Below the pieces are notes generated by a model that was not told the DNA's origin, searched no databases, and saw nothing but the letters and a program-made list of their open reading frames with translations. A program made the translations under genes and the position numbers. A DNA stretch of 64,000 nucleotides, from the NCBI RefSeq assembly GCF_030373445.1, contig NZ_JAUCYU010000003.1:1-64000 (forward strand), given 5' to 3'. The DNA comes from Roseovarius sp. GTDB lineage: Bacteria > Pseudomonadota > Alphaproteobacteria > Rhodobacterales > Rhodobacteraceae. Positions 1-64,000 of this stretch are shown here, in pieces (the stretch's first letter is position 1; every line of letters starts with the position of its first letter).

Positions 1-471
1 CCCGGTCGGCGCGATCCTCTTCGACCACCCCGACCCGTCGATCTTCACCGTGCTCACCGCCCCCTCAGGCGTGCCCGGCACTGCGAATATCGACTTCGTC
101 CTGTTCCGGGAACGCTGGATGGTGGCCGAGGATACCTTCCGCCCGCCCTGGTACCACAAGAACATCATGTCCGAGCTGATGGGCAACATCTACGGCCAGT
201 ACGACGCCAAGCCACAGGGCTTCGTCCCTGGCGGCATGTCGCTGCACAACATGATGCTGCCCCACGGCCCGACCGCGACGCGTTCGAGAAGGCCTCGAAC
301 GCCAATCTCGGCCCCGACAAGCTCGACAACACCATGTCCTTCATGTTCGAAACCCGCTTCCCGCAGCACCTCACCAGCTTCGCCGCCAACGAGGCCCCGC
401 TGCAGGACGACTACATCGATTGCTGGGACAGCCTCGAGAAGAAATTCGACGGCACACCGGGCCGCAAATGA
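1..471 (+). pseudogene. hmgA: Homogentisate 1,2-dioxygenase, C-terminal part, frameshifted
   Basis: The gene enters from the left edge. The frame starting at base 2 reads [20 protein letters not shown], then the iron-site stretch with YHKN and MSELMG, then [11 protein letters not shown]. These fit the cupin core of homogentisate dioxygenase, which opens the ring of homogentisate to maleylacetoacetate in tyrosine/phenylalanine breakdown. Right after PHGP, near base 271, the frame breaks. Restoring one G (reading [13 protein letters not shown]) gives a normal C-terminus through [12 protein letters not shown] to GRK and a TGA at 469-471. The lesion lies just past a His that is an iron ligand in the family. 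It is either a real inactivating deletion or a sequencing error. The stop overlaps the maiA start as ATGA, so the operon structure is intact. Family identity is confident; loss of function is unproven. Confidence 0.85.
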
Positions 472-1097
472 GGCTCCACACATACTGGCGGTCTTCCACG
501 TCCTACCGCGTCCGGATCGCGCTCGACTTGAAGGGGATCGCCTACGAGGCGGTCCCCGTCGATCTCCTTGCCGGGCAACAAAACAGGGCCGACCACGCTG
601 CGCTGAACCCAACGCGCAGCGTGCCGGTATTGGAGCTCTCGGACGGCACGGTGCTAACCCAATCGATGGCGATTCTCGATTGGCTGGACGAAACACACCC
701 CAAGCCCCCGCTCCTGCCCACCGGTCCTGCCGCACGGGCCCGGGTGCGCGCAGCAGCGCTTGCCATCGCCACTGAGATCCACCCGATCAACAACCTTCGG
801 GTCTTAGATCAGTTGAAATCCATGGGCCACGGTCAGGCCGAGATCGTGGACTGGATGAACACCTGGATGAGCCGCGGCCTTGTGGCCTTCGCCGGTATGA
901 TCGCCAACGATACGCCTTTCTGCTTCGGTAAGACGCCCGGACTCGCTGATATCTGCCTCGTTCCGCAGCTCTACAATGCTCACCGCTGGGGCTGCGACCT
1001 GGACCCCTTCAGGCGGCTGAGAGAGATCGAAGCTCGCTGCCTCGCTCTGCCTGCCTTCGACGGTGCGCGCCCCGAGCAACAACACGATGCGACATGA
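468..1097 (+). CDS. maiA: Maleylacetoacetate isomerase (zeta-class GST)
   Basis: A 209-residue glutathione S-transferase of the zeta class that isomerises maleylacetoacetate to fumarylacetoacetate in the cytoplasm, using glutathione. The start is set at the ATG that overlaps the hmgA stop (ATGA), giving [19 protein letters not shown]. The SSTSYRVR stretch is the zeta-class active-site motif (SSCS-type, with Thr in place of Cys here). The thioredoxin-like domain covers about residues 1-80, with the [11 protein letters not shown] and [10 protein letters not shown] glutathione-site segments. The helical domain follows. A longer frame upstream reads back into hmgA and is not needed. It is followed 15 bp later by fahA, completing the homogentisate operon order hmgA-maiA-fahA. 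Confidence 0.92.
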
Positions 1098-1112
1098 AGA
1101 AAGAGATATGCC

Positions 1113-2351
1113 ATGACTGACCTCGTCCGATCCTGGATCGACAGCGCCAACTCGCCCGATACTGATTTCCCGCTCAACAACCTGCCCTGCGGCGTTTTCT
1201 CCGCTGGGGAAACGGCGCCTCGTTGCGGAACGGCGATCGGTGATTTTATTCTCGACCTCCATGCGCTCGAGGAAAGCGGGCGGCTGGAGTTCGGTGGGGC
1301 ACTCAAAACCGGCCGTTGGAACGCCTTCATGTCACTTGGCGCACAGGATTGGGCCCGCCTACGCAGCACGTTGACGCAATTCCTGGGAGAGGATTCGGAC
1401 TTGAAGGCCGCGATCGTTCCTCATCTTGTACCGATGGACGCAGCCGCGCTTCACATGCCATTTGACGTCGCAGAGTACACCGATTTCTATTCAAGCCGCC
1501 ATCACGCCTCCAACGTCGGCACCATGTTTCGCGGCCCCGAAAACGCGTTACCGCCTAACTGGCTGCACATCCCTATCGGCTACAATGGACGCGCCTCGTC
1601 TGTGGTCGTTTCTGGCACGCCGGTCATCCGGCCGCATGGCCAATTAAAGGGGCCGAACGAGACCAATCCACGCTTCGGCCCCTCGCAGCGCTTCGACATA
1701 GAGCTTGAAATGGGTGCAATCGTCGGGCAGCCATCGTCGGGGCCGATCAGCGTTACTGAGGCTTTCGAGAACATATTCGGCTACGTGCTTCTCAATGACT
1801 GGTCGGCGCGCGACATTCAGGCTTGGGAATATCAACCGCTCGGGCCGTTTCAAGCCAAAGCCACGGCCACTTCGGTCAGCCCGTGGATCGTGACCGCCGC
1901 CGCGCTGGAGGCGTTTCGCACCCCCACCCCTCAGCGCGAGGTAGAGCTCCTGCCTTATCTCGCCGAAGCCAGACCGATGCTTTACGACATCGACCTTGAA
2001 GTTGGCCTTGCGCCCGAGGGGCGAGCTGAGACGGTAATCGCGCACACGAACTACAAAGAGATGTACTATTCGGCCGCCCAGCAGCTGGCGCATCATACGA
2101 GTTCAGGGTGCCCGATGCGAGTGGGTGACCTGATCGGGTCGGGCACAATTTCCGGTCCCGATAAGACCAGTCGCGGCTCTCTTCTAGAGATATCCTGGGG
2201 CGGGAAAGAGCCCATCGCCATCGACGGCGGCACGCGTAGTTTTATCGAGGATGGCGACACGCTGACCCTGCGCGGACATGCGCGAGGTAATGGTTACAAA
2301 GTGGGTTTCGGGGAATGTACAGGCCAGATCCTACCGGCACCTACAACTTGA
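1113..2351 (+). CDS. fahA: Fumarylacetoacetase
   Basis: A 412-residue fumarylacetoacetate hydrolase that cleaves fumarylacetoacetate to fumarate and acetoacetate, the last step of homogentisate catabolism. It has the N-terminal SH3-like FAA_hydrolase_N domain (about 1-115) and the catalytic domain. Metal-site stretches visible include EYTDFYSSRHHASNVG, the FDIELEMG segment and LNDWSARDIQAWEYQPLGPF. The C-terminal GSGTISGP and FGECTGQILPA segments are also typical. The length matches the eukaryote-like form of the enzyme. An AAGAAAGAGAT purine stretch precedes the ATG. It is the last gene of the homogentisate operon; what follows is a gene-poor region with IS debris. Confidence 0.95.
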   Translation: MTDLVRSWIDSANSPDTDFPLNNLPCGVFSAGETAPRCGTAIGDFILDLHALEESGRLEFGGALKTGRWNAFMSLGAQDWARLRSTLTQFLGEDSDLKAAIVPHLVPMDAAALHMPFDVAEYTDFYSSRHHASNVGTMFRGPENALPPNWLHIPIGYNGRASSVVVSGTPVIRPHGQLKGPNETNPRFGPSQRFDIELEMGAIVGQPSSGPISVTEAFENIFGYVLLNDWSARDIQAWEYQPLGPFQAKATATSVSPWIVTAAALEAFRTPTPQREVELLPYLAEARPMLYDIDLEVGLAPEGRAETVIAHTNYKEMYYSAAQQLAHHTSSGCPMRVGDLIGSGTISGPDKTSRGSLLEISWGGKEPIAIDGGTRSFIEDGDTLTLRGHARGNGYKVGFGECTGQILPAPTT

Positions 2352-2547
2352 GGGGGGGAGCTCATTTCATTTGAATGGATGGCGATCGTTCGGGTATCTA
2401 CTGGTCAAGAGGATTGAGAGCCACAATCTGCCAGTCAACTCCGGCTGAACGAATTTCCCCCACGATCTTAGCCCGTATGGCGGGCCGATGAGATCAGACA
2501 ACCCTGAACAGAGCTAACTGATAAATGCGGACTCCAAGGGGAGCAGG
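2352..2547. other. Gene-poor stretch between fahA and IS remnant
   Basis: No credible coding frame is seen. The segment lies between the fahA stop and the end of a decayed transposase orfA. Part of it may be eroded IS sequence beyond orfA, but no recognisable orfB motif was found on either strand. No clear terminator follows fahA. Confidence 0.5.
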
Positions 2548-2880
2548 TCACCTGTTGTCCAGTATCAGCTCCGCGACCACTTCCTTCAGCGCGGTTGCAT
2601 CAGAGCGCAAGTCCTTGTCCTCGGGGGTGGTAGCCTGACGCACCGCGCCACCCGCCAGCCGGTTCTTCCCAGCCTCAAGAAAGTCCTTCGATCAGCTGAA
2701 TAACAGGCTCGCAGCTATCCCTTCACGACGGCAAAGAGGTGCTATGCATTATTCGCCTCGCCTCCCGGCAAGCACAATGCGGATCTTCCCTTCCGCCGAG
2801 CAGCGTTTGCGCGTCTTACGCTTGATGCCTCTGACAAGCTCGTCAGCAGCATCCTTTGATGTTCTGGATCTCTTGTTCAT
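2548..2880 (-). pseudogene. Decayed IS3-family transposase OrfA
   Basis: The minus strand from 2880 reads MNKRSRTSKDAADELVRGIK, then RKTRKRCSAEGKIRIVLAGR, CRREGIAASL, FLEAGKNRLAGG and EDKDLRSDATALKEVVAEL. This is the familiar OrfA of IS3-type elements, with its helix-turn-helix and leucine-rich tail. The frame is continuous over 111 codons but carries two in-frame stops, TAA after RRGE and TGA in place of the usual YSWS tryptophan. It ends at a TGA where the LLKK tail normally begins. No orfB was found, so this is a dead fragment. The GTGCTAACGTTAG sequence at about 2951-2963 upstream may be part of the old terminal inverted repeat. Confidence 0.8.
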
Positions 2881-3274
2881 CTTCACTCCATTATGGCTTC
2901 AATGAAATAGAAATCCTCCGCTACCAAAAACACCTGAAGCTGTCCGGTGGGTGCTAACGTTAGAAAGTAAACTCCATCAGCCCACCTATCTTGACGAAAA
3001 CCATCCCGCACCCGGGCTCGACCAACGGGCCCGGGTGCGGGAAAATCGGCGCGCGGCTTAAAGCTTCATCCCTGCTCGATCCCCCCCTTCCGGAACTGCG
3101 TTGCCATGCCTGCCGACTGGCGGGTTCCCCACGTGCGGGGACGACAGACGGCATGACAAGCATCGCTGCAACAGCAGGTTTCATTTTTTAAGACTCTCCT
3201 CCATTCAACAAACTCTGGACGACAGGCAGCAGTCGACCGCGCCGCCCTGTTATCCCGGGTTCGCCCGACTGGTC
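2881..3274. other. Intergenic region with a strong hairpin, no gene
   Basis: Short open frames on both strands show no family resemblance and are probably GC-driven. The only clear structure is the 13-bp hairpin at 3005-3041, listed separately. Confidence 0.5.
3005..3041 (-). terminator. GC-rich hairpin, likely terminator of the VWA operon
   Basis: CCCGCACCCGGGC (3005-3017) and GCCCGGGTGCGGG (3029-3041) form a perfect 13-bp stem with an 11-nt loop. On the minus strand the stem is followed by ATGGTTTTC, and on the plus strand by AAAATC. It lies about 230 bases past the end of the leftward VWA gene, the nearest upstream transcription unit. The short T-run is not ideal, so termination is inferred from the stem and position. 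Confidence 0.5.
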
Positions 3275-5287
3275 TCATTCAACTTTGATCACCTTGCGCG
3301 ACAGAACCGCCTGGTTCGCTACATCCAGGAAGCGCAGCTCGTACATGCCTGGCTCCTCCGGCAGGGTGAGCTTCACCGGCGGCTCGCCCGAGATCTTGAT
3401 TGCCTCCAGCCAGGTGAAGATCTCTTGGTTGCCGCGCGCTAGGGTAATCCGCTGATCCCCGCTTTCGGTCTCCACCTCCCAGCCAACGTCGATTTCGGCA
3501 CCGGGCGCACCGGTTTCCGGGGCGCTCAGGCTGGCACCGCTTTCCAGCGGCGCGTCAGCGGCCAGGATCTCGATCTTGTGACGGGCCATCGTGCGTTTGC
3601 CCTCCTCAAGCACATAGCGCAGTTCATAAAGCCCGGGCTTTTCGGGCGCCTGCATCGTTTGTCGACTCCTGTCCTTCACGCGGAAGTACTCGCCGTGGCT
3701 GCCCTCTTCGGCCCCTACCGGCACGATGGTGATGTAGTCCCTGCCATGCACGGATCCGGTCCATTCAATTGTAGCTTCCGTGCCGGCCCTGATTTCATCC
3801 GGCCCGCTCAGCGTCACCTCGGGCTCAGTGATCTCGATGGCCTGGCTCGCCATCGTCCGCTCACCTTCCTCGAGCACGTAGCGCAGCTCATAAAGCCCCG
3901 GCTCCGCCGGCGCCCGCAGCTTGTTGCGGCTCCTGTCCTTCACGCGGAAATAGTTGATGTGGCTGCCGTCCTCGGCACCCATTGCGACGATCGTAATGTA
4001 ATCCCGGCCGTGCACCGTCCCGGTCCATTCCACCGGGAACAGCTCACCGGCCAGCGCCGTCTCCGGGCCGCTCAGCGTCACCTCCGGCTCGGTGATCTCG
4101 ATGGCCTGGCTCGCCATCGTCCGCTCACCTTCCTCGAGCACGTAGCGCAGCTCATAAAGCCCCGGCTCCGCCGGCGCCCGCAGCTTGTTGCGGCTCCTGT
4201 CCTTCACGCGGAAATAGTTGATGTGGCTGCCGTCCTCGGCACCCATTGCGACGATCGTAATGTAATCCCGGCCGTGCACCGTCCCGGTCCATTCCACCGG
4301 GAACAGCTCACCGGCCAGCGCCGTCTCCGGACCGCTCAGCGTCACCGCGGGTTCGGTGATCTCGATGGCTGCGGTGCCGAGCACCTTATCGCCCTCGTCC
4401 GTCATGTAGCGCAGTTCGTACATGCCGGTATCCGCAGGGGCCCGGAGGTCACCCCCGGACCTGTCCTTCACGCGGATGTAGTTGCCGTACTCCCCCGCCT
4501 CGGCACCGGCGGGCACGATGGTAACGTAATCCCTGTTGTCCAGGGCCTTGTCCCAACCCACCCGCACGAGCGACCCTGCGGGCGCCGTCTCCGGGCCGTT
4601 GACGATCACTTCGGGGCGTTCCGGCTCCGGTTCCGGCTCGGGCTCCGGTTCGGAAACCGCACTGGCCACGGCGCTGAACGCCTGCCCCAATTCCTCGGCA
4701 TTGCCGGCCGCAACGTACTGCCCGCCGGTCTTCTCCGCCAGGCAGGACAGCGCACCCGCATCCGCATCGCCAAGACCGAACCCAACCACATGCGCCGTGA
4801 ACCCGACGCCCCCCTTCTCAAGCGTTTCCGCCAGCGCGCACGGGTCGCGGTCGCAGCTTTCGAGCCCGTCGGAGATAAGCACCACGGTGGCAGGCGTATC
4901 GGTATAGGACAGCTCTGTCGCGGCCTGTTCCACCGCACTGGTCAGCGGCGTTTTCCCCGTTGGGGTGACCCCGCCGATCCGGTCGAGAATATCGGCGCGG
5001 GTGCCGTCACCCGGGGCGACGATGGTTTCGATATCCGTGCAATCCCCGCGCCGCCGGTGGCCATAGGCCATCAGCCCGACCCTGCGGCTCTCGGTCCAGT
5101 CTCCCAGCAGGTTGTCCATCACGCCCTGGGCGATCTCGATCTTGGCGGTGCCCTCGATCTGGCCCCACATCGAGTTCGACCCGTCGAAAACGATCATGAC
5201 GTTCTCATCCTCCGCGATGGCAGGGGTGGCGCACGCCATCCCCCCGGCAAGCGCGAAGGCAGCTCTGCGCAAGGCAATCTGTTTCAT
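3275..5287 (-). CDS. Secreted von Willebrand factor A protein with Ig-like tandem repeats
   Basis: A 670-residue exported protein. The start is the ATG at 5287, preceded by GGGAGAAACAGGAC, giving the signal peptide MKQIALRRAAFALAGGMACA ending in AIA-ED at about residue 25. A frame further upstream has no such support. The VWA domain spans about 28-245, with the metal-binding MIDAS motif DGSNS at 35-39 and the SDG segment. An acidic Pro-Glu linker (EPEPEPEPEPE) separates it from a stalk of four roughly 88-residue repeats (core GRDYITIV, FRVKDRS, GLYELRYVLEEG) and a divergent fifth. The two central repeats are almost identical at DNA level. It probably binds a ligand or cell-surface partner in the periplasm or outside. 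It is the last gene of a four-gene leftward cluster. The exact role is unknown. Confidence 0.88.
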   Translation of the reverse strand: MKQIALRRAAFALAGGMACATPAIAEDENVMIVFDGSNSMWGQIEGTAKIEIAQGVMDNLLGDWTESRRVGLMAYGHRRRGDCTDIETIVAPGDGTRADILDRIGGVTPTGKTPLTSAVEQAATELSYTDTPATVVLISDGLESCDRDPCALAETLEKGGVGFTAHVVGFGLGDADAGALSCLAEKTGGQYVAAGNAEELGQAFSAVASAVSEPEPEPEPEPERPEVIVNGPETAPAGSLVRVGWDKALDNRDYVTIVPAGAEAGEYGNYIRVKDRSGGDLRAPADTGMYELRYMTDEGDKVLGTAAIEITEPAVTLSGPETALAGELFPVEWTGTVHGRDYITIVAMGAEDGSHINYFRVKDRSRNKLRAPAEPGLYELRYVLEEGERTMASQAIEITEPEVTLSGPETALAGELFPVEWTGTVHGRDYITIVAMGAEDGSHINYFRVKDRSRNKLRAPAEPGLYELRYVLEEGERTMASQAIEITEPEVTLSGPDEIRAGTEATIEWTGSVHGRDYITIVPVGAEEGSHGEYFRVKDRSRQTMQAPEKPGLYELRYVLEEGKRTMARHKIEILAADAPLESGASLSAPETGAPGAEIDVGWEVETESGDQRITLARGNQEIFTWLEAIKISGEPPVKLTLPEEPGMYELRFLDVANQAVLSRKVIKVE
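3829..4358 (-). repeat. Near-identical 264-bp tandem duplication inside the VWA gene
   Basis: Bases from about 3831 to 4094 are repeated at 4095 to 4358, in register (264 bp = 88 codons), with only a few mismatches near the ends (for example GGGCCG versus GGACCG). The flanking repeats of the same protein family are clearly more diverged at DNA level, so this copy pair is recent or kept alike by recombination. Confidence 0.85.
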
Positions 5288-5345
5288 GTCCTGTTTCTCC
5301 CTGGTCTTGTTCTGGCACTGTCCGGCCGTGGCATATCCGTGACGG

Positions 5346-6353
5346 TCATGCCGGATGATCGCCATGCAGGCGGTCGATGATGCGGCGCACGGTGGTGATG
5401 TCCTCGAAGACACCGTGCAATTCCTCCTCGATGTCATCGGCCGGCGTGGTGAGGGCCCCCATCTGCAGGAAGTCGTCTTCCCTTTTGAGCGCCATGAAGA
5501 AGGACTCCTCGTGAAACCCCGCTTCCAGCCCCTCCGGCCCGTGCCGGCCGCTCTCGGCGTCCGCGATCTTTACGAAACTGTCGAGGAACCCCGGCGCCAG
5601 AATGTTGCGCGCGACGGAGGGGTTCGAGGAATAGACCTCGAAATACCGTTCAAACACCTCGTGCCCCGTGTCTACCTTCGGCAGGTCGCGCCCGGTGCCG
5701 CCCCCGAACATCTCGGCCAGCTTGTTGCCCGGCCCCTGAAAATCGCGCGCAATCAGGATGCGGTGCGAAATCGGCTCCGGCACGCGAACGCGCATCAGCA
5801 AGCCCTTGAAATGCGTCTTCGGGGAATTGTCGCCGTGCCGACGCGAATTCGAAGACAACTCCGCATGGACAAGTTCGAACGGCGTATCGCGATAGGTTCC
5901 CTCCAGCCGATCCCGGATCCTGGTTTCGCTGTACGGGCGGATCACGCCGAGCTTCTGCATCCGCTCGAGTTCGAACCCTCTCAGCGCCTCGTGGTCGTAT
6001 GTCATGTCGCCAAGGAAGTCGCAGATGACGGGCATCACAGTTTGTGCCGCAGAGCCACGCCATTTCGCGGCCTGCCGCTTCCACAGGAGGAACGCGGCAA
6101 CACCGCCAAACGCGACCGGAATGAAAAACCCGACAAGCAGGCCCCCGATCCCGTCCGCCCCTTCCCCGAACACCCTGAACACAAGGCCGAAGACCGCCCC
6201 GACCGCCAGCGCGATGATCGCGTGTCGCTTTGCCACTGCCAGGATCGCTTTTCTCTTATCCTCGAGTTCAGCCAGGCGCGGCACAATTCGGGCAGAGAAT
6301 ACCTTGGAAAAGCCTGTCTCAATCTCGACGTGCTCGGTGAATGTGGTCGTCAT
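5346..6353 (-). CDS. DUF3137 membrane-anchored protein
   Basis: A 335-residue protein matching the DUF3137 family pattern. It has a short cytoplasmic N-terminus, two adjacent hydrophobic segments (about 46-64, IIALAVGAVFGLVFRVF, and about 72-92, LLVGFFIPVAFGGVAAFLLW), then a soluble domain. That domain has the family stretches PYSETRIRDRLEGTY, FKGLLMRVRVPEPI, GHEVFERYFEVYSSNP and the ALKREDDFLQMG core. Function in the family is unknown. It sits 58 bp upstream of the VWA gene and downstream of the SH3-domain gene on the same strand, so it is probably co-transcribed. Related DUF3137 proteins are often seen next to LemA or secreted proteins, but no LemA is present here. Confidence 0.8.
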   Translation of the reverse strand: MTTTFTEHVEIETGFSKVFSARIVPRLAELEDKRKAILAVAKRHAIIALAVGAVFGLVFRVFGEGADGIGGLLVGFFIPVAFGGVAAFLLWKRQAAKWRGSAAQTVMPVICDFLGDMTYDHEALRGFELERMQKLGVIRPYSETRIRDRLEGTYRDTPFELVHAELSSNSRRHGDNSPKTHFKGLLMRVRVPEPISHRILIARDFQGPGNKLAEMFGGGTGRDLPKVDTGHEVFERYFEVYSSNPSVARNILAPGFLDSFVKIADAESGRHGPEGLEAGFHEESFFMALKREDDFLQMGALTTPADDIEEELHGVFEDITTVRRIIDRLHGDHPA

Positions 6354-6424
6354 GATGCCTCTGTTCTTTGGGCTTTAATGCGCTCTTCTGGAATTCCGGA
6401 CAGGGTGAATGAGAAGATCACGGG

Positions 6425-7174
6425 TCACGGAAATTCCCAGCCGTCATGTTCGATCCGGAAAATGCGAACCGGGGCGCCTGGCCTTGCGGTATCGGCGCGC
6501 AGCCGGAAGACGGCACGCTGCGACTTGCCCCAGTTGGTGAAATCCACTTCGATGGTGATCATTCCCCGAAGCATGGGCTGATCGGAGTCAGGCGCGATGC
6601 GCGTCACTTCTCCCTGGAAATCCTGTGCGTCGTAAAGCAGGTCCGCGCCACGCCCCGACAACTGAGGCGCAATCGACGCGAAGAAATAGGCTTGGCGATT
6701 TTCCGGGGAAAAAGGGTTGGCCGCGACTGTGCTGGCGGTTTCGAAGCTGCTGTAAAGATCACGCACAAGCGCCTGTGCCTCGGCCACCGACGGCTCCATC
6801 TCCGCATGCACGCCCGACATATCCTCCTGCAGGTACTGCGCGGAAACCCACCCCTTTGTCCGGCGGTCCGGGCTTGCCATCAGGCACCATCTGGGCGGCA
6901 GGTTCGCGCGTTGGGCCTCCGTCATTTGGTGATATTTCTGCCGAGTCAGGAACGGAACGCAGGTGGTCATCCGCAATCCCGTGGCATCATGCGCGAAGGT
7001 GCCGATGACCAGATGCTCCGTCCCCGGCCCCGTGCGCACATTCAGCGTGTCATTCGGTGCAACGCCCGTGACCTGCCATGCGTCCGGCCCATGCCCGTCC
7101 ATCTGCGACAAGGCGGCCGCCGGAGGCAGAAACAAGGAAAGCATGATGATCAAACGCTTGGTCAATGTCAGCAA
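6425..7174 (-). CDS. Secreted protein with bacterial SH3 domain
   Basis: A roughly 249-residue exported protein. The best start is a TTG at 7174, five bases after GGAGG, which gives a clean signal peptide (LTLTKRLIIMLSLFLPPAAA-LSQ). A GTG at 7210 and an ATG at 7144 are alternatives. The mature N-terminus carries a bacterial SH3 fold (about 35-110: NDTLNVRTGPGTEHLVIGTF, then LPPRWCLMA and GWVSAQYLQED), a module that often binds peptidoglycan. A C-terminal domain of about 120 residues follows, containing FSPENRQAYFFASIAPQLSG and ending IFRIEHDGWEFP; I do not recognise it. It begins within about 45 bp of the upstream membrane-protein stop, so it belongs to the same leftward unit. Confidence 0.75.
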   Translation of the reverse strand: MLTLTKRLIIMLSLFLPPAAALSQMDGHGPDAWQVTGVAPNDTLNVRTGPGTEHLVIGTFAHDATGLRMTTCVPFLTRQKYHQMTEAQRANLPPRWCLMASPDRRTKGWVSAQYLQEDMSGVHAEMEPSVAEAQALVRDLYSSFETASTVAANPFSPENRQAYFFASIAPQLSGRGADLLYDAQDFQGEVTRIAPDSDQPMLRGMITIEVDFTNWGKSQRAVFRLRADTARPGAPVRIFRIEHDGWEFP

Positions 7175-7216
7175 GACATCCTCCGTCACTCGTAGAATGT
7201 GAATAGTCACACCGCG

Positions 7217-8206
7217 TCACGCCGGCTTGGCACCGCCGTCCTGGGCCGCCTCCCCGCCCACGGCCCCAACGGCCCGTTCTTTCAACTCGCGGAATTTCCC
7301 CGACATCTGCTCCAGCTTGGCCTCCCATTCCGGGTTGGGCGTCTGGCCTTCGATGGTGCGGAAATAGACCTGCATCATGCAGGCGATGGCGAAGGGCTCC
7401 AGCAGCGCCGCCTTGACGCTCCACGCAAACAACAGCGCGAAGACAACACCCCCGGCCGCCCACGCGCCAGGCATCATGTAGACGACAAGCGCCGCAGGGG
7501 CGAGCATGACCAGAAACACCAACAAGCCCAGCCCGTACACGATAAGCGCCAGCCACGCCGCGTTCTTCAGCATGACCTTGTAGTTCTGCCCGTAAAGCAC
7601 CAGCGCCTGCTTAGCGGACATCCAGGAATTCTCCGAATTGGTGCGGATTGCGTAGGCAAGGATCACCTCGTCCACGAAGCCGACCGCGACGCGCATGAAA
7701 GCCGAAAAGATGTTTGAGATCTGCTGCACCCCGGGTATCGGCAAAATGGTCAGGATCCCCTTCACCAACCCGGATATCGCCTTGATGACCCCCTTGATCA
7801 GCTGATCGATTGCGAACAGCAGGCTCGCCTGCGGAAAGCGTTCCTTTACCACGGCGGTCGCATGCGCGACCTGCCCGCGCCCCTCCGGCATAGGCTTGCC
7901 GTCGATCAGTTCGATCAGAACCGCGATATGGCCAGCCTTGACGATGTAGAGGATGTACTCCCGCACCCAGTACATGATCGCCCCGAATATCCCGAGGCCC
8001 GCAAACCCACCCCACATGGTGGCGCTTGCGCGAAAGTCCTCATCCCCGAAACCGCCGATTCCGTACCCGATCCCGGCCCCGGCCCCGGTGACCAGAATGT
8101 AGCCAAGCGTGATCCCGAAATAGACGGCCATGCGCAGAAGAATGAAGGGCATCGTGCGCGCCATCATCCCCAATGCGCCGCCAAGGCTGAAATCCCACAT
8201 ATCCAT
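7217..8206 (-). CDS. Polytopic inner-membrane protein of unknown function
   Basis: A roughly 329-residue membrane protein. ATG at 8206 (MDMWDFSLGG) is preferred, or the ATG two codons later, which has AGGGGAAG at better spacing; a TTG at 8251 lacks a ribosome site. Hydrophobic segments include FILLRMAVYFGITLGYILV, the glycine-rich MWGGFAGLGIFGAIMYWV and the pair ALIVYGLGLLVFLVMLAPAA and WAAGGVVFALLFAWSVKAAL. A conserved-looking central part (VLIELIDGKPMPEGRGQV, RFPQASLLFAIDQLI) lies between them. I cannot name the family. It is the first gene of the cluster that encodes the SH3, DUF3137 and VWA proteins, suggesting a joint envelope function. The divergent neighbour at 8409 shares the upstream region. 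Confidence 0.75.
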   Translation of the reverse strand: MDMWDFSLGGALGMMARTMPFILLRMAVYFGITLGYILVTGAGAGIGYGIGGFGDEDFRASATMWGGFAGLGIFGAIMYWVREYILYIVKAGHIAVLIELIDGKPMPEGRGQVAHATAVVKERFPQASLLFAIDQLIKGVIKAISGLVKGILTILPIPGVQQISNIFSAFMRVAVGFVDEVILAYAIRTNSENSWMSAKQALVLYGQNYKVMLKNAAWLALIVYGLGLLVFLVMLAPAALVVYMMPGAWAAGGVVFALLFAWSVKAALLEPFAIACMMQVYFRTIEGQTPNPEWEAKLEQMSGKFRELKERAVGAVGGEAAQDGGAKPA

Positions 8207-8408
8207 CTTCCCCTTGTTCAGGCTCCCGCCGGTTTCGGGCCAAGACGTCAACCCGCCGCCTGATTCTGAATTTGGGTGGAAGGGTCGGCCAACTTTCCCC
8301 GTCGCGCCCCGTTCGTTCAGAGGGGGAAGCCTAATTATTTGTAAGATAAGGGTTTGCGCAACGGTCTGAGGGCTGGTGAAGTAAGGCGCAAAACAAGGGG
8401 AGTAAGAT

Positions 8409-8885
8409 ATGCTGAATCCAACAGCCTGTATGGTGGCTACGTTGATGCTGGTCAGCGGCGACGCTCTCGCCGGTCAGGATGATATCATTCTGGAAGTCAC
8501 GGGCAATATCACCGAAGGCACGGTCAGGCTCGATCGTGAGGCCCTGCAGAAGCTACCCCGGGCCTCGCTGGAGACATCCACAGTCGTCACCGACGGCACG
8601 CACAAATTCACCGGCTTCCTCATGCGCGACCTGCTCAAAAAACTCGGCGCCGAGGGCGATGAGGTCATCGCCTCCGCGCTGAACGATTACATCGTCGAAA
8701 TCCCGATGACGGATTTCACCGAATTCGATGTGATCGTAGCCTACAGCATGGATGGTCAGCCCCTGCGCCGTAATGACAAGGGCCCACTCTGGATCGTCTA
8801 TCCGCGCGACCAGCACCAGGCGCTACAGGATATCCGGTTTGATTACCGCTGGGTCTGGCAACTCTCCCGGCTCGAGGTGCAATGA
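8409..8885 (+). CDS. Periplasmic protein with oxidoreductase molybdopterin-binding domain
   Basis: A 158-residue protein with an AAGGGGAG ribosome site before the ATG and a signal peptide ending near residue 22 (SGDALA-GQDD). The mature part resembles the sulfite-oxidase-type molybdopterin-binding fold: ITEGTVRLDREALQKLP, the THKFTGFLMRDLLKKLGA core, ALNDYIVEIPMTDF, and the GPLWIVYPRD end. It is about the length of stand-alone family members and lacks the larger dimerisation domain. It overlaps the histidine kinase start as ATGA, so it is translationally coupled to a two-component system. It probably serves as a periplasmic sensor partner rather than a catabolic enzyme; this is inferred from context. 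Confidence 0.8.
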   Translation: MLNPTACMVATLMLVSGDALAGQDDIILEVTGNITEGTVRLDREALQKLPRASLETSTVVTDGTHKFTGFLMRDLLKKLGAEGDEVIASALNDYIVEIPMTDFTEFDVIVAYSMDGQPLRRNDKGPLWIVYPRDQHQALQDIRFDYRWVWQLSRLEVQ

Positions 8886-10654
8886 TCCGGTTTCGCAACC
8901 TGGCCTTCGGCCTGCTTTTGCCCCTCGTCGCCGTCGTTGTCTTCGCGGTACTGCTGACGTTCTCGCTTATCCGCATGCTCGAGGTCGAGAACGCGATGCG
9001 GGTCGGTGCGGAAAAGAACATGCTCTGGGTCTTCCACCAAAGCGAGGTCGCCGCCCGCCGTCTGACGGAAACGGCAGCGCTCATCGGACTGGGCGAAGCC
9101 GACACCGAGGAACTTTCCCTGCGCTTCGACATCCTGAAAAGTCGGATCGCCATCCTGAACGACGGCCCGCAGCGCCGCTTTGTCGAAGGGATCGGCTATG
9201 ATGACGACCTCGACCGGATAGCCGCGGTGTTGGACGCCATGACGCCGGTCGTCGCCGACTTATCCCCGGGCGACGGGGCGCGCCTGCGAGACGCCCTGAA
9301 ACCCGCAGCCAGGTTGTTCGGGCGTGCGGCCAACAAGGCAATGATCGCGGAATGGAATGATCTAGGTGAGCGGCTCGAAACCTATCGCGCCCAGCTCCGC
9401 CAGATCATCCTGTTTCTGATCGGCATCATGGCGGCGGGCGGGATACTCGCTGCGACGCTGGCGGTCGCCCTTCGCCAGTCCCATCAGCGCAACCTGATGC
9501 TCCGGCAGTCCCGGGATTTCTCGGCGCTGCTGGTCTCCTCCAGCGGCGAAGGCATCCTGGCGGTCGATCGCGCCGGGCTCTGTACCCTGTGGAACGACGC
9601 CATGGCGGGCCTGATCGGGAAATCTGCAGAACAGGCCATGGGCCGACCGCCGGCCGAGCTTGCGGGCTTTTTCGGCATCGCCCCGCTGCAAGCCGGCCTA
9701 GCCAGGGCGCTTGAGGGCCAGTCCTCCGAGCTTGCCATGCACCCGCTTTTCCAAAACGAACAAACGGAGCCACGCTACGTAGATCTCCGGTTTTTCCCCA
9801 TGCGCAACGACGGCGTGGTGATCGGCGCGATACTCTTCCTGCATGACGCCACAGACCGTCACGCCGCCCAGCAACGCGAGGCCGAGGACCGGGACCGGCT
9901 GGAAGACCTGGTGACCGAGCGCACCCGCGATCTCGACGACGCGCTACAACGCGAACGCTCCGCCGCGGATCTCTACCGCAACTTCGCGGCGATGGTCTCG
10001 CACCAGTTCCGCACCCCGCTGGCCGTGGCGGATTCCGCCCTGCAACGGCTGATCCGGCGTGGGCCCCGCGTGGAGCCGGGCGAGATCGCGGAACGGGCCA
10101 ACCGTGCCCGCAGCGCGATCGCCGGGCTGACCCGGCTGGTTGAAAGCACACTGGATGTAGCCCGGTTGGACGCAGGCCAACTCGGCGTTCAAAGGGTGCG
10201 GTGCGACCTGAACGACATCGTCGACACGGTCTGCGCCCGCCAGCGCGAGACCGACCCGGCCCGCGAAATCAGTATCCTTCCCTCACCGAACACCGACGAT
10301 GCGGTGTTCTGCGACCCGGCCCATGCCGAACAAATTCTCGAAAACCTCCTCTCGAACGCGATAAAATATACTGCTCCCGGATCACTGGTTTCGATCCGCG
10401 TGCATGGTGACCGGCAAAACCTGTTCTGCGATGTGCACAACGAAGGCAGCCCCATCCCCGAGGACGAACGGAACCTGGTCTTCAATCGCAACTACCGGGG
10501 CACCAACAGCACCGGAAGCGCGGGCACCGGGCTCGGCCTCTTCATGGCGCGCACGCTGGCGCGGATGCAGGGCGGCGACCTCACCCTACGACCCGGCAGC
10601 GACGGCGTCACCTTCCGCATGACCCTGCCCCGCTTCAAACCGAGCATCGCATGA
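8882..10654 (+). CDS. Membrane sensor histidine kinase with PAS domain
   Basis: A 590-residue histidine kinase. The N-terminus has a membrane segment (about 5-30, FGLLLPLVAVVVFAVLLTF), then a periplasmic part of about 135 residues, then a second membrane segment (about 165-188, IILFLIGIMAAGGILAATLA). A PAS domain (about 205-325, SSSGEGILAVDRAGLCTLWN) is followed by a coiled segment (DRDRLEDLVTERTRDLDDAL). The H box has the phospho-accepting His374 (MVSHQFRTPLAV). The N box (ENLLSNAIKYT) and the G box (GTGLGLFMARTLARMQGG) are intact, so it should be active. It overlaps both neighbours by ATGA: the molybdopterin-domain protein upstream and its response regulator downstream. Confidence 0.92.
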   Translation: MIRFRNLAFGLLLPLVAVVVFAVLLTFSLIRMLEVENAMRVGAEKNMLWVFHQSEVAARRLTETAALIGLGEADTEELSLRFDILKSRIAILNDGPQRRFVEGIGYDDDLDRIAAVLDAMTPVVADLSPGDGARLRDALKPAARLFGRAANKAMIAEWNDLGERLETYRAQLRQIILFLIGIMAAGGILAATLAVALRQSHQRNLMLRQSRDFSALLVSSSGEGILAVDRAGLCTLWNDAMAGLIGKSAEQAMGRPPAELAGFFGIAPLQAGLARALEGQSSELAMHPLFQNEQTEPRYVDLRFFPMRNDGVVIGAILFLHDATDRHAAQQREAEDRDRLEDLVTERTRDLDDALQRERSAADLYRNFAAMVSHQFRTPLAVADSALQRLIRRGPRVEPGEIAERANRARSAIAGLTRLVESTLDVARLDAGQLGVQRVRCDLNDIVDTVCARQRETDPAREISILPSPNTDDAVFCDPAHAEQILENLLSNAIKYTAPGSLVSIRVHGDRQNLFCDVHNEGSPIPEDERNLVFNRNYRGTNSTGSAGTGLGLFMARTLARMQGGDLTLRPGSDGVTFRMTLPRFKPSIA

Positions 10655-11712
10655 CCACCTCCACCGATCCCCGCCTGATCTTCGTCATCGAAGACGAGGA
10701 CGCCCTGCGTCGCGACATCGTCGAGGAGTTGCAAGACGCCGGCTATCGCGCCATGGAAGCGGCCAATGGCGAGGCGGCGCTCGAATTTCTAACGAGCGCC
10801 AAGCCCGATCTGGTTCTGTGCGATATCTCCATGCCCGGTCTCGATGGCTACGGCGTCCTCGAGACCCTGCGCGAGATGCCGCCCGAACTGGCAACAACCC
10901 CGTTCGTCTTCCTGACTGCCCTGTCTGAACCGCACAAGGTCGTCGAGGGAAAGCTCCTCGGCGCCGACGATTACCTGGTCAAGCCCGTCGATTACGACCT
11001 GATGCTGGCAACGATCGCGGCCCGCCTGCGTCAGGTCGAACGTATCCGCGAGCATCATCACGACGAGCTCTCCGCCTTGCGCCGCGCCCTTGCCGGGCTT
11101 TCGGGCAAGGGGGCCGAACAGGTGCTGAACCTGGTTGCATTGGGCGTGGTCCTTCTCGACGGGTCGGGGCGGTTGCTTTACGCCAACAGCGCAGCTTACG
11201 ACCTGGCGGCCGCCGCCAACTGGATCCGTATTCAGAGCAAGAGTGTGATCCCGCTGGACCAAGGGTCAGGCCGTGCCTTCCTGCGCGCACTGGCCGAAAC
11301 GCTAGAGGCGGCAAAAGCGGGGGATGACAAGGTCGTGGGCATCCAGCTGCCTAGCGTTACCGGCGAAGGCGCACTCTCATCGCTGGCCTGCGCCTTACCC
11401 GTACTGGAAGACGACCCGCCCGACGCCCCGGCCCTGGCCCTGTTCCTCGCGGCTCCCGACCGCCGCAGCCGCGCGCCGGAAACCCTGTTGATGGATCTAT
11501 TCGGCCTGACCCCCACCGAGGCGCGTGTCGCGGGCGCCTTGGCCAACGGCGCCCGCACGGTCGACGTTGCCGAAGAACTGGACGTCTCGCAAACCACCAT
11601 CGCTTTCCATATGCGCAACCTGTTTCAGAAAACCGGCACGAACCGCCAGGCCGATCTCGTAGCGCTGATCCTCGCCGGGCCGATGATGATCAAATACGAA
11701 GGGCTCACGTAA
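10651..11712 (+). CDS. Response regulator with REC and LuxR-type DNA-binding domains
   Basis: A 353-residue regulator that starts inside the kinase stop codon. The receiver domain (about 8-125) has the acidic pair at residues 15-17, the phospho-acceptor Asp58 (VLCDISMPG), Thr89 (FVFLTA) and Lys111 (LVKPVD). A middle region (about 140-265) looks PAS-like (VLLDGSGRLLYANSAAYDL). The C-terminus is a LuxR-type helix-turn-helix (FGLTPTEARVAGALANG through VSQTTIAFHMRNLFQKTGT). The REC-PAS-LuxR order is uncommon compared with plain NarL-type REC-LuxR proteins. No obvious target operon adjoins it on the right, where IS debris and an integrative element follow. Confidence 0.9.
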   Translation: MTTSTDPRLIFVIEDEDALRRDIVEELQDAGYRAMEAANGEAALEFLTSAKPDLVLCDISMPGLDGYGVLETLREMPPELATTPFVFLTALSEPHKVVEGKLLGADDYLVKPVDYDLMLATIAARLRQVERIREHHHDELSALRRALAGLSGKGAEQVLNLVALGVVLLDGSGRLLYANSAAYDLAAAANWIRIQSKSVIPLDQGSGRAFLRALAETLEAAKAGDDKVVGIQLPSVTGEGALSSLACALPVLEDDPPDAPALALFLAAPDRRSRAPETLLMDLFGLTPTEARVAGALANGARTVDVAEELDVSQTTIAFHMRNLFQKTGTNRQADLVALILAGPMMIKYEGLT

Positions 11713-11893
11713 TTCCGTGATATCTTCTTCGTTTTTGTGGCATCTCAAGACCTTTAAATTTTCAGGGCTAGCTTCGAGAAACCGTCGAACCTACGGCGAA
11801 GTCATCGCTTCTGAAGGAATCTCGGCGGCACGCGATCCTGATCAGCGTTTATACGCAGGGGAACTCAAACGGCATTCCTCCTCGAACCGGGCC
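11713..11893. other. Gene-poor stretch beside IS remnant
   Basis: No convincing gene. The stretch lies downstream of a decayed orfA on the minus strand and may hold eroded orfB sequence (a short RRNAV-like segment is seen), but this is too weak to call. Confidence 0.4.
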
Positions 11894-12157
11894 TCAGAGG
11901 TTTTTTCCGAGCATCTCTTTCAGGGTGGCAACGTTGAGTATCTGCTCCGCCAGCATCTTCTTCAGCTTCACGTTCTTAGCGTCCAATGCCTTCAGAGGCC
12001 GAGCGTCAGACACGTCCATGCGCCCATACACCTCGACCGCAACTCGTATTACGTGGCGTCGCTGATCCCGTGTTTCCGGCACAGCTCCTTCGCACCGAAA
12101 CCAGCCTGGTGCTCCTTCAGGACGCCAATGATCTGCTCTTCATTGAAACGGCTTCAC
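11894..12157 (-). pseudogene. Decayed IS3-family (IS407-like) transposase OrfA
   Basis: The minus strand near 12157 can be read as KRFNEEQIIGVLKEHQAGFG, then AKELCRKHGISDAT, and in another frame EVYGRMDVSDARPLKALDAK and LKKMLAEQILNVATLKEMLG. These are the two halves of a standard IS407-group OrfA of about 88 residues. One extra base in the fourth codon region and a further shift after GISDAT split the frame, so no protein is made. It differs from the remnant at 2548-2880, so two different IS elements left scars. It borders the integrative element. Confidence 0.8.
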
Positions 12158-12309
12158 TTGAGCTGACTAACCTTCCTGGGCCGTTAAAACAACAACACCA
12201 ACCCCAATCTCACCCTGAGCAGAACACCACGAAGACGTCTTCCCCGGGGTGCGAATTACCCGCATGTCGAGGGGGCCCGGGAAGGACCAAACCGGCAAGC
12301 GGCATCAGT
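12158..12309. other. Boundary between IS remnant and integrative element
   Basis: No gene is seen. GC-rich short inverted stretches (for example around 12240-12280) occur, but no copy of the tRNA-Gly segment at 16094-16132 was found, so the left end of the element is not defined here. Confidence 0.4.
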
Positions 12310-13041
12310 TCATCGCTCTTTACTGAGCGACTCGTATGTCTCAAGGAGGCGGCCCACCGCCTTCGAGAATGACAATTCGCCAGCCAACATCTGGCTATGC
12401 GCCAGTTCCAGTTCTCGTGCTGGAAGTTTCATCAGCCCCATGTAGCCGAAACCCTTGCGTTCAAATACTTTCACGACCCGCCTTTCGAACTCCCCTAGCG
12501 CCATTGCCTCCGAAGGCTGCCGTTGCCCTTGTGCACGTGACATCGCGGCTGACACACTCATTCTCTCAGCATTTTCTTTTTTCTTCTTTGTTTCCTTTAT
12601 TGTTTCGGGTGCAGGGCGCTTCAGGTTTGAGCGGCAGCGTATTGCAGGCGTTGCGGCAACCGGGTGCATGCCAACTCGCTTTGCCCCTCTCATCTTCAGC
12701 TCCGCCAACCGCGCATTTTGCCCCAGCTCGTCCACCGAAAAAATCAGGAACTGATTGCGCGATCGCCGCGCTGCCCGATATCGTATCAAAGCGCCTCTTT
12801 CTTCCAATTCGGCAAAGGCGCCTCGGATACTCCTTTCTGAAAAGCCAGTTTCCTCCATCAGCCCAACGGCCGACGGGTCACAGCGACCGGTCTTGGGGTT
12901 CTGGCGATCCAACAATCTCATCAGGACGGCAAAGCTTGCACGGGTAAGTGGCGGATCCTGGCGGATCCAATACTGCGAAACCAGCCATTTCTGCATCAGG
13001 TCCAGGGGCTTTCGCTGGGTCATCGGGTGGTCCGCGCTCAT
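12310..13041 (-). CDS. Winged-helix (HTH_36-like) element protein, possible replication regulator
   Basis: A 243-residue protein. The region of about 15-105 (LTRASFAVLMRLLDRQNPKT, then SAVGLMEETGFSERSIRGAF, ELEERGALIRYRA) is a winged helix-turn-helix of the kind found in plasmid, phage and ICE replication or regulatory proteins. A basic, lysine-rich linker (ETIKETKKKKENAER) follows, then a C-terminal helical part (FERRVVKVFERKGFGYMGL). The start overlaps the stop of the AlpA-like gene as ATGA, so the two are co-translated. It has a more mixed codon use than the flanking host genes. Role in element maintenance is inferred from its neighbours. Confidence 0.7.
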   Translation of the reverse strand: MSADHPMTQRKPLDLMQKWLVSQYWIRQDPPLTRASFAVLMRLLDRQNPKTGRCDPSAVGLMEETGFSERSIRGAFAELEERGALIRYRAARRSRNQFLIFSVDELGQNARLAELKMRGAKRVGMHPVAATPAIRCRSNLKRPAPETIKETKKKKENAERMSVSAAMSRAQGQRQPSEAMALGEFERRVVKVFERKGFGYMGLMKLPARELELAHSQMLAGELSFSKAVGRLLETYESLSKER

Positions 13042-13253
13042 CGTGCTGCCACGCCCGAAGCGGTGTCGACCCGGCAGGACTCGATCCAGGCCCGGAGATC
13101 GCCAACGCGATAGCGAACACTCCGGCCAATCTTGACCATCGGGGGCCCGTCCCCACGCACTGCGGAGACTTCCAGAAAACGTTGTGTGAGACCGAAGTAG
13201 CTGTGTACTTCACTCCGGCTCAAGAGACGGTCATCATTGAGGATTGTTTGCAT
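13038..13253 (-). CDS. AlpA/excisionase-like DNA-binding protein
   Basis: A 71-residue protein if started at the ATG at 13253 (MQTILNDDRLLSRSEVHSYF). A longer version from 13286 adds 11 residues. It has the MerR-like winged helix typical of AlpA/Xis proteins: LLSRSEVHSYFGLTQRFLE, then GPPMVKIGRSVRYRVGDLRA and WIESC. Such proteins direct excision by the integrase or control element genes. It lies between the unknown 498-aa gene and the HTH_36 gene in a leftward cluster that begins with a tyrosine integrase, which fits a small integrative element. Confidence 0.8.
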   Translation of the reverse strand: MQTILNDDRLLSRSEVHSYFGLTQRFLEVSAVRGDGPPMVKIGRSVRYRVGDLRAWIESCRVDTASGVAAR

Positions 13254-13353
13254 TGGGACTGCTCCATGTTGCTCGATGCAACCCAATGTTCACCGTTCAG
13301 GCAAAGAAATCATTGGTCGGGATTCGCTTCGATTGGATTGAAACGAAATCCAA

Positions 13354-14850
13354 CTACAGGTTCCGCTTTTTTCGTTCTTTGGCGATTGCCTTTTGAAGTC
13401 GAATTTCAGCGGCCCCCAATGAATATGAGCGGATTTCCTTTCGCCCGGGTTCCCACTTGCTCTCAGGGATTTCGCCGTATTTTGCCACCAAGAGCTGTGC
13501 CGCATTGAGCGCGCTCTTTGCCTGGCCGGTTTCAAGCATGTTCAGGCCTTCCTCGATGAAGGGCGCATCCACGGACGTGAACCCCTGATTGGATTTGCGA
13601 GTTTGTTGTCGCCTCGGCTGATCATCAGTCGCTGAGAGCATTGGCACCTTAGCAGAAGGCGCCATATCGCGGACCAAGACAAACCGCAGCCTATCGGCAC
13701 CGAGTGCGAGTTTCGCCCGTTCATCCAGATCGAAGCATCCGGTTATGCCCAGGTCTTCTGGAAGTGCAAGGTCGCCATTCTCAGTAAGGCTCGGAAATCG
13801 ATCCGGCGGAACCCAGGTGAAGTACCCGCCTTCCAGACCATCTTCGGCAAGGCAAAGCGCCCATCCTTCCTTCACTGCTTGCCAAGCCATTTGCGTGGAA
13901 AAGAAGATGAGTACATTGAGAGGATCAGCATCCGCCCGATAGTTCTGGTGATCGGACATCGCGCCATAACTCGGGAAAAGCTCGCTAATCGTCTGGTCGG
14001 GCACGAGCGGCTCACTATAGAAAACGGACCCCAAGTCACTCAACCCGTCTAGAACAGGAAAGTCTTCATCCTTAATGGCATGACCGAGTTGTTCTAGGTG
14101 GAGACCAAGTTTGGACACAACGAGCTCGGATTGCGTATCAGCATATGACCGAGTTGCGGGTTCTAGCACGTGTCGCCGTGCCTTTTCTCGCATTTCCTCG
14201 AGCCACCCGCTTTCCCGTCGGTTTTGGCGAGCCAACTCGCTATTCCAGAAATGCCATTTTGGTGGCAATCTATGGGCTCTCTTCCTCACCAAGCCATCCA
14301 AGCCGACGAAAGCAGCCGCTGCCCTGGTCATACCCAGCTCGAATGCTGCAAGATCAGTCATGTAATCGACCACAAGCGCTCTCACGGCGTTCATCAATTC
14401 GGATAGTTCAGAACGCGCGATCACCGCCTGCAATTCCTCTGGTTTGGCATCAGCAAGTGCGTCGGCAATGCGATACCTCCTAGAGACAGCGGACGGAAAA
14501 TCGAAATCTCCAAACCGGACGTTTGCAATATCGGCGTCACTTTCTGCGATTTCTTTTAGGCGATGATATCTGTTGGCATGACCCTCGCCGGGCTTATCCC
14601 TTGTGATGTCCATTGCCTTCGAAAGCCGATCGTCGAGCCTTGCGGCGGCAAAAAGTGCGTCACTCAGCTCCTCGCATCTCTCGAAACGGTAACCAGTCTT
14701 TTTCAGCGCGGCTTCGTCCGAACTTGGCGCATGTCGGCAAGCATTTGTTAATTCGCCGCACAGAAGAAGCGCGTTGCCAAGCAACGCGACAACAAGATCG
14801 TTCAAGGTAATCGGACCGGTATCTGTCACTGTTCCTCGCCGTGACTGCAT
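13354..14850 (-). CDS. Hypothetical 498-aa protein of the integrative element
   Basis: I do not recognise this protein. It is soluble, largely helical and acidic in the first two thirds. There is no signal peptide, membrane segment or Walker/HNH/nuclease motif that I can see. Notable parts are the N-terminal LVVALLGNALLLCGELTNAC, a charged middle (ARQNRRESGWLEEMREKARR), a W/F-rich segment near residues 320-350 (FFSTQMAWQAVKEGWALCLA, YFTWVPPDRFP) and a basic C-terminal tail (RLQKAIAKERKKRN). It sits between the integrase and the AlpA-like gene, the usual place for cargo in small integrative elements. Base composition is less GC-rich than the surrounding chromosome, consistent with recent arrival. 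Cargo, defence or replication roles are all possible. Confidence 0.65.
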   Translation of the reverse strand: MQSRRGTVTDTGPITLNDLVVALLGNALLLCGELTNACRHAPSSDEAALKKTGYRFERCEELSDALFAAARLDDRLSKAMDITRDKPGEGHANRYHRLKEIAESDADIANVRFGDFDFPSAVSRRYRIADALADAKPEELQAVIARSELSELMNAVRALVVDYMTDLAAFELGMTRAAAAFVGLDGLVRKRAHRLPPKWHFWNSELARQNRRESGWLEEMREKARRHVLEPATRSYADTQSELVVSKLGLHLEQLGHAIKDEDFPVLDGLSDLGSVFYSEPLVPDQTISELFPSYGAMSDHQNYRADADPLNVLIFFSTQMAWQAVKEGWALCLAEDGLEGGYFTWVPPDRFPSLTENGDLALPEDLGITGCFDLDERAKLALGADRLRFVLVRDMAPSAKVPMLSATDDQPRRQQTRKSNQGFTSVDAPFIEEGLNMLETGQAKSALNAAQLLVAKYGEIPESKWEPGRKEIRSYSLGAAEIRLQKAIAKERKKRNL

Positions 14851-14887
14851 ATAGGGATAAGCGCGGAGCTCTTTTCCGCGACGTACA

Positions 14888-15967
14888 TCAAGACCCTTCA
14901 GAACGCAGGGCCAGTTCTTTGCAAATTACGTCCATCGGTGGCCTCAGGGCATCCAGCGATGGTTTGGCGTATCTTTGACCTGTAATCGACAGCGGCGTGT
15001 GATTGAGTAACCGCCCCACGATCTCTTCCAGAACCCCTGCCTCCATGGCCACAGTCGCAAACGTGCGCCGGTGGGCGTGCGGAGACCATTTGATCTTCTC
15101 AGGGGCACCTACATGGCCGGACGGGGCCTTTGGCGATGGAAACACCCACTTTCGGCTCAACCCCTGTATCGGCGCCAGTATCTCATGATGTTTTTGAAGG
15201 ATTGGCAGATCGAAGCTACGGCCGTTTTTCGTCATCGGAAGATGAATGTGATCTTCGCGCACGTTCTTCCATTCAAGGGTCAGCGCTTCAGTTTTGCGCA
15301 ACCCGGTGAACAGTATCAGCTCATAAAAAACCTTGTGTATCGGATTGTAGAGATCATCCACTGCATGGCGCCAGCCTTTCAGATCTTCGATAATGGTGCC
15401 CTTCGGCTGCTCGTCGTACCATTCGATTGCCATAGTTGGAGCCTCTGGCAGATCATGAATGCGCCTAGCATGGTTCCAAACCGTCCGAAACATTTTCAAA
15501 GTGTGGTTGGCTGCAGATGGCGTGGCGGCCATGGACCGATGCCGCTCCACCACCATTGACTTGGAGATCTCGTCGAGCGGTAGGCGCATCCAGTCTTTCA
15601 GATGCAGGTCGAACTGGTGTCGGACGTTATGTTTGTGCGTCTCCGAACGAAGTCTGGGCCTGACAAGATACGCTTCCATCGCGGCAGCCAATGTCGGGGC
15701 CCCGATTTGAGTTTGCTTGCCAGCCCCCCTACCCCATTCGAGTGCAAACCCCAAGGCCGTCTGACGAGCCGCGTCTGCCGAGATCACCGGAAATCGACCT
15801 ATCAGGATCCGCCGCGTCTGACCGCCCACATCCTTCTGATAATACCAGGTCTTGGACTTCTTCCCCACAAACAAAACGAGGCCTCTGACCTCGCTATCCC
15901 AATACTTGTCTGTACCTGATTTTGTCTGTGGAACTTTGCGAGCGAACGTTTCTGTGAGCTTGGGCAT
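14888..15967 (-). CDS. Tyrosine-type site-specific integrase (DUF4102-type N-terminus)
   Basis: A 359-residue phage/ICE-type integrase. The N-terminal DUF4102-like part (SEVRGLVLFVGKKSKTWYYQ, RRILIGRFPVISADAARQTA) is followed by a SAM-like core-binding domain (about 92-185) and the catalytic domain. Catalytic residues are visible: Arg224 (TGLRKTEAL), His297 and Arg300 (HAHRRTF), His323 (LLNHTP) and the nucleophile Tyr333 (GQRYAK). All are present, so it should be active. It reads leftward away from a tRNA-Gly 5' half located 130-165 bases upstream, which suggests the attachment site. The start codon region carries two direct copies of CCGACAAAA, and no strong ribosome site is seen. Confidence 0.92.
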   Translation of the reverse strand: MPKLTETFARKVPQTKSGTDKYWDSEVRGLVLFVGKKSKTWYYQKDVGGQTRRILIGRFPVISADAARQTALGFALEWGRGAGKQTQIGAPTLAAAMEAYLVRPRLRSETHKHNVRHQFDLHLKDWMRLPLDEISKSMVVERHRSMAATPSAANHTLKMFRTVWNHARRIHDLPEAPTMAIEWYDEQPKGTIIEDLKGWRHAVDDLYNPIHKVFYELILFTGLRKTEALTLEWKNVREDHIHLPMTKNGRSFDLPILQKHHEILAPIQGLSRKWVFPSPKAPSGHVGAPEKIKWSPHAHRRTFATVAMEAGVLEEIVGRLLNHTPLSITGQRYAKPSLDALRPPMDVICKELALRSEGS

Positions 15968-16026
15968 TTTGTCGGCTTTTTGTCGGAATTGAAATGAAGC
16001 ACGGTGGTACTGAGTGATAGTCAGCG

Positions 16027-16048
16027 CATTTCATTATTAAATGAAATG
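16027..16048. promoter_or_regulatory. AT-rich perfect inverted repeat upstream of integrase
   Basis: CATTTCATT (16027-16035) and AATGAAATG (16040-16048) form a perfect 9-bp inverted repeat with a 4-base centre, 60 bases upstream of the integrase start. It could be an operator for the AlpA-like protein, an integrase arm site or a promoter-region binding site. The sequence supports the repeat; the role is inferred. Confidence 0.45.
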
Positions 16049-16093
16049 AATGAATTAGCAACTCAGTGCAGCTACGTGAAAGTCAGGTCTCTT

Positions 16094-16132
16094 CCTTGGA
16101 AGGCTGAGGTCTTACTATTACACAACGCCCGC
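16094..16132 (-). tRNA. tRNA-Gly(UCC) 5' half, truncated; probable attachment-site remnant
   Basis: The minus strand from 16132 starts GCGGGCG, continues through a D-arm-like GTGTAATAGTAAGAC and ends with the CTCAGC anticodon stem and CTTCCAA loop (anticodon UCC). This closely follows alphaproteobacterial tRNA-Gly(UCC). After the anticodon loop the expected GCTGA 3' strand, T-arm and CGCCCGC acceptor strand are absent, so it is not a functional tRNA. The break coincides with CTTCC-AA-GGAAG, an inverted repeat of the size used as a tyrosine-recombinase core. It most likely marks an integration junction. Confidence 0.6.
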
Positions 16133-16331
16133 TCAACACTGCAGACCAATATTTCATGCAGATAAAAGGGTCAAGTGCCGCGTAGTGAACGGCCCGCAGC
16201 CAACACTCACTATCTCAAAATCGAGGGTCCACATGTCACCAAATCAGCCGTATGACGGCACCAAGCAGGCTTGGGCTTCAGCTTTCTCCTGATCCGCATC
16301 AGGTTCTATTACACGGCCTCTTGCCCGAGGC

Positions 16332-18335
16332 TCATGCCAAACGTCGCTTAACCGCGGCCGTCCAGTTGCGCCGGGCAAGCACCTGACCTTTCCACACCAC
16401 CTGGAGCGATGTGGCCAGATGGTAGGTATTGGCCGTGCATTGGACGTGCAGATGGGACTCAATCTGCGCAGTACCATCCGGCCGCTTCACTTCCATCCGG
16501 TGCGTAAAAGCGGTCGTCGCGCTGAGCGGGTCGTCGGGCCGAATTGCATGCTTTGCCGAGGTCTCGAAGGAAAAGGTCGTGTCGATGTCGCCATAGAGCG
16601 TCGTGACTGGCGGCTGATGCCAATCCACAACGACTGCTCCATGCGCCTTCCTCTCGCAACCGCGGCGCAGCACGGGTGCCGAAAGTACTTGAATGTCGTT
16701 CGTCGCCGTCATGCCCAGCGGCGCGGGAAACGGGGCCGAAAGCGCCCGGGGGGCGGTATTCAGAACCGGAAGGGCCAGACGCCCCGAGAGGATGCGCAGC
16801 TCGCCAAGCCGCGGAGGTGTCCAGACAAGCGGCCAGTAGGACGAGCCGACTGACAGCCGGATCCGATTCCCGGCCTTGAAACGATAGGCGCTGGTGTGAA
16901 ACCGGATGCGTACGCGGCGCGGCCCGGACCCCTGCGGCGCGTCGGGATCATCAAGTCCGTCGTCCAGCGCAAGGTTGCGGATTGACAGCCCCACGCGCGA
17001 CGAGGTGCCTTCGGGCGAGACGTCGTTCAGCCTAAGGCAAATCTGGCTACGCTCGACTTCGGCCTCCACCACAAGTTCCATCTCGGCGCTACCATAGAGC
17101 AGCACATCCTCCTCCAGCGGCCCGGTCTCGAACACGAGGGCCCGGGCGTCATCCTCGTTCTGCCGCAGGGGCAGCCCGCCATATCGGCCGAAATATCCCG
17201 TATCGCCCGAGGCCAACCCGTGCAGAAGGTCTGCCGGAACATCCCAACCGGTCTCATTGTCGGACGGCGAGTCGGCAAGCGCACCTCCGACGGCGAGGTG
17301 CAGCGCGGTAACGGCGGTCTCATCCGACGGTGGGCCGCTCTCGATCCAGCCGCCGTTGCGCATGTCCAGAACATCCTGCGGTACGTCGAACTCGCGCAGC
17401 CAGACCCGCAGTTTCGGCCAAGGCGCATCGCCCGGCTCCGCTTTGAGCCAGTGATCCCACCATTCGAGCGCCACTTGCTGAAATCCGATGGCGGGGCCGG
17501 GGTGGCCCTGGTCGGGGTAATGGTGCCCCCACGGCCCCACGATCCCCCAGACCTTGTCCGACCGGGCGTCCACCAGGGACATGACCGAATTGGAATACCG
17601 GTCCGACCACCCGCCGACGGACAAGACCGGACATCCGATCCGATCTGCCTGATGCCTGATCGACCCGTGCCGCCAATACGTGCCCCGCGCCTCCTCTCGA
17701 ACCCATGTTTCCAGCGGGCTTTCCAGCGCCTCGAGCCGGTCCTGCCAGCGCTCATACCAGTCCTCGCCGCTTGCCGGCGTGGGCGGTAGCGCGAGGATCG
17801 CGGGCAATGTGGCCCCCCATTCGAACGTATCTGTCAGCAGGCCGCCGCCCTTGTGGTGGATGTCATCCTCGTACCGGTCATGCGTCGCACAGACGGCAAT
17901 GACCGCCTTCAGCGCCTCGGGGCAGTCGATGCTTGCCTGAAGGCTGGCCGTGCCGCCCCAGGACGTGCCGAACATGCCCACCCGGCAATTGCACCAATCC
18001 TGCGCGGCGATCCATTCGATCACGTGCCGCGCGTCGTCAAGCTCGGCCTGCGTATACATGTCAGGCATCGTGCCCTCGCTGTCGCCCGATCCGCGCATGT
18101 CGACCCGCAGGCAGACATAGCCCTGTGCGGCGAACCACGGGTGGTTCTGTTCGTCCCTCGCCCGCACCATGTCGGCCTTGCGATAGGGGATGTATTCGAA
18201 AATCGCCGGGACGCCTGCCGGGGCGATCCCCGCGGGCATCCAGATACGGGCCGAAAGCCGTACTCCGTCGGGCATCGGAATCCAGACATGTTCGATGGAT
18301 GTGACGCCTTCGGGCGCGGCGGGCAATTCATTCAT
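16332..18335 (-). CDS. CocE/NonD-family alpha/beta hydrolase (X-Pro dipeptidyl-peptidase type)
   Basis: A 667-residue hydrolase with an N-terminal alpha/beta-hydrolase domain (about 10-320) and a C-terminal jelly-roll domain (about 360-590, RVGLSIRNLALDDG, RVRIRFHTSAYRFKAGNRIR). The nucleophile Ser125 lies in MFGTSWGGTA. The oxyanion-side tyrosine is in FEYIPYRKAD and the catalytic His is probably in IVGPWGHHYPDQGHPG. It hydrolyses esters or amides (cocaine-esterase/Xaa-Pro peptidase superfamily). The last 80 residues are an unusual extension seen in some family members. It is read in the same direction as the peptide-type binding protein 70 bp upstream, which suggests it acts on an imported peptide or amide. 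Confidence 0.88.
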   Translation of the reverse strand: MNELPAAPEGVTSIEHVWIPMPDGVRLSARIWMPAGIAPAGVPAIFEYIPYRKADMVRARDEQNHPWFAAQGYVCLRVDMRGSGDSEGTMPDMYTQAELDDARHVIEWIAAQDWCNCRVGMFGTSWGGTASLQASIDCPEALKAVIAVCATHDRYEDDIHHKGGGLLTDTFEWGATLPAILALPPTPASGEDWYERWQDRLEALESPLETWVREEARGTYWRHGSIRHQADRIGCPVLSVGGWSDRYSNSVMSLVDARSDKVWGIVGPWGHHYPDQGHPGPAIGFQQVALEWWDHWLKAEPGDAPWPKLRVWLREFDVPQDVLDMRNGGWIESGPPSDETAVTALHLAVGGALADSPSDNETGWDVPADLLHGLASGDTGYFGRYGGLPLRQNEDDARALVFETGPLEEDVLLYGSAEMELVVEAEVERSQICLRLNDVSPEGTSSRVGLSIRNLALDDGLDDPDAPQGSGPRRVRIRFHTSAYRFKAGNRIRLSVGSSYWPLVWTPPRLGELRILSGRLALPVLNTAPRALSAPFPAPLGMTATNDIQVLSAPVLRRGCERKAHGAVVVDWHQPPVTTLYGDIDTTFSFETSAKHAIRPDDPLSATTAFTHRMEVKRPDGTAQIESHLHVQCTANTYHLATSLQVVWKGQVLARRNWTAAVKRRLA

Positions 18336-18404
18336 TTGGACAGGTCTTCACGTATTTCTTGGTAAGATGAGCGCGCCGCAGCCGGCGTGCGCGGCTCTTC
18401 GCGA

Positions 18405-19991
18405 TCAGGCGAACCACCATCGGCGCGGCAGGCGGCTGTCATCCATCCGGCGGCTCAAACCGACCGGGCCATGGGCCAGCTTTTCGGAATGCCCGATCAG
18501 GATATTCGCAAAGGCAAAGACGGCGGTGCCGCTTTCCTCCCAGAAGATGCGCTGCGCCTCGTGATATATCTCGCGGCGCTTGGCCTCGTCCGCCTCGGCA
18601 CGAGCCGCGACCAGCAAGTTGTCGAAAGTCTCGTTCTGGAACGCACTCGAGTTCCAGTCGGACCCGGATGTGTAGGTCGAGCTCAGCATCCAGTCCACCG
18701 TCGGCCGCCCGTTCCAGTAGACCATGCACCACGGCACCTTGAGCCAGACGTCCGACCAGTAGCCATCGGCCGGTCGACGGTCGACGGTCACGCTCATGCC
18801 CGCCCCGCCCAGCGAGTTCTGCATCAGTACCGAGGCATCCACCGCACCGCCAAAGGCGCCGTCGCTGGTGGCCAGCGTCAGGTCGATATTCTCGAGCCCC
18901 GCCTGCTTGAGGTGATAGCGAGCCTTGTCGGGATCGTATTCGCGCTGTTCGAGTTGGTCATTGTAGAACTGCTGCCCGCGGCTGATTGGCAGATCGTTCC
19001 CTATCGTGCCATAGCCGCTCAGCACCTTGTCGACGATCTCCTGCCGGTTGATGCCCCATTTCACGGCGCGGCGCAGCTCGGCGCTGGTGAACGGGTCCAT
19101 GTCGGCGCGCATGTCGCAGGTGAAATGCTGCGTGGCCGAGACCTGCACCAGCTCGAACCCCGGCGCGTTGGCAAGGCGCCCCGCCGTCTTGGTTTCGGGC
19201 GAGCCGATGGCGTGCAGCGTGTTCGACAGAAGCCCCGACATCCGCGCGCCGGGGTCGGAGATGTTGAGGATTTCCACCTCGTCGAAATGCCCCTGATCGT
19301 CGCGGTAGAAATTGGCGAACTTGCGTCCGAGATACTGGATGCCCGGCTGCCAGTCCTCCTTGACGTATGGCCCGGTGCCGATGCCCGCCGACCAGTCGTC
19401 ATTGCCTTCCTTGCCGATGATCATCGCGAACGACGACAGGTGCGTGGGCAGGTCGAAATTGACCTCCTTCTGCTTGATGAGCACGGTATCGGGGCCGTCG
19501 GCGCGCAGCTCTTCGAAATTCTGAACGATCTGCTTCGCCTCGGCGACGCGGTTGTTCTCGTCCAGCTGTTGTTTCAGCGACCACACGACATCCTCGGCGG
19601 TCAGCGTTTTGCCGTCGTGAAACTCCACCCCCTTACGCAGATTGATCGCCCAGGTGCCGTCGGCGTTGCCTTCCCAGCTTTCCGCAAGGCTGGGCTGCGG
19701 GGCGCCGGTCTCGTCGATCTCGGTCAGGGTGTCGTAGCTCGACAGGATCGACAGCGTCGGATGATCGGCACCGTTCATCTGCAGCGGGTTGAACGTGTCG
19801 GTCGTCGCGCCCCCGTCGGCCCCAGCCTTCAGCGTGCCGCCCTTCTTGGGCGTCGCCGCCTGCGCCTCGCTCCAGAGCGAGCCGGCCATCGCTGCCGAAA
19901 GCCCGGCGCTGGCGGCTGTGCGCATGAAGTCGCGGCGCGATATACCGGCCTTGGCCCGGGCCGTCAGCCGCGCAAGTTTGCCATGTTCCAT
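18405..19991 (-). CDS. Peptide/opine-type ABC transporter substrate-binding protein, orphan
   Basis: A 528-residue family 5 extracellular solute-binding protein. A GGGAGAG site precedes the ATG. The N-terminus carries a twin-arginine signal (SRRDFMRTAASAG, cleavage near SEAQA-A), so it is exported folded. The body has the family stretches NLRKGVEFHDGKTLTAEDVV, RRAVKWGINRQEIVDKVLSG and YDPDKARYHLKQAG. No permease or ATPase gene adjoins it. It is clearly paralogous to the binding protein at 40565-42163 (same DWM-S-YT-W segment and WWFA ending), whose full transporter lies 20 kb away, and it may feed that transporter. The divergent XRE-cupin gene at 20167 probably regulates it. Confidence 0.9.
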   Translation of the reverse strand: MEHGKLARLTARAKAGISRRDFMRTAASAGLSAAMAGSLWSEAQAATPKKGGTLKAGADGGATTDTFNPLQMNGADHPTLSILSSYDTLTEIDETGAPQPSLAESWEGNADGTWAINLRKGVEFHDGKTLTAEDVVWSLKQQLDENNRVAEAKQIVQNFEELRADGPDTVLIKQKEVNFDLPTHLSSFAMIIGKEGNDDWSAGIGTGPYVKEDWQPGIQYLGRKFANFYRDDQGHFDEVEILNISDPGARMSGLLSNTLHAIGSPETKTAGRLANAPGFELVQVSATQHFTCDMRADMDPFTSAELRRAVKWGINRQEIVDKVLSGYGTIGNDLPISRGQQFYNDQLEQREYDPDKARYHLKQAGLENIDLTLATSDGAFGGAVDASVLMQNSLGGAGMSVTVDRRPADGYWSDVWLKVPWCMVYWNGRPTVDWMLSSTYTSGSDWNSSAFQNETFDNLLVAARAEADEAKRREIYHEAQRIFWEESGTAVFAFANILIGHSEKLAHGPVGLSRRMDDSRLPRRWWFA

Positions 19992-20082
19992 TTGAATCTC
20001 TCCCGTTGCTGCGCCCCTGCGGCGCTTGTGATTGGTCTGCGGGGTCGAATCGCAGACTTCTGCAACAATAATTCGCCTTTAT

Positions 20083-20105
20083 CGAAATTTTGTAAATGAA
20101 TTTCG
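20083..20105. promoter_or_regulatory. Inverted repeat in the divergent promoter region, probable XRE operator
   Basis: CGAAATT (20083-20089) and AATTTCG (20099-20105) form a perfect 7-bp inverted repeat with a 9-base spacer in the 175-base AT-richer gap between the binding protein gene and the XRE-cupin gene. Position and symmetry suit autoregulation by the XRE protein. Binding itself is inferred. Confidence 0.5.
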
Positions 20106-20166
20106 TTGTAATCAGATTTTATACCGCTGTATGCTCCCCTTGACCGGGAACAGCGGAAGCCAGAGC

Positions 20167-20847
20167 ATGACAGGACAGAGCAACGTAAAAGCCATGGCCA
20201 AAAGCCTTCTGACAATGGGCTCGGAGGTGCGCCAGCTGCGCAAGGCCCGTCAGATGACGCTCAAGGACCTGAGCGCGACCAGCGGCGTTTCCCTCAGCCA
20301 TCTCAGCACTATCGAACGCGGGATGTCCCAGCCTTCGATGGACGCGCTTACCGCCATCGCCGATGCGCTTTCGGTGACGCCCGACTGGTTCTTCGCCCGC
20401 CGTCCCGGTGCAGGCCCGATGGAGCAGGCCTATGTCGTGCGTGCCCAGAACCGCCGCAACCTGAATTCTCTTTACGGCCAGGATGCGCAACAACTCGGTT
20501 ATACCGATACGCTGATCTCCAGTTCCATCGGCGGCAACTTCTACATGGGCCTCGCCGTTTACCAGCCCTATTCCGAGCGGCCCGACGACCCGCTGCACAA
20601 GCATGAAGGCGAACAGCACGGCCTGATCCTCGAGGGCGAGCTCGAAATGCAGATCGGCGACGAGGTGATCACCCTGCGCGCCGGCGACAGCTACAGCTTC
20701 GACGCCCGCATCCCGCACCACGCCCGCAACAGAACCGACAAGAGCTGCAAACTGATCTGGGCCGTTTCGCCCGTCGTGATCCCCAAGGATGTCCGCCACA
20801 ACGACGAAGGCCGCGGCACCGAGTCCCCCGAAAGTGACCGCAAATGA
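20167..20847 (+). CDS. XRE-family transcriptional regulator with cupin domain
   Basis: A 226-residue regulator. The ATG at 20167 is preferred over upstream non-ATG starts because it gives a standard N-terminus. The helix-turn-helix spans about 18-75 (GSEVRQLRKARQMTLKDLSA, SHLSTIERGMSQPSMDALTA). A C-terminal cupin (about 140-215) has HKHEGEQHGLILEGELEMQI and SYSFDARIPHHARN, which can hold an effector or metal. This XRE-cupin arrangement is typical of repressors of amine or amino-acid catabolic genes. It overlaps the flavin oxidoreductase start as ATGA and faces the binding-protein gene, so it probably controls both sides. Confidence 0.9.
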   Translation: MTGQSNVKAMAKSLLTMGSEVRQLRKARQMTLKDLSATSGVSLSHLSTIERGMSQPSMDALTAIADALSVTPDWFFARRPGAGPMEQAYVVRAQNRRNLNSLYGQDAQQLGYTDTLISSSIGGNFYMGLAVYQPYSERPDDPLHKHEGEQHGLILEGELEMQIGDEVITLRAGDSYSFDARIPHHARNRTDKSCKLIWAVSPVVIPKDVRHNDEGRGTESPESDRK

Positions 20848-22889
20848 AACAAGACCCGCTCCTCCAGCCCTACCAGCTGAAGCATCTCACGCTGAAGAAC
20901 CGGATCATGACGACCAGCCATGAACCGGCCTATCCCGAAGACGGCATGCCGAAAGCGCGCTATGCCGCTTACCACGCCGAGCGGGCCAAGGCCGGTGTCG
21001 CCCTTGCCATGACCGCGGGCTCCGCCGCGGTCTCGAAGGATTCGCCGCCCGTTTTCAACAACATCCTCGCCTACAAGGACGAGGTCGTGCCGTGGATCCG
21101 GCAGCTTACCGATGCCTGTCATGAACATGGCTGCGCCGTGATGATCCAGCTGACCCATCTTGGCCGCCGCACCGGCTGGAACAAGGGCGACTGGCTGCCT
21201 TCCATCTCGTCGTCGAAGCACCGCGAACCGGCGCACCGGGCGTTTCCCAAGCTGGCCGAGGACTGGGATATCGAGCGCATCATCGCCAATTTCGCCGACG
21301 CGACCGAGCGTATGAAGGAAGGCGGGATGGACGGTATCGAACTTCAGGTCTACGGCCACCTGCTCGATCAGTTCTGGTCGCCGCTGACCAACGATCTTGA
21401 CGGTCCTTACGGCGGGGCGACACTGGAAAGCCGGATGGCCTTTCCGATGGCCGTTTTGCGCGGCATCCGCGACCGCGTCGGCGAGGACTTCATCGTCGGT
21501 CTGCGCTACACCGCAGACGAGACCACCGCCGGTGGCATCACTCCGGACGAGGGCCTCGAAATCTCGAAACGGCTGGCCGACAGCGGCATGGTCGATTTCC
21601 TGAACGTGATCCGCGGCCGCATTCACACCGACCCGGCGATGACCGACGTGATACCTGTTCAGGGCATGAAAAGTGCCCCACATCTCGATTTCGCGGGCGT
21701 GGTGAAAAAGGCGACCGGCATGCCGACCTTCCACGCCGCCCGCATTCCCGACGTGGCGACGGCCCGGCACGCGGTGGCCGACGGACTGCTCGACATGGTT
21801 GGGATGACCCGTGCCCACATGGCCGACCCGCATATCGTCAAGAAGATCACCGAGGGGCGCGAAGACGATATCCGCCCTTGCGTCGGCGCCACCTATTGCC
21901 TCGACCGCATCTACGAAGCGGGAGAGGCGCTATGCATCCACAACCCGGCCACGGGGCGCGAGCTTTCGATGCCGCACGCCATCCCGCCCGCCGAGACGCG
22001 CAAGACTGTCGTCATCGTCGGCGCGGGCCCCGCCGGGCTGGAGGCCGCCCGCGTCGCGGCCGAGCGCGGGCATGACGTCACCGTCTTCGAGGCCCAGCCC
22101 GACCCCGGCGGGCAGGTGCGTCTCACCGCCCAGAACCCGCGCCGCCGCGAGATGATCTCGATCATCGACTGGCGGATGGCCCAATGCGCGGCCCGTGACG
22201 TGATCTTCCACTTCAACACCTTTGCCGAGGCCGACGACGTCACCGCCCTGAACCCGGATGTGGTAATCGTCGCCACAGGCGGGCTACCCAACACCGAGCT
22301 TTTCGAAAGCGGCCGGGAACAGCCCCTCGTGGTCACCGCGTGGGATCTGATCTCGGGCGATGTGAAACCTGCCGAAACCGTGCTGGTCTACGACGAAAGC
22401 GGTGATCACCCGGGCCTGATGGCGGCCGAGATTGCGGCCAACGCCGGGGCGGAGGTCGAGGTGATGACCCCGGACCGCACCTTCGCCTCCGACATTATGG
22501 GCATGAACCTTGTCCCCTACATGCGCACCCTGCAAGACAAGAAGACCACCTTCACCGTCGCCCGCCGCTTGCTCGACGTGACCCGCGACGGCAACAAGCT
22601 GACCGCGCGCGTCGGCACCGATTACAGCGATCACGTTTCCAAGCACTCCTATGACCAGGTGGTCGTGAACTACGGCACGCTACCGCTCGACGATCTCTAT
22701 TTCGAACTCAAGGCCCTGTCGTCGAACGCCGGCGCAGTCGACTACGACGCTCTCACTGAAGGCCGCCCGCAAAAGATCTCGCGCAACCCGGATGGCGAGT
22801 TTCAACTCTTCCGCATCGGCGATGCGGTCAGCGCGCGAAACACACACGCGGCGATCTATGATGCGCTCAGGCTGGTGAAGGACATCTGA
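20844..22889 (+). CDS. NADH:flavin oxidoreductase, dimethylamine dehydrogenase/N-methylproline demethylase type
   Basis: A 681-residue two-domain enzyme of the trimethylamine dehydrogenase/2,4-dienoyl-CoA reductase family. The FMN-binding TIM barrel spans about 5-340 (KNRIMTTSHEPAY, MIQLTHLGRRTG, GHLLDQFWSPLTNDLDGPYG). A cysteine cluster follows at C346, C352 and C364, then the Rossmann FAD/NAD part (VVIVGAGPAGLEAARVAAER at about 389). The second cysteine of the usual CxxCxxC motif is Ala349. The family removes N-methyl groups or reduces enoyl compounds. Proteins of this shape are linked to proline-betaine or dimethylamine breakdown, but the substrate here is not proven. It is co-translated with the XRE-cupin regulator. 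Confidence 0.85.
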   Translation: MKQDPLLQPYQLKHLTLKNRIMTTSHEPAYPEDGMPKARYAAYHAERAKAGVALAMTAGSAAVSKDSPPVFNNILAYKDEVVPWIRQLTDACHEHGCAVMIQLTHLGRRTGWNKGDWLPSISSSKHREPAHRAFPKLAEDWDIERIIANFADATERMKEGGMDGIELQVYGHLLDQFWSPLTNDLDGPYGGATLESRMAFPMAVLRGIRDRVGEDFIVGLRYTADETTAGGITPDEGLEISKRLADSGMVDFLNVIRGRIHTDPAMTDVIPVQGMKSAPHLDFAGVVKKATGMPTFHAARIPDVATARHAVADGLLDMVGMTRAHMADPHIVKKITEGREDDIRPCVGATYCLDRIYEAGEALCIHNPATGRELSMPHAIPPAETRKTVVIVGAGPAGLEAARVAAERGHDVTVFEAQPDPGGQVRLTAQNPRRREMISIIDWRMAQCAARDVIFHFNTFAEADDVTALNPDVVIVATGGLPNTELFESGREQPLVVTAWDLISGDVKPAETVLVYDESGDHPGLMAAEIAANAGAEVEVMTPDRTFASDIMGMNLVPYMRTLQDKKTTFTVARRLLDVTRDGNKLTARVGTDYSDHVSKHSYDQVVVNYGTLPLDDLYFELKALSSNAGAVDYDALTEGRPQKISRNPDGEFQLFRIGDAVSARNTHAAIYDALRLVKDI

Positions 22890-23088
22890 CGGAAGAGGAG
22901 CTAGGCCGATGTCGGGAACCAGCTCCATTCGCATTGGCAAGCGCGACGCAAGCAGCGGCAGGGAAGATTAGGACCACTTCAATTTTCTAGAGGCTGCGGA
23001 CGCGGCCAACGTGCCGCACCATCGTTGCCACCTCAATGTTCTGTACCTGAGCACGTTTTTACTTGCCCTTCCATCATACCCGCGACCG

Positions 23089-23766
23089 TTACGCTGCCTT
23101 TCTCAAACTGATCCCGAACTCGAGCTCAAGCGCGTCGGTGATGAGTTCGTAGCATGATCCGACCCGAACGACCTTCATTTCGCTGAGGTCAAGAAGGGTC
23201 GAACTCTTTTCGTACAGGTGATATTTGCGCAGTCCGTAATCCACGATGACGTCAGCAACATCGCGGATCTCGGGTTCGATATCCTCGACGCGGAACTTAG
23301 TGCCCTGCATCGTACGGTTCGCGGATGACCCGAAGAGCGGATGGCATTCTTCGCGGCTCAGCCGGGAAATTTCTGCATGAAACGCTCCGGCATTGAGAAG
23401 CATGCAGACCGTGCCATCCCGGGTCGACCGGCGCAGCCCCTCCTCGTCAAGCGCCTCGATCAGAGGGTGGTCCAGATGCGCCGGTGCAATGATGCCGAGC
23501 GGCAAGCCTCGTTCCTTGGTCAGGCAGTTCACCACGTCGCGCTGTTCCGGTGTCAGGTCGTGCAAGTCCTCTGACATGGTGTTGTCGCCGATCATGGCGT
23601 TCAGCTTGTGTTCGGCCCGTTGCTTGGCATCGAAAATCCTGATCAGTGAGGGCGTCGAGCCCCCGATCAGGGAATAACCCACATCCATCGGCAGGATCGC
23701 ACTGCCTCCGGACTTGAGTACATCGAAAGCCCGGCGCGCGTCGGCTTGGATATCGGTTCTTGCCAT
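23089..23766 (-). CDS. Sua5/YciO/YrdC-like protein in catabolic operon (copy 2)
   Basis: A 225-residue protein of the YrdC fold. The start is the ATG at 23766 (MARTDIQADARRAFDVLKSG), since the frame upstream belongs to the lyase shadow. The nucleotide-binding signatures are visible: the PMDVGYSL strand at 26-33 in place of PTDTVYGL, K48-Q-R50 with K54, and GSSAN at 146-150. It lacks the extra Sua5 domain. Known YrdC proteins make threonylcarbamoyl-AMP for tRNA or carbamoyl-adenylate. This one is the last gene of a TRAP/LeuCD-like/lyase operon and aligns in register with the copy at 26677. A role in tRNA modification is therefore unlikely. Its function in the pathway is unknown. Confidence 0.8.
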   Translation of the reverse strand: MARTDIQADARRAFDVLKSGGSAILPMDVGYSLIGGSTPSLIRIFDAKQRAEHKLNAMIGDNTMSEDLHDLTPEQRDVVNCLTKERGLPLGIIAPAHLDHPLIEALDEEGLRRSTRDGTVCMLLNAGAFHAEISRLSREECHPLFGSSANRTMQGTKFRVEDIEPEIRDVADVIVDYGLRKYHLYEKSSTLLDLSEMKVVRVGSCYELITDALELEFGISLRKAA

Positions 23767-23770
23767 GGTC

Positions 23771-24664
23771 TTATCCTTTGTCGTTCTGTTGGGACCACTT
23801 GGCTTCGAAGGCCCAGACGTCCTCGAAACCCATAAGGCGGTTGAAGTCGGAGAAATCGAAAAGCGGCTGGTTGCCACCATGGCTGGAGCCGGTTTCGCGC
23901 AAGGTAGTATAGGCTTCGCGAAGGGCGGCCCCCGCGGCGAGAAAGCCGAAGGCCGGGAAAATCGCTGCGCTGTAACCCAACTTGGCGAGCGAGGGGGCGG
24001 AAAGCACCGGCGTGCGCCCCCCTTCCACGATATTGGCCACGAGCGGCGTGTCGAAACTCTGACAGATGCGTTCCATTTCCTCTTCGCTTTCCGGGCTTTC
24101 GATGAACAGGATATCGGCGCCCGCTTTGGCATAGACTTCGCCCCGGCGCAGGGCTTCGTCCAGGCCATGGACGGTGCGCGCATCGGTTCGCGCAACGATC
24201 AGCAGTTCCGGATCATCGCGGGTGTCGATCGCCACGCGGATCTTCTGGGCCATGTCCTCGGCCGGTATCACCTTGCGGCCAAGCGTGTGGCCGCATTTCT
24301 TCGGAAACTCCTGGTCTTCGATCTGGATCGCGGCGGCGCCCGCCGCTTCGTATCCCCGCACCGTGCGCTCGAGGTTCAGCAATCCGCCAAACCCGGTATC
24401 GGCATCGGCGATGAGCGGTGTCCGGGTGCCCCCGGCGATAGCGGTGACGCGAGAGAGCATCTCGGCATAGCTGATCAGGCCCGCATCCGGAATGCCCAGG
24501 TGCGAGGCCGTCGTGCCATAGCCCGTCATATACAGCGCGTCAAAGCCGATCTGGTCGGCAATGCGCGCAGAGATCATGTCGAACACGCCGGGAATGGAGG
24601 TCAGGCCCGGCGCCCGGATACTCTCTGCCAGCCGTGTGCGGAAATGAAGATTTTGGCCCGTCAT
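23771..24664 (-). CDS. Isocitrate lyase/PEP mutase-family C-C lyase (dimethylmalate or methylisocitrate lyase type)
   Basis: A 297-residue enzyme of the ICL/PEP mutase superfamily. The ATG at 24664 overlaps the LeuD-like stop by four bases. The barrel carries the metal-site DADTGFGG (87-94), the IQIEDQEFP stretch and the catalytic loop K122-K-C-G-H126. KKCGH marks true lyases rather than mutases or hydrolases. The length matches 2,3-dimethylmalate lyase and methylisocitrate lyase rather than the larger isocitrate lyase. Its partner LeuC/LeuD-like hydratase genes directly upstream suggest it cleaves the malate-type product of that hydratase, releasing pyruvate or a similar keto acid. Confidence 0.87.
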
Positions 24665-25299
24665 GAGTGATCTCCTGAAACGGCGAGGATGTCTTTTGGC
24701 GCCCACGCCTGGCCGCCAAGATAAGCGTCGATCTTGCGCCGGGAGGTTTCGGCGCGGCGGATCGCCCGGTCGAGCGGCATGTCCCCATCGAGGATGGCTC
24801 TGCGCGCGGTCTCTTCCATCGACAGGACAAGTGCAGGCCTGCCGTCGGTCATCAGCGTACCGGTGGCGATATCTATGTGTAAGCTCGCGGTTCCGGCCGT
24901 GATATCGGGGCACAGGGCAAGGGCGGCGATCTCGTCAAGCGGTGCCGTCAGACAGGCCAGCCCGCACGTTGCCGCGTTGCCGGCGAATATCTCTCCGAAG
25001 CCGGCGGCGATGATGGCTTCGAACCCGGCATCCTGAAGCGCCCAGACCGCGTTCTCCCGCGAAGAGCCGCAGCCGAAATTTCGCCCGGCAATCAGAATGT
25101 TGGCCTTGTCATAGCGCGGGTCGTTCGTCGGGAAGCCGGGTTTCGGCGTTGCATCCGCGTGACACCGCCAGTCGGCGAAGAGCGCCTGGTCGAACCCGCC
25201 GGGCAACGTGTAGAACCGCGCGGGGTAGAGCGCATCGGTGTCCACGTCATCAAGAAAGAGCGGCATCGCGCGCCCGGTTATCGATGATTTCGCGATCAT
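24661..25299 (-). CDS. LeuD-like hydratase small subunit (aconitase superfamily)
   Basis: A 212-residue small subunit of the 3-isopropylmalate dehydratase type. The ATG at 25299 overlaps the LeuC-like stop (ATGA). The swivel-domain signature [20 protein letters not shown] is intact, preceded by [15 protein letters not shown]. It contributes substrate recognition to a heterodimeric [4Fe-4S] hydratase. The surroundings (TAXI-TRAP importer, CoA ligase, KKCGH lyase) do not fit leucine synthesis, so it is more like dimethylmaleate hydratase subunit DmdB or a citraconate-type hydratase. The substrate is inferred only from the gene set. Confidence 0.87.
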
Positions 25300-26684
25300 G
25301 TCCCTGCCCCCGCCAATGCGCCGGGATCGGTGATGACACCGGTGATCGCGGCAGCTGCGGCCGATGCGGGGCTTGCCAGATGCGTTCTGGCACCTGTCCC
25401 CTGCCGGTTCTCGAAATTCCGGTTGGTGGTTGAGACGATACGCTCTCCCGCGCCGGCCTTGTCTACGTTGAGGCCCGGGCACATGGAACAGCCGCTGTCG
25501 CGCCATTCGAAGCCGGCCTCCTTAAATATGAGGTCCAGCCCCTCGGCCTCGGCCGCGCGCTTGACGGACATGGAGCCGGGCACCACGAGCGCCCGGACAG
25601 TCGCAGCCACCTTCCGCCCCTGCAATATGGCTGCTGCCTCCCGCAGGTCGGACAGCCGCCCGTTCGTGCAGGACCCGATGAAGACCCGGTTGACCGGCGT
25701 CCCCAGCAGCGACGCGCCCGCGTCGAGCTGCATGTAGTCCAGCGCCCGGGCGTCAGCGGCGGCGGGGATCGTGCCGCAAATTGCCATGGCCTCGCCCGGG
25801 GTGGTCCCCCATGTGATCTGGGGCCGAAGACGCGAGACATCGAATGTGAGCGTCTTGTCCCATGTCGCCCCCGGATCGGTCGCGACGTCCTCGCAGGCGC
25901 GGCGCAGGGTTTCGAGCACGTCCGGCGAAGGCGCCAGCGGCCGCTTGGCGATATAGTCGAACGTTGCCTCATCCGGGGCCGTCATGCCGATGCGCGCGCC
26001 CATCTCGATCGCCATGTTGCACAGGGTCATCCGCGCCTCGACCGTCATGCCGGCAAGCGCCTCGCCGGTGAATTCGATCATGTGGCCGACACCCGCCGAC
26101 ACGCCGAATTCCGCGATCAGCCCGAGGACGATATCCTTGGCCGACCCCCCCTTGGGCAAGGTCCCCGTCAGCTCGACGCGCATCGTCCTGGGTTTGCGGA
26201 TCGCCAGCGTCTGGGTCGCCAGGACCTGTGCAATTTCAGAGGTGCCGATGCCCCAGCCCATGGCCGACACCCCGCCCATGGTGCAGGTATGACTGTCGCC
26301 GCACACAACCGTCATTCCGGGAAGGATCAGGCCGAGCTCCGGGGCGACCACATGGACAATACCCTGGTGATCGTCGTCCACGTCGAAGTGCCGTATGCCA
26401 AAGTCGCGGGCATTCCTGCGGAACATTTCGAGCATTTCCGGACCGCCCGGCACATTGCCCGTCGCACGCCCCGGATCGGTTGACACGATATGGTCCGAAA
26501 ACCCGATAACAAGGTCGGGATTGGCCACCTTCAGACCGCGTTTCCGCAACTCCTCGAACGCCCGCGGCGTTGACAGTTCGTGTAACAGCAGCCGGTCGAT
26601 GAACAGAAGGGACTGGCCATTGTCCAGTCTCTCGACCTCGTGGTTGTCCCAAACCTTGTCCAGAAAGGTCCTTGCCTCAGGCAT
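25296..26684 (-). CDS. LeuC-like hydratase large subunit (aconitase superfamily)
   Basis: A 462-residue [4Fe-4S] subunit of the isopropylmalate dehydratase family. Cluster ligands C339 ([13 protein letters not shown]), C399 and C402 ([11 protein letters not shown]) are all present. The [20 protein letters not shown] and [20 protein letters not shown] motifs are standard, so it is catalytically complete. The start at 26684 overlaps the end of the YrdC-like gene by eight bases. Together with the LeuD-like gene it should add or remove water across an alkyl-maleate or alkyl-fumarate. The operon context argues for catabolism rather than leucine synthesis. Confidence 0.88.
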
Positions 26685-27405
26685 CTTGAGCCTCGCCCAC
26701 GGCCGCCCCGCGCACCAGGTCGCGATCCGGCATCGGCGGAATCTCGATAGAGAAATGGCGGTTCAGGATGTCGCGGATCTGTTCGTAGCAAACGCCGAAC
26801 CGGTGCACCTCGAAGCTGTCCACGTCGATGATTGTCGAGGAGATTGCCATCGGGTTGTTGTAGCGGCACAGGCCGTAATCCACCTTGATGGCGGCAGCAT
26901 CAAGAACCGGGGCCTCGACATCTTGCAGGCGGAACTTCGATCCGCCGAGCGAGACATTGGCCGAAGAGCCCATGACCGGCGTTCCGTTCTGCCATGAGAT
27001 GGCCGTCAACGCCCGATGCAGGGGCCCTGCATTCAACAACAGATCGATCGTGCCGGACTTGGTCGACCGCTCGAAGCAGAACGGGTCCAGCGCCCCGGTA
27101 AAGGCGTTGCCCTCACGGTGCTTGCCGACAATGGACAGCGGCAGGTCGTAATCCTCCGTAATGGCCGCGACCACCTCTCGCGCGCGTGTGTCCACGTCAT
27201 GGACCTCGTGGAAGATGTCGCGATTGGCCAGCGTTCCGTTGGGCTTGGAAAAACTGCGCCCCTTCGCGGTGTAGATGCGCTGGATCGCCTCGGCGGTCAT
27301 GCCGAAGACCGCATAGGCCACGTCCAGGGGGATAACAGCGACGCCGCCATCTTTCATCGTTTCGTAAACGCGCTGCGCGTCCGTGTCCGGATCGAGGACG
27401 GTCAT
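26677..27405 (-). CDS. Sua5/YciO/YrdC-like protein in catabolic operon (copy 1)
   Basis: A 242-residue YrdC-fold protein. It aligns in register with the copy at 23089: PLDVAYAV at 26-33, K48-G-R50 with K54, and GSSAN at 146-150. It is otherwise quite diverged from that copy, with a longer C-terminal tail (IPPMPDRDLVRGAAVGEA). The start is two bases from the TRAP permease stop, and the end overlaps the LeuC-like start, so it is embedded in the operon. YrdC folds bind ATP and activate bicarbonate or a carbamoyl group. Two diverged copies in one operon suggest a paired or heteromeric role in the pathway. That role is not described as far as I know. Confidence 0.8.
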   Translation of the reverse strand: MTVLDPDTDAQRVYETMKDGGVAVIPLDVAYAVFGMTAEAIQRIYTAKGRSFSKPNGTLANRDIFHEVHDVDTRAREVVAAITEDYDLPLSIVGKHREGNAFTGALDPFCFERSTKSGTIDLLLNAGPLHRALTAISWQNGTPVMGSSANVSLGGSKFRLQDVEAPVLDAAAIKVDYGLCRYNNPMAISSTIIDVDSFEVHRFGVCYEQIRDILNRHFSIEIPPMPDRDLVRGAAVGEAQDA

Positions 27406-27406
27406 G

Positions 27407-29296
27407 TCAGGTCCTTTCCTGAGGAAGTTTCACGATTGGTTGGAAATTGGTGCGGGTGCCGATCCAGAAGAGGCCGAAGATCAGCACGCCAAAGATCGAG
27501 ATGTACCAGACCGGCACCAGAAGCGCGCCGCCGCTGGCGATCAGGATGAGCCGGCCCAGCCCGGTTACATGCGTGAACAGCCAGCCCGTCAGCCCGCCCG
27601 CGATCACGGCGGTGCCGGCCACGGCCGTGGCCACGGAAATGACCAGCCGGAGAGGATCGGCCGACTGCAGAAGCAGAACGGGGTCGTGGATGAAGATCAT
27701 CGGCAGGATGAAGGCGACCGCGCCAAGCGATATCGCCCGCATCGACGTCCGGATGGGGTTCGATTGCGCGATGCCCGAGGCCGCGTAGGTGGCAAGGTCC
27801 ACCGGCGGCGTGATGTGCGACAGGTTCGCGTAGTAGAAGACGAAAAGATGCACGGCGATCGGCATGTAGCCAAGCTTGATCAGCGTGGGCGCAACAACGG
27901 CCGCGGCAAGGATATAGGCCGCCGTGGCCGGCAGGCCCATCCCCAGGATGATCACCACGATCATGCCGAGGATCAGCGCAAGGATGCGGCTTTCCTGGGC
28001 GAACTCGATCAGGAATTGCGAGAACTTGATGGCAAGCCCCGTGCCGTCCATGCCACCGATGATGATGCCGGCGCAGGCACAGGCGCAGAGTATCGGCGTC
28101 GCCTGTTCGGTACTGTCGACCAACGCCGCGAAGATGGCGCGCGGCCCCATGGGCTGCAGAACCCAGGACAGGACAACACAGAAGCCGACCGTGTAGAGCG
28201 CGGCGCGCACAGGCGGGATGTCGATCGCGATGAGGCCGAGCAGAAGCAGCACCGGGATGAGATAGGGGCCACAGCGCAGCAACGCGGCGGACCGGGCCTC
28301 GCCCTCGGTATCGGAGCGGATATCGAGCTTGCGGGATTCGAAATGGACCGACAGGAACACCACGACGAAATACAGGATGGCGGGAAAGATCGCGGCGAGG
28401 ATGATGTTGCCATAGGGAACTTGCAGAAGCTCTGCCATGATGAAGGCGCCGGCCCCCATCACGGGCGGCATCAGCAGCCCCCCGGTGGAAGCCACGGCTT
28501 CGATCGCGGCGGCGAAGTAGGGGCGGAACCCGGCAGCCTTCATGAGCGGGATGGTAAAACGGCCGGTGCCGACCACGTTGGCCACCGAACTGCCGGAAAT
28601 CGTGCCCATGATGGCCGAGGAGAAGACGGCCACTTTGGCCGAACCGCCGTAAGACCCACGGGTGAATGCCCGGCTGAGATCGAGCACGCGATCCATTGTG
28701 CCCATGCGCGCCAGAAATGCCCCGAGCGAGACGAAGACGAAGATCAGCGTTACCGCGACTTTCGGCGCCACGCCGAACAGGCCCGCGCTCTGCGTGTAGA
28801 GCGAGAAAGTCATGAAGGACATGTCCCAGCCAGCGTGTCGCCACGCGGGTGGCAGCATGTTTCCAAGAAACGCATACCCGATCATTACCGTCGCGATGAT
28901 GGGCAGGGCCCAACCGAAATAGCGCCGGGTGACTTCGAGCACCGACAGGACCGCGACGACACAGGCGATCTGGTCCCATATGCTGGGAATGACCTGGCGC
29001 ACCTGGATAGCCATGTAGTTGAACACGACGTTCAGGAAGGCCGCGGAAACGGCGATGGCGAAAACAATGTTGAGTGCAGGATGGAGCCATACGCCCCGGC
29101 CACGCCGGGACGTATGAAGAAACGCAAAGGGCAGGATCAGGGCCATGGTCATGGCCGTCTGCCACATGGGCTGAAGCAGGCCGTAGTAGTTCGCCGACAG
29201 GACGAAGACCGAAATACCTGCGGCAAAGACGGCAAGACCGTTGCGCCAGAGCGCGCTACCCTTGCCGGTGCCGGTGTCTTCGAAATCTTCGTGCAC
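27407..29296 (-). CDS. TRAP transporter fused 4TM/12TM permease
   Basis: A 629-residue membrane protein that joins the small and large TRAP permease subunits, as is usual for TAXI-type systems. The first part (about 20-170) holds the four-helix DctQ-like segment. The DctM-like part follows with FSLYTQSAGLFGVAPKVAVT, the GSYGGSAKVAVFSSAIMGTI segment, GSSVANVVGTG and MPPVMGAGAFIMAELLQVPY. It uses an ion gradient to import an organic acid delivered by the TAXI protein encoded 25 bp upstream. It is central to the nine-gene operon and fixes the pathway as one for an external carboxylate. Confidence 0.92.
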   Translation of the reverse strand: MHEDFEDTGTGKGSALWRNGLAVFAAGISVFVLSANYYGLLQPMWQTAMTMALILPFAFLHTSRRGRGVWLHPALNIVFAIAVSAAFLNVVFNYMAIQVRQVIPSIWDQIACVVAVLSVLEVTRRYFGWALPIIATVMIGYAFLGNMLPPAWRHAGWDMSFMTFSLYTQSAGLFGVAPKVAVTLIFVFVSLGAFLARMGTMDRVLDLSRAFTRGSYGGSAKVAVFSSAIMGTISGSSVANVVGTGRFTIPLMKAAGFRPYFAAAIEAVASTGGLLMPPVMGAGAFIMAELLQVPYGNIILAAIFPAILYFVVVFLSVHFESRKLDIRSDTEGEARSAALLRCGPYLIPVLLLLGLIAIDIPPVRAALYTVGFCVVLSWVLQPMGPRAIFAALVDSTEQATPILCACACAGIIIGGMDGTGLAIKFSQFLIEFAQESRILALILGMIVVIILGMGLPATAAYILAAAVVAPTLIKLGYMPIAVHLFVFYYANLSHITPPVDLATYAASGIAQSNPIRTSMRAISLGAVAFILPMIFIHDPVLLLQSADPLRLVISVATAVAGTAVIAGGLTGWLFTHVTGLGRLILIASGGALLVPVWYISIFGVLIFGLFWIGTRTNFQPIVKLPQERT

Positions 29297-29321
29297 GGTT
29301 CAGCCCTCCCAGCCCGGACAA

Positions 29322-30275
29322 TCAGTCGAGCCAGCCCTGTTCGTTGTAGTAACGCTCGGCCCCCGGGTGCAGCGGCGCGATCGGCAGCAAAGACGCCTGC
29401 AGCCAATCCGGCGTCAGGTATTTCTGCGAGGGGTGGACGTTCTCGAGCTCGTCGAGGTTTTCCCACAGCGCCTTGGTCATCTTGTAGACCAAGTCTTCAT
29501 CCACATCGGCGTTGATGATGTTGATGGTGTAGCCGACGATGATCGGCACATCGGCATCCGTGCTCTGGTAGCTTTCGGCGGGCACGACACCGCCGGACAG
29601 CAGGTCGCTCGCCGCATCCACCGCCTCGATCTGCTCATCCGTCAGGCCGACGATACGGATGTCGCGTGTTGCTTCAAGTTCCAGCACACCGGCGGTGGGA
29701 ATGCCGGTGGTCTCGATGATTGCGTCAAGTGTGCCGTTCTTCAGCCCGGCCACCATTTCGCCATGGCCGATCTGGTATTCATCGATCTTGTCATAGCCGA
29801 CGCCGAGCGTTTCAAGGATCACCTTGTTGGTTTGTTCCCCGACAGACCCCACCGAGCCGACACCGACACGCAGGCCTTCGAGATCTGTCCAGTCCTGCAC
29901 GTCGCTCTCGGCCGGCACCACAAGCTGTGCGCCGTAGACGTAAATCGGCATCCAGGTGCGAACCTTGTCGGCCTTGGGCTGACCTTCGAAATTGGCGATA
30001 CTGCGGACGGCCTCGTAAGGCGCACTGTTGCCGGCGGGACCAGCCTGAATGCGGCCTTGCTGAACAAGCTGCGTCGTCGGCACGCTGGGGCCCGAGGCCT
30101 GCACGGTCATCGAGACTTCGGGCACCTCGCGATTGATGACCGAGGACCAGCCAGTCATGATCTGGAAAGTCGTATGGCCTGAGCTGGACGCACCCTGAAC
30201 GATGCTTTCCTGGGCACTCGCGGACGAGCCTGCCAGGGCCACCGCAACGGCGGCGGCCAGAATATTGAGTCTCAT
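29322..30275 (-). CDS. TAXI-family TRAP transporter solute-binding protein
   Basis: A 317-residue periplasmic binding protein of the TAXI (TRAP-associated extracytoplasmic immunogenic) family. The Sec signal peptide is MRLNILAAAVAVALAGSSAS with cleavage near SSASA-QES. Family stretches include MTVQASGPSVPTTQLVQQGR, LRVGVGSVGSVGEQTNKVIL and LDAIIETTGIPTAGVLEL. It delivers an organic acid, or in some members glutamate, to the fused permease encoded next. Substrate identity cannot be read from the sequence. A purine-rich AGGGAGG site precedes the ATG. Confidence 0.92.
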   Translation of the reverse strand: MRLNILAAAVAVALAGSSASAQESIVQGASSSGHTTFQIMTGWSSVINREVPEVSMTVQASGPSVPTTQLVQQGRIQAGPAGNSAPYEAVRSIANFEGQPKADKVRTWMPIYVYGAQLVVPAESDVQDWTDLEGLRVGVGSVGSVGEQTNKVILETLGVGYDKIDEYQIGHGEMVAGLKNGTLDAIIETTGIPTAGVLELEATRDIRIVGLTDEQIEAVDAASDLLSGGVVPAESYQSTDADVPIIVGYTINIINADVDEDLVYKMTKALWENLDELENVHPSQKYLTPDWLQASLLPIAPLHPGAERYYNEQGWLD

Positions 30276-30308
30276 TGATGTTTCCTCCCTTGAAGTTTTG
30301 GCCTCTCC

Positions 30309-31949
30309 TCAGGCCGGTTGGCTGGCCAGATCCTTAGCTTTCTGGCGCAGTACGAATTTCTGGATCTTCCCTGTCGAGGTTTTCGGCAAAGCCCCGAACA
30401 CCACGCGGCGCGGACGCTTGTACCCGGCAAGCCGGTCCCGGCAGAAAGCAATCAATTCTTCTTCCGAAGGCAGGCGGCCGGGTTTGGCTTCGACAAAGGC
30501 ACAGACGGTTTCGCCCCATTTTTCCGACGGCTCTGCCACGACCGCCACATCTAGCACGTCGTCATGTTGGTAGAGCACGCTCTCGACCTCGATGGTCGAG
30601 ACATTTTCCCCGCCCGATATGATGATGTCCTTCAGCCGATCGCGGATCTGCACATAACCGTCGGCGTGACGCACCGCGAGATCGCCGGTCGAGAACCAGC
30701 CGCCCTCGAAGGCCTTGGCCGTCGCTTCCTCGTCCTCGAGATAGCCCTTCATGACGACATTCCCGCGCAGAACGATTTCTCCCATCGTCTGGCCATCTGC
30801 CGGAACGGCTTCCCGCGTGTGAGGATCGACAACCTCCATGCCCTGCTGAGTTGCATAACGCACGCCCTGTCGGGCCTTGCGCCCTGCCAGTTCGTCTGCC
30901 CCGATTGACGGCCAGTCGGTCTGCGGCTCGCAGACCACGCAGGGGCCGTAAACCTCGGTCAGGCCGTAGACATGCGTGATCTCGATGCCGAGCTTCTCGA
31001 CATTGCCGATCACGCTTGGCGCGGGGGCTGCTCCGGCGGTGAAGGCCTGCACCTTCTGTGCAAGTGGGCGGCGCACGTTCTCCGGCGCGTTGGCCAGCAT
31101 GTTCAGGACCACGGGCGCACCACAGAAATGCGTGACGCCACATCCATTGATCGCCTCGAAGATCGCCTCTGGCTCGACCTTGCGCAGGCAGACATGCGTG
31201 CCCGCATTGGCGGTGATCGTCCACGGGAAACACCACCCGTTGCAATGGAACATCGGCAATGTCCAAAGATAGACGGGATGGCGAGGCAGGCACCAGGCTT
31301 GCTGGTTGCCCAACGCGTTCAGATAGGCACCACGATGGTGATAAAGCACGCCCTTCGGCCGCCCGGTCGTGCCCGAGGTATAGTTGAGGGCGATGGTCTG
31401 CCATTCATCCTCGACCGCGTCGGGCAGTGGGGTATCGGCCCCTTCTGCCAGAAGATCCTCGTAGGAGGGCACGCCCAGCACCGGAAGGTCCGCAGTGGCC
31501 GGGTCATTGATCTCGAACACGGTCAGGCGGTCGGACAGGCGCAAAAGAACGTCCTTGAGGGGCTGGCCCAGCTCCCTGTCGACAAGCAGCACGCGGGCAC
31601 CGGAATGGGTCAGGATATACTCGACTGTCGCCGGGTCGAGCCGCGTGTTGACCGCGTTGAGGACGGCCCCGATATGCGGCACGCCGAAATGACATTCCAG
31701 AAGCGCCGGAACGTTGGGTGCCATCACCGCGACGCAGTCACCGGTGCCGATGCCCCTACCCGACAGCGCGCTGGCCAGCCGTAAACAGCGCGCCTGCATC
31801 TCGCGGTAGCTGTACCGCCGCTCGCCGTAAACAACCGCAGTTTGGTCAGGGTGCACATCGGCCGTTCTTGAAAGAAAGGACAGCGGCGTCAGCGGCACGT
31901 GATTTGCCGCCGACATTGAAATTGCGTTCAGGTTCGGCCGTTCCGTCAT
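30309..31949 (-). CDS. Acyl-CoA ligase (AMP-binding; medium-chain/methylmercaptopropionate-CoA ligase-like)
   Basis: A 546-residue ANL-family acyl-CoA synthetase. The AMP-binding P-loop is YTSGTTGRPKGV at 190-201. Later signatures are YGLTEVYGP, GWFSTGDLAVRHADGYVQIR, DRLKDIIISGGENVSTIEVE and the catalytic lysine near the end in PKTSTGKIQKF. The overall pattern resembles DmdB-like and medium-chain ligases, but the acid it activates is unknown. Its start overlaps the GntR stop (ATGA), making it the first structural gene of the operon. It implies that the imported acid, or a breakdown product, is turned into a CoA thioester. Confidence 0.9.
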   Translation of the reverse strand: MTERPNLNAISMSAANHVPLTPLSFLSRTADVHPDQTAVVYGERRYSYREMQARCLRLASALSGRGIGTGDCVAVMAPNVPALLECHFGVPHIGAVLNAVNTRLDPATVEYILTHSGARVLLVDRELGQPLKDVLLRLSDRLTVFEINDPATADLPVLGVPSYEDLLAEGADTPLPDAVEDEWQTIALNYTSGTTGRPKGVLYHHRGAYLNALGNQQAWCLPRHPVYLWTLPMFHCNGWCFPWTITANAGTHVCLRKVEPEAIFEAINGCGVTHFCGAPVVLNMLANAPENVRRPLAQKVQAFTAGAAPAPSVIGNVEKLGIEITHVYGLTEVYGPCVVCEPQTDWPSIGADELAGRKARQGVRYATQQGMEVVDPHTREAVPADGQTMGEIVLRGNVVMKGYLEDEEATAKAFEGGWFSTGDLAVRHADGYVQIRDRLKDIIISGGENVSTIEVESVLYQHDDVLDVAVVAEPSEKWGETVCAFVEAKPGRLPSEEELIAFCRDRLAGYKRPRRVVFGALPKTSTGKIQKFVLRQKAKDLASQPA

Positions 31950-32716
31950 CCTTCGCTTTCCTTCCTGATACCGGCACGCTCCTTCGCGGGCACGAGAATG
32001 CGCTTGCCTCTCGACATCGGCACGCGGCGCGCTTGGCTGCCGGCCCGCTTCGTTTTCTTCACCGACATTCGGTCGCGGGCGGCCCAGATATGCTCACGCA
32101 TCAGCCCCGCCGCACGGTCCGCCTCCCCGGATGTCAAAGCGGCCAGAATGTTGACATGGGCCGCATGGCTCTCTGTCAACTGCTCTGCCGAGAAACTGAA
32201 GAAGTTTCGCAACGCCAGGGGCAGGTCCGCTGTCGACGCGATCTGGCGCAGCAGGAATTCATTGCCGCAATTGTCATAAATCTGCCGGTGAAACCGGTGG
32301 TTCATCTTGAGAAACCACGCCCGCTGTTCTGCACTGTGGTCCGGAATGTATACAATTTCCTCCATTTGCCGGGTCAACTCCGTCAATTCCCTGACAAGGA
32401 CTGCCGACAGGCCGCGACGCCCGCTCAGCCTGACGGCCTCGGCCTCCAGGATCGCCCGCACGCCATAGATCGCCCGCACATCCTCGATCGAGAAGACCGT
32501 GACGCGATATCCGCGGTTCGCTTCCCATGTCAGAAATCCCTCGGCCTCAAGCCGCGCCAGAGCGATCCGGACGGGCGTTCGCGAGACCTGCGTATCCCTG
32601 GCAAGCTGCGTCTCGGACATCTTGTGCCCCATGGGAAACTGTCCATCGCAAATGCGCACCTTGATGTGCTCATAGGCGATCTGGGCCAAGCTGTTATCTT
32701 CCATTTTCCCGTCCAT
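31946..32716 (-). CDS. GntR-family regulator, FCD type
   Basis: A 256-residue regulator with an N-terminal winged helix (about 8-75: AYEHIKVRICDGQFPMGHKM, TQLARDTQVSRTPVRIALAR) and a C-terminal FCD effector domain (about 85-215). The metal-binding residues expected of FCD are suggested by FLKMNHRFHRQIY and ESHAAHVNIL. A lysine/arginine-rich tail of about 35 residues follows (KKTKRAGSQARRVPMSRGKR), which is unusual in length and charge. It heads the leftward operon and overlaps the ligase gene by four bases, so it is probably an autoregulated local repressor responding to the pathway acid. Confidence 0.9.
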   Translation of the reverse strand: MDGKMEDNSLAQIAYEHIKVRICDGQFPMGHKMSETQLARDTQVSRTPVRIALARLEAEGFLTWEANRGYRVTVFSIEDVRAIYGVRAILEAEAVRLSGRRGLSAVLVRELTELTRQMEEIVYIPDHSAEQRAWFLKMNHRFHRQIYDNCGNEFLLRQIASTADLPLALRNFFSFSAEQLTESHAAHVNILAALTSGEADRAAGLMREHIWAARDRMSVKKTKRAGSQARRVPMSRGKRILVPAKERAGIRKESEG

Positions 32717-33093
32717 ACCCGGTTGTTCCCACTTCGGGACAAATCCGGCAACATAGATCTACAATATACTTAAATTGTTGTTTAATCTGATATTTTGAGC
32801 ATTTAGTTAACCATAATTGTATTCAAAATTTCCAATAACTAAGTCGTAAACGATTTAAAAACAAATACATATGACATTTAAATTATCACGATATAGCAGA
32901 ACCGGTAGACGCGGCTTCGCCGTCCGTGATGCGACCCCGGCTCACCCGTAATTACAGCATTTGAATTATACGCGTACCGGCCCGCCAATGATCGCGGAAC
33001 GCCCCCTAGAGACGATCAACCCACTGAAGGGGAATGGAAAAAGAACCTTCAGCCAGTCTGCAGAAACAACGGAACGCTCCTATCGCCGCCGGC
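32717..33093. other. AT-rich intergenic region upstream of the nine-gene operon
   Basis: The 377-base gap contains a strikingly AT-rich stretch (about 32750-32900) in otherwise GC-rich DNA, then a GC-rich part with no gene. A 26-codon frame starting at an ATG at 32870 has no ribosome site and no recognisable product. The AT-rich part presumably holds the promoter and GntR sites of the operon starting at 32716. Confidence 0.5.
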
Positions 33094-34239
33094 TCACCTC
33101 AGCCCGCGCAAAAGCTCCACCGACGGCTCGCCCGTCACAGGCAGCCCCCGGCTCGCCTGATACCCCCGCAGCGCCTCCCGCGTATCGGGACCGATCACGC
33201 CATCGGTGCCGCCCGTGTCGAACCCGCGATTGGTCAGACCCCGTTGCAGCGCGATCCGGTCATCCTTGGTCAGCCCGTTGGCATCCGGCGGAAACTGGCC
33301 AACAAGCGGCCCGGCGCCGCCAATCCGGTCTGCCAGATGCCCCACGCCGATAGCATAGGCGTCAGAGTTGTTGTACCGTTTGATCACCTGGAAATTGCTG
33401 TTGACCGCGAAACGCGGCCCGCCCGGCTGGGGTTGCAGCACACGACCCGACGTGCCCGCCGGCACCTCGCGCCCCCAGCCCCGACCGCGGGTCCAGCCAT
33501 TTCGTGCGAGATAGGCTGCGGTAGAGGCCAGCGCATCGGATGGGTCATCCGACCAGATATCGCGACGCCCGTCGCCGGTGAAATCCACGGCAAACGCCTG
33601 GTAGGAAGTCGGAATGAACTGCGTGTGCCCCATGGCCCCGGCCCAGCTACCGGTCATCCCGCGTGGTGAGATATCTCCGTTCTGCAAAATCCGGAGAGCC
33701 GCAAGAAGCTGTTTCTCAAAGAAGGCACCGCGGCGCCCATCGTAGGCCAGCGTAGAGGTGGCGGAGATCACGGGGACATTGCCCCGACGCGCACCGTAGA
33801 AACTTTCCAGCCCCCAGATGGCGGTCACGATTTCAGCGTCTACGCCGTATTGGCTTTCAATGGCGCTTAGCGTTGCCCTTTCCCTTTGCAGAGCGGCACG
33901 GCCCTTCATCACGCGCTCATCCGAGGCGGCAATCGAGAGATAGTCTTCAAGGCTGCGCTTGAATTCGGTCTGGTTGCGGTCCCGTTTTATGACACCGGGT
34001 AGGTACCCGGCTCCGCGGAATCCTGCGTCTAGAGTGGTTTCGCTTATCCCCTGTCGAACGGCCCGGGCCCGGAAAGAAGCGACCCAGGTATCATACCCTT
34101 CATTTCGCACAGGCTGAAGATCGGCAGGCAGGATCTCCGACCCGCCGGTATCCTCTGACCGGGGGCCGCTTACGCCTGTACATGCTGAGAGGCTGAGAAC
34201 TGCGGCCCCAAGGCCGAACTGACGGCGAGACAAAATCAT
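33094..34239 (-). CDS. Lytic murein transglycosylase, MltB-type lipoprotein
   Basis: A 381-residue peptidoglycan-cutting enzyme. The N-terminus MILSRRQFGLGAAVLSLSAC combines a twin-arginine motif (SRRQF) with a lipobox (LSAC, Cys20), so it is probably a Tat-exported lipoprotein. The SLT_2 domain (about 40-300) has the catalytic Glu145 in IWGLESFYG, with MGHTQFIPTSYQAFAVDFTG and GRRDIWSDDPSDALAS. The C-terminal peptidoglycan-binding domain (about 315-380) reads LQRGLTNRGFDTGGTDGVIG and DTREALRGYQASRGL. It is monocistronic, with 211 featureless bases separating it from tex upstream. Confidence 0.93.
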   Translation of the reverse strand: MILSRRQFGLGAAVLSLSACTGVSGPRSEDTGGSEILPADLQPVRNEGYDTWVASFRARAVRQGISETTLDAGFRGAGYLPGVIKRDRNQTEFKRSLEDYLSIAASDERVMKGRAALQRERATLSAIESQYGVDAEIVTAIWGLESFYGARRGNVPVISATSTLAYDGRRGAFFEKQLLAALRILQNGDISPRGMTGSWAGAMGHTQFIPTSYQAFAVDFTGDGRRDIWSDDPSDALASTAAYLARNGWTRGRGWGREVPAGTSGRVLQPQPGGPRFAVNSNFQVIKRYNNSDAYAIGVGHLADRIGGAGPLVGQFPPDANGLTKDDRIALQRGLTNRGFDTGGTDGVIGPDTREALRGYQASRGLPVTGEPSVELLRGLR

Positions 34240-34450
34240 TCTTCAAGGGCTCCTACGGCAGTTGATCATACGCTCCTGACAAACTGAGCTAACGCTCTCT
34301 CTGTCCGAAACAAGCTCGACTGTAAATCAAGCGCGTCCAACCAGTCCAATGCTGAACGGCACGACAGCGATTCCAATTCTGGCGGTCACGCAGACACTCG
34401 GTTTTCCACCGACAGGATGCCACCTGGCAAGCGAATGACCTCTCTGAGAG

Positions 34451-36787
34451 TTACTTCTTCTCCATTGCCTCGCGAAGCGCAGCGCCGAACGATCCCGTCG
34501 AATCCGGCTCCGCGCGTGTTTCGTTCTCCTTTTTCGAACGTTTTTGCTTACCAGGGCCCCGTGGCTTCCCACGACTCCCTGCGGGCGGATTTCCGGACTG
34601 GTCGTGGCCCCCCTTGGGCTGGTCGGCTTGTTTGCGCATGCTGAGTCCGATCCGGTTTCGCGGAACATCGACCTCCATCACGCGCACCTGGACGACATCC
34701 CCGGCCTTCACCACCTCGTGCGGATCCTTGACGAACCTGTCCGCCAATTGGCTGACGTGAACGAGGCCGTCCTGGTGGACCCCGATATCCACGAATGCAC
34801 CGAAGGCGGCGACGTTGGTGACGGTGCCTTCCAGCCGCATGCCGGGCTTAAGGTCAGTGACCTCGTTTACATCTTCCGCGAACGTCGCTGTCTTGAAGGA
34901 GGGTCGCGGATCTCGTCCGGGCTTTTCCAGCTCGCCAAGGATGTCGCGAACAGTGGGCAGGCCGAAACGGTCATCGACGAACCTCTCGGGCTCAACGCGC
35001 CGGAGGGTTTCCGGGTTGGACTGAATGGCGCGGAGGTCGCGCCCGCAGGCAATGACGATCTGTCGAGCAAGGTCATAGGCCTCCGGGTGAACTGACGAAG
35101 CATCCAACGGCTCCTTGCCATCCCGGATCCGCAGAAAGCCCGCGCATTGTTCAAAGACTTTGGGTCCCAAGCGGGGAACCTTGAGGAGTGCGTCGCGCGT
35201 GCGGAACGGACCATGTTCGTCCCGGTAGGCCACGATAGCCTCCGCGAGACCCGCGGTGAGACCCGAGACATGGGCCAGGAGGGGTGCGGAGGCTGTGTTC
35301 AGGTCGACACCGACGGCATTCACTGCGTCCTCCACAACAGCATCCAGGGCCAGGGAGAGGCGCTTCTGATCGACGTCGTGCTGATATTGCCCGACACCGA
35401 TCGCATTTGGCTCGATTTTCACCAGTTCGGAGAGCGGATCCTGCAGCCTGCGGGCGATAGAGACGGCCCCCCGCAGCGAGACATCGAGGTCGGGGAATTC
35501 TTTCGCGGCGTTCTCTGAGGCGGAGTAAACCGACGCCCCGGCTTCGCTGACGATGACTTTCGCGGGCTTTGCGGTGCCTTTCGGCATAGATACGAGCGCG
35601 TCGGCAACCATCTTGTCGGTCTCCCGCGACGCGGTGCCGTTGCCTATCGCGATGAACGCTATACCATGGCGCTTGACTAGTTCGACGATCTTCGCCTGTG
35701 CCCCGCGCAGATCCTTGCGGGGCTGAAACGGGTAGAGCGTGTCGGTTTCCAGAACTTTTCCGGTCGCGTCAATGACGGCAGCCTTCACGCCGGTACGGAT
35801 GCCCGGGTCGAGCCCGAGGGTCGGCTTTGCGCCGGCAGGAGCTGCCAACAGCAGATCCTTGAGGTTCCGAGCAAAGACCGCGATCGCCTCCTCGTGCGCC
35901 CGGGCACGAAGATCAGCAAGAAGGTCAGTCGTGAGCGTCAAGGAGATCTTCGACTTCCAGGCATGACTGGCGGCCTCCCGGAGCCATTGATCTCCAGCCC
36001 CCGTGCCGACGGGCTCAAGTGCCTTGGCAACCATGGCCTCACAACGAGGCTTGCCGATCTCAATGTCCGGACCGATATCAAAGCGGATCACGCCCTCGTT
36101 CACGGCGCGCATCAGGGCCAGGGCACGGTGCGCAGGCATGTCGGCCCATTTTTCCGTGCGATCGAAGTAGTCAGCGAATTTCGCGCCCACCGCCTCCTTT
36201 CCTTTGATGACCTTCGTCGTAACCAGGGCCTCCTTTTTGAGGTAGTCGCGAAGCTTCTTCCGAAGTTCCGCCGTCTCGGCGAGCTCTTCGACGATGATAT
36301 CCCTTGCGCCGCTAAGGGCCTCCTCCACGCTGGGGACGTTCTCATTGATAAACCGAGCAGCAATCTGTGCCGGGTTGGCGCTGCGGTCCGACAAGATGGC
36401 ATCGCGCAGTGGCCCCAACCCGTTTTCACGCGCAATCGTCGCCTTGGTGCGACGCTTGGGTTTGTAAGGCAGGTAGATGTCTTCCAACTCGGATTTGGTC
36501 TTGGCGTTGGCAATGGTACGCGCCAAGGCATCGGTGAGCTTGTCCTGCTCGCGGATCGATTTGAGGATTGCGTCTCTGCGATCGTCCAGGGCCCGCAGAT
36601 AGACAAGGCGTTCTGACAATGTGCGAAGCTGGGTGTCATCGAGGCCGCCGGTGGCCTCTTTCCGGTAACGGGCGACAAAGGGAACCGTTGCGCCGTCGTC
36701 GAGAAGGGTTACTGCGGCCGCGACCTGGGCAGGGCTGGCGGCAATTTCCTGGGCAATAGTCTGAGCAATACGGGCGGCTTGATCCAT
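34451..36787 (-). CDS. tex: Tex family RNA-binding/transcription accessory protein
   Basis: A 778-residue cytoplasmic protein with the full Tex layout: N-terminal helical HTH-like part (about 1-190), YqgF-like RNase H fold (about 320-450, [20 protein letters not shown]), helix-hairpin-helix repeats (about 480-560, [37 protein letters not shown]) and an S1 domain (about 645-715, [34 protein letters not shown]). A basic low-complexity tail follows ([17 protein letters not shown]). It is a housekeeping gene, well conserved and unrelated to the flanking catabolic operons. Confidence 0.95.
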
Positions 36788-37047
36788 GGAGAGAATTTCG
36801 ATCCTGATTCGAGGTGTCGCAAGGCACCCCCGTCGGAGGGGCTTGTGTGGGTCCTGCAGGATATTGTCTCCTGCTGCCCTCGACCAGAGGCGTTTTCGGG
36901 AACGGAAGTGGCACTTGGTGCCATGTCGTTCGAGGTCCCGGAAAAAAGCGGTTACATATCACGCAAATTCCGCGCAGACCCATTCAGCTTGAGACAAGAT
37001 ATCATTTCATTGCCGGACTTCGACTTATTGGACATTCCTTGCCCCGA

Positions 37048-38664
37048 TCAGGAACGTCGAAACTGTTCCAGCCATCCTGAATCTATTTCTGGGACGGATT
37101 TGACTAGCTTTTCCGTGTAGGGCTCGAAAGGCGGACTGAACACGACATCGCGTGAACCTCGGTCGACGATTCTTCCCTTGCTCATCACGATAACCTCGTC
37201 GGATATAGCCTTGGCTGCCAACACGTCATGCGTAATGAAGATATAACTGGTACCCATTTCCTCCTGCACCCGGTTCAAAAGACGGATGATATCCTCTTGC
37301 ACAAGTTGATCCAGGGCCGACGTGACTTCGTCGCAGATCATGATTTCCGGCTCGGGCGCCAATGCGCGTGCAATGCAGACCCTTTGCTTTTGTCCTCCCG
37401 ATAATTCCTCCGGGTAACGTGAGGCAAGCGACGGGTCCAGTTCGACCATCGAGAGCAGTTCCTCCATCCTGCGACGCGCCTTTTCTCGCGGCAAACCCGT
37501 AAACCAACGCAGGGGACGCAGGATAATCTGACCGACGGTCTGCCGCGGGTTGAGGGCCGTGTCGGCCATTTGAAAAATCATCTGTACATGGCGAAGCTGT
37601 TCCTTGTTCCTGTTCTTCAAGTGGAGTGGAAGTCGCTTTCCGGCCAGCGTAACCTGTCCCTCCACATCTTTGACCACTCCCGAAATGCATCGTGCCAAGG
37701 TAGATTTGCCGGAGCCGGATTCTCCCAGAATCGAGACGGTTCGCCCCACCGGAACCGTAAGGCTGACATTGTCGAGCGCCTTGAACTTCCCGTAATAGGC
37801 CGTGAGGTTCTCGATGGTCAGCCTTGGCTCCGCCCCGATCTTTGCATTTCGTTCAATGTTCCTGACGGCCCAGAGAGATCTGGTGTATTCTTCCTTGGGC
37901 GCGTTAATCATCTCTTGTGTTTCGGCCTCTTCAACCTCCTTGCCATGGCGCAAGACCTTGATCCGGTCTGCCATCTGGGAAACGACGGCAAGATCGTGAC
38001 TGATGTATATGGCACTGCTGCCCAGCGTGCGCATCGCGTCCTTGATCGACAGCAGCACTTCGACCTGCGTGGTGACATCAAGTGCCGTCGTCGGTTCGTC
38101 GAAAACTATGAGTCCCGGCTCAGGAACCATCGCCATGGCCGTCATCACCCTTTGAAGCTGACCGCCTGAGACTTGATGCGGAAACCTCGAGCCAATGGTT
38201 TCAGCCCCGGGAAGGCGGAGCGTGCCAAATAGCTTGATCGCATGACGGCGCGCCTTTGTACCGTTCCAGCCACGCTTTACCAACGAGGTTTCAATCGTTT
38301 GACGGATCAAGCGATGTGCAGGATTGAAAGCGGCGGCCGCCGACTGTGCGACGTAGGTCATACGATTGCCGCGAAGGCGATTCAGCGTCTTAATGCCCGC
38401 GGCCCTCAAATCCTGCCCCTCGAACAGGATGGTTCCGCCCGATATCCGGCAGCCAGCCCGCGCATACCCCATGGAAGCCAGGCCCAGACTTGACTTTCCT
38501 GCCCCGGATTCGCCGATAAGGCCGAGAACTTCGCCAGGATAGACTTTTAAATCCACCCGGTCGACGATGGTGGTCCATCGATCGTTGCTGAACCCTTCGA
38601 TGACCACGCCTTGCATATCCACGAGCGGCTTGATCTCATTCTGGGCGGCAGCGTGATTATCCAT
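37048..38664 (-). CDS. Peptide-type ABC transporter, fused double ATP-binding protein
   Basis: A roughly 538-residue protein with two complete ATPase halves. The ATG at 38664 is chosen because GGAG lies at good spacing and it overlaps the permease stop by eight bases. The first half has Walker A GESGAGKSSLG, signature VSGGQLQRV and Walker B GLIVFDEPTTALD. The second has GESGSGKSTLAR, LSGGQKQRV and IMICDEVTSALD. It powers the dipeptide/opine-type importer formed with the two permeases and the binding protein upstream. Fused ATPases of this type (GsiA-like) replace separate DppD and DppF. Confidence 0.93.
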   Translation of the reverse strand: MDNHAAAQNEIKPLVDMQGVVIEGFSNDRWTTIVDRVDLKVYPGEVLGLIGESGAGKSSLGLASMGYARAGCRISGGTILFEGQDLRAAGIKTLNRLRGNRMTYVAQSAAAAFNPAHRLIRQTIETSLVKRGWNGTKARRHAIKLFGTLRLPGAETIGSRFPHQVSGGQLQRVMTAMAMVPEPGLIVFDEPTTALDVTTQVEVLLSIKDAMRTLGSSAIYISHDLAVVSQMADRIKVLRHGKEVEEAETQEMINAPKEEYTRSLWAVRNIERNAKIGAEPRLTIENLTAYYGKFKALDNVSLTVPVGRTVSILGESGSGKSTLARCISGVVKDVEGQVTLAGKRLPLHLKNRNKEQLRHVQMIFQMADTALNPRQTVGQIILRPLRWFTGLPREKARRRMEELLSMVELDPSLASRYPEELSGGQKQRVCIARALAPEPEIMICDEVTSALDQLVQEDIIRLLNRVQEEMGTSYIFITHDVLAAKAISDEVIVMSKGRIVDRGSRDVVFSPPFEPYTEKLVKSVPEIDSGWLEQFRRS

Positions 38665-39511
38665 TTGGTGTATCTCCGTCAGACAACAGGAACCAGTCGA
38701 CAAGCGCGTTCACGGAAACAGTAATCAACGCGATCACGATGGCAGGCACCAAGGGTGTGATACCGGCGCGCAGGTCGAACCGTGCAAACTGGATGAGGTT
38801 TGCATTCTCGCGAACCATCGACCCAAGATCGGCAGTGGGCGGCTGGACCCCCACCCCCAGGAACGACAGCGCAGCGATTGTCAGGAATACGAAGCAAAAG
38901 CGAAGACCGAATTCCGAAAGCATGGGGGCGGTGATATTCGGCGCCACTTCGCGCAGCATGATCCAAGGCAGGCGCTCGCCGCGCAACCGGGCGACTTCCA
39001 CGTAGTCCTGAACGACAACACCGTAGGAAACCGAGCGGGCCAATCGAAAGACCCGGGTGGATTCCAGCACTGCGATCACCACGATCAGATTCCAGATCGT
39101 GGACCCGAAAATAGACAACAGCATAAGCGCGAAGATCAGGCTGGGGATGGCCATAAGCACATCTGTAAGGCGCGCCAGAAGCTGATCAAGCACACCGCCA
39201 AGGATCGCTGCTATCAGGCCAAAAATCCCCCCGATCACGAATGCCAGCACCGTCGCGAGCAGGGCGATCAGGATGGAGTTTCGTGTTCCGTAGAGAAGTC
39301 GCGTGAGTATGTCCCTCCCGATCTGATCGGTCCCGAGCCAGTGCTCGGGGCTCCACGGGGCGAAAGGTTCGGGAAAAACCTGTGCCTCGCCATAAGGGGC
39401 GATCCATGGTGCGAACACGGATGTAAGCACCAACACCCCCAACAGAGCGCAAATAACGGTCAGGCGACCATGATTGAATGCAAGAGCCATGGTTTTCACG
39501 AGGGTACTCAT
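38657..39511 (-). CDS. Peptide-type ABC transporter permease (DppC-like)
   Basis: A 284-residue permease with six predicted membrane segments (for example LTVICALLGVLVLTSVFAPW near the N-terminus and VPAIVIALITVSVNALVDWF at the C-terminus). It has the DppC-type N-terminal WSPEHWLGTDQIGRDILTRL segment and the EAA loop YVEVARLRGERLPWIMLREV. It overlaps the DppB-like gene by four bases and the ATPase gene by eight, so the transporter is one transcription unit. It pairs with the DppB-like subunit in the membrane. Confidence 0.93.
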   Translation of the reverse strand: MSTLVKTMALAFNHGRLTVICALLGVLVLTSVFAPWIAPYGEAQVFPEPFAPWSPEHWLGTDQIGRDILTRLLYGTRNSILIALLATVLAFVIGGIFGLIAAILGGVLDQLLARLTDVLMAIPSLIFALMLLSIFGSTIWNLIVVIAVLESTRVFRLARSVSYGVVVQDYVEVARLRGERLPWIMLREVAPNITAPMLSEFGLRFCFVFLTIAALSFLGVGVQPPTADLGSMVRENANLIQFARFDLRAGITPLVPAIVIALITVSVNALVDWFLLSDGDTPNG

Positions 39512-40488
39512 TTTGGATGCAGCAGCCGCGGGTTGGTCATGATCGCGATGACATCGGCCAGAAGGTTCAGGACGATATACGTTCCCGCAAATACCAGGGC
39601 GCAGGTCTGTACGACGGGAATATCGCGCGACGTCACTGCATCGACCATCAACTGGCCGATACCCGGATATGCAAACACCACCTCCACCACGACCACCCCA
39701 ACGATGAGATACGCCAGGTTGAACGCGATGACAGTCGCGATTGGCGCCCAGGCGTTGGGAAGTACATGCACCAGCACAATCCGCCGGCGGGAGAGCCCTT
39801 TGAGTTTGGCGGTCTCGACATATGGCCGGGCCATCAGGTCATTCAGGGCCGCCCGTGTCATTCGCATCATATGCGCCATGATCACGATCGTCAGAGATGC
39901 CGCCGGCAGGGCCATGCGGCTCAGGCGTTCGTCCCAGGCCATGTCCGGCGACACGTTCGCTAGTGCCGGAAAGACCGGGAAGAGCGACGCAAGAAGAAGT
40001 ATCAATGCATAAGCGATAAGGAATTCCGGGAACGATATCGCGCCCAGGACCGTCCAGTTCAGGGCACGGTCGAACCATGTCCCGCGATACAAAACCGCGG
40101 CGAAACCCAGGCCAAGGGCAAGCGGCACGCTGATCGCGGCCGTGAGCCCCGCAAGCAAAATGGTATTGCTCATTCTCGGCGCCACGAGGTCGACGACGGC
40201 TCTTGAGCGGTCATAGCCGGACGAGGCCCGACCGGAGAACGACTGGCCGAAATCACCCTGTAGCGCATTCAAAAGCCAGTCGAAATAACGCACGAAAACC
40301 GGCTGATCCAGCTGGAGTTCAGCTCGGAAGGCACGCACGGTCTCTTCGGTGGCGGATTGACCCAGCACGGCTTGGGCAAAGTCGCCGGGCAACAATTCCA
40401 TTGCGCCAAAGATCACCATGGACGTGATGAGCAAGGTTACGATGCCAAGCAACAGACGCCCGGCGACGATTTTGGAAAGCGCGATCAT
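39508..40488 (-). CDS. Peptide-type ABC transporter permease (DppB-like)
   Basis: A 326-residue permease. The N-terminal segment LLLGIVTLLITSMVIFGAME, the GDFGQSF motif, the EAA loop YVETAKLKGLSRRRIVLVHV and the PNAWAPIATVIAFNLAYLIV ending are typical of DppB/OppB proteins. It lies about 75 bp downstream of the binding-protein gene and overlaps the DppC-like gene. Expression should follow the promoter upstream of 42163, which carries TTGATCA-type operator sequences. Confidence 0.93.
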   Translation of the reverse strand: MIALSKIVAGRLLLGIVTLLITSMVIFGAMELLPGDFAQAVLGQSATEETVRAFRAELQLDQPVFVRYFDWLLNALQGDFGQSFSGRASSGYDRSRAVVDLVAPRMSNTILLAGLTAAISVPLALGLGFAAVLYRGTWFDRALNWTVLGAISFPEFLIAYALILLLASLFPVFPALANVSPDMAWDERLSRMALPAASLTIVIMAHMMRMTRAALNDLMARPYVETAKLKGLSRRRIVLVHVLPNAWAPIATVIAFNLAYLIVGVVVVEVVFAYPGIGQLMVDAVTSRDIPVVQTCALVFAGTYIVLNLLADVIAIMTNPRLLHPK

Positions 40489-40564
40489 GACTCAGCTTCG
40501 GTTTGTGGTATCAACGGCGATTTAAGGCCCGGCGCCGGTTCACAGCGCCGGGTCGGCGCGAGCC

Positions 40565-42163
40565 CTATGCGAACCACCAGCGTTCCGCGATCTTGTTGCC
40601 GTCGAGATCCCAGTTGGCTGCCACTTGCTCGTCATGGTCCAGCTTGTTGCTCGCGGCCATGATGTAATTGGCGAACATCGGCACGATCACCCCGCCGTCA
40701 TCCCGCACGAGCGTCTGAGCCTCGGTGTAAAGCTGTTGCCGCTTGCCGGTGTCGAGCTCTGCCCTCGCCTGTTTGACAATCGAGTTGAATTTGTCAGCCG
40801 CCGGCGTATCCCGCCACGCGGTATCGTTCCACTCGGTGTCCGCCGTATAGGCCGTCGAGAACATCCAATCCTCGGTAGGGCGTCCGCCCCAGTAGCAGGC
40901 GCACCAGGGCTTCTTGTTCCATACGTTGGACCAATAGCCATCTGTCGGCTCACGAACGACTTCGATCTCGATCCCGGCTGTAGACGCCGAGGCGGACAAA
41001 AGCTGCGCGGCATCGACCGCACCTGCAAAGGCGGCATCCGATACGTGCAACTGCACCGGCCCGGCGTGGCCGGATTTTTCGAAATGGTGCCGCGCACGAT
41101 CCGGATCGTAGCTGCGCTGTTCCAGATCGTCGGCATGGTAGGCATTCGCCACGGCAATGGGGTGATCGTTACCCAAGACACCATGACCAAGCAGTATCTT
41201 ATCCAGCATTTCCTGCCGATTGATGGCGTATTTCATGGCCAGCCGCATATCGACATTGTCGAAGGGCGACGAGTCGAGACGCATCGGAAACGTGTAATGC
41301 TGCGTACCGGTAACCTCGAGGATGCTCAGGTTTGGGGCCCGGCTCATGATGCTGACCGTCTTCGGGTCGACGCGATCAATGACGTCGACATCGCCGTTCA
41401 GAACCGCGTTCTGCCGTGCGGTCACGTCAACAAGTGAAAGGATGGTTACGGAATCGAAATGCCCGCGTCCTTCCTTCCAGTAATTCGGATTTCGTGAAAA
41501 CTCCGCACGAACCCCCGGATCGAAGCGATCAAGCTTGTAAGCCCCTGTCCCGACACCGCCGGTGGCATCGATCATTCCATCTTCAGACGGCAGGATGACC
41601 AGGTGGAAATCGCTGGTCAGAAAGGCGAAGTCGGCGTTCGGCTCCGAAAGTTCGAATACGACACCGTCTTTTCCGTCACGGCGCACGCTTTCGACCGAGG
41701 ACAATAGCCCTTTGGCGGCCGAACGCGACCCGTCGCGAATGTGGTGCTCGAAGCTGGCGACGACATCGTCTGGTGTCAGCGTTTTCCCGTTATGAAACTC
41801 GACCCCTTTGCGAAGACGGAAATACCAGGTCTTGCCGTCCTCCGTTTCATGTTGCTCGGCCAGCTCATTCACCAGCGAGCCATCATTACCAACTTCCATG
41901 AGGTTGTTGGCATAGGTGTAATTGATGTTGATGGTCATGCCATGTTCGGTCGTCGCCGGATCCAGCGAGTCAGTGGTTGACCCGAACCCGGTTCCGACGC
42001 GCAGATGCCCGCCCGACTTTGGTGACGCAGCCCTGGCCGACCCCGGCAGAATGCCCTGCACGGCGGCGAAGGCGCCAAATCCACCAGCACTTTTCAGAAG
42101 GTCGCGCCGACCAAAATTCCGTGCTCCGCCGATCACCGACGATGCTCTGATCTTACCGTTCAT
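40565..42163 (-). CDS. Peptide/opine-type ABC transporter substrate-binding protein
   Basis: A roughly 532-residue family 5 binding protein. The ATG at 42163 (MNGKIRASSVIGG) has GGGAGA at correct spacing; the frame extends further to a TTG lying inside an operator-like palindrome, which is not a likely start. The signal region carries NFGRRDLLKSAGGFGAFAAV, a twin-arginine-type leader (RRDLLK). Body motifs are LRKGVEFHNGKTLTPDDVVA and LAMKYAINRQEMLDKILLGH. It closely resembles the orphan protein at 18405-19991. It is the first gene of the four-gene importer operon. Confidence 0.9.
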   Translation of the reverse strand: MNGKIRASSVIGGARNFGRRDLLKSAGGFGAFAAVQGILPGSARAASPKSGGHLRVGTGFGSTTDSLDPATTEHGMTININYTYANNLMEVGNDGSLVNELAEQHETEDGKTWYFRLRKGVEFHNGKTLTPDDVVASFEHHIRDGSRSAAKGLLSSVESVRRDGKDGVVFELSEPNADFAFLTSDFHLVILPSEDGMIDATGGVGTGAYKLDRFDPGVRAEFSRNPNYWKEGRGHFDSVTILSLVDVTARQNAVLNGDVDVIDRVDPKTVSIMSRAPNLSILEVTGTQHYTFPMRLDSSPFDNVDMRLAMKYAINRQEMLDKILLGHGVLGNDHPIAVANAYHADDLEQRSYDPDRARHHFEKSGHAGPVQLHVSDAAFAGAVDAAQLLSASASTAGIEIEVVREPTDGYWSNVWNKKPWCACYWGGRPTEDWMFSTAYTADTEWNDTAWRDTPAADKFNSIVKQARAELDTGKRQQLYTEAQTLVRDDGGVIVPMFANYIMAASNKLDHDEQVAANWDLDGNKIAERWWFA

Positions 42164-42186
42164 ATCCGAAGCTCTCCCTATTTTGT

Positions 42187-42220
42187 GATTCTTGATCAAA
42201 CATCATTCATTCTTGATCAT
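42187..42220. promoter_or_regulatory. Two TTGATCA-type palindromes, probable GntR operator
   Basis: GATTCTTGATCAA (42187-42199) and ATTCTTGATCAT (42209-42220) lie about 20-55 bases upstream of the binding-protein start, in the divergent gap facing the aldehyde dehydrogenase gene. The 13-base sequence GATTCTTGATCAA recurs exactly at 61399-61411, in front of the FCD-GntR gene. Symmetry, repetition and position support an operator; which regulator binds is inferred. Confidence 0.6.
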
Positions 42221-42336
42221 ATAATGTCAACGTTCGTTTCCCTTGCACTCACCCCGCAAGCACCGATTGACATCACCGCAAGCAAGTATCACTAATTGAG
42301 ATTAGTTGCGTTTTTTGGAATCAAAGGCAAGGGAAA

Positions 42337-43827
42337 ATGACGAAATCAATGACAAACCACCGACACCTGCTCGACACCCTGAGGATACAGGACAAGGCAA
42401 TCGTCGGAGGAGACCTGTGCCAATCCCTGTCGGGCGAATCGTTCAAAGTGATCGACCCTTCGACGGGCAAGGCCCATGTCGACATAACCCACTGCGGGCC
42501 GGAAGATATCGACCTTGCTGTAAAGTCTGCGCGCCGCGCTTTCGAGGCGGGGGCATGGTCCCGGATCTCGGCGACGGAACGCAAGACCACCCTTATGCGC
42601 CTCGCCAGCCTTATGCGCGAACATGCTGAAGAACTGGCATTGCTGGAAACACTCTGCGTCGGCAAACCCATAAACGATGCGCGCAGCGTTGATATCCCCG
42701 CGTCCTGCAACACACTGGCCTGGTTTGCCGAAGCAGCCGACAAGGTTTACGGCGAAGTCGCGCCCTCCGATGACAACTCCCTCGGTTTTGTCGAGCATGA
42801 ACCGCTTGGGGTCGTCGGGGCCGTCGTCCCTTGGAATCTCCCCTTGCTGATGACCATCTGGAAAATCGGCCCGGCACTGGCGACCGGAAACAGCGTCATC
42901 CTGAAGCCGGCGGAACAATCCCCCTTGTCGGCGCTCCGGCTCGGCCAGCTGGCCCTGGAAGCGGGCATCCCGGAAGGCGTGCTGAACGTCGTGCCGGGCT
43001 ACGGGGAAACCGTCGGGAAGGCGCTCGGTCTTCATCCCGGCGTCGACGCCATCGGCTTCACCGGATCGGCCGAGGTTGGCAAGCTCTTCCTCACCTACTC
43101 GGGTCAGAGCAACATGAAGCGCATCTGGCCCGAATGCGGGGGGAAATCGCCTCACATCGTCACCCGGAACTGCAAAGACTTGAAAAAGGCGGCCGCGGCC
43201 GTGGCGACCGGCATCTTCTTCAATCAGGGCCAGGTGTGCAACGCCGGTTCACGTCTGCTGGTGGACCGTCAGATCAAGCAGGAATTCCTCGCCCTCGTCC
43301 GCGAGGCCTCTTCAGACCTGATACCCGATGACCCGTTCCTGACCACAACCAAGCTTGGCGCGATTGTCAGCCGCCCGCAAATGGAACGCGTTCTGTCGTA
43401 CATCGAAACAGGTCGGAACGAGGGCGCAGACCTCGTGATGGGTGGCAAACAGGTCCGCCAGGATAGCGGCGGCTATTTCGTGGAACCGACGATTTTCGAC
43501 AATGTCACGAATAACATGACGATAGCCCGGGACGAAATCTTCGGCCCCGTCCTCGCAACCATCTCCTTCGATACTCTGGATGAAGCTATCGCGATTGCCA
43601 ACGACAGCATCTACGGCCTCGGCGCCGGCATCTGGACGGATGACCTGGACGAGGCATTGACGGCCTCGAAGCGGCTGCATGCCGGTACCGTCTGGATCAA
43701 CAATTTCGACGATGCAAACGTCACGGTGCCCTTCGGCGGCTTCAAACAGTCCGGCTTCGGGCGTGACAAGTCCCTGCACGCCCTTTCGAAATATACCGAC
43801 TTCAAGACCACTTGGATCGCAAAATGA
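42337..43827 (+). CDS. Aldehyde dehydrogenase, PuuC-like
   Basis: A 496-residue NAD(P)-dependent aldehyde dehydrogenase. The oxyanion Asn is in PWNLPLLMTIWKIGPALATG, the general base is Glu266 (WPECGGKSP) and the nucleophile Cys301 (FFNQGQVCNAGSR). Many stretches resemble gamma-glutamyl-gamma-aminobutyraldehyde dehydrogenase PuuC, such as EAADKVYGEVA, FTGSAEVGK and VPFGGFKQSGFGRDKSLHAL. It therefore probably oxidises an amino- or amido-aldehyde. It heads a rightward unit; its stop overlaps the ThDP enzyme start as ATGA. It shares a divergent promoter region with the ABC importer. Confidence 0.92.
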   Translation: MTKSMTNHRHLLDTLRIQDKAIVGGDLCQSLSGESFKVIDPSTGKAHVDITHCGPEDIDLAVKSARRAFEAGAWSRISATERKTTLMRLASLMREHAEELALLETLCVGKPINDARSVDIPASCNTLAWFAEAADKVYGEVAPSDDNSLGFVEHEPLGVVGAVVPWNLPLLMTIWKIGPALATGNSVILKPAEQSPLSALRLGQLALEAGIPEGVLNVVPGYGETVGKALGLHPGVDAIGFTGSAEVGKLFLTYSGQSNMKRIWPECGGKSPHIVTRNCKDLKKAAAAVATGIFFNQGQVCNAGSRLLVDRQIKQEFLALVREASSDLIPDDPFLTTTKLGAIVSRPQMERVLSYIETGRNEGADLVMGGKQVRQDSGGYFVEPTIFDNVTNNMTIARDEIFGPVLATISFDTLDEAIAIANDSIYGLGAGIWTDDLDEALTASKRLHAGTVWINNFDDANVTVPFGGFKQSGFGRDKSLHALSKYTDFKTTWIAK

Positions 43828-45530
43828 CCAAGGATGCCCCCTCGATGAACCTCTCACAAGCCATCGCCGACATCATGGCCATGAGCGGCGCCAAGCATAT
43901 CTTCACGCTGACCGGCGGCCCGCAGGAGCCATTGATCGAAGCAAACCGGCGACATGGCATCAAGCCAATCCTTGCCCGATCCGAGCGATCTGCCTTCGCA
44001 ATGGCGGATGCCTATGCCCGGATGACGGGCAAGCCGACGTTCGGCACGGCCCAGGCAGGATGCGGCACCTCTGCCCTGCCATTCGGCATGGTCGATGCCT
44101 ATTGGGCCAAAAGCCCGGTCATCGCCATCAACAGCGCGGCCAATTCCTCTACGGCACTAAGCCACGACTACCAGGAGCTCGACCAGATCCCATCGATGAG
44201 GCCGGTGACGAAATGGTGCGAAATGCTGCCTTCTCCGGACCGGATTTTCGATGTCCTGCCCATGGCCATCCGCGCCGCTCTTTCGGGGAATGCCGGCCCC
44301 ACCTACCTTGGCATCCCGATGGACTGGTATACACGCGACGTGAATGGCAACTGGCTGCAGGAATTCGCGATCAGCTCCCTTCAGTCCCACGCTTGCCCCG
44401 CTGATCCGGATGATGCCTGCCGGGCGGCGCAACATCTCGCATCCGCAGAGCGCCCTGTCATTCTCGCCGGCGGCGGGATTCTCGCCGCACACGCCTGGGA
44501 TCGTTTGACAGATTTCGCACGGCGCTTCGGCATACCCGTAGCAACCACCATGTCCGGCAAAGGCGCATTTCCGGAAACCGACGCCCTTGCCCTCGGCGTG
44601 TCCGGGCGGTACGGGCGTAGCGCCGCCAATGCAATCATCGCCGAAAGCGATTGTGTTCTGGCAATCGGAACACGCATGGGATCAATGGGCACAGACAGCT
44701 TCGCATGTCCCACACGCGATTGCCGGATCGTTCACATCGATATCGAACAGACGAATTTCGGCCGGACATATCCCAATACGGTTGCCTTGCTGGCCGACGC
44801 AAACGCCGGTCTTGAGGTCCTTCAAAGCGCGATGGACGGCGTGACCCAAAGGGATCGAACATCATGGCTGGACGCCGTCAGGGGTGCCATGGCCACCTGG
44901 CGCCGTAAATACAAGGCATTCGCCGACACCCCGTTGCTTGGCGGTCGCCTGAACCCGGTGTCTGTCATGCAGGTCCTCGATGCGACGCTGAAAGATGACG
45001 TCATCGTCTCCGATACCGGCTACATGGCGGCTTGGGCGGCGACATTGATGGATCAGCACACGCCCGGCCGCCAGCACCTGCGCGCCGCAGGGTCGCTTGG
45101 CTGGGCGTTTCCCGGCGCGATGGGAGCCAAGCTGGCGACCGGAAATGACCGTCACGTGGTTTGCATAACCGGCGACGGCGGCCTCGGCTACCACCTCGCC
45201 GATCTCGAGACCGCGTGTCGGCTGAACCTCCCGACGGTGACCATCGTGATGAACAATGCCGGGTTCGGTTTTTCCTATGACGCACAGCGGCAAGGATCCA
45301 TTGGCAACGCATGCCTGCACGAGATCACCGATTTCGAGGATAACGACTTCTGCGCAATTGCCCGGGCGTTCGGCGCGCATGGCGAAACGGTAACCGACTT
45401 GTCGGACCTCCAGCCGGCCATTGAAAGGTCAAAGGAATCTGGCCGTCCCGCCATTCTGGACGTGAAGGTGTCCCGCGAGATCGGCCCGCCGGTAGCACGG
45501 TTCGCAGAAAGCTCCGCGCACGGGCTTTGA
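43824..45530 (+). CDS. Thiamine diphosphate-dependent enzyme (acetolactate synthase-like)
   Basis: A 568-residue ThDP enzyme with the usual PYR, central and PP domains. The ATG at 43824 (MTKDAPSMNL) overlaps the aldehyde dehydrogenase stop. The cofactor-activating glutamate is in ILARSERSAFAMADAYAR (about residue 53). The ThDP/Mg motif is GDGGLGYHLADLE through VMNNAGFGFSYD in the PP domain. It belongs to the broad group of acetolactate synthase, benzoylformate decarboxylase and sulfoacetaldehyde-type enzymes. The substrate is unknown. The gene lies between amine-pathway-like enzymes, so it may act on a 2-keto acid made by the pathway. Confidence 0.88.
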   Translation: MTKDAPSMNLSQAIADIMAMSGAKHIFTLTGGPQEPLIEANRRHGIKPILARSERSAFAMADAYARMTGKPTFGTAQAGCGTSALPFGMVDAYWAKSPVIAINSAANSSTALSHDYQELDQIPSMRPVTKWCEMLPSPDRIFDVLPMAIRAALSGNAGPTYLGIPMDWYTRDVNGNWLQEFAISSLQSHACPADPDDACRAAQHLASAERPVILAGGGILAAHAWDRLTDFARRFGIPVATTMSGKGAFPETDALALGVSGRYGRSAANAIIAESDCVLAIGTRMGSMGTDSFACPTRDCRIVHIDIEQTNFGRTYPNTVALLADANAGLEVLQSAMDGVTQRDRTSWLDAVRGAMATWRRKYKAFADTPLLGGRLNPVSVMQVLDATLKDDVIVSDTGYMAAWAATLMDQHTPGRQHLRAAGSLGWAFPGAMGAKLATGNDRHVVCITGDGGLGYHLADLETACRLNLPTVTIVMNNAGFGFSYDAQRQGSIGNACLHEITDFEDNDFCAIARAFGAHGETVTDLSDLQPAIERSKESGRPAILDVKVSREIGPPVARFAESSAHGL

Positions 45531-45566
45531 AGCCCGGCAAATGCCAAATCGAGCGTTGAGGTTGGA

Positions 45567-46919
45567 ATGCTAGGCCAGGATATCGAAGTTAAGAACGCGT
45601 CAGTCACCTCTGCCGCCAGACGCCTGTTGAACGGCGACTTCCGGCAAGAGCCTTACTGGTGGACGGCCGCGCCGCCAGAGGAGTTTTCAGACGGCTTCCC
45701 CGACTCTACGGATGTTCTGATCGTCGGAAGCGGCGTAACCGGGACAAGTGCTGCCTATCATCTGGCCAAGCTTGGCCACCAGGCAGACGTCCTCGACGCA
45801 AACCTGATTGGCAGCGGAGCAGCAAGGCGCAACGCCGGATTTCTCAGTCGGACGCTGAAAAAGACATTCACAACCCTCGCCAGATCCCACGGCGAGGGTT
45901 TCGCGGACGCCGCCTTCAAGGAGGTCAATCATGCCTTTGATTTCGTAACCTCATTGATCCGGGAACTGGAGATCGACTGTGCCCTGGAACCCTCGGGGCG
46001 CCTCGTCATGGCCACCTCCCCCGCTCATCTCACCATGATGATCGACACATTCAATGACCTGCATCGACAGTACGGAACACCTTACGAGGTTGTTTCGGAA
46101 GCCGATATCCACCGCGAGGTCGGAACGACCCATTACCACGGTGCCGTATTGATCCCCGGCCTCGCCAAGTTTCACCCCGGCCTCTTTCATTCCGGGTTCG
46201 TCAATCGTGCCCGAAGTGCCGGCGCGCGCTTCCACGCCCGCACGAAGCTGGAAAGACTGAAGCAAACCGGGAACGGGTTCGTGGCCCACACAACGCGTGG
46301 AACCATTCGGGCGCGCCAGGTGCTCATCGCGACCAACGGCTATAACGACAACGAAATGCCGTGGCTGAAACCGCGCCTGGCGCCTTTCAGCGGCCACATG
46401 CTCGCCACCGAAGAACTGTCGCCGCAACTCCTCCGGCGCCTGCTGCCGACAAACAGGGGATGCACCGACAGCAACACCAATCTCGATTACTTCCATCTGG
46501 CACCGGGCGAGAACCGGCTGTTATTCGGCGGCAGAACCGGTGCGACCCCGGAAATCCCCTTGGACATGGCCTGGTATCTGCACCGAAGAATGTGCCGGGT
46601 CTTTCCCGAACTCGAGGATGTAAGGGTCAGTCGCCTATGGTCCGGCAAATGTGCAGGCACGTATGACCTGATGCCCCATGTGGGAGAACGAAACGGGGTG
46701 TTCTTCGCATCCGGGTACAACTTCGCGGGCACGCCGATCGGCGCGCTCTTCGGCAAGAAGGTTGCCGATGCCGTGGCGACCGGGAAAGCGGTGGATTCGA
46801 TCTTCGCCACGACCAGGATGCCCCGCTTTCCCCTGCCCGTTCGCCGTTGCGGCGGCGTCAGAATTGTGATGACCTATCTGGACGTGAAGGATTGGTTGAT
46901 CGCGCGAGGAATTTTGTGA
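45567..46919 (+). CDS. FAD-dependent oxidoreductase (DAO family, PuuB-like)
   Basis: A 450-residue flavoprotein. The Rossmann dinucleotide site is VLIVGSGVTGTSAAYHLAKL at about 50-69, followed by the GSGAARRNAGF segment typical of amine and amino-acid oxidases of the DAO family. The N-terminal EPYWWTAAP stretch and the C-terminal GYNFAGTPIGALFGKKVADA resemble gamma-glutamylputrescine oxidase PuuB. It probably oxidises a secondary or primary amine to an aldehyde for the aldehyde dehydrogenase in the same cluster. It follows the ThDP gene after 36 bases and overlaps the IclR gene. Confidence 0.87.
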   Translation: MLGQDIEVKNASVTSAARRLLNGDFRQEPYWWTAAPPEEFSDGFPDSTDVLIVGSGVTGTSAAYHLAKLGHQADVLDANLIGSGAARRNAGFLSRTLKKTFTTLARSHGEGFADAAFKEVNHAFDFVTSLIRELEIDCALEPSGRLVMATSPAHLTMMIDTFNDLHRQYGTPYEVVSEADIHREVGTTHYHGAVLIPGLAKFHPGLFHSGFVNRARSAGARFHARTKLERLKQTGNGFVAHTTRGTIRARQVLIATNGYNDNEMPWLKPRLAPFSGHMLATEELSPQLLRRLLPTNRGCTDSNTNLDYFHLAPGENRLLFGGRTGATPEIPLDMAWYLHRRMCRVFPELEDVRVSRLWSGKCAGTYDLMPHVGERNGVFFASGYNFAGTPIGALFGKKVADAVATGKAVDSIFATTRMPRFPLPVRRCGGVRIVMTYLDVKDWLIARGIL

Positions 46920-47731
46920 AAAGTGACGGACCCGAGGAAACATCTGGCGACACACCACTGGAACGCTATCTCCGGGTGCTCGAATTTGTATCGGGGCTTT
47001 CTGACGGCGCAACCGCCAATGAAATTGCCACGCACCTGAATCTCCCGAAGCCAACTGTGCACCGGTTGGTGCGCGCGTTGGCCGCGTCCGGCGCGTTGAA
47101 ACTGTCGGAAGAAACACCGCTCAAGTATGTGCTCGGGCGCCGCGTTCTGGATCTCCTCCATGCAGGGGCAACAGCATCCTGGCTCAGCAGCATGAGCAAA
47201 CCGGTCCTGGAAAAGCTTGCGGCCCAAAGCGGTGCAGCCTGGTTCGTGGCTGAACTGAAAGACGGAAAGATCCAGAGCATCTGCTTCGCCGCCCCGAATA
47301 CCGAGGTCCAAGCCTACGTCATCCCGGGTGCCCCCGTCGTGCCTCACGCCGGTGCCAGCGGCAAAGCCATTCTCGCGCATCTCTCCCCGGCGGAGCGTAA
47401 ATCCCTGCTCGGCGCCCGTTTGACCCGACTGACCGACGCGACGATTGTCGATAAAGCAGCGCTCGACCGCCACCTCGAAGAAGTGCGCCGAAGGAACCTC
47501 GCCATCTGTGACGAAGAAGACCTTGAGGGGTTCGCCGCGATCGCATCGGCGCTCGTGACCGACAATTTCCCGGTGAAGTTCGCGATCTGTGTCACCGGCA
47601 CGCGAAGACGCATTCTCGGTGACGCACGGCAGGAACTGGAAGCCATGGCGCAAAGCGGCGCATCAAGTCTGTCCGCAATGCTCGAAACCCGGCTACGCGG
47701 CGAACTGAACCCCGAATCCGTCCTCCAGTAA
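46916..47731 (+). CDS. IclR-family transcriptional regulator
   Basis: A 271-residue regulator. The start is a GTG at 46916 that overlaps the oxidoreductase stop (GTGA) and has GAGGA at good spacing; the open frame continues upstream but only inside the previous gene. The winged helix is at about 15-75 (ERYLRVLEFVSGLSDGATAN, ATHLNLPKPTVHRLVRALAA). The IclR effector domain follows (about 95-255, VPHAGASGKAILAHLSPAER, RRNLAICDEEDLEGFAAIAS). It probably controls the rightward cluster and perhaps the gene after it, before which there is an inverted repeat. Confidence 0.92.
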   Translation: MKSDGPEETSGDTPLERYLRVLEFVSGLSDGATANEIATHLNLPKPTVHRLVRALAASGALKLSEETPLKYVLGRRVLDLLHAGATASWLSSMSKPVLEKLAAQSGAAWFVAELKDGKIQSICFAAPNTEVQAYVIPGAPVVPHAGASGKAILAHLSPAERKSLLGARLTRLTDATIVDKAALDRHLEEVRRRNLAICDEEDLEGFAAIASALVTDNFPVKFAICVTGTRRRILGDARQELEAMAQSGASSLSAMLETRLRGELNPESVLQ

Positions 47732-47770
47732 GACCACCAAGGTTGTTCGACGCACCGTTCGATGATATCA

Positions 47771-47794
47771 CTTTTCGAGATTTAACTCGAAAAG
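47771..47794. promoter_or_regulatory. Perfect inverted repeat, probable operator
   Basis: CTTTTCGAG (47771-47779) and CTCGAAAAG (47786-47794) form a perfect 9-bp inverted repeat with the spacer ATTTAA, in the 74-base gap between the IclR gene and the racemase-fold gene, 12 bases before its ATG. It has no T-run and could overlap the ribosome site, so an operator or an RNA hairpin limiting translation are both possible. Confidence 0.5.
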
Positions 47795-47805
47795 TGAGGA
47801 ATCCA

Positions 47806-48582
47806 ATGTTCAAGCCGGATGGAAATGGTCGCAGGGCACGTATCGGAATTCTGGAGGCGCATCTCGACCCGGTGCCGGAGTCGGAAATGCGCATGCTCAC
47901 GCCTTCCGGCGTGTCCATCCACACGACCCGGGTTCCTTACGGTCTGAACGCCGGATCCTCCGAAACGGTCGACCGGGCAAGCGCTGCATCCTATGTCGCG
48001 CCGCCGAAAATCGATGAAGCGGTCGGGCTGCTGGCCGCGCTTCGACCCAACGCGATTGCCCACGCGTTCACGTCCAGCAGCTATCTTCTCGGCAAGCAGG
48101 CCGATCTCGCCCTGCGGGACCGGCTGACGGACGCCGGCGGTGGCATACCGATCGTCATTCAGGCATTGGCCATTGTTGACGCGCTCGAGGAGCTGGGCGC
48201 CTCCAGGATCGCTCTCTTCCACCCGCCCTGGTACCAGGAAGATGTCGACGCGCTCGGTGTCGAGTACTTCCAGTCTCACGGCCTTGACGTCGTTCAACAC
48301 GGGGTAGCGAAGATCGAAAGTGAATTCTGCGACGCCAAGTCCCATGATGTGTACACATGGTGCACCGAACAGACCTGTGACGCCGCACAGGCGGTGGTTC
48401 TGGGCGGCGCCGGTTTCCGTTCCATCGGGGCGATCGATGCCATCGAACAAACCCTTGAACGGCCAGTGGTGACGGGCAACCAGGCGACGTTCTGGCGCGC
48501 CCTGCACCATGCGGACATTCATGATGCCGTACCCGGATATGGAAGACTGTTTCTCCGGCACCCGGCCCGAGATCACAGGTAA
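47806..48582 (+). CDS. Asp/Glu racemase/maleate isomerase-fold protein lacking both cysteines
   Basis: A 258-residue protein. The ATG at 47806 has GAGGA five bases upstream; the frame open before it lies in the inverted repeat. The fold is recognisable from RARIGILEAHLDPVPESEMR, the NAIAHAFTSSSYLLG strand, IPIVIQALAIVDALEELGAS and LGGAGFRSIGAIDAIEQTLE. In maleate isomerases and aspartate/glutamate racemases these two loops hold the catalytic cysteines, as in GCTSGS and GCTNLR. Here the positions are F88 and A202. It may therefore catalyse a different reaction or bind without catalysis. It overlaps the end of the aminotransferase gene on the opposite strand. Confidence 0.75.
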   Translation: MFKPDGNGRRARIGILEAHLDPVPESEMRMLTPSGVSIHTTRVPYGLNAGSSETVDRASAASYVAPPKIDEAVGLLAALRPNAIAHAFTSSSYLLGKQADLALRDRLTDAGGGIPIVIQALAIVDALEELGASRIALFHPPWYQEDVDALGVEYFQSHGLDVVQHGVAKIESEFCDAKSHDVYTWCTEQTCDAAQAVVLGGAGFRSIGAIDAIEQTLERPVVTGNQATFWRALHHADIHDAVPGYGRLFLRHPARDHR

Positions 48583-49961
48583 GAGACCATTTCCTCGGAA
48601 ACCCGTTTCAATGTGCGACCCAACCGGTCGCACAATTCCTCGGCCTGCGACCTGGACGTAATCAGGGGCGGTGAAATCATCAGCCATTCCCCAAAGACCC
48701 CACCGGACGTCCGGCGCGCGTAAAGGGCAAGGCCCTCTTGCATGCCGATTGCAACCGTGCGGCCAATCACGTTGGCATCCGCCGGAAAAATGGACTTGGT
48801 CTCTTGATCCTGCACCAGTTCCACCGCCATGAGCAGCCCCTTCCCCCGTACGTCGCCAATGATGGGGCATTCCTCGGCAACGCCCCACAAGCCGGCTTTC
48901 AGGTGCCTCCCCACGGCTTCGGCATTGGCAATGAGCTCATCTTCTTCGAGGACGGAAATGACTTCGGACGCAACGGCGCAGGAAAGCGGATTGGCGGCGT
49001 ACGTATGTCCATGACTGAAACCTCCGCCGTTGACGACCGGCTCGACGATGCGATCGGGCGCCAGCACGATACCCAACGGTGTGTATCCCGCCGCGACACC
49101 CTTCGCCAAAACAACGATATCCGGGCGGCAATCGGGCCAGTGATGCGCCGCAAGAAAGGCCCCGGTCCGGCCCGCGCCGCTCATCACTTCGTCAAAGATC
49201 AGGAGAATGCCGTAGCGGTCACAAATTTTTCTAACCTCGCTGTAGTAGATGTCCGGCGCGACTAGCGCCCCGGTCGCAAGGCCGCCCACCGGCTCCATCA
49301 GGAAGGCCAGGACCTTGTCTCCCCCGACTCGTTCGACCTCGTCGGCGATGGCCTGGGCACAGTGACGCGCATAACTCTCCGGCGAAAAGTTATCCGGAAT
49401 TCTGTAGGTAAAAGGCGCCGGAACAAGAGGTTGGGGGTTCATCAGGTCGGCAAACAGCTTGCGCGACATCGCATCTCCGGTAACCGCGGCCGCCCCCAGG
49501 GTTGCGCCATGATAACTCGGGTTCCTCGCCAGAACGATGGATCGGTCCGGCTGCCCGATGGCCTCCGCGTACTGTTTGGCGAGCTTGATTGCAGCTTCGA
49601 TGGCTTCCGAACCGCCCGACACCACGTAAGCCTGGTCGAAACCGTCCCCAGCAAGCGCGGTAACCTTTTCAGCCAGTTCGCGGTTCGGAGCATTCTCGAA
49701 ATGTGCTCTGCTTGCATAGGCGACTCTCTCGGCCTGCCGCGTCATCGCTGCGATGACACGCCGGTTCGCGTGCCCGATGTTGTTCACCACCGGACCGGAC
49801 GAGGCGTCGATGTACCGGGCGCCATTCGTGTCCCAAAGGTAGATACCCTCCCCATGAGATATTTCCGGCAAGGAAGATGCCCCGTTTGAGAGATAGAAAC
49901 GTTGGATGGCTTTTGACGGGTAAGACATGACCGCATTCTCGTTTTTCAACATTATTTTCAT
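48573..49961 (-). CDS. Class III PLP-dependent aminotransferase
   Basis: A 462-residue aminotransferase of the omega-amino acid/4-aminobutyrate type. The N-terminal part has EGIYLWDTNGARYIDASSGP and NIGHANRRVIAAM. The PLP site is Lys287 (VVLAKGVAAGYTPLG), with SGGSEAIEAAIKLAKQY and IFDEVMSGAGRTG. It is complete and of normal length. An inner ATG at 49928 (MSYPSKAI) is also possible. It faces the rightward PuuC/PuuB-like cluster and ends ten bases inside the racemase-fold gene. It probably moves the amino group of an amine or omega-amino acid intermediate. Confidence 0.92.
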   Translation of the reverse strand: MKIMLKNENAVMSYPSKAIQRFYLSNGASSLPEISHGEGIYLWDTNGARYIDASSGPVVNNIGHANRRVIAAMTRQAERVAYASRAHFENAPNRELAEKVTALAGDGFDQAYVVSGGSEAIEAAIKLAKQYAEAIGQPDRSIVLARNPSYHGATLGAAAVTGDAMSRKLFADLMNPQPLVPAPFTYRIPDNFSPESYARHCAQAIADEVERVGGDKVLAFLMEPVGGLATGALVAPDIYYSEVRKICDRYGILLIFDEVMSGAGRTGAFLAAHHWPDCRPDIVVLAKGVAAGYTPLGIVLAPDRIVEPVVNGGGFSHGHTYAANPLSCAVASEVISVLEEDELIANAEAVGRHLKAGLWGVAEECPIIGDVRGKGLLMAVELVQDQETKSIFPADANVIGRTVAIGMQEGLALYARRTSGGVFGEWLMISPPLITSRSQAEELCDRLGRTLKRVSEEMVSYL

Positions 49962-50093
49962 TTATCGGAATCTATCATCATAAAGTCAAGCAACCAGAGC
50001 CATCGACCACATGATTTCCGCACCCAAAGGCCTATGCCCCACTGCGGTCATTTTCATCCTGGAGAAAATGTCGAGGGCGCCCGAAACGGCCCC

Positions 50094-50999
50094 CTACTTC
50101 AGAAATGCCCGAATGGCGGCAAGCGTCTCTATCGGGGCCTCCTCGGGGATGAAATGACCGCTTGGCAGCGGCACGAACCGGGCATCATCGCACCATGAGC
50201 TCCAAACGTCCCTCATGTCGAAATGCTTCTTGATAACTCCCTTTTCGCCCCACCCGACCAAGGTCGGACAGCTGATCCGACGGCCCGCCTTGATGTCCTG
50301 ACGGTCGTGGTCACGATCGACGTGAAACCCGGCCCGGAAACATTCACACATCGCGACAATCGCGTCCGGTCGTCTCGACGAAGCGAGATAGGCCGCCATG
50401 GCTAACGGATCGTAGTCAACCACGTCTTCCGACAGCCCCAACATCATTGTCCGCATGAAGGTCTCGGGGGCTCCGGCGATCATCTTCTCTGGTACCGGCG
50501 CGGGTTGCGTCAGAAAATTGAAGTAGAAGTAATCCTGTGCAAGCTCCGCATCCAGCCGATCGTAAAAATTCAGCTCCGGGATGATATCAAGAACGGCCAG
50601 CTTGCGAACGGCCCCCGGATGATCCAGTGCCATGCGCCGCGCCGTACGCGCGCCACGATCGTGTCCGACAAGGTAAAAACTTTCAAAACCCAAACCCCTC
50701 ATCACCTGCAACTGTTCCTGCGCCATCGCGCGTTTCGTGTAGTTGCGGTGATCTTCGGTCGGCTCCGCGATGTTACCCTCTCCGCGGCCGCGAAGATCCG
50801 GCAGCACGACCGTGAAGTCGAGCGCCAGACTTGGCGCGATCCTATGCCAGCACAAATGTGTCTGCGGGTCGCCGTGCAGCATCAAAAGCGGCTCGCCCTG
50901 ACCGGCAATCAAGGCCAGGATGGCAACCCCGTCGACCTCTACGAACACCCGCTTGAACGCTGGCAGAAGCGCGCGATCGGCTTCCTCGAATATCGTCAC
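50094..50999 (-). CDS. Alpha/beta hydrolase of the haloacetate dehalogenase group, altered halide pocket
   Basis: A 301-residue alpha/beta hydrolase. It has the HGDPQTHLCWH loop, the nucleophile Asp in LVGHDRGARTARRMALDHP, a downstream AVLDIIPEL strand and the His of LPSGHFIPEEAP. This resembles haloacetate dehalogenase and epoxide hydrolase proteins. In fluoroacetate dehalogenase, from memory, the fluoride pocket uses a His-Trp pair before SFLAQPAP and a Tyr in DYRAG. Here those positions read Tyr-Phe (YFNFLTQPAP) and Phe (CFRAG). A dehalogenase label is therefore doubtful. It is the last gene of the ten-gene operon and probably opens an ester or epoxide intermediate. Confidence 0.82.
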   Translation of the reverse strand: MTIFEEADRALLPAFKRVFVEVDGVAILALIAGQGEPLLMLHGDPQTHLCWHRIAPSLALDFTVVLPDLRGRGEGNIAEPTEDHRNYTKRAMAQEQLQVMRGLGFESFYLVGHDRGARTARRMALDHPGAVRKLAVLDIIPELNFYDRLDAELAQDYFYFNFLTQPAPVPEKMIAGAPETFMRTMMLGLSEDVVDYDPLAMAAYLASSRRPDAIVAMCECFRAGFHVDRDHDRQDIKAGRRISCPTLVGWGEKGVIKKHFDMRDVWSSWCDDARFVPLPSGHFIPEEAPIETLAAIRAFLK

Positions 51000-51047
51000 T
51001 TCATACTCCTGCAGTTTGCGTGCGTTTCACGCGCGAAGGCGCCATCT

Positions 51048-51755
51048 TCAGCCGCCAAGATAGGCATCGACGATACTCGGATCATCCACCAGTTCCGCCG
51101 AGGCAACCGACTTCGTGATGCGGCCCAGTTCGATGACATAGGCCCAGTCGGAATGCTCCAGAGCCAGCATCGCGTTCTGTTCCACCAGCAGAACCCCAAG
51201 GCCAAGCTCGTTGGCAACCTGCCGGATAGAGGCCATGAGCTGCTCTTCGATCAACGGCGCCAGCCCGATCGACGGCTCATCAAGTAGAAGAAACCGAGGT
51301 GACGCCATCAGCGCCCGCCCAACCGCAAGCATCTGTTGTTCACCACCGCTGAGGTTCCTTGCCGCCATCGACAGTTTTCGGCCCAGCACGGGAAAAAGCT
51401 CGGTTACGGTAGCGAGGTTTCTCTTTTTTCTGGCCTCGTCCCCGCCAAGGCTGGCACCGACTTGCAGGTTTTCCAAGACGGTCATCTTTGGGAACAGCTC
51501 CCGCCCCTCCGGCACGAGGACAACGCCCCGCGCCACGATCTCACTGGTCGATAGCCCCGCTAGCCGTATCCCGTCCAGGCGCACCTCGCCGGCCAACGGG
51601 GGCTTGAGGCCCATGATGCCCTTCATCAGGGTCGACTTACCCGCCCCGTTGCTTCCGACCAGCGTGGTGACGGTGTTTTCCCGCACCCTGAGCGAAACCT
51701 CCTCCAGCACGCGAATTCCTGCGTATCCGAGTGTGAGGCCATCAACCTGCAGCAT
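51048..51755 (-). CDS. livF: Branched-chain-type ABC transporter ATP-binding protein
   Basis: A 235-residue ATPase of the LivF group. The ATG at 51755 (MLQVDGLTLGYAGIRVLEE) overlaps the LivG-like gene by 14 bases; a longer upstream frame is not supported. Walker A is GSNGAGKSTLMKG, the signature LSGGEQQMLAVGRALM and Walker B FLLLDEPSIGLAP. It works with the LivG, LivM and LivH-like subunits to import an amino-acid-like or aromatic substrate presented by the binding protein at 54417. The hydrolase gene follows 48 bp later. Confidence 0.92.
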   Translation of the reverse strand: MLQVDGLTLGYAGIRVLEEVSLRVRENTVTTLVGSNGAGKSTLMKGIMGLKPPLAGEVRLDGIRLAGLSTSEIVARGVVLVPEGRELFPKMTVLENLQVGASLGGDEARKKRNLATVTELFPVLGRKLSMAARNLSGGEQQMLAVGRALMASPRFLLLDEPSIGLAPLIEEQLMASIRQVANELGLGVLLVEQNAMLALEHSDWAYVIELGRITKSVASAELVDDPSIVDAYLGG

Positions 51756-52506
51756 GCCGCGCCCCCTTTTCCCCGAGATAGGCTTTGATAACGGCTTCGT
51801 TCCTGCCGATCTCTGCGGGCGATCCATCAGCGACGCGCTGACCGAAATTGATGACCGTGACGCGGTCGCACAAACGCATGACCGATTTCATATCGTGTTC
51901 CACCAGCAATATCGTGATGCCCTCGTCGCGCAGCAGCTCGATGCGCGTCGCAACGTCGGCCTTCTCGGTGGCGGTCAGCCCCGCCAGCGGTTCATCCAGA
52001 AGAAGACATTGAGGGGTAGCAGCCAGTGCAGTCGCGATCGAAAGCACGCGTTGCCGCCCGCCCGGCAGGCTTCCGGCGACCTGGTTCGCCACATCTCCTA
52101 GCCCCATTTTCTCGATCGCCTGCATTGCGCGATCCGCGCTGGGGCCACGCTTGGGAAATGGCAGTACTGCGCGCCAGTTCAGGCGCCCGCGGTCCCCGGC
52201 CAGCGCCCCGAGCCGCACGGCTTCGAATACGGTGAGTTCGGCAAAGACCCGCGTCAACTGAAACGTCCGTATCAGACCGTCCCGTGCCAGCGCATCCTGG
52301 CTCTTGCCGTCGATACGGCAATCGTTCAGCGAGACCTGGCCGGCACTCGGCTTTAAAGATCCGCTGATTAGGTTCATGGTCGTGGACTTGCCCGACCCGT
52401 TGGGCCCGATAAGCCCGTGTATGGTCCCGCGTCCGACCGACAAATCAAGTCCGTCCACGGCAACCAGTTTGCCGAAACTGCGTGACAATCCCTTCGTCTC
52501 AAGCAT
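51742..52506 (-). CDS. livG: Branched-chain-type ABC transporter ATP-binding protein
   Basis: A 254-residue ATPase of the LivG group, with Walker A GPNGSGKSTTMNLI, the long insertion typical of LivG (LGALAGDRGRLNWRAVLPFP), signature SLPGGRQRVLSIATAL and Walker B LLLDEPLAGL. The signature has PGGR where LSGGQ-type sequences are usual, a moderate variation. It overlaps the LivM-like gene by eight bases. It is part of the four-subunit importer within the hydantoinase operon. Confidence 0.9.
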   Translation of the reverse strand: MLETKGLSRSFGKLVAVDGLDLSVGRGTIHGLIGPNGSGKSTTMNLISGSLKPSAGQVSLNDCRIDGKSQDALARDGLIRTFQLTRVFAELTVFEAVRLGALAGDRGRLNWRAVLPFPKRGPSADRAMQAIEKMGLGDVANQVAGSLPGGRQRVLSIATALAATPQCLLLDEPLAGLTATEKADVATRIELLRDEGITILLVEHDMKSVMRLCDRVTVINFGQRVADGSPAEIGRNEAVIKAYLGEKGARHAAG

Positions 52507-53476
52507 GACGACGCCTCCGCACCAGGCTCGTCCTCAGCCGGTCGACCAGGCCTTCCAGCCCGTTGGGCACGTAGAGCGTTGCAGCCAGCACCAACCCGCC
52601 CCAGACAAAGGGCACATACTCGGGCACGCCGCGGAACGCTTCCTCGACAATGGTCAGAAACGTAAGTCCCAGGATCGGCCCGTACAGCCGCCGTGTCCCG
52701 CCAACGATGCAGGCGGCGACGATCTTGAACATCAACTCGGGGCTGAAATCCGCCGGTGCAACGATGCCGTTATAGCTGACCAGCAGCCCCCCCGCGACAC
52801 CCGCCCCGACCGATCCCAGCACGAACGACAGCGCGCGCAACCGCCACGGATTCATTCCAAGCGACTGGGAGAGTGTCTCGTCCAGCCCGACGGCCCGGAT
52901 CTTCATGCCCGTCTCCGAGGCGTCGAACATCAGGTAGAATAGGCCCAGCAGGAAGAAGACCGCCAGCACCAGCGCGAGGAACTGCAGGGTATCGCCAGTC
53001 TGGACGAATGCCGGGTACTCGATGAACGCAATCCCCGAGGTGCCGCCCGTCAACTGCCGGAACTGGATGAAACATTGCCGCAGGGCCTCACCGGCCGCGA
53101 AGGTCGACAGGAAGAAATAGTACTGTCGGGTCCTCAACACCGGATAGGCGAGCAAAGCCGAGACCAGGCCCGCCGCAAGACCACCCAGAGCGAATGTCAC
53201 GGCAACGGGGATATCCATTGGCGGCTTGGACAGCACCGCCACCGCATAGCCCCCGACGCCCATGATCGCCACATGCGCAAACGACCAGCCTCCCATCGTC
53301 GTGATGGTGCGATAGGAGATGACGAGAATTGCATTTATCGAGAAGATGACCAACGCACCTTGCAGGTAGGACGACCCGACGGCTGCCAACACTGAGACGC
53401 CTGCAATGACGACCAGCACCGTGACGAGGTCCAACACCACCGTGCGGGGCGAATCCAGTTTCGCGAAAAGTTGCAT
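52499..53476 (-). CDS. livM: Branched-chain-type ABC transporter permease (LivM-like)
   Basis: A 325-residue permease with nine to ten hydrophobic segments, including LDLVTVLVVIAGVSVLAAVG, GLAAGLVSALLAYPVLRTRQ and FLALVLAVFFLLGLFYLMF. The cytoplasmic loop VGLDETLSQSLGMNPWRLRA is the usual ATPase-contact region. It is followed by a short basic C-terminus (DRLRTSLVRRRRHA). It begins four bases after the LivH-like stop and overlaps the LivG-like gene, which supports one transcription unit. Confidence 0.92.
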   Translation of the reverse strand: MQLFAKLDSPRTVVLDLVTVLVVIAGVSVLAAVGSSYLQGALVIFSINAILVISYRTITTMGGWSFAHVAIMGVGGYAVAVLSKPPMDIPVAVTFALGGLAAGLVSALLAYPVLRTRQYYFFLSTFAAGEALRQCFIQFRQLTGGTSGIAFIEYPAFVQTGDTLQFLALVLAVFFLLGLFYLMFDASETGMKIRAVGLDETLSQSLGMNPWRLRALSFVLGSVGAGVAGGLLVSYNGIVAPADFSPELMFKIVAACIVGGTRRLYGPILGLTFLTIVEEAFRGVPEYVPFVWGGLVLAATLYVPNGLEGLVDRLRTSLVRRRRHA

Positions 53477-53480
53477 CGGC

Positions 53481-54344
53481 CTACTCCTTCTCGCCGAACA
53501 GGCCGGAAGGCATGACGCTGAGTACGCCCAACATGATCACCGCGTTGGTCAGGGCAAGGTAACGCCCGGCCCCCGCGACCGTCATGAAGGTGTCGATGGT
53601 CCCAAACAGAAACGCCGCCGCGACCGCGCCCCAGATACTTCCGATACCGCCGACGATGATGATAATGAACGCTTTCCATAGCGCCGCGGCCCCCATGAAC
53701 GGAGTTATCCCGCCGATCGGAGCCATAATGGCGCCCGAAACACCGGCAATCATCGATCCCGCGACAAGCGTCATCATCCCCACGCGGGTGACGCTGACCC
53801 CTTGCAAAACGGCGCCGGTGGGGTTCTGGGCGACCGCCCTGACCCGGCGCCCGACATCCGATCGCATCAACAGGAACCAAAGCCCCACCGATAACGTCGA
53901 GATCGCGACGATCACGAAGACCCGCGACCAGGGAAGGATGGCATCGCCGATCCGCACGATCCCCGGTATCGGTGACGGCAGACTGCGACCGACCGGCCCG
54001 AACAACTCCACGACGACCACCTGGAGCATGTACGACAGCGCCAGCGTCGCAATGAAGATGGTCAGGGGCTTGTCCATCAGCTTCCGGACAACAACCAGAT
54101 AAAGCAGTACTCCAAGCAGGCCCGTCACGATCGCCGCCGCTGCGAAACTCACGATATATGCCGGCAGAGCGCCCGTCGTCGGCCCGATCAGGGACACGCA
54201 CAGGAACGCGCTGTAAGCGCCGATCATGTAGAATTCGCCATGCGCGAAATTGATGACCCGCATGACCCCGAAAACAAGGGCAAGGCCCAGCGCGAAGCAC
54301 ATGTAGAAGGATGTCAGCGAAAGGATGTTGAGTGCTATTTGCAT
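53481..54344 (-). CDS. livH: Branched-chain-type ABC transporter permease (LivH-like)
   Basis: A 287-residue permease. The N-terminal FALGLALVFGVMRVINFAHG segment, the GEFYMIGAYSAFL strand, the VGRRVRAVAQNPTGAVLQGV loop and WGAVAAAFLFGTIDTFMTVA are standard for LivH. The gene lies 72 bp after the binding-protein gene and five bases before livM. The substrate cannot be named from the permease. Confidence 0.92.
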   Translation of the reverse strand: MQIALNILSLTSFYMCFALGLALVFGVMRVINFAHGEFYMIGAYSAFLCVSLIGPTTGALPAYIVSFAAAAIVTGLLGVLLYLVVVRKLMDKPLTIFIATLALSYMLQVVVVELFGPVGRSLPSPIPGIVRIGDAILPWSRVFVIVAISTLSVGLWFLLMRSDVGRRVRAVAQNPTGAVLQGVSVTRVGMMTLVAGSMIAGVSGAIMAPIGGITPFMGAAALWKAFIIIIVGGIGSIWGAVAAAFLFGTIDTFMTVAGAGRYLALTNAVIMLGVLSVMPSGLFGEKE

Positions 54345-54416
54345 GATGTCATCTTCGATCTCGAGCGGGGATCGCGTGGGAGAAACACAACCCCCGCCGC
54401 CTGCGTCACTGCATCG

Positions 54417-55682
54417 TCACTGGGCCGTCACCTGGCCGCCGGCTTCCAGTTCGGTCAGCGCCGCTTGCGCGTTTTCCTGCCACCACGCGCCGACATCGAC
54501 GATGCCGTCCAGCGTCACGTTACCCTCGGCATCGGTGACATAGACAGGCAAAGGCGTGAGGAGATGCGTGTCCGCCCCGTATATCTCCGAACCGGCCCAA
54601 CGGGACTCGCCGAACAGTGGATTGTCGACCGTCTCTTCGGCGAAAAGCGCGGCCCGAACAGCCTCGCCGGTCGGCTCTTCAGCCATTTGGATGCCAGCTT
54701 CGATCGTTGTCATTGCGGCATAGGCGACAGAGGCAAACACCGACCATTCGGCCTGCCCGTATGTCTCGACATAAGCGTCGTAGAACTGTGCCACGCGTGG
54801 GCTGAAGCTCTGCTCCGAAGCGTCGACGACATAGGCGCTGTAGATGCGACCATCGAGGTAATCGGCCTTCAGCCGGTCGGTCAGGAAATTCATCGTCCAG
54901 CCTTCGCTGGCGAACAGACCGGAATATCCCAGCTGCTGCATGGTCTCCACGAAGCTGGCCTGCTGGCCCGGAGTGAACCCCAGCTCGACGATCAGGTCCG
55001 GCTCAGAAGACGCGATTGGCCCGGCGATCGAGAACATGTCGCCCGCCATCGCAGGGTCGTAAGGATCCGAGAACACGATCTCCACGCGGTCAGTATAAGG
55101 CGCGATGCCTGCCTTGTAGAACGCCCGCGCAGCTTCGCCGAAGGAGTGGTCCGCGGTCACGATTGCCACCTTTTCGATGTCCGGATTTTCCTCGATCAGG
55201 TAGCTGACGAGATACATGTAAGACGCCGGAGACCCGGTCACCGAGCCGATCAGATAGGGATAATCCGCGCTGAGATACCCTGCACCATAGCTCGTCGTCA
55301 GGACCTTGTTTTCCGTCGCGAGCGGCGCAATCGCCTTGCGGGAGGCCGGCGTGAATGTCTGCAGGATGAACTCGACCCCATCGTCAAGAATTGCCCGCCG
55401 GAAAGCCGTCAGTTCTTCGCCGGCAGTGTAGCAGGCATTGTCGTAACCGGTCACCTCGATCTGGTGCGAGTTGCCGCTCGCATCCTTGATTCCGCCGGCC
55501 TCGTTGAACTCCTTCGCCCAAAGCTCGACACCGCGCGTAATGGGCACGCCCCACTGCGCACATTCCCCGGATTGAGGCTGGACGACACCGACCTTGATCA
55601 CCGAGTCCTGTGCGAAAGAGACCGACGCGGCCGCAAGCGCGGCGGCGCCCGCCAATATGGAAATCTTACGTTGCATTGTCAT
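54417..55682 (-). CDS. Branched-chain-type ABC transporter substrate-binding protein
   Basis: A 421-residue periplasmic binding protein (Peripla_BP_6 type). The Sec signal peptide is KISILAGAAALAAASVSFAQ with cleavage near SFA-QD. The mature part has VGVVQPQSGECAQWGVPITR, ATENKVLTTSYGAGYLSADY and ELGFTPGQQASFVETMQQLG, fitting binding of an amino acid, amide or aromatic ligand. The length is slightly above the family mean of about 400. It sits between the SDR gene upstream and the permeases downstream, all on the minus strand. Confidence 0.92.
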   Translation of the reverse strand: MTMQRKISILAGAAALAAASVSFAQDSVIKVGVVQPQSGECAQWGVPITRGVELWAKEFNEAGGIKDASGNSHQIEVTGYDNACYTAGEELTAFRRAILDDGVEFILQTFTPASRKAIAPLATENKVLTTSYGAGYLSADYPYLIGSVTGSPASYMYLVSYLIEENPDIEKVAIVTADHSFGEAARAFYKAGIAPYTDRVEIVFSDPYDPAMAGDMFSIAGPIASSEPDLIVELGFTPGQQASFVETMQQLGYSGLFASEGWTMNFLTDRLKADYLDGRIYSAYVVDASEQSFSPRVAQFYDAYVETYGQAEWSVFASVAYAAMTTIEAGIQMAEEPTGEAVRAALFAEETVDNPLFGESRWAGSEIYGADTHLLTPLPVYVTDAEGNVTLDGIVDVGAWWQENAQAALTELEAGGQVTAQ

Positions 55683-55712
55683 TGCTCCCTGTTTTGGATT
55701 CTTGAACTTCCG

Positions 55713-56492
55713 TTACCTGAGGATTTCCGTGTTTCCGCAGACCCCCAGAGACTGGCCGGAGATCGAACGCCCGCTATCGGATGCCACGTAGACCACCAGA
55801 TCCGCGATTTCGTCGGGCTCGATCATGCGACCGAGGGACATGGCAGCAGTTTCCTCGGCCTCGACCTCGGCCAAGGACTGGCCGGTGGCCTTCGCCTTTG
55901 CCTGCATGACACGTGTCATCCGGTCGCCACGCACGGATCCGGGCAGGATCGCGTTTACACGGATATTGCTCGGGCCAAGCTCCATCGCCAGCGTCTGGGT
56001 CAGTCCAATGACAGCCCATTTGGCGGCCACATACGGGCTACGCATCGGCATACCCAACCGACCGGCGGCAGAGGACATGTTGAAAATCACACCGCTTTCC
56101 TGCCGCTTCATCGCAGGCACCACGCCGCGCGTGAACAGGAACTGGGAGTTGAGATTAACCCGGATCGCCTGATCCCATTCCGTCACATCGATGTCTTCCA
56201 CACAGGCCGTCGGCCCCGCGGATCCGGCATTGTTGACCAGGATGTCGACGCCCCCCAGCCCGTCCAACATCATCTCCATGGCCGTCTCGACGGATTCCGG
56301 GTCGGAAACATCGCAGCGCACGGCGGTGATATCCGGCCAGACTTCCGTTACGGCACGCAACGCGGTTTCTTCGATGTCGCAGATGGCGACCCTGGCACCG
56401 GCGGCACGCAGACGCTCGGCGACGATCCGGCCGATACCTGATCCACCCGCCGTGACGATGGCGCGCTTGTCCCGAAGTTCCTGCGCCATCAA
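55713..56492 (-). CDS. Short-chain dehydrogenase/reductase
   Basis: A 259-residue SDR. The NAD(P) loop is TAGGSGIGRIVAERLRAAGA, with the acidic DIEE after strand two suggesting NAD preference. NNAGS, the catalytic Ser in NMSSAAGRLG and the YVAAK pair (Tyr and Lys) are all present. A C-terminal MSLGRMIEPDEIADLVVYVA segment is typical of the classical group. It overlaps the BKACE gene by four bases. It probably oxidises or reduces a hydroxy- or keto-acid intermediate of the same pathway. Confidence 0.92.
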   Translation of the reverse strand: MMAQELRDKRAIVTAGGSGIGRIVAERLRAAGARVAICDIEETALRAVTEVWPDITAVRCDVSDPESVETAMEMMLDGLGGVDILVNNAGSAGPTACVEDIDVTEWDQAIRVNLNSQFLFTRGVVPAMKRQESGVIFNMSSAAGRLGMPMRSPYVAAKWAVIGLTQTLAMELGPSNIRVNAILPGSVRGDRMTRVMQAKAKATGQSLAEVEAEETAAMSLGRMIEPDEIADLVVYVASDSGRSISGQSLGVCGNTEILR

Positions 56493-57379
56493 TGTGCCCC
56501 CGCGAGGCCGAGCTCATCGCGCGTCGCCTGAACCGATTTCACCCGACTGCCCATGCTCTCCACGATCGTCCGGGCTCGCGTGACCAAATCCACATTGGTG
56601 GCCGGAACACCTTTCGAAAGCCAGATATTGTCTTCCAGCCCGACACGCACGTTGCCGCCCAGAAGGGCAGCCTGAGCGACCATGGGCAGTTGCATTCGCC
56701 CCACGCCAAAGGCCGACCAGACGACATCACGGCCCCCGAGCGCGTCGCACATGGCCTTCAGCGCACCGGGTGTCGCCGGTGCGCCGCTGCCCACGCCAAG
56801 GCAGAACTGCACCATCGCGGGCCCCTCGAACGCGCCCTCGTCGATCAGGCGAAGCACAAGACCCAGATGCCCCAGGTCGAACACCTCGAGCTCCGGCTTG
56901 ACCCCGAAACCCCTGATCATTCTCGCACCCTCCCTGATCTGGTCGGGCGTGGAGACATAGATCACGTTGCCGTCCGCCATGTTGTACGTCCCGCAATCGA
57001 GGGTGCAGACATCGGGCCGAAGCGCATCGATATGGACGACCCTTTCCGCTTGCGACACCAGGTCGGTCGCTGGCCCGAATTGCGTGGGATCCTCTGCGCC
57101 AACTTCGAGGTCACCGCCCATGCCAGCCGTGAAATTGATGATGATATCCGTGCCCGCGTCCCGCACCCGCTCCATCACCTCGGCATAAAGGCCGGTTTCG
57201 CGGCTGCCCTCGGTGGTGGCCGTGTCACGCACGTGAATATGCGCGATCGCCGCCCCTGCTTCGCCCACGGCAACCACGTCCGCCGCGATCTGCTCCGGCG
57301 TCACCGGTACATTGGGGTTCTTTTTCGGGCCATCTCCGGCACCGGTGACGGCGCACGTAATGAATACGTCTTGCTTCAT
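56489..57379 (-). CDS. BKACE-family beta-keto acid cleavage enzyme (DUF849)
   Basis: A 296-residue TIM-barrel enzyme of the 3-keto-5-aminohexanoate cleavage family. The N-terminal ITCAVTGAGDGPKKNPNVPV segment, zinc-binding H47-I-H49 (IAHIHVRD), the INFTAGMGGDLEVGAEDPT stretch and the C-terminal VRVGLEDNIWLSKGVPATN are standard. The family condenses a beta-keto acid with acetyl-CoA to give a CoA ester and acetoacetate. The substrate varies widely. Its place between an SDR and hydantoinase genes suggests that a beta-keto acid arises after ring opening and oxidation. Confidence 0.92.
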   Translation of the reverse strand: MKQDVFITCAVTGAGDGPKKNPNVPVTPEQIAADVVAVGEAGAAIAHIHVRDTATTEGSRETGLYAEVMERVRDAGTDIIINFTAGMGGDLEVGAEDPTQFGPATDLVSQAERVVHIDALRPDVCTLDCGTYNMADGNVIYVSTPDQIREGARMIRGFGVKPELEVFDLGHLGLVLRLIDEGAFEGPAMVQFCLGVGSGAPATPGALKAMCDALGGRDVVWSAFGVGRMQLPMVAQAALLGGNVRVGLEDNIWLSKGVPATNVDLVTRARTIVESMGSRVKSVQATRDELGLAGAH

Positions 57380-57399
57380 CTCTGTCTTCCTCGAATATC

Positions 57400-59169
57400 T
57401 CAGCTGCGAAGCCGTTTCGTGGCCGCTTCGTCCACGGTCATCGTGTCGCGATCGATGGCCACGAGGTAATCGCGCTCCGCGGCTTCCATGGTGATGTACT
57501 CGTCGAGCACGTCATCAAGCACGCGCTCGGGATCTCTCGATCTGACCGTCCCCCAGCCGCCGCCACCGGTACTGAGAAATTCGAACGACTCTCCGGGCCC
57601 GAACTTGTGCGAAGACAGCAAGGGCGAGGTCCAGGACCCGTCCTCCGAAGTGCCCCCGATAACCTTGCGCACGCCATCCGGACGCTCCTTGATCAGCACC
57701 TGCACGGGGCTGAAACCTCCGCCGTTGACACCCGGGCTCCCCTCAAGCGTCCGCGACGTCTCGATCGACAGCTCGCCGCCCTCGATGAACCGGAACCGGA
57801 ACCGCGCCCCAAGGCCGCCCCGGTTCTCGCCGGGCCCGCCACTGTCGCTGCGCAGATCAAAGGCCTCGACCTCGATGGGATACAGCAGCTCGGCCGCTTC
57901 CGCCGGCATGTTGGTGCAATTGCCCAACGGGTCCAAAGTGACGTTGAGGCCATCATTGTAAGGCGTGCCGCCCCAGCCTCCGGCCGGGATGTCCGAGAAC
58001 ACGTCGATCCGGCCATCCTTGCCCCTGACCGCCGCCACGAACCAGTTGGCGTCCGCGCATGTGGGCGCAATGGCAAGGTCGGGAAGGGCCTTTGCTACGG
58101 CCTGCCAGATCGCGCTTTGCACCTTGCCCGACGTGATCGTGGTGCAGCCGACGACGGGCGCCGGCCATTTCGCGTTCAACCAGCAATCCTCGGGCAGGGA
58201 AAAGGAAATCGGCGCGAACATCCCTGCATTCGGCGGCGCGTCCGGTGCCAGGAAGAACTGCAACGCGGTATAGATTGCGGCTGCCGTGTTGGCGTAGGGA
58301 GAGTTGATCGCACCCGCGCATTGCGGATCCGAGCCATCGAAATCGACGTGGATGGCGTCACCATTCACGGTCAGCTTCAGCCGCACCCAGATCTTGTCAT
58401 CGGAAATGCCGTCGCTGTCAGCGTAGTCCGCACCTTCATACGTCCCGTCGGGAATGGCCTCTATGGCGGCGCGAACGATGCGCTCGGTATAGCCAATCAT
58501 CTGCGACATGCCGTTGAGCAGAACATCCTTGCCATACTTTCCGGCCGTGGTCTGCAGTTCTTCCTCGGCTGCCAGAAGGGCTCCCATATGTGCCTGAAGA
58601 TCGCCCTTGATGTAGTGGGGCGTACGGGTATTCCGCAGCAGGATCTCCAGAAGGTCGGCATTGACTTCGTAATTCTCGTAAAGCTTCATCGGCGGAAGCC
58701 GCAGCCCTTCACCGGCCACGTGGGTTCCGAAGCCTTGACCGCCCGGACCACCCCCGCCGAGATCCATCCAGTGCCCCCGGCTTACGGCGAAACCGATCAG
58801 CTCTTCGTCGTAGAACACCGGCATGGTCAGCGTGACATCGTTCAGGTGGGTTCCGCCCTCATACGGGTCGTTCAGAACGACGACATCACCGGGCTTGAGC
58901 GTCTCTATTCCGAACTTCCTGTCGACGGCCTGAACGCTGAAATGCATGGCCGCAAGATGAACGGGGCAGTTCGCAGTCTGGCCGATCAACCGAAGTTCGG
59001 GATCGTAGATGGCGTTCGAGAAGTCCAGGTTCTCCGACAGGATCGGCGAAAACGAGGATTTTTGCAGAATGACGGTCATCCGCCGGCACACGTACTCGAA
59101 CGTGTTACGCAGCACTTCGAAGGTCACCGGGTCGAGATCACCGAACTGTTGGTCCATGCTGCCGCTCAT
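57400..59169 (-). CDS. Hydantoinase B/oxoprolinase-family protein
   Basis: A 589-residue protein of the HyuB/5-oxoprolinase C-terminal family. Typical stretches are VTFEVLRNTFEYVCRRMTVI near the N-terminus, DVVVLNDPYEGGTHLNDVTL, RGHWMDLGGGGPGGQGFGTH and the glycine-rich DSGGPGENRGGLGARFRFRF. Together with the HyuA-like partner it hydrolyses a cyclic imide or amide, usually with ATP, or forms part of an acetone/acetophenone carboxylase-like complex. Its start overlaps the HyuA stop as ATGA. The length is close to ordinary HyuB proteins. Confidence 0.93.
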   Translation of the reverse strand: MSGSMDQQFGDLDPVTFEVLRNTFEYVCRRMTVILQKSSFSPILSENLDFSNAIYDPELRLIGQTANCPVHLAAMHFSVQAVDRKFGIETLKPGDVVVLNDPYEGGTHLNDVTLTMPVFYDEELIGFAVSRGHWMDLGGGGPGGQGFGTHVAGEGLRLPPMKLYENYEVNADLLEILLRNTRTPHYIKGDLQAHMGALLAAEEELQTTAGKYGKDVLLNGMSQMIGYTERIVRAAIEAIPDGTYEGADYADSDGISDDKIWVRLKLTVNGDAIHVDFDGSDPQCAGAINSPYANTAAAIYTALQFFLAPDAPPNAGMFAPISFSLPEDCWLNAKWPAPVVGCTTITSGKVQSAIWQAVAKALPDLAIAPTCADANWFVAAVRGKDGRIDVFSDIPAGGWGGTPYNDGLNVTLDPLGNCTNMPAEAAELLYPIEVEAFDLRSDSGGPGENRGGLGARFRFRFIEGGELSIETSRTLEGSPGVNGGGFSPVQVLIKERPDGVRKVIGGTSEDGSWTSPLLSSHKFGPGESFEFLSTGGGGWGTVRSRDPERVLDDVLDEYITMEAAERDYLVAIDRDTMTVDEAATKRLRS

Positions 59170-61190
59170 GCCTGCTCCTCCATGATGATGTTGCGAAAGT
59201 CGTCAGCCCGCGCCGTCCAACCGGGCGGCAGGATGATGCAGCTATGTGCATCCTCCACGACCGCAGGCCCGGCGATTGTCTGCCCGGGCAGAATGGTATT
59301 CGGCCCGTAGACAAGGGCCTTCGACCAATCGCCGGCGAAATAGACATCCCGCTCCGACGGGTCGCCCTGTCCTTCGGGCCAAGGTGCCGCGCTGTTTTCC
59401 GCTGCATCGACAATCGGAGCCTCGGCCGTCACGCCCAGCGCAACGATCTCGATCGGGAAATCCTCTGACCGAACGCCGAATTCCTGTTTGTGGGTCTGGT
59501 GGAACGCCTCGGCGATCGCACCAAGCTCCTTGGCGGTGACCGTCTGCTCCGCAACGCTTACATCCACTTCGAAGGTTTGCCCGGCGTAGCGCATGCGCAT
59601 CACATGACTGATCGACACATCCCGGTTCGTCGCACCCTGGTCCAGCAACGCGGTCGATGCTCTTGCCTTCAGGTGTTCGAACTGCCTGGCAACCTGATCA
59701 AGGGCGGCCTCGTTCAGAACCGTGAAGTAGAACATCTCTTCATCGTGCTTGAGGTTCAGATACGTCGCGCCATGCGCCGAAGCGACGCCGGAATAATGCG
59801 GCACAACCACCTTTGGCGTCTGCAAGGCCGAGGCGACCGCACAGGCGTGCATCGGTCCGGCACCGCCGAAACTGGCCAGGGCATAGTCTCGTGGATCGCG
59901 CCCGCGAGAGGCCAGCACGATCTTGACCGCCTGTGCCATCGCCTCCGTCGCAATACGCACCATGCCTTCGGCACAGTCTTCGATCGAAATGCCCAGTTGT
60001 TCGGCGATCGTCCCAACGGCCTGCCTCGCGGCGTCCAGATCAAGCCGGAACTTCCCGCTGAGGTCGCTGCTGAGGCGCCCTAGCACAAGGTTCGCATCTG
60101 TTACTGTCGGGCAATTGCCTCCCCGGCCGTAACAGGCCGGCCCCGGCTCCGACCCGGCCGACATCGGCCCGACGCGCAGCGACCCGCCTTCATCGATCCA
60201 GCCGATCGACCCACCGCCAGCGCCGACCGAGCGGATATCAAGCATCGGAACCGCAACCGGAATGTCGAACTCGATCTCGTATTCCCTCGTGATCAGACCC
60301 TGCCCGTCTTCGACCACGGATGTATCGAAACTCGTACCGCCGACGTCGGTGTGGATAATCTTCGTCTGCCCGGTCATCCGGGAAATCCGGCTTGCATAAC
60401 CGATACCGCCCGCGGGGCCGGATTCGACCAGTTCCTCGACCCGCGTCCGCGCCTGCTCGACGGACATCATCCCCCCATTGCTTTTCAGGATCATGAGTCG
60501 CCCGTTGAACCCTTTCTCGCGCAATGCGATCTCGAGGCGCTCGAAATACGTGGCCATCACCGGCAAAAGCACGGCACGCACCGCCGTCGTCGAAAACCTA
60601 GAATGCTCCCGAAAGACGGGCTTCACGTCCGATGACATGGTGATGGAGATGTCGGGCAACGCCTTGCGAAGCAGTTCCGCGACAGCTTGTTCATTCGCCG
60701 GGTTGGCATAGGAATTGATCAGGCAGACGGCGACACTCTGGATCTCGCGCTTCAGCAGCATGTCAATGATCGGCTCAAGCTCTACCGGATCAACTGGAAT
60801 CTCGACAACGCCCTGCGCATTGACCCGCTCCTCCAGCACGAACCGGTTTCGACGCCGGATAAGAGGCTCCGGCTTGGTCTGGTACGGTCGGTACAAATGC
60901 TCCCTGTGCATGCGACCGATCTCAAGCACGTCGCGAAACCCTTCGGTCGTGATCATCGCCGCGGGCGGGAAGCTCCGCTCGATAAGGGCGTTGGTTCCGG
61001 TCGTGGTGCCGTGAACCAGAAGGTCGATATCCTCCGGCGAAAGCCCCGCTTCGGAAATCGCCGAGATGACACCGAGAACGCGATCCTTCGGCGTGGTGAG
61101 CACCTTGCCTGTACGGGCGGAGCCGCTGTCGGAGTCGACCGCGTAAAGATCCGTGAATGTACCGCCCACATCGATGCCAACTCTCCACAC
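59166..61190 (-). CDS. Hydantoinase A/oxoprolinase-family protein
   Basis: A 674-residue protein of the HyuA/oxoprolinase N-terminal family. The ATP-binding site begins GIDVGGTFTDLYAVDSDSG, followed by DLLVHGTTTGTNALIERSFP, the KSNGGMMSVEQAR stretch and TDVGGTSFDTSVVEDGQG. A glycine-rich SVGAGGGSIGWIDEGGSLRV segment and ALASFGGAGPMHACAVASAL complete the pattern. It is first in the ten-gene leftward operon. An operator-like TTTGATCAAA lies 24 bases before its start. Substrates of this family are cyclic amides such as hydantoins or 5-oxoproline. Confidence 0.93.
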   Translation of the reverse strand: MWRVGIDVGGTFTDLYAVDSDSGSARTGKVLTTPKDRVLGVISAISEAGLSPEDIDLLVHGTTTGTNALIERSFPPAAMITTEGFRDVLEIGRMHREHLYRPYQTKPEPLIRRRNRFVLEERVNAQGVVEIPVDPVELEPIIDMLLKREIQSVAVCLINSYANPANEQAVAELLRKALPDISITMSSDVKPVFREHSRFSTTAVRAVLLPVMATYFERLEIALREKGFNGRLMILKSNGGMMSVEQARTRVEELVESGPAGGIGYASRISRMTGQTKIIHTDVGGTSFDTSVVEDGQGLITREYEIEFDIPVAVPMLDIRSVGAGGGSIGWIDEGGSLRVGPMSAGSEPGPACYGRGGNCPTVTDANLVLGRLSSDLSGKFRLDLDAARQAVGTIAEQLGISIEDCAEGMVRIATEAMAQAVKIVLASRGRDPRDYALASFGGAGPMHACAVASALQTPKVVVPHYSGVASAHGATYLNLKHDEEMFYFTVLNEAALDQVARQFEHLKARASTALLDQGATNRDVSISHVMRMRYAGQTFEVDVSVAEQTVTAKELGAIAEAFHQTHKQEFGVRSEDFPIEIVALGVTAEAPIVDAAENSAAPWPEGQGDPSERDVYFAGDWSKALVYGPNTILPGQTIAGPAVVEDAHSCIILPPGWTARADDFRNIIMEEQA

Positions 61191-61210
61191 TTTCGGTCGC
61201 TCCTTTTGTG

Positions 61211-61223
61211 ATGTTTGATCAAA
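61211..61223. promoter_or_regulatory. TTTGATCAAA palindrome before the hydantoinase operon
   Basis: ATGTTTGATCAAA (61211-61223) includes a perfect 10-bp palindrome, 24-33 bases upstream of the HyuA-like start. In reverse orientation the site before the ABC importer reads ATGTTTGATCAAGAAT, nearly the same. It is a likely operator of the adjacent FCD-GntR regulator. Confidence 0.6.
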
Positions 61224-61390
61224 GATAACAGATTACCTTCTCCTGTCAACCAGTGCGCCCGCCGGGCTTCTCATGCCTTCAATTCCTCACAAGGCCCTGA
61301 AAATAATTGGCAATCTCTCATCGCGTCTCTTCCGGCCCATTATGCTTCGGGAACATTTGCAACAGGCAATCAGATGAATTCACGATCCAC

Positions 61391-61411
61391 TGATCATTGA
61401 TTCTTGATCAA
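61391..61411. promoter_or_regulatory. TGATCA-type sites before the GntR gene, probable autoregulatory operator
   Basis: TGATCA (61391-61396) and GATTCTTGATCAA (61399-61411) lie 51-71 bases upstream of the GntR start. The second is identical over 13 bases to the site at 42187-42199. This places the regulator gene and two catabolic units under one recurring sequence. Confidence 0.6.
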
Positions 61412-61461
61412 TATTTGGCACCGTTATACATGTTCCTCACTAAACAGGAAAAGGCTCTCAC

Positions 61462-62151
61462 ATGAATGACCGCGAAACAGGCGCCACACTTCCCGACTTC
61501 CAACCGCGCCGGCGCATGTCCGATCTGGACCACGTTTATTCGCAGCTGAGCCGATCCATCATGATGGGGGAGTTCGTTCCCGGGCAGAAACTCAAGCTCA
61601 AGGAATTGGCGGACGTCTTTCACACCAGCCAGATGCCCGTCCGAGAGGCCCTGAGCCGCCTTGTCGTTTCCCAGGTGCTGGAGGCCGCACCGAGGAAATC
61701 TGTCACCGTCCCCCATGTAGACGCAAAGCGGCTGGAAGACCTCGTCAGCATCCGCATCGACCTTGAGTGCAAGGCACTGCGTCAGGTCGCTTCCGAACCG
61801 AACCAGGCACTCGCAAACAAGCTAGAGTCTATCAACGCAACCATGGACAAGGAAGCCGCCAGAAAACGGCCAAGCATCAAGAACTACCTGGCCGTAAATC
61901 ACGAGTTTCACTTCACAATATACGAGCAAAGCGGCAACCCGGACCTGACCAGCATCATCGAGATTTTGTGGCTCAGGTATGGCCCCCTGCTCAATCTCCT
62001 CAGGAACAACGGTCTTAACTTCGCCAAGCACGACCATCATGAGAAGATCGTCCGGGCAGTACGTGTCGGCAATCCGGAACTTGGTGTCGAAGGTCTGACC
62101 GGAGACCTGATGGAGGCAGCCGTCGTGATCAAGAACGCACTGGAACCTTAA
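61462..62151 (+). CDS. GntR-family regulator, FCD type
   Basis: A 229-residue regulator. The winged helix is at about 22-90 (LDHVYSQLSRSIMMGEFVPG, LADVFHTSQMPVREALSRLV). The FCD domain follows (about 100-220), with possible metal ligands in IRIDLECKA, NHEFHFTIYE and HDHHEKIVRA. It is divergent from the hydantoinase operon, and the 271-base gap between them carries three TGATCA-type sites. It is therefore the best candidate to control the operon and, through matching sites, the ABC importer at 42163. Confidence 0.92.
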   Translation: MNDRETGATLPDFQPRRRMSDLDHVYSQLSRSIMMGEFVPGQKLKLKELADVFHTSQMPVREALSRLVVSQVLEAAPRKSVTVPHVDAKRLEDLVSIRIDLECKALRQVASEPNQALANKLESINATMDKEAARKRPSIKNYLAVNHEFHFTIYEQSGNPDLTSIIEILWLRYGPLLNLLRNNGLNFAKHDHHEKIVRAVRVGNPELGVEGLTGDLMEAAVVIKNALEP

Positions 62152-62175
62152 TTCGCTTGGTCAAACAAGCCGAAT
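62152..62175 (+). terminator. Hairpin just after the GntR gene, possible terminator
   Basis: TTCGCTTG (62152-62159) pairs with CAAGCCGAA (62166-62174) with one bulged base and a six-base loop, starting right after the stop codon. No T-run follows, so factor-independent termination is uncertain. Confidence 0.3.
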
Positions 62176-62179
62176 GGTA

Positions 62180-62194
62180 TGGTAACCGGTACCA
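62180..62194. promoter_or_regulatory. TGGTA-N5-TACCA inverted repeat upstream of the LysR gene
   Basis: TGGTA (62180-62184) and TACCA (62190-62194) are symmetric around ACCGG, about 210 bases before the LysR start. It may be an operator, though LysR sites usually lie closer to the gene. The rest of the 250-base gap shows no gene. Confidence 0.3.
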
Positions 62195-62402
62195 ATTGAA
62201 TGACTTACGCTGTCTCCGCGAAGTGTGAACCGCGAGTTTCACGTAACGAAGTCGGTCTGGATCACCACGTCGGAGGACGTACCGCCCTACCCTTTCGTGA
62301 TGCGTTGGGCTTTGGCACGGTACAAGGCCAGCTATTTCTGGACAAGGTGACCCTATAGTGGTTCCATAAATCGTATCTATGGGCCGCGAGGGGAGGAGTG
62401 TC

Positions 62403-63335
62403 GTGGACTCGAGACAACTCAGGTATTTCCGCCAGATCGTCGCGCACGGATCGATGAGTTCCGCCGCGCGCAGCCTCGGCGTGGCGCAACCTTCCTTGTC
62501 ACAGCTTGTCAGGTCGCTCGAAACCACCCTCGGAACCGAGCTTCTGGTGCGCTCGGCGCGGGGAATCTCACCGACCGAGGCGGGCGAGCGTCTCGAATCC
62601 TATGCCGTCCGCATCGAGCGCCTGCTGGACGACGCCCGCACCGATGTGGCGAATATCGGATCTTCCCCGGCGGGCAGGGTCACGTTCGGCATGCCGCCCT
62701 CGATCTGCATGGCGCTTTCCATCCCGATGGCAGAAACGCTTCGGGTCGAACAACCGGAAATCCAGTTCTGCGTGACCGAAGCGATGAGCGGCCACCTGCG
62801 GGAATGGGTCATGAACGGCGAGATCGACATGGCGATCCTTTATGACAATACCGGGCTCGGCGACTGTACGTCAGCGTTCCTGCTGACCGAAGAGTTGTGG
62901 TTTTACTCAGCCGCCGATGACTGGCCCTTCGATACGCCGCCGGGGGAACCGGTCGATCTCAAGGACGCAGTTAACACAGACCTTGTCCTTCCCTCCAAAA
63001 GACACGGACTACGCAAGTTCATCGACCGGGCTGCCCAAGCCGAAAGCCGAAAGCCGCTGGTGACGCTGGAGATGGATTCCCTGCCACAAATCAAGTCGCT
63101 GGTCGCGCGTGGCAGCGGATACACGATCATTTCACCCGCTGCGGTGCTCGACCTCGTCGAAGATGGCAAGATCGTTGGCAGTCCCATCCGGGGACCAAGG
63201 TTGAGCCGCAAGATCTACCTCGTCCGATCCTCGGTAAACCGGATCACTGCCGCTTGCCGCGCGACTGAAGAATGCTGCCGCGAGGTCGTTGACGATCTTG
63301 TAACGCGGGGCATCTGGCAGGCGAACCTCGCCTGA
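62403..63335 (+). CDS. LysR-family transcriptional regulator
   Basis: A 310-residue regulator. The GTG at 62403 (VDSRQLRYFRQIVAHGSMSS) is preferred because GGGGAGGAG lies just upstream; an ATG at 62379 would add eight residues but has no ribosome site. The winged helix is at about 2-60 (AARSLGVAQPSLSQLVRSLE, LLVRSARGISPTEAGERL). The effector domain (about 90-300) resembles CbbR/NAC-type LysR proteins (ICMALSIPMAETLRVEQPEI, RGSGYTIISPAAVLDLV). It converges on the MmgE/PrpD gene with a three-base gap, and its target is unknown. Confidence 0.9.
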   Translation: MDSRQLRYFRQIVAHGSMSSAARSLGVAQPSLSQLVRSLETTLGTELLVRSARGISPTEAGERLESYAVRIERLLDDARTDVANIGSSPAGRVTFGMPPSICMALSIPMAETLRVEQPEIQFCVTEAMSGHLREWVMNGEIDMAILYDNTGLGDCTSAFLLTEELWFYSAADDWPFDTPPGEPVDLKDAVNTDLVLPSKRHGLRKFIDRAAQAESRKPLVTLEMDSLPQIKSLVARGSGYTIISPAAVLDLVEDGKIVGSPIRGPRLSRKIYLVRSSVNRITAACRATEECCREVVDDLVTRGIWQANLA

Positions 63336-63338
63336 AGA

Positions 63339-64000
63339 TCAGCCCGACAGGCCGTTGCCAAGCGTGCGGGCGTCCATATCGTCGAGCGCTGCAAGCCGGT
63401 CCCAGATGGCGATACCGCGCGGGCCCAGGACGGCCTCGGCCTTGGTGCGCAGCTTACCGGCCAGAACGCTCTTCGGGATCAGCGCATCGAGATCGTGACG
63501 GATGGCGAGCTTGCGCCCATCCGCAAGGGTCAGTTCGCCTTCGGCCTGGGCGTCACTTAGCCCCTCGTCGCCTTCCACCGTCACCCTGTTGGCAAAGGCC
63601 GTAAGCTCGGGATCGGCGCAGATCTCGTCGGTGTAGGTCCGGCCGCTGCCGGTCGCATCGCCGCGTAGAGTCATCCCGGCGAGCCACTTGTACGAGAATT
63701 TCGCCTCGAGCCCGGTACGCGGTGCGGGGTTGTTGCAGACGCGGAGCCACCGCGGTGCCGTGCGCAGGTGAACGGCCGTGACATCAGCCAGTTCGAGCCC
63801 TTCACCCGAGCGCGCCTCCGACAGCGCCTCGATCATGGCATGCAGCCCATGGCAGCAGGCATGCAGCTTGTACTTGTTGTCGCGGAACATGAAGGTTTCC
63901 GGCGGCGGGTTGCTCCAGCCGGCCGCGGGGTTCGCCTCGGGCGTGTGGGTTTCCACGAAGCCCTGCACCGCCATCAGCCCATCATCGGCTGCGGTAAACC
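63339..64000 (-). CDS. MmgE/PrpD-family protein, C-terminal part
   Basis: The gene runs off the right edge and is open to base 64000, so only about 220 residues are seen. The segments NKYKLHACCHGLHAMIEALS, KFSYKWLAGMTLRGDATGSG and LADGRKLAIRHDLDALIPKS match the C-terminal region of the MmgE/PrpD (2-methylcitrate dehydratase-type) family, which removes water from or isomerises polycarboxylic acids. The HACCHG stretch sits where family members have the KxxPCCxxxH-type segment. An in-frame ATG at 63974 is internal, not the start. The substrate is not known. Confidence 0.85.
   Translation of the reverse strand, partial: FTAADDGLMAVQGFVETHTPEANPAAGWSNPPPETFMFRDNKYKLHACCHGLHAMIEALSEARSGEGLELADVTAVHLRTAPRWLRVCNNPAPRTGLEAKFSYKWLAGMTLRGDATGSGRTYTDEICADPELTAFANRVTVEGDEGLSDAQAEGELTLADGRKLAIRHDLDALIPKSVLAGKLRTKAEAVLGPRGIAIWDRLAALDDMDARTLGNGLSG

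Follow-up and report, generated by a model that had tools for sequence, protein, structure and literature searches.

A 64,000-nucleotide stretch of Roseovarius sp. DNA (referred to here as the window) includes a nine-gene operon of catabolic type in which two proteins with the predicted fold of TsaC/Sua5, named YrdC-A and YrdC-B, are encoded. Both keep the ATP residues of that fold, have an altered threonine motif and are accessory to a canonical Sua5. By sequence they belong to a discrete subfamily with recurrent catabolic neighbors, and the relatives found in other Proteobacteria point to a hitherto undescribed group of ATP-using proteins that would have been recruited from tRNA modification to catabolism. 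The best explanation, to which we give an even chance of being right, is that YrdC-A and YrdC-B are TsaC-derived adenylating enzymes that act on a pathway metabolite and complement each other.

The operon lies within positions 23089-32716 of the window, with all nine genes on the minus strand. The first gene (31946..32716) codes for a 256-amino acid GntR/FCD-family transcriptional regulator (Pfam GntR and FCD; no NCBIfam model above its cut-off among the 20 matches listed) and overlaps by 4 bp that of a 546-amino acid AMP-binding acyl-CoA synthetase (30309..31949; Pfam AMP-binding; NF006020, acyl-CoA synthetase, 830.5 bits, cut-off 677). A TAXI-type TRAP solute-binding protein of 317 amino acids (29322..30275; Pfam NMT1_3; TIGR02122, 231.5 bits, cut-off 84.35) follows after a gap of 33 bp, and a fused TRAP permease of 629 amino acids with a GTG start (27407..29296; Pfam DctM; TIGR02123, 548.5 bits, cut-off 320.65) after 25 bp more; the two together were assigned as a TAXI-TRAP transporter. 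The gene for YrdC-A (P0002, 242 amino acids; 26677..27405) is separated by 1 bp from the permease gene and overlaps by 8 bp the gene for a LeuC/aconitase-type hydratase large subunit (25296..26684, 462 amino acids; Pfam Aconitase, 494.8 bits; PRK12466 above its cut-off). Overlaps of 4 bp each connect the latter to the LeuD/aconitase-type small subunit (24661..25299, 212 amino acids; Pfam Aconitase_C), and this to a C-C lyase of the ICL/PEP-mutase superfamily (23771..24664, 297 amino acids; Pfam PEP_mutase, 155.5 bits) that includes the sequence KKCGH. The gene for YrdC-B (P0001, 225 amino acids; 23089..23766) comes last, after a 4-bp gap. Coordinates, Pfam and NCBIfam matches thus bear out an earlier note in which nine same-strand genes with overlaps or short gaps had been described.

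YrdC-A and YrdC-B are members of the Sua5_yciO_yrdC superfamily, scoring 35.8 and 37.5 bits respectively with Pfam PF01300 (gathering cut-off 25.1), and are 36% identical to each other (81/222 columns, E 1e-52). Their alignment confirmed that K48-x-R50, K54 and GSSAN (146-150) are kept in the same register in two proteins that diverge elsewhere, as had been noticed before. The AlphaFold models are confident (mean pLDDT 93.9 for YrdC-B and 92.7 for YrdC-A) and both matched TsaC/Sua5 folds in Foldseek (E about 1e-11 to Sua5/TsaC2), with TM scores of 0.67-0.75 (by query) to L-threonylcarbamoyladenylate synthases (PF01300; PDB 2eqa, 6f87, 9dsq). Alignment, models and fold matches together make the pair more than a chance match of motifs. 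The best structural match of YrdC-B was SMU.1377c of Streptococcus mutans (PDB 3l7v, function unknown; TM 0.78, E 1.8e-12), which is also its sole PDB sequence match at E 0.01; the two proteins are 20% identical in the structural alignment and differ in length. HypF and TobZ/GdmN were among the Foldseek matches as well. An excerpt of one report describes the YrdC-like domain of HypF and of TobZ/GdmN-type carbamoyltransferases as adenylating a carbamoyl group (PMC10321239); unlike those proteins, YrdC-A and YrdC-B are single-domain, with no fused Kae1-like or other second domain detected by Pfam.

Neither protein of the pair reached the TsaC/Sua5 equivalog TIGR00057 (37.2 and 27.7 bits, cut-off 123.2), and a canonical Sua5 (191.7 bits) is encoded elsewhere in the genome, on another contig. 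The pair is therefore accessory, which answers the question raised in the earlier note of whether it might be the only Sua5/TsaC of the genome. Among the 385 genomes of a sample of the class, matches to the subfamily fell into separate score ranges: 265 bits or more in 26 genomes, 105-139 bits in five, and under 50 bits for all others. At most seven first-look YrdC candidates were scored per genome, and the number of copies per genome is a lower bound. The tree included a B clade of 50 rows (SH-aLRT 99) to which YrdC-B belongs, while "A" is a grade made of all rows outside it. An interpretation of YrdC-A as the orthologue of an A clade was rejected; it forms a long, weakly placed branch within this grade.

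The residue map of 111 aligned members indicates what was kept and what was changed with respect to TsaC/Sua5. The KxR/SxN tetrad that binds ATP, Tyr31 and Arg201 are conserved in 100% of the members and one serine in 97%, so that the nucleotide site is intact, and a Ser and an Arg in the threonine site are shared with TsaC/Sua5. In contrast, each T position of the PTET motif is altered in 110/111 members. The first one is T in 40/40 canonical rows, L, V or F in all 61 non-B rows and M in 42 of the 50 B rows; the sole T at this position among the 111 members is that of the locus L111. The canonical PTET holds the threonine-binding Thr, and both of its T positions are changed here, whichever of them binds threonine: where canonical proteins have T-E-T, YrdC-A has L27-D28-V29 and YrdC-B has M27-D28-V29. 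The canonical Arg135 is replaced by Leu in 100% of the members and Pro137 by Asn in 98%, and because of these replacements the chemistry may be changed or lost. Positions 27, 57, 91 and 156 carry clade-specific residues, and P-[LMVN]-D-V-[GA]-Y, LLNAG and GSSAN are the typical signature of the subfamily. The columns of the canonical H243-Y244 are missing in 100% of the members, and the C-terminal SUA5 domain with its gate loop, characteristic of the Sua5 variant, is absent from the short proteins of the window. The only name given to the subfamily in one annotated record was "Sua5/YciO/YrdC/YwlC family protein", and a literature search found no published description of such a YrdC-like family or role, in agreement with the earlier note, whose author knew of none.

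The genome has five aconitase-family loci, among them the LeuC-type gene of the operon. The product of this gene stayed below the LeuC equivalog TIGR00170 (535.1, cut-off 560.25) while passing broader LeuC subfamily models, and the LeuD-type product stayed below TIGR00171 (100.7, cut-off 116.25); by this test the two do not qualify as an isopropylmalate isomerase. The best NCBIfam match of the lyase was PrpB (TIGR02317, 257.4 bits), below the cut-off of 354.4 for methylisocitrate lyase. The 2-methylcitrate cycle consists of PrpB, PrpC, PrpD/AcnD and PrpE, and its lyase, aconitase-type hydratase and acyl-CoA ligase are analogous to parts of the operon, which differs from it in having no PrpC, a lyase that scores below the PrpB cut-off and two additional YrdC-like proteins. 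Citraconate, dimethylmaleate and a hydantoin were considered as specific substrates; the evidence picked none of them and a literature search gave no result.

Of the 71 non-redundant members, 48 had within 4 kb a gene from one or more of 12 catabolic classes, which include HyuA/B, isochorismatase, amidase, hydratases and the lyase (none in the other 23), as counted with neighbor models built from the same loci and leaving out the short fragments L068, L069 (twice) and L070 and a mis-cut copy of L139. When near (0-4 kb) and far (5.5-9.5 kb) distances were compared in the 45 members with full flanks, the numbers were 10/0 for HyuB, 9/0 for HyuA, 9/0 for isochorismatase, 8/1 for the lyase and 8/1 for amidase, while CoA-transferase III (6/4), acyl-CoA dehydrogenase (1/2) and MaoC (1/1) did not thin with distance. 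Most classes were named by Pfam matches of representatives and Bug by the annotation of the Variovorax locus L004; HMGL, acyl-CoA dehydrogenase, CoA-transferase A/B, SDR, LuxA, TauD and ABC ATPase were named from the start of the sequence only. Isochorismatase-YrdC fusions, hinted at by long open frames, were rejected on inspection. The neighbors are so varied that no single reaction common to all is evident, an observation that speaks against the best explanation.

The nine-gene set as such is not a conserved unit: a LeuC-type gene was found within 4 kb of only 7/71 members (two in the window, two in Variovorax and three others) and LeuD of 5/71, single YrdC copies are common, and there are LeuCD-lyase modules devoid of YrdC. 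Of the loci inspected, the Variovorax plasmid cluster (L004) alone repeats the lyase, two YrdC copies, ligase and LeuCD; it has Bug binding proteins instead of TAXI-TRAP, and its two YrdC copies are both from the B clade. The modules of Skermanella pSM-1 and Azospirillum AbAZ39_p3 have the same LeuCD hydratase-lyase core, the same class of lyase and a transporter; they differ in having a TctCBA or ABC transporter rather than TAXI-TRAP and no annotated acyl-CoA ligase, and no YrdC-family match was found in the 15-17 kb around them.

In the class sample, 13 of the 26 carrier genomes have two copies and 13 have one; in the order of G682, 12/12 carriers have a single copy. The two-copy genomes always combine one B-clade and one non-B copy (13/13), and A and B were observed together in 13 genomes where 0.99 were expected, the correction for kinship being family-level sums only, with 150 or 166 families assumed. 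A close relative of the operon lyase was present in 13/13 two-copy genomes versus 28/359 non-carriers at a cut-off of 300 bits chosen after the list was seen (127/385 genomes match at E 1e-60); the carrier G367 fell just below it with a fragment of 297.5 bits, and as at most six first-look lyase candidates were scored per genome, further copies are possible. To the question raised in the earlier note of whether the pair accompanies both LeuCD and the lyase, the answer is positive at the genome level for the lyase and negative, as a general rule, for LeuCD, a rare neighbor. Likewise, the concern that most related clusters would be without YrdC proved partly justified for the nine-gene set and unjustified for the YrdC pair with the lyase across genomes. 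The lyase tree showed no clade restricted to YrdC carriers, the lyases of carrier genomes being scattered among others. The same class of lyase occurs without YrdC in the 28 non-carriers and in Skermanella, which also counts against the best explanation. In the window, as in L035 and L037, the A and B genes are close together on one strand; they are adjacent and divergent in L132, L133, L138, L139 and L141, five loci from two families; in several genomes they are at separate loci with different neighbors (e.g. L028/L055 and L021/L049). L069 was discarded as a pair because it proved to be a single match interrupted by a frame change. The frequent single copies and the B+B pair of Variovorax indicate that A+B is not a strict rule.

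If the best explanation is correct, the TAXI-TRAP transporter would import a small organic acid, the LeuCD-type hydratase would hydrate it, the KKCGH lyase would split the product into an α-keto acid and a carboxylate, and the acyl-CoA ligase would activate a carboxylate. YrdC-A and YrdC-B, no longer working for threonine and tRNA, would catalyze an ATP-dependent adenylation that feeds or completes the hydratase-lyase core, converting a pathway metabolite to its adenylated carboxylate or carbamate; by analogy with the known chemistry of the fold, this could be an N-carboxy or carbamoyl adenylate. The two proteins could complement each other as one heteromeric enzyme or by acting on two related substrates. 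The more specific proposal, in which an A-type and a B-type subunit make up a two-component catabolic enzyme that uses ATP together with bicarbonate or a carbamoyl group to activate a small acid, an amino acid or a ureido acid, is tentative, and we consider it rather unlikely as formulated. A similarly doubtful alternative is that A and B are independent enzymes, of neighboring steps or of two pathways for amides/ureides and organic acids, that share an operon and form no heteromer. Separate loci with different neighbors, frequent single copies and the clade-specific residues, which suggest different substrates, are in its favor, while the invariable B plus non-B composition of two-copy genomes and the close or divergent arrangement of the genes argue against it.

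Other readings deny the pair a catabolic reaction. A non-catalytic role, as ligand sensors or chaperone-like subunits with a nucleotide site that tune the operon or its enzymes, would agree with the loss of Arg135 throughout the subfamily and with the wide variation of neighbors, but it seems improbable given the fully conserved tetrad and Arg201, the GntR regulator already present and the single Pfam domain of each protein. An excerpt of the report on YciO describes it as a paralog of TsaC in which most of the active site is conserved but which does not perform the function of TsaC in vivo, and as having a conserved positive patch (PMC12506659). The subfamily resembles YciO in being paralogous to TsaC with most of the active site kept, and in coexisting with a true TsaC; a YciO-like action on RNA is nevertheless very improbable, since the median net charge, a measure of the whole protein and not of its surface, is about -4 in both clades (-3 in canonical rows), the neighbors identified are catabolic and A+B pairs recur. 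Finally, the common fold, the ATP residues and the retained Ser and Arg of the threonine site would suit spare threonylcarbamoyl-AMP synthases for t6A, a possibility so slight that it was set aside in view of the canonical Sua5 and the changed threonine motif; the low TIGR00057 scores and the catabolic gene context point the same way.

YrdC-fold proteins are known for threonylcarbamoyl-AMP in tRNA modification and for the carbamoyl adenylates of HypF and TobZ, and to our knowledge free-standing YrdC proteins have no described role in catabolism, the settings known for the fold being tRNA, hydrogenase maturation and antibiotic tailoring. If the two-component proposal were true, this would be the first such role. 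Free-standing YrdC paralogs are easily mis-named TsaC/Sua5, which the residue signature and the A+B+lyase gene set would prevent. The subfamily gives a defined enzyme pair for assay and could reveal an ATP-dependent step in the degradation of amide, ureide or substituted dicarboxylate compounds.

The region spanning nucleotides 23089 to 32716 includes nine genes, all on the minus strand and with junctions that range from an 8-bp overlap to a 33-bp gap. Pfam and NCBIfam identified them as a GntR/FCD regulator, an AMP-binding acyl-CoA synthetase, a TAXI binding protein, a fused TRAP permease, a YrdC-like protein (YrdC-A, 26677-27405, 242 amino acids), LeuC-type and LeuD-type hydratase subunits (LeuCD), an ICL/PEP-mutase lyase (23771-24664) and a second YrdC-like protein (YrdC-B, 23089-23766, 225 amino acids). 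The operon recognized in the earlier note is therefore borne out by both coordinates and model matches, and alignment confirmed that K48-x-R50, K54 and GSSAN (146-150) are kept in register in the two YrdC-like proteins, which share 36% identity. Both structures were predicted with high confidence and match TsaC/Sua5 folds, the top matches being SMU.1377c (3l7v) for YrdC-B and a Sua5 (6f89) for YrdC-A. Convergent to the operon, at 20032-22889, are a regulator-like ORF, HTH-cupin by eye, and after it an Old Yellow Enzyme-type FMN/FAD oxidoreductase of 681 amino acids whose best NCBIfam scores, mycofactocin OYE and BaiCD, are both under cut-off.

YrdC-A and YrdC-B are not the housekeeping enzyme. 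The source genome has three PF01300 matches, of which two are the window pair (37.4 and 36 bits) and the third is a canonical 328-amino acid Sua5 on contig C7 (191.7 bits), so that the comparison proposed earlier shows the pair not to be the sole Sua5/TsaC; both proteins also score far under the TIGR00057 cut-off. They belong to a discrete subfamily: a 30-row model searched against 385 genomes of the window's class, Alphaproteobacteria, gave at least 265 bits in 26, 105-139 bits in five, and less than 50 bits in the remainder. A pattern scan that took a single genome from each species located 67 loci, all in proteobacterial records and alpha- or beta- where the title states it. The subfamily was found in 2 of 120 genomes of the window's own family (338.9 and 240 bits), in 2 of 398 of a phylum sample (next match, 61.6 bits) and in 12 of 300 of the order of genome G682, every one single-copy. 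This patchy distribution would fit horizontal spread. One locus (L069, 1249-1967) that could be taken for two adjacent copies was rejected as such, being a single non-B gene interrupted by a frame change.

Residues were compared between 111 members and 40 canonical Sua5 rows, in which the source genome's own Sua5 is counted twice. In Pyrococcus Sua5, K56xR58 and S143xN145 serve ATP, and T33, S181 and R195 serve threonine, as described in PMC10321239. All members keep KxR, SxN, a Tyr, and an Arg with its RxG, and 97% keep a serine. The first T of the PTET motif is replaced in the 61 non-B members by L (49), V (11) or F (1), while the 50 B members have M (42), N (4), S (2), V (1) or T (1); the second T is V in 107 of the 111 and is retained in one. 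Canonical R135 is Leu in every member and P137 is Asn in 98%, and B and non-B members differ consistently at positions 27 (M/L), 57 (A/G), 91 (G/S) and 156 (T/S). Judged from these residues, the nucleotide site is retained and the acceptor site remodelled, differently in the two groups.

In a tree with a Sua5 outgroup, YrdC-B falls inside the B clade (50 rows, SH-aLRT 99) and YrdC-A outside it. The 26 carriers of the class sample comprise 13 two-copy, seven non-B only and six B only genomes, and all 13 two-copy genomes pair a B with a non-B copy, where independence would predict 0.99 genomes carrying both. In G185 and G279 one copy of the pair is absent from the tree and its kind was assigned by likeness to relatives. 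These 13 genomes represent five families (family-level sum, p ~7e-6 to 1e-5, assuming 166 or 150 families). The window, L035 and L037 carry the two copies near each other on the same strand; in L132, L133, L138, L139 and L141, which come from two families, the copies are adjacent but divergent, and other genomes have them unlinked. A Variovorax plasmid cluster with both copies in the B clade argues against a strict rule of one of each. The pairing of diverged YrdC genes within a catabolic-looking cluster also recurs outside the subfamily. In the intermediate-group clusters L114 (6544-14427) and L119 (5450-10240), a YrdC-like gene accompanies a TENA/PQQC-like gene, an amidohydrolase and another YrdC gene that scores closer to canonical against PF01300 (118 and 133 bits, respectively), with an aconitase and an HMGL-like gene added in L114. 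In L115 and L118, too, members of this more distant YrdC group stand next to TENA/PQQC-like and amidohydrolase genes.

After removal of five short fragments or mis-cut rows, neighbours were counted for 71 members less than 85% mutually identical (38 non-B, 29 B and four intermediate). Of these members, 48 had a gene of one or more of the 12 selected classes within 4 kb and 23 had none; the counts were HyuA 15, HyuB 15, isochorismatase-type 15, lyase 14, Bug binding protein 13, MmgE/PrpD 11, CoA-transferase III 10 and amidase 10. Pfam supported Hydantoinase_A/B, Isochorismatase, MmgE/PrpD, CoA_transf_3, Carboxyl_trans, Amidase, MaoC and others on neighbour representatives. For the 45 members with full flanks, counts near (0-4 kb) and far (5.5-9.5 kb) were 10/0 for HyuB, 9/0 for HyuA, 9/0 for isochorismatase, 8/1 for lyase, 8/1 for amidase, 6/0 for LeuC, 5/2 for MmgE and 12/6 for Bug, but 6/4 for CoA-transferase III, 1/1 for MaoC, 1/2 for acyl-CoA dehydrogenase, 4/8 for ABC ATPase and 2/6 for SDR.

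Ten loci (L005, L010, L011, L012, L014, L018, L022, L026, L029 and L031; SAR116 by name in two) share a conserved gene order that differs from the window's: a B-type YrdC comes immediately after a biotin-type carboxyltransferase and precedes an amidohydrolase in opposite orientation, with an aminotransferase following if the contig extends that far. The window has a second catabolic cluster (51048-61190) with HyuA (59166-61190), HyuB (57400-59169), a beta-keto acid cleavage enzyme (56489-57379) and, by sequence start and model match, an SDR and a branched-chain-type ABC transporter; an MmgE/PrpD C-terminal match lies at the end of the window (63339-63974). At other loci, HyuAB and MmgE/PrpD often lie near subfamily members. 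What looks like a small integrated element (12310-15967) lies where the window's GC content is lowest (0.54-0.56); it comprises a tyrosine-type integrase (14888-15967), an ORF of 498 amino acids without a Pfam match and an HTH protein.

Close relatives of the operon's lyase (at least 300 bits) were present in 45 of the 385 class genomes, 17 of 26 carriers versus 28 of 359 non-carriers (Fisher p 1e-11, kinship ignored; family-level sum, p ~5e-5 to 9e-5), and in 13 of 13 two-copy versus 4 of 13 single-copy genomes. The co-occurrence of the pair with LeuCD and the lyase thus holds for the lyase in all two-copy genomes but not generally for LeuCD, since LeuC-type and LeuD genes lie within 4 kb of only 7 and 5 of the 71 members. 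The best lyase of the two-copy genomes is on a contig other than both YrdC genes in eight and a few kb from one of them in five. LeuCD-lyase-transporter modules of Skermanella and Azospirillum plasmids had no subfamily match in the stretches examined, nor did two further aconitase-type and ICL/PEP-mutase lyase modules (L225, 8427-11471; L226, 8845-11591), which share one 450-kb contig (C18 of genome G000), within 18-19 kb around each. As this lyase class also occurs without YrdC, and the lyase tree revealed no clade proper to carriers, the pair seems to have been added to a hydratase-lyase core rather than to belong to it.

Searches of titles and abstracts combining YrdC, Sua5, YciO or YwlC with catabolic, transporter, hydantoinase or carbamoyl-adenylate themes found no description of this subfamily among the papers listed; a network analysis of the whole PF01300 family (PMC12506659) may hold its proteins unnamed in one of its clusters. 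In TsaC/Sua5, HypF and TobZ the fold is known to adenylate an N-carboxy or carbamoyl group with ATP (PMC10321239). As the ATP site and the threonine-site Arg and Ser are kept and the threonine motif is rebuilt, the economical reading is that YrdC-A and YrdC-B, as one enzyme or two, would adenylate a different small acid or carbamate. The reactions of LeuCD, the lyase and the ligase are predicted from their superfamilies, and the neighbours of the subfamily (amide and ureide hydrolases, HyuAB, hydratases, C-C lyases and CoA activation) are consistent with a substrate acid that would carry or gain a carbamoyl or carboxyl nitrogen group.
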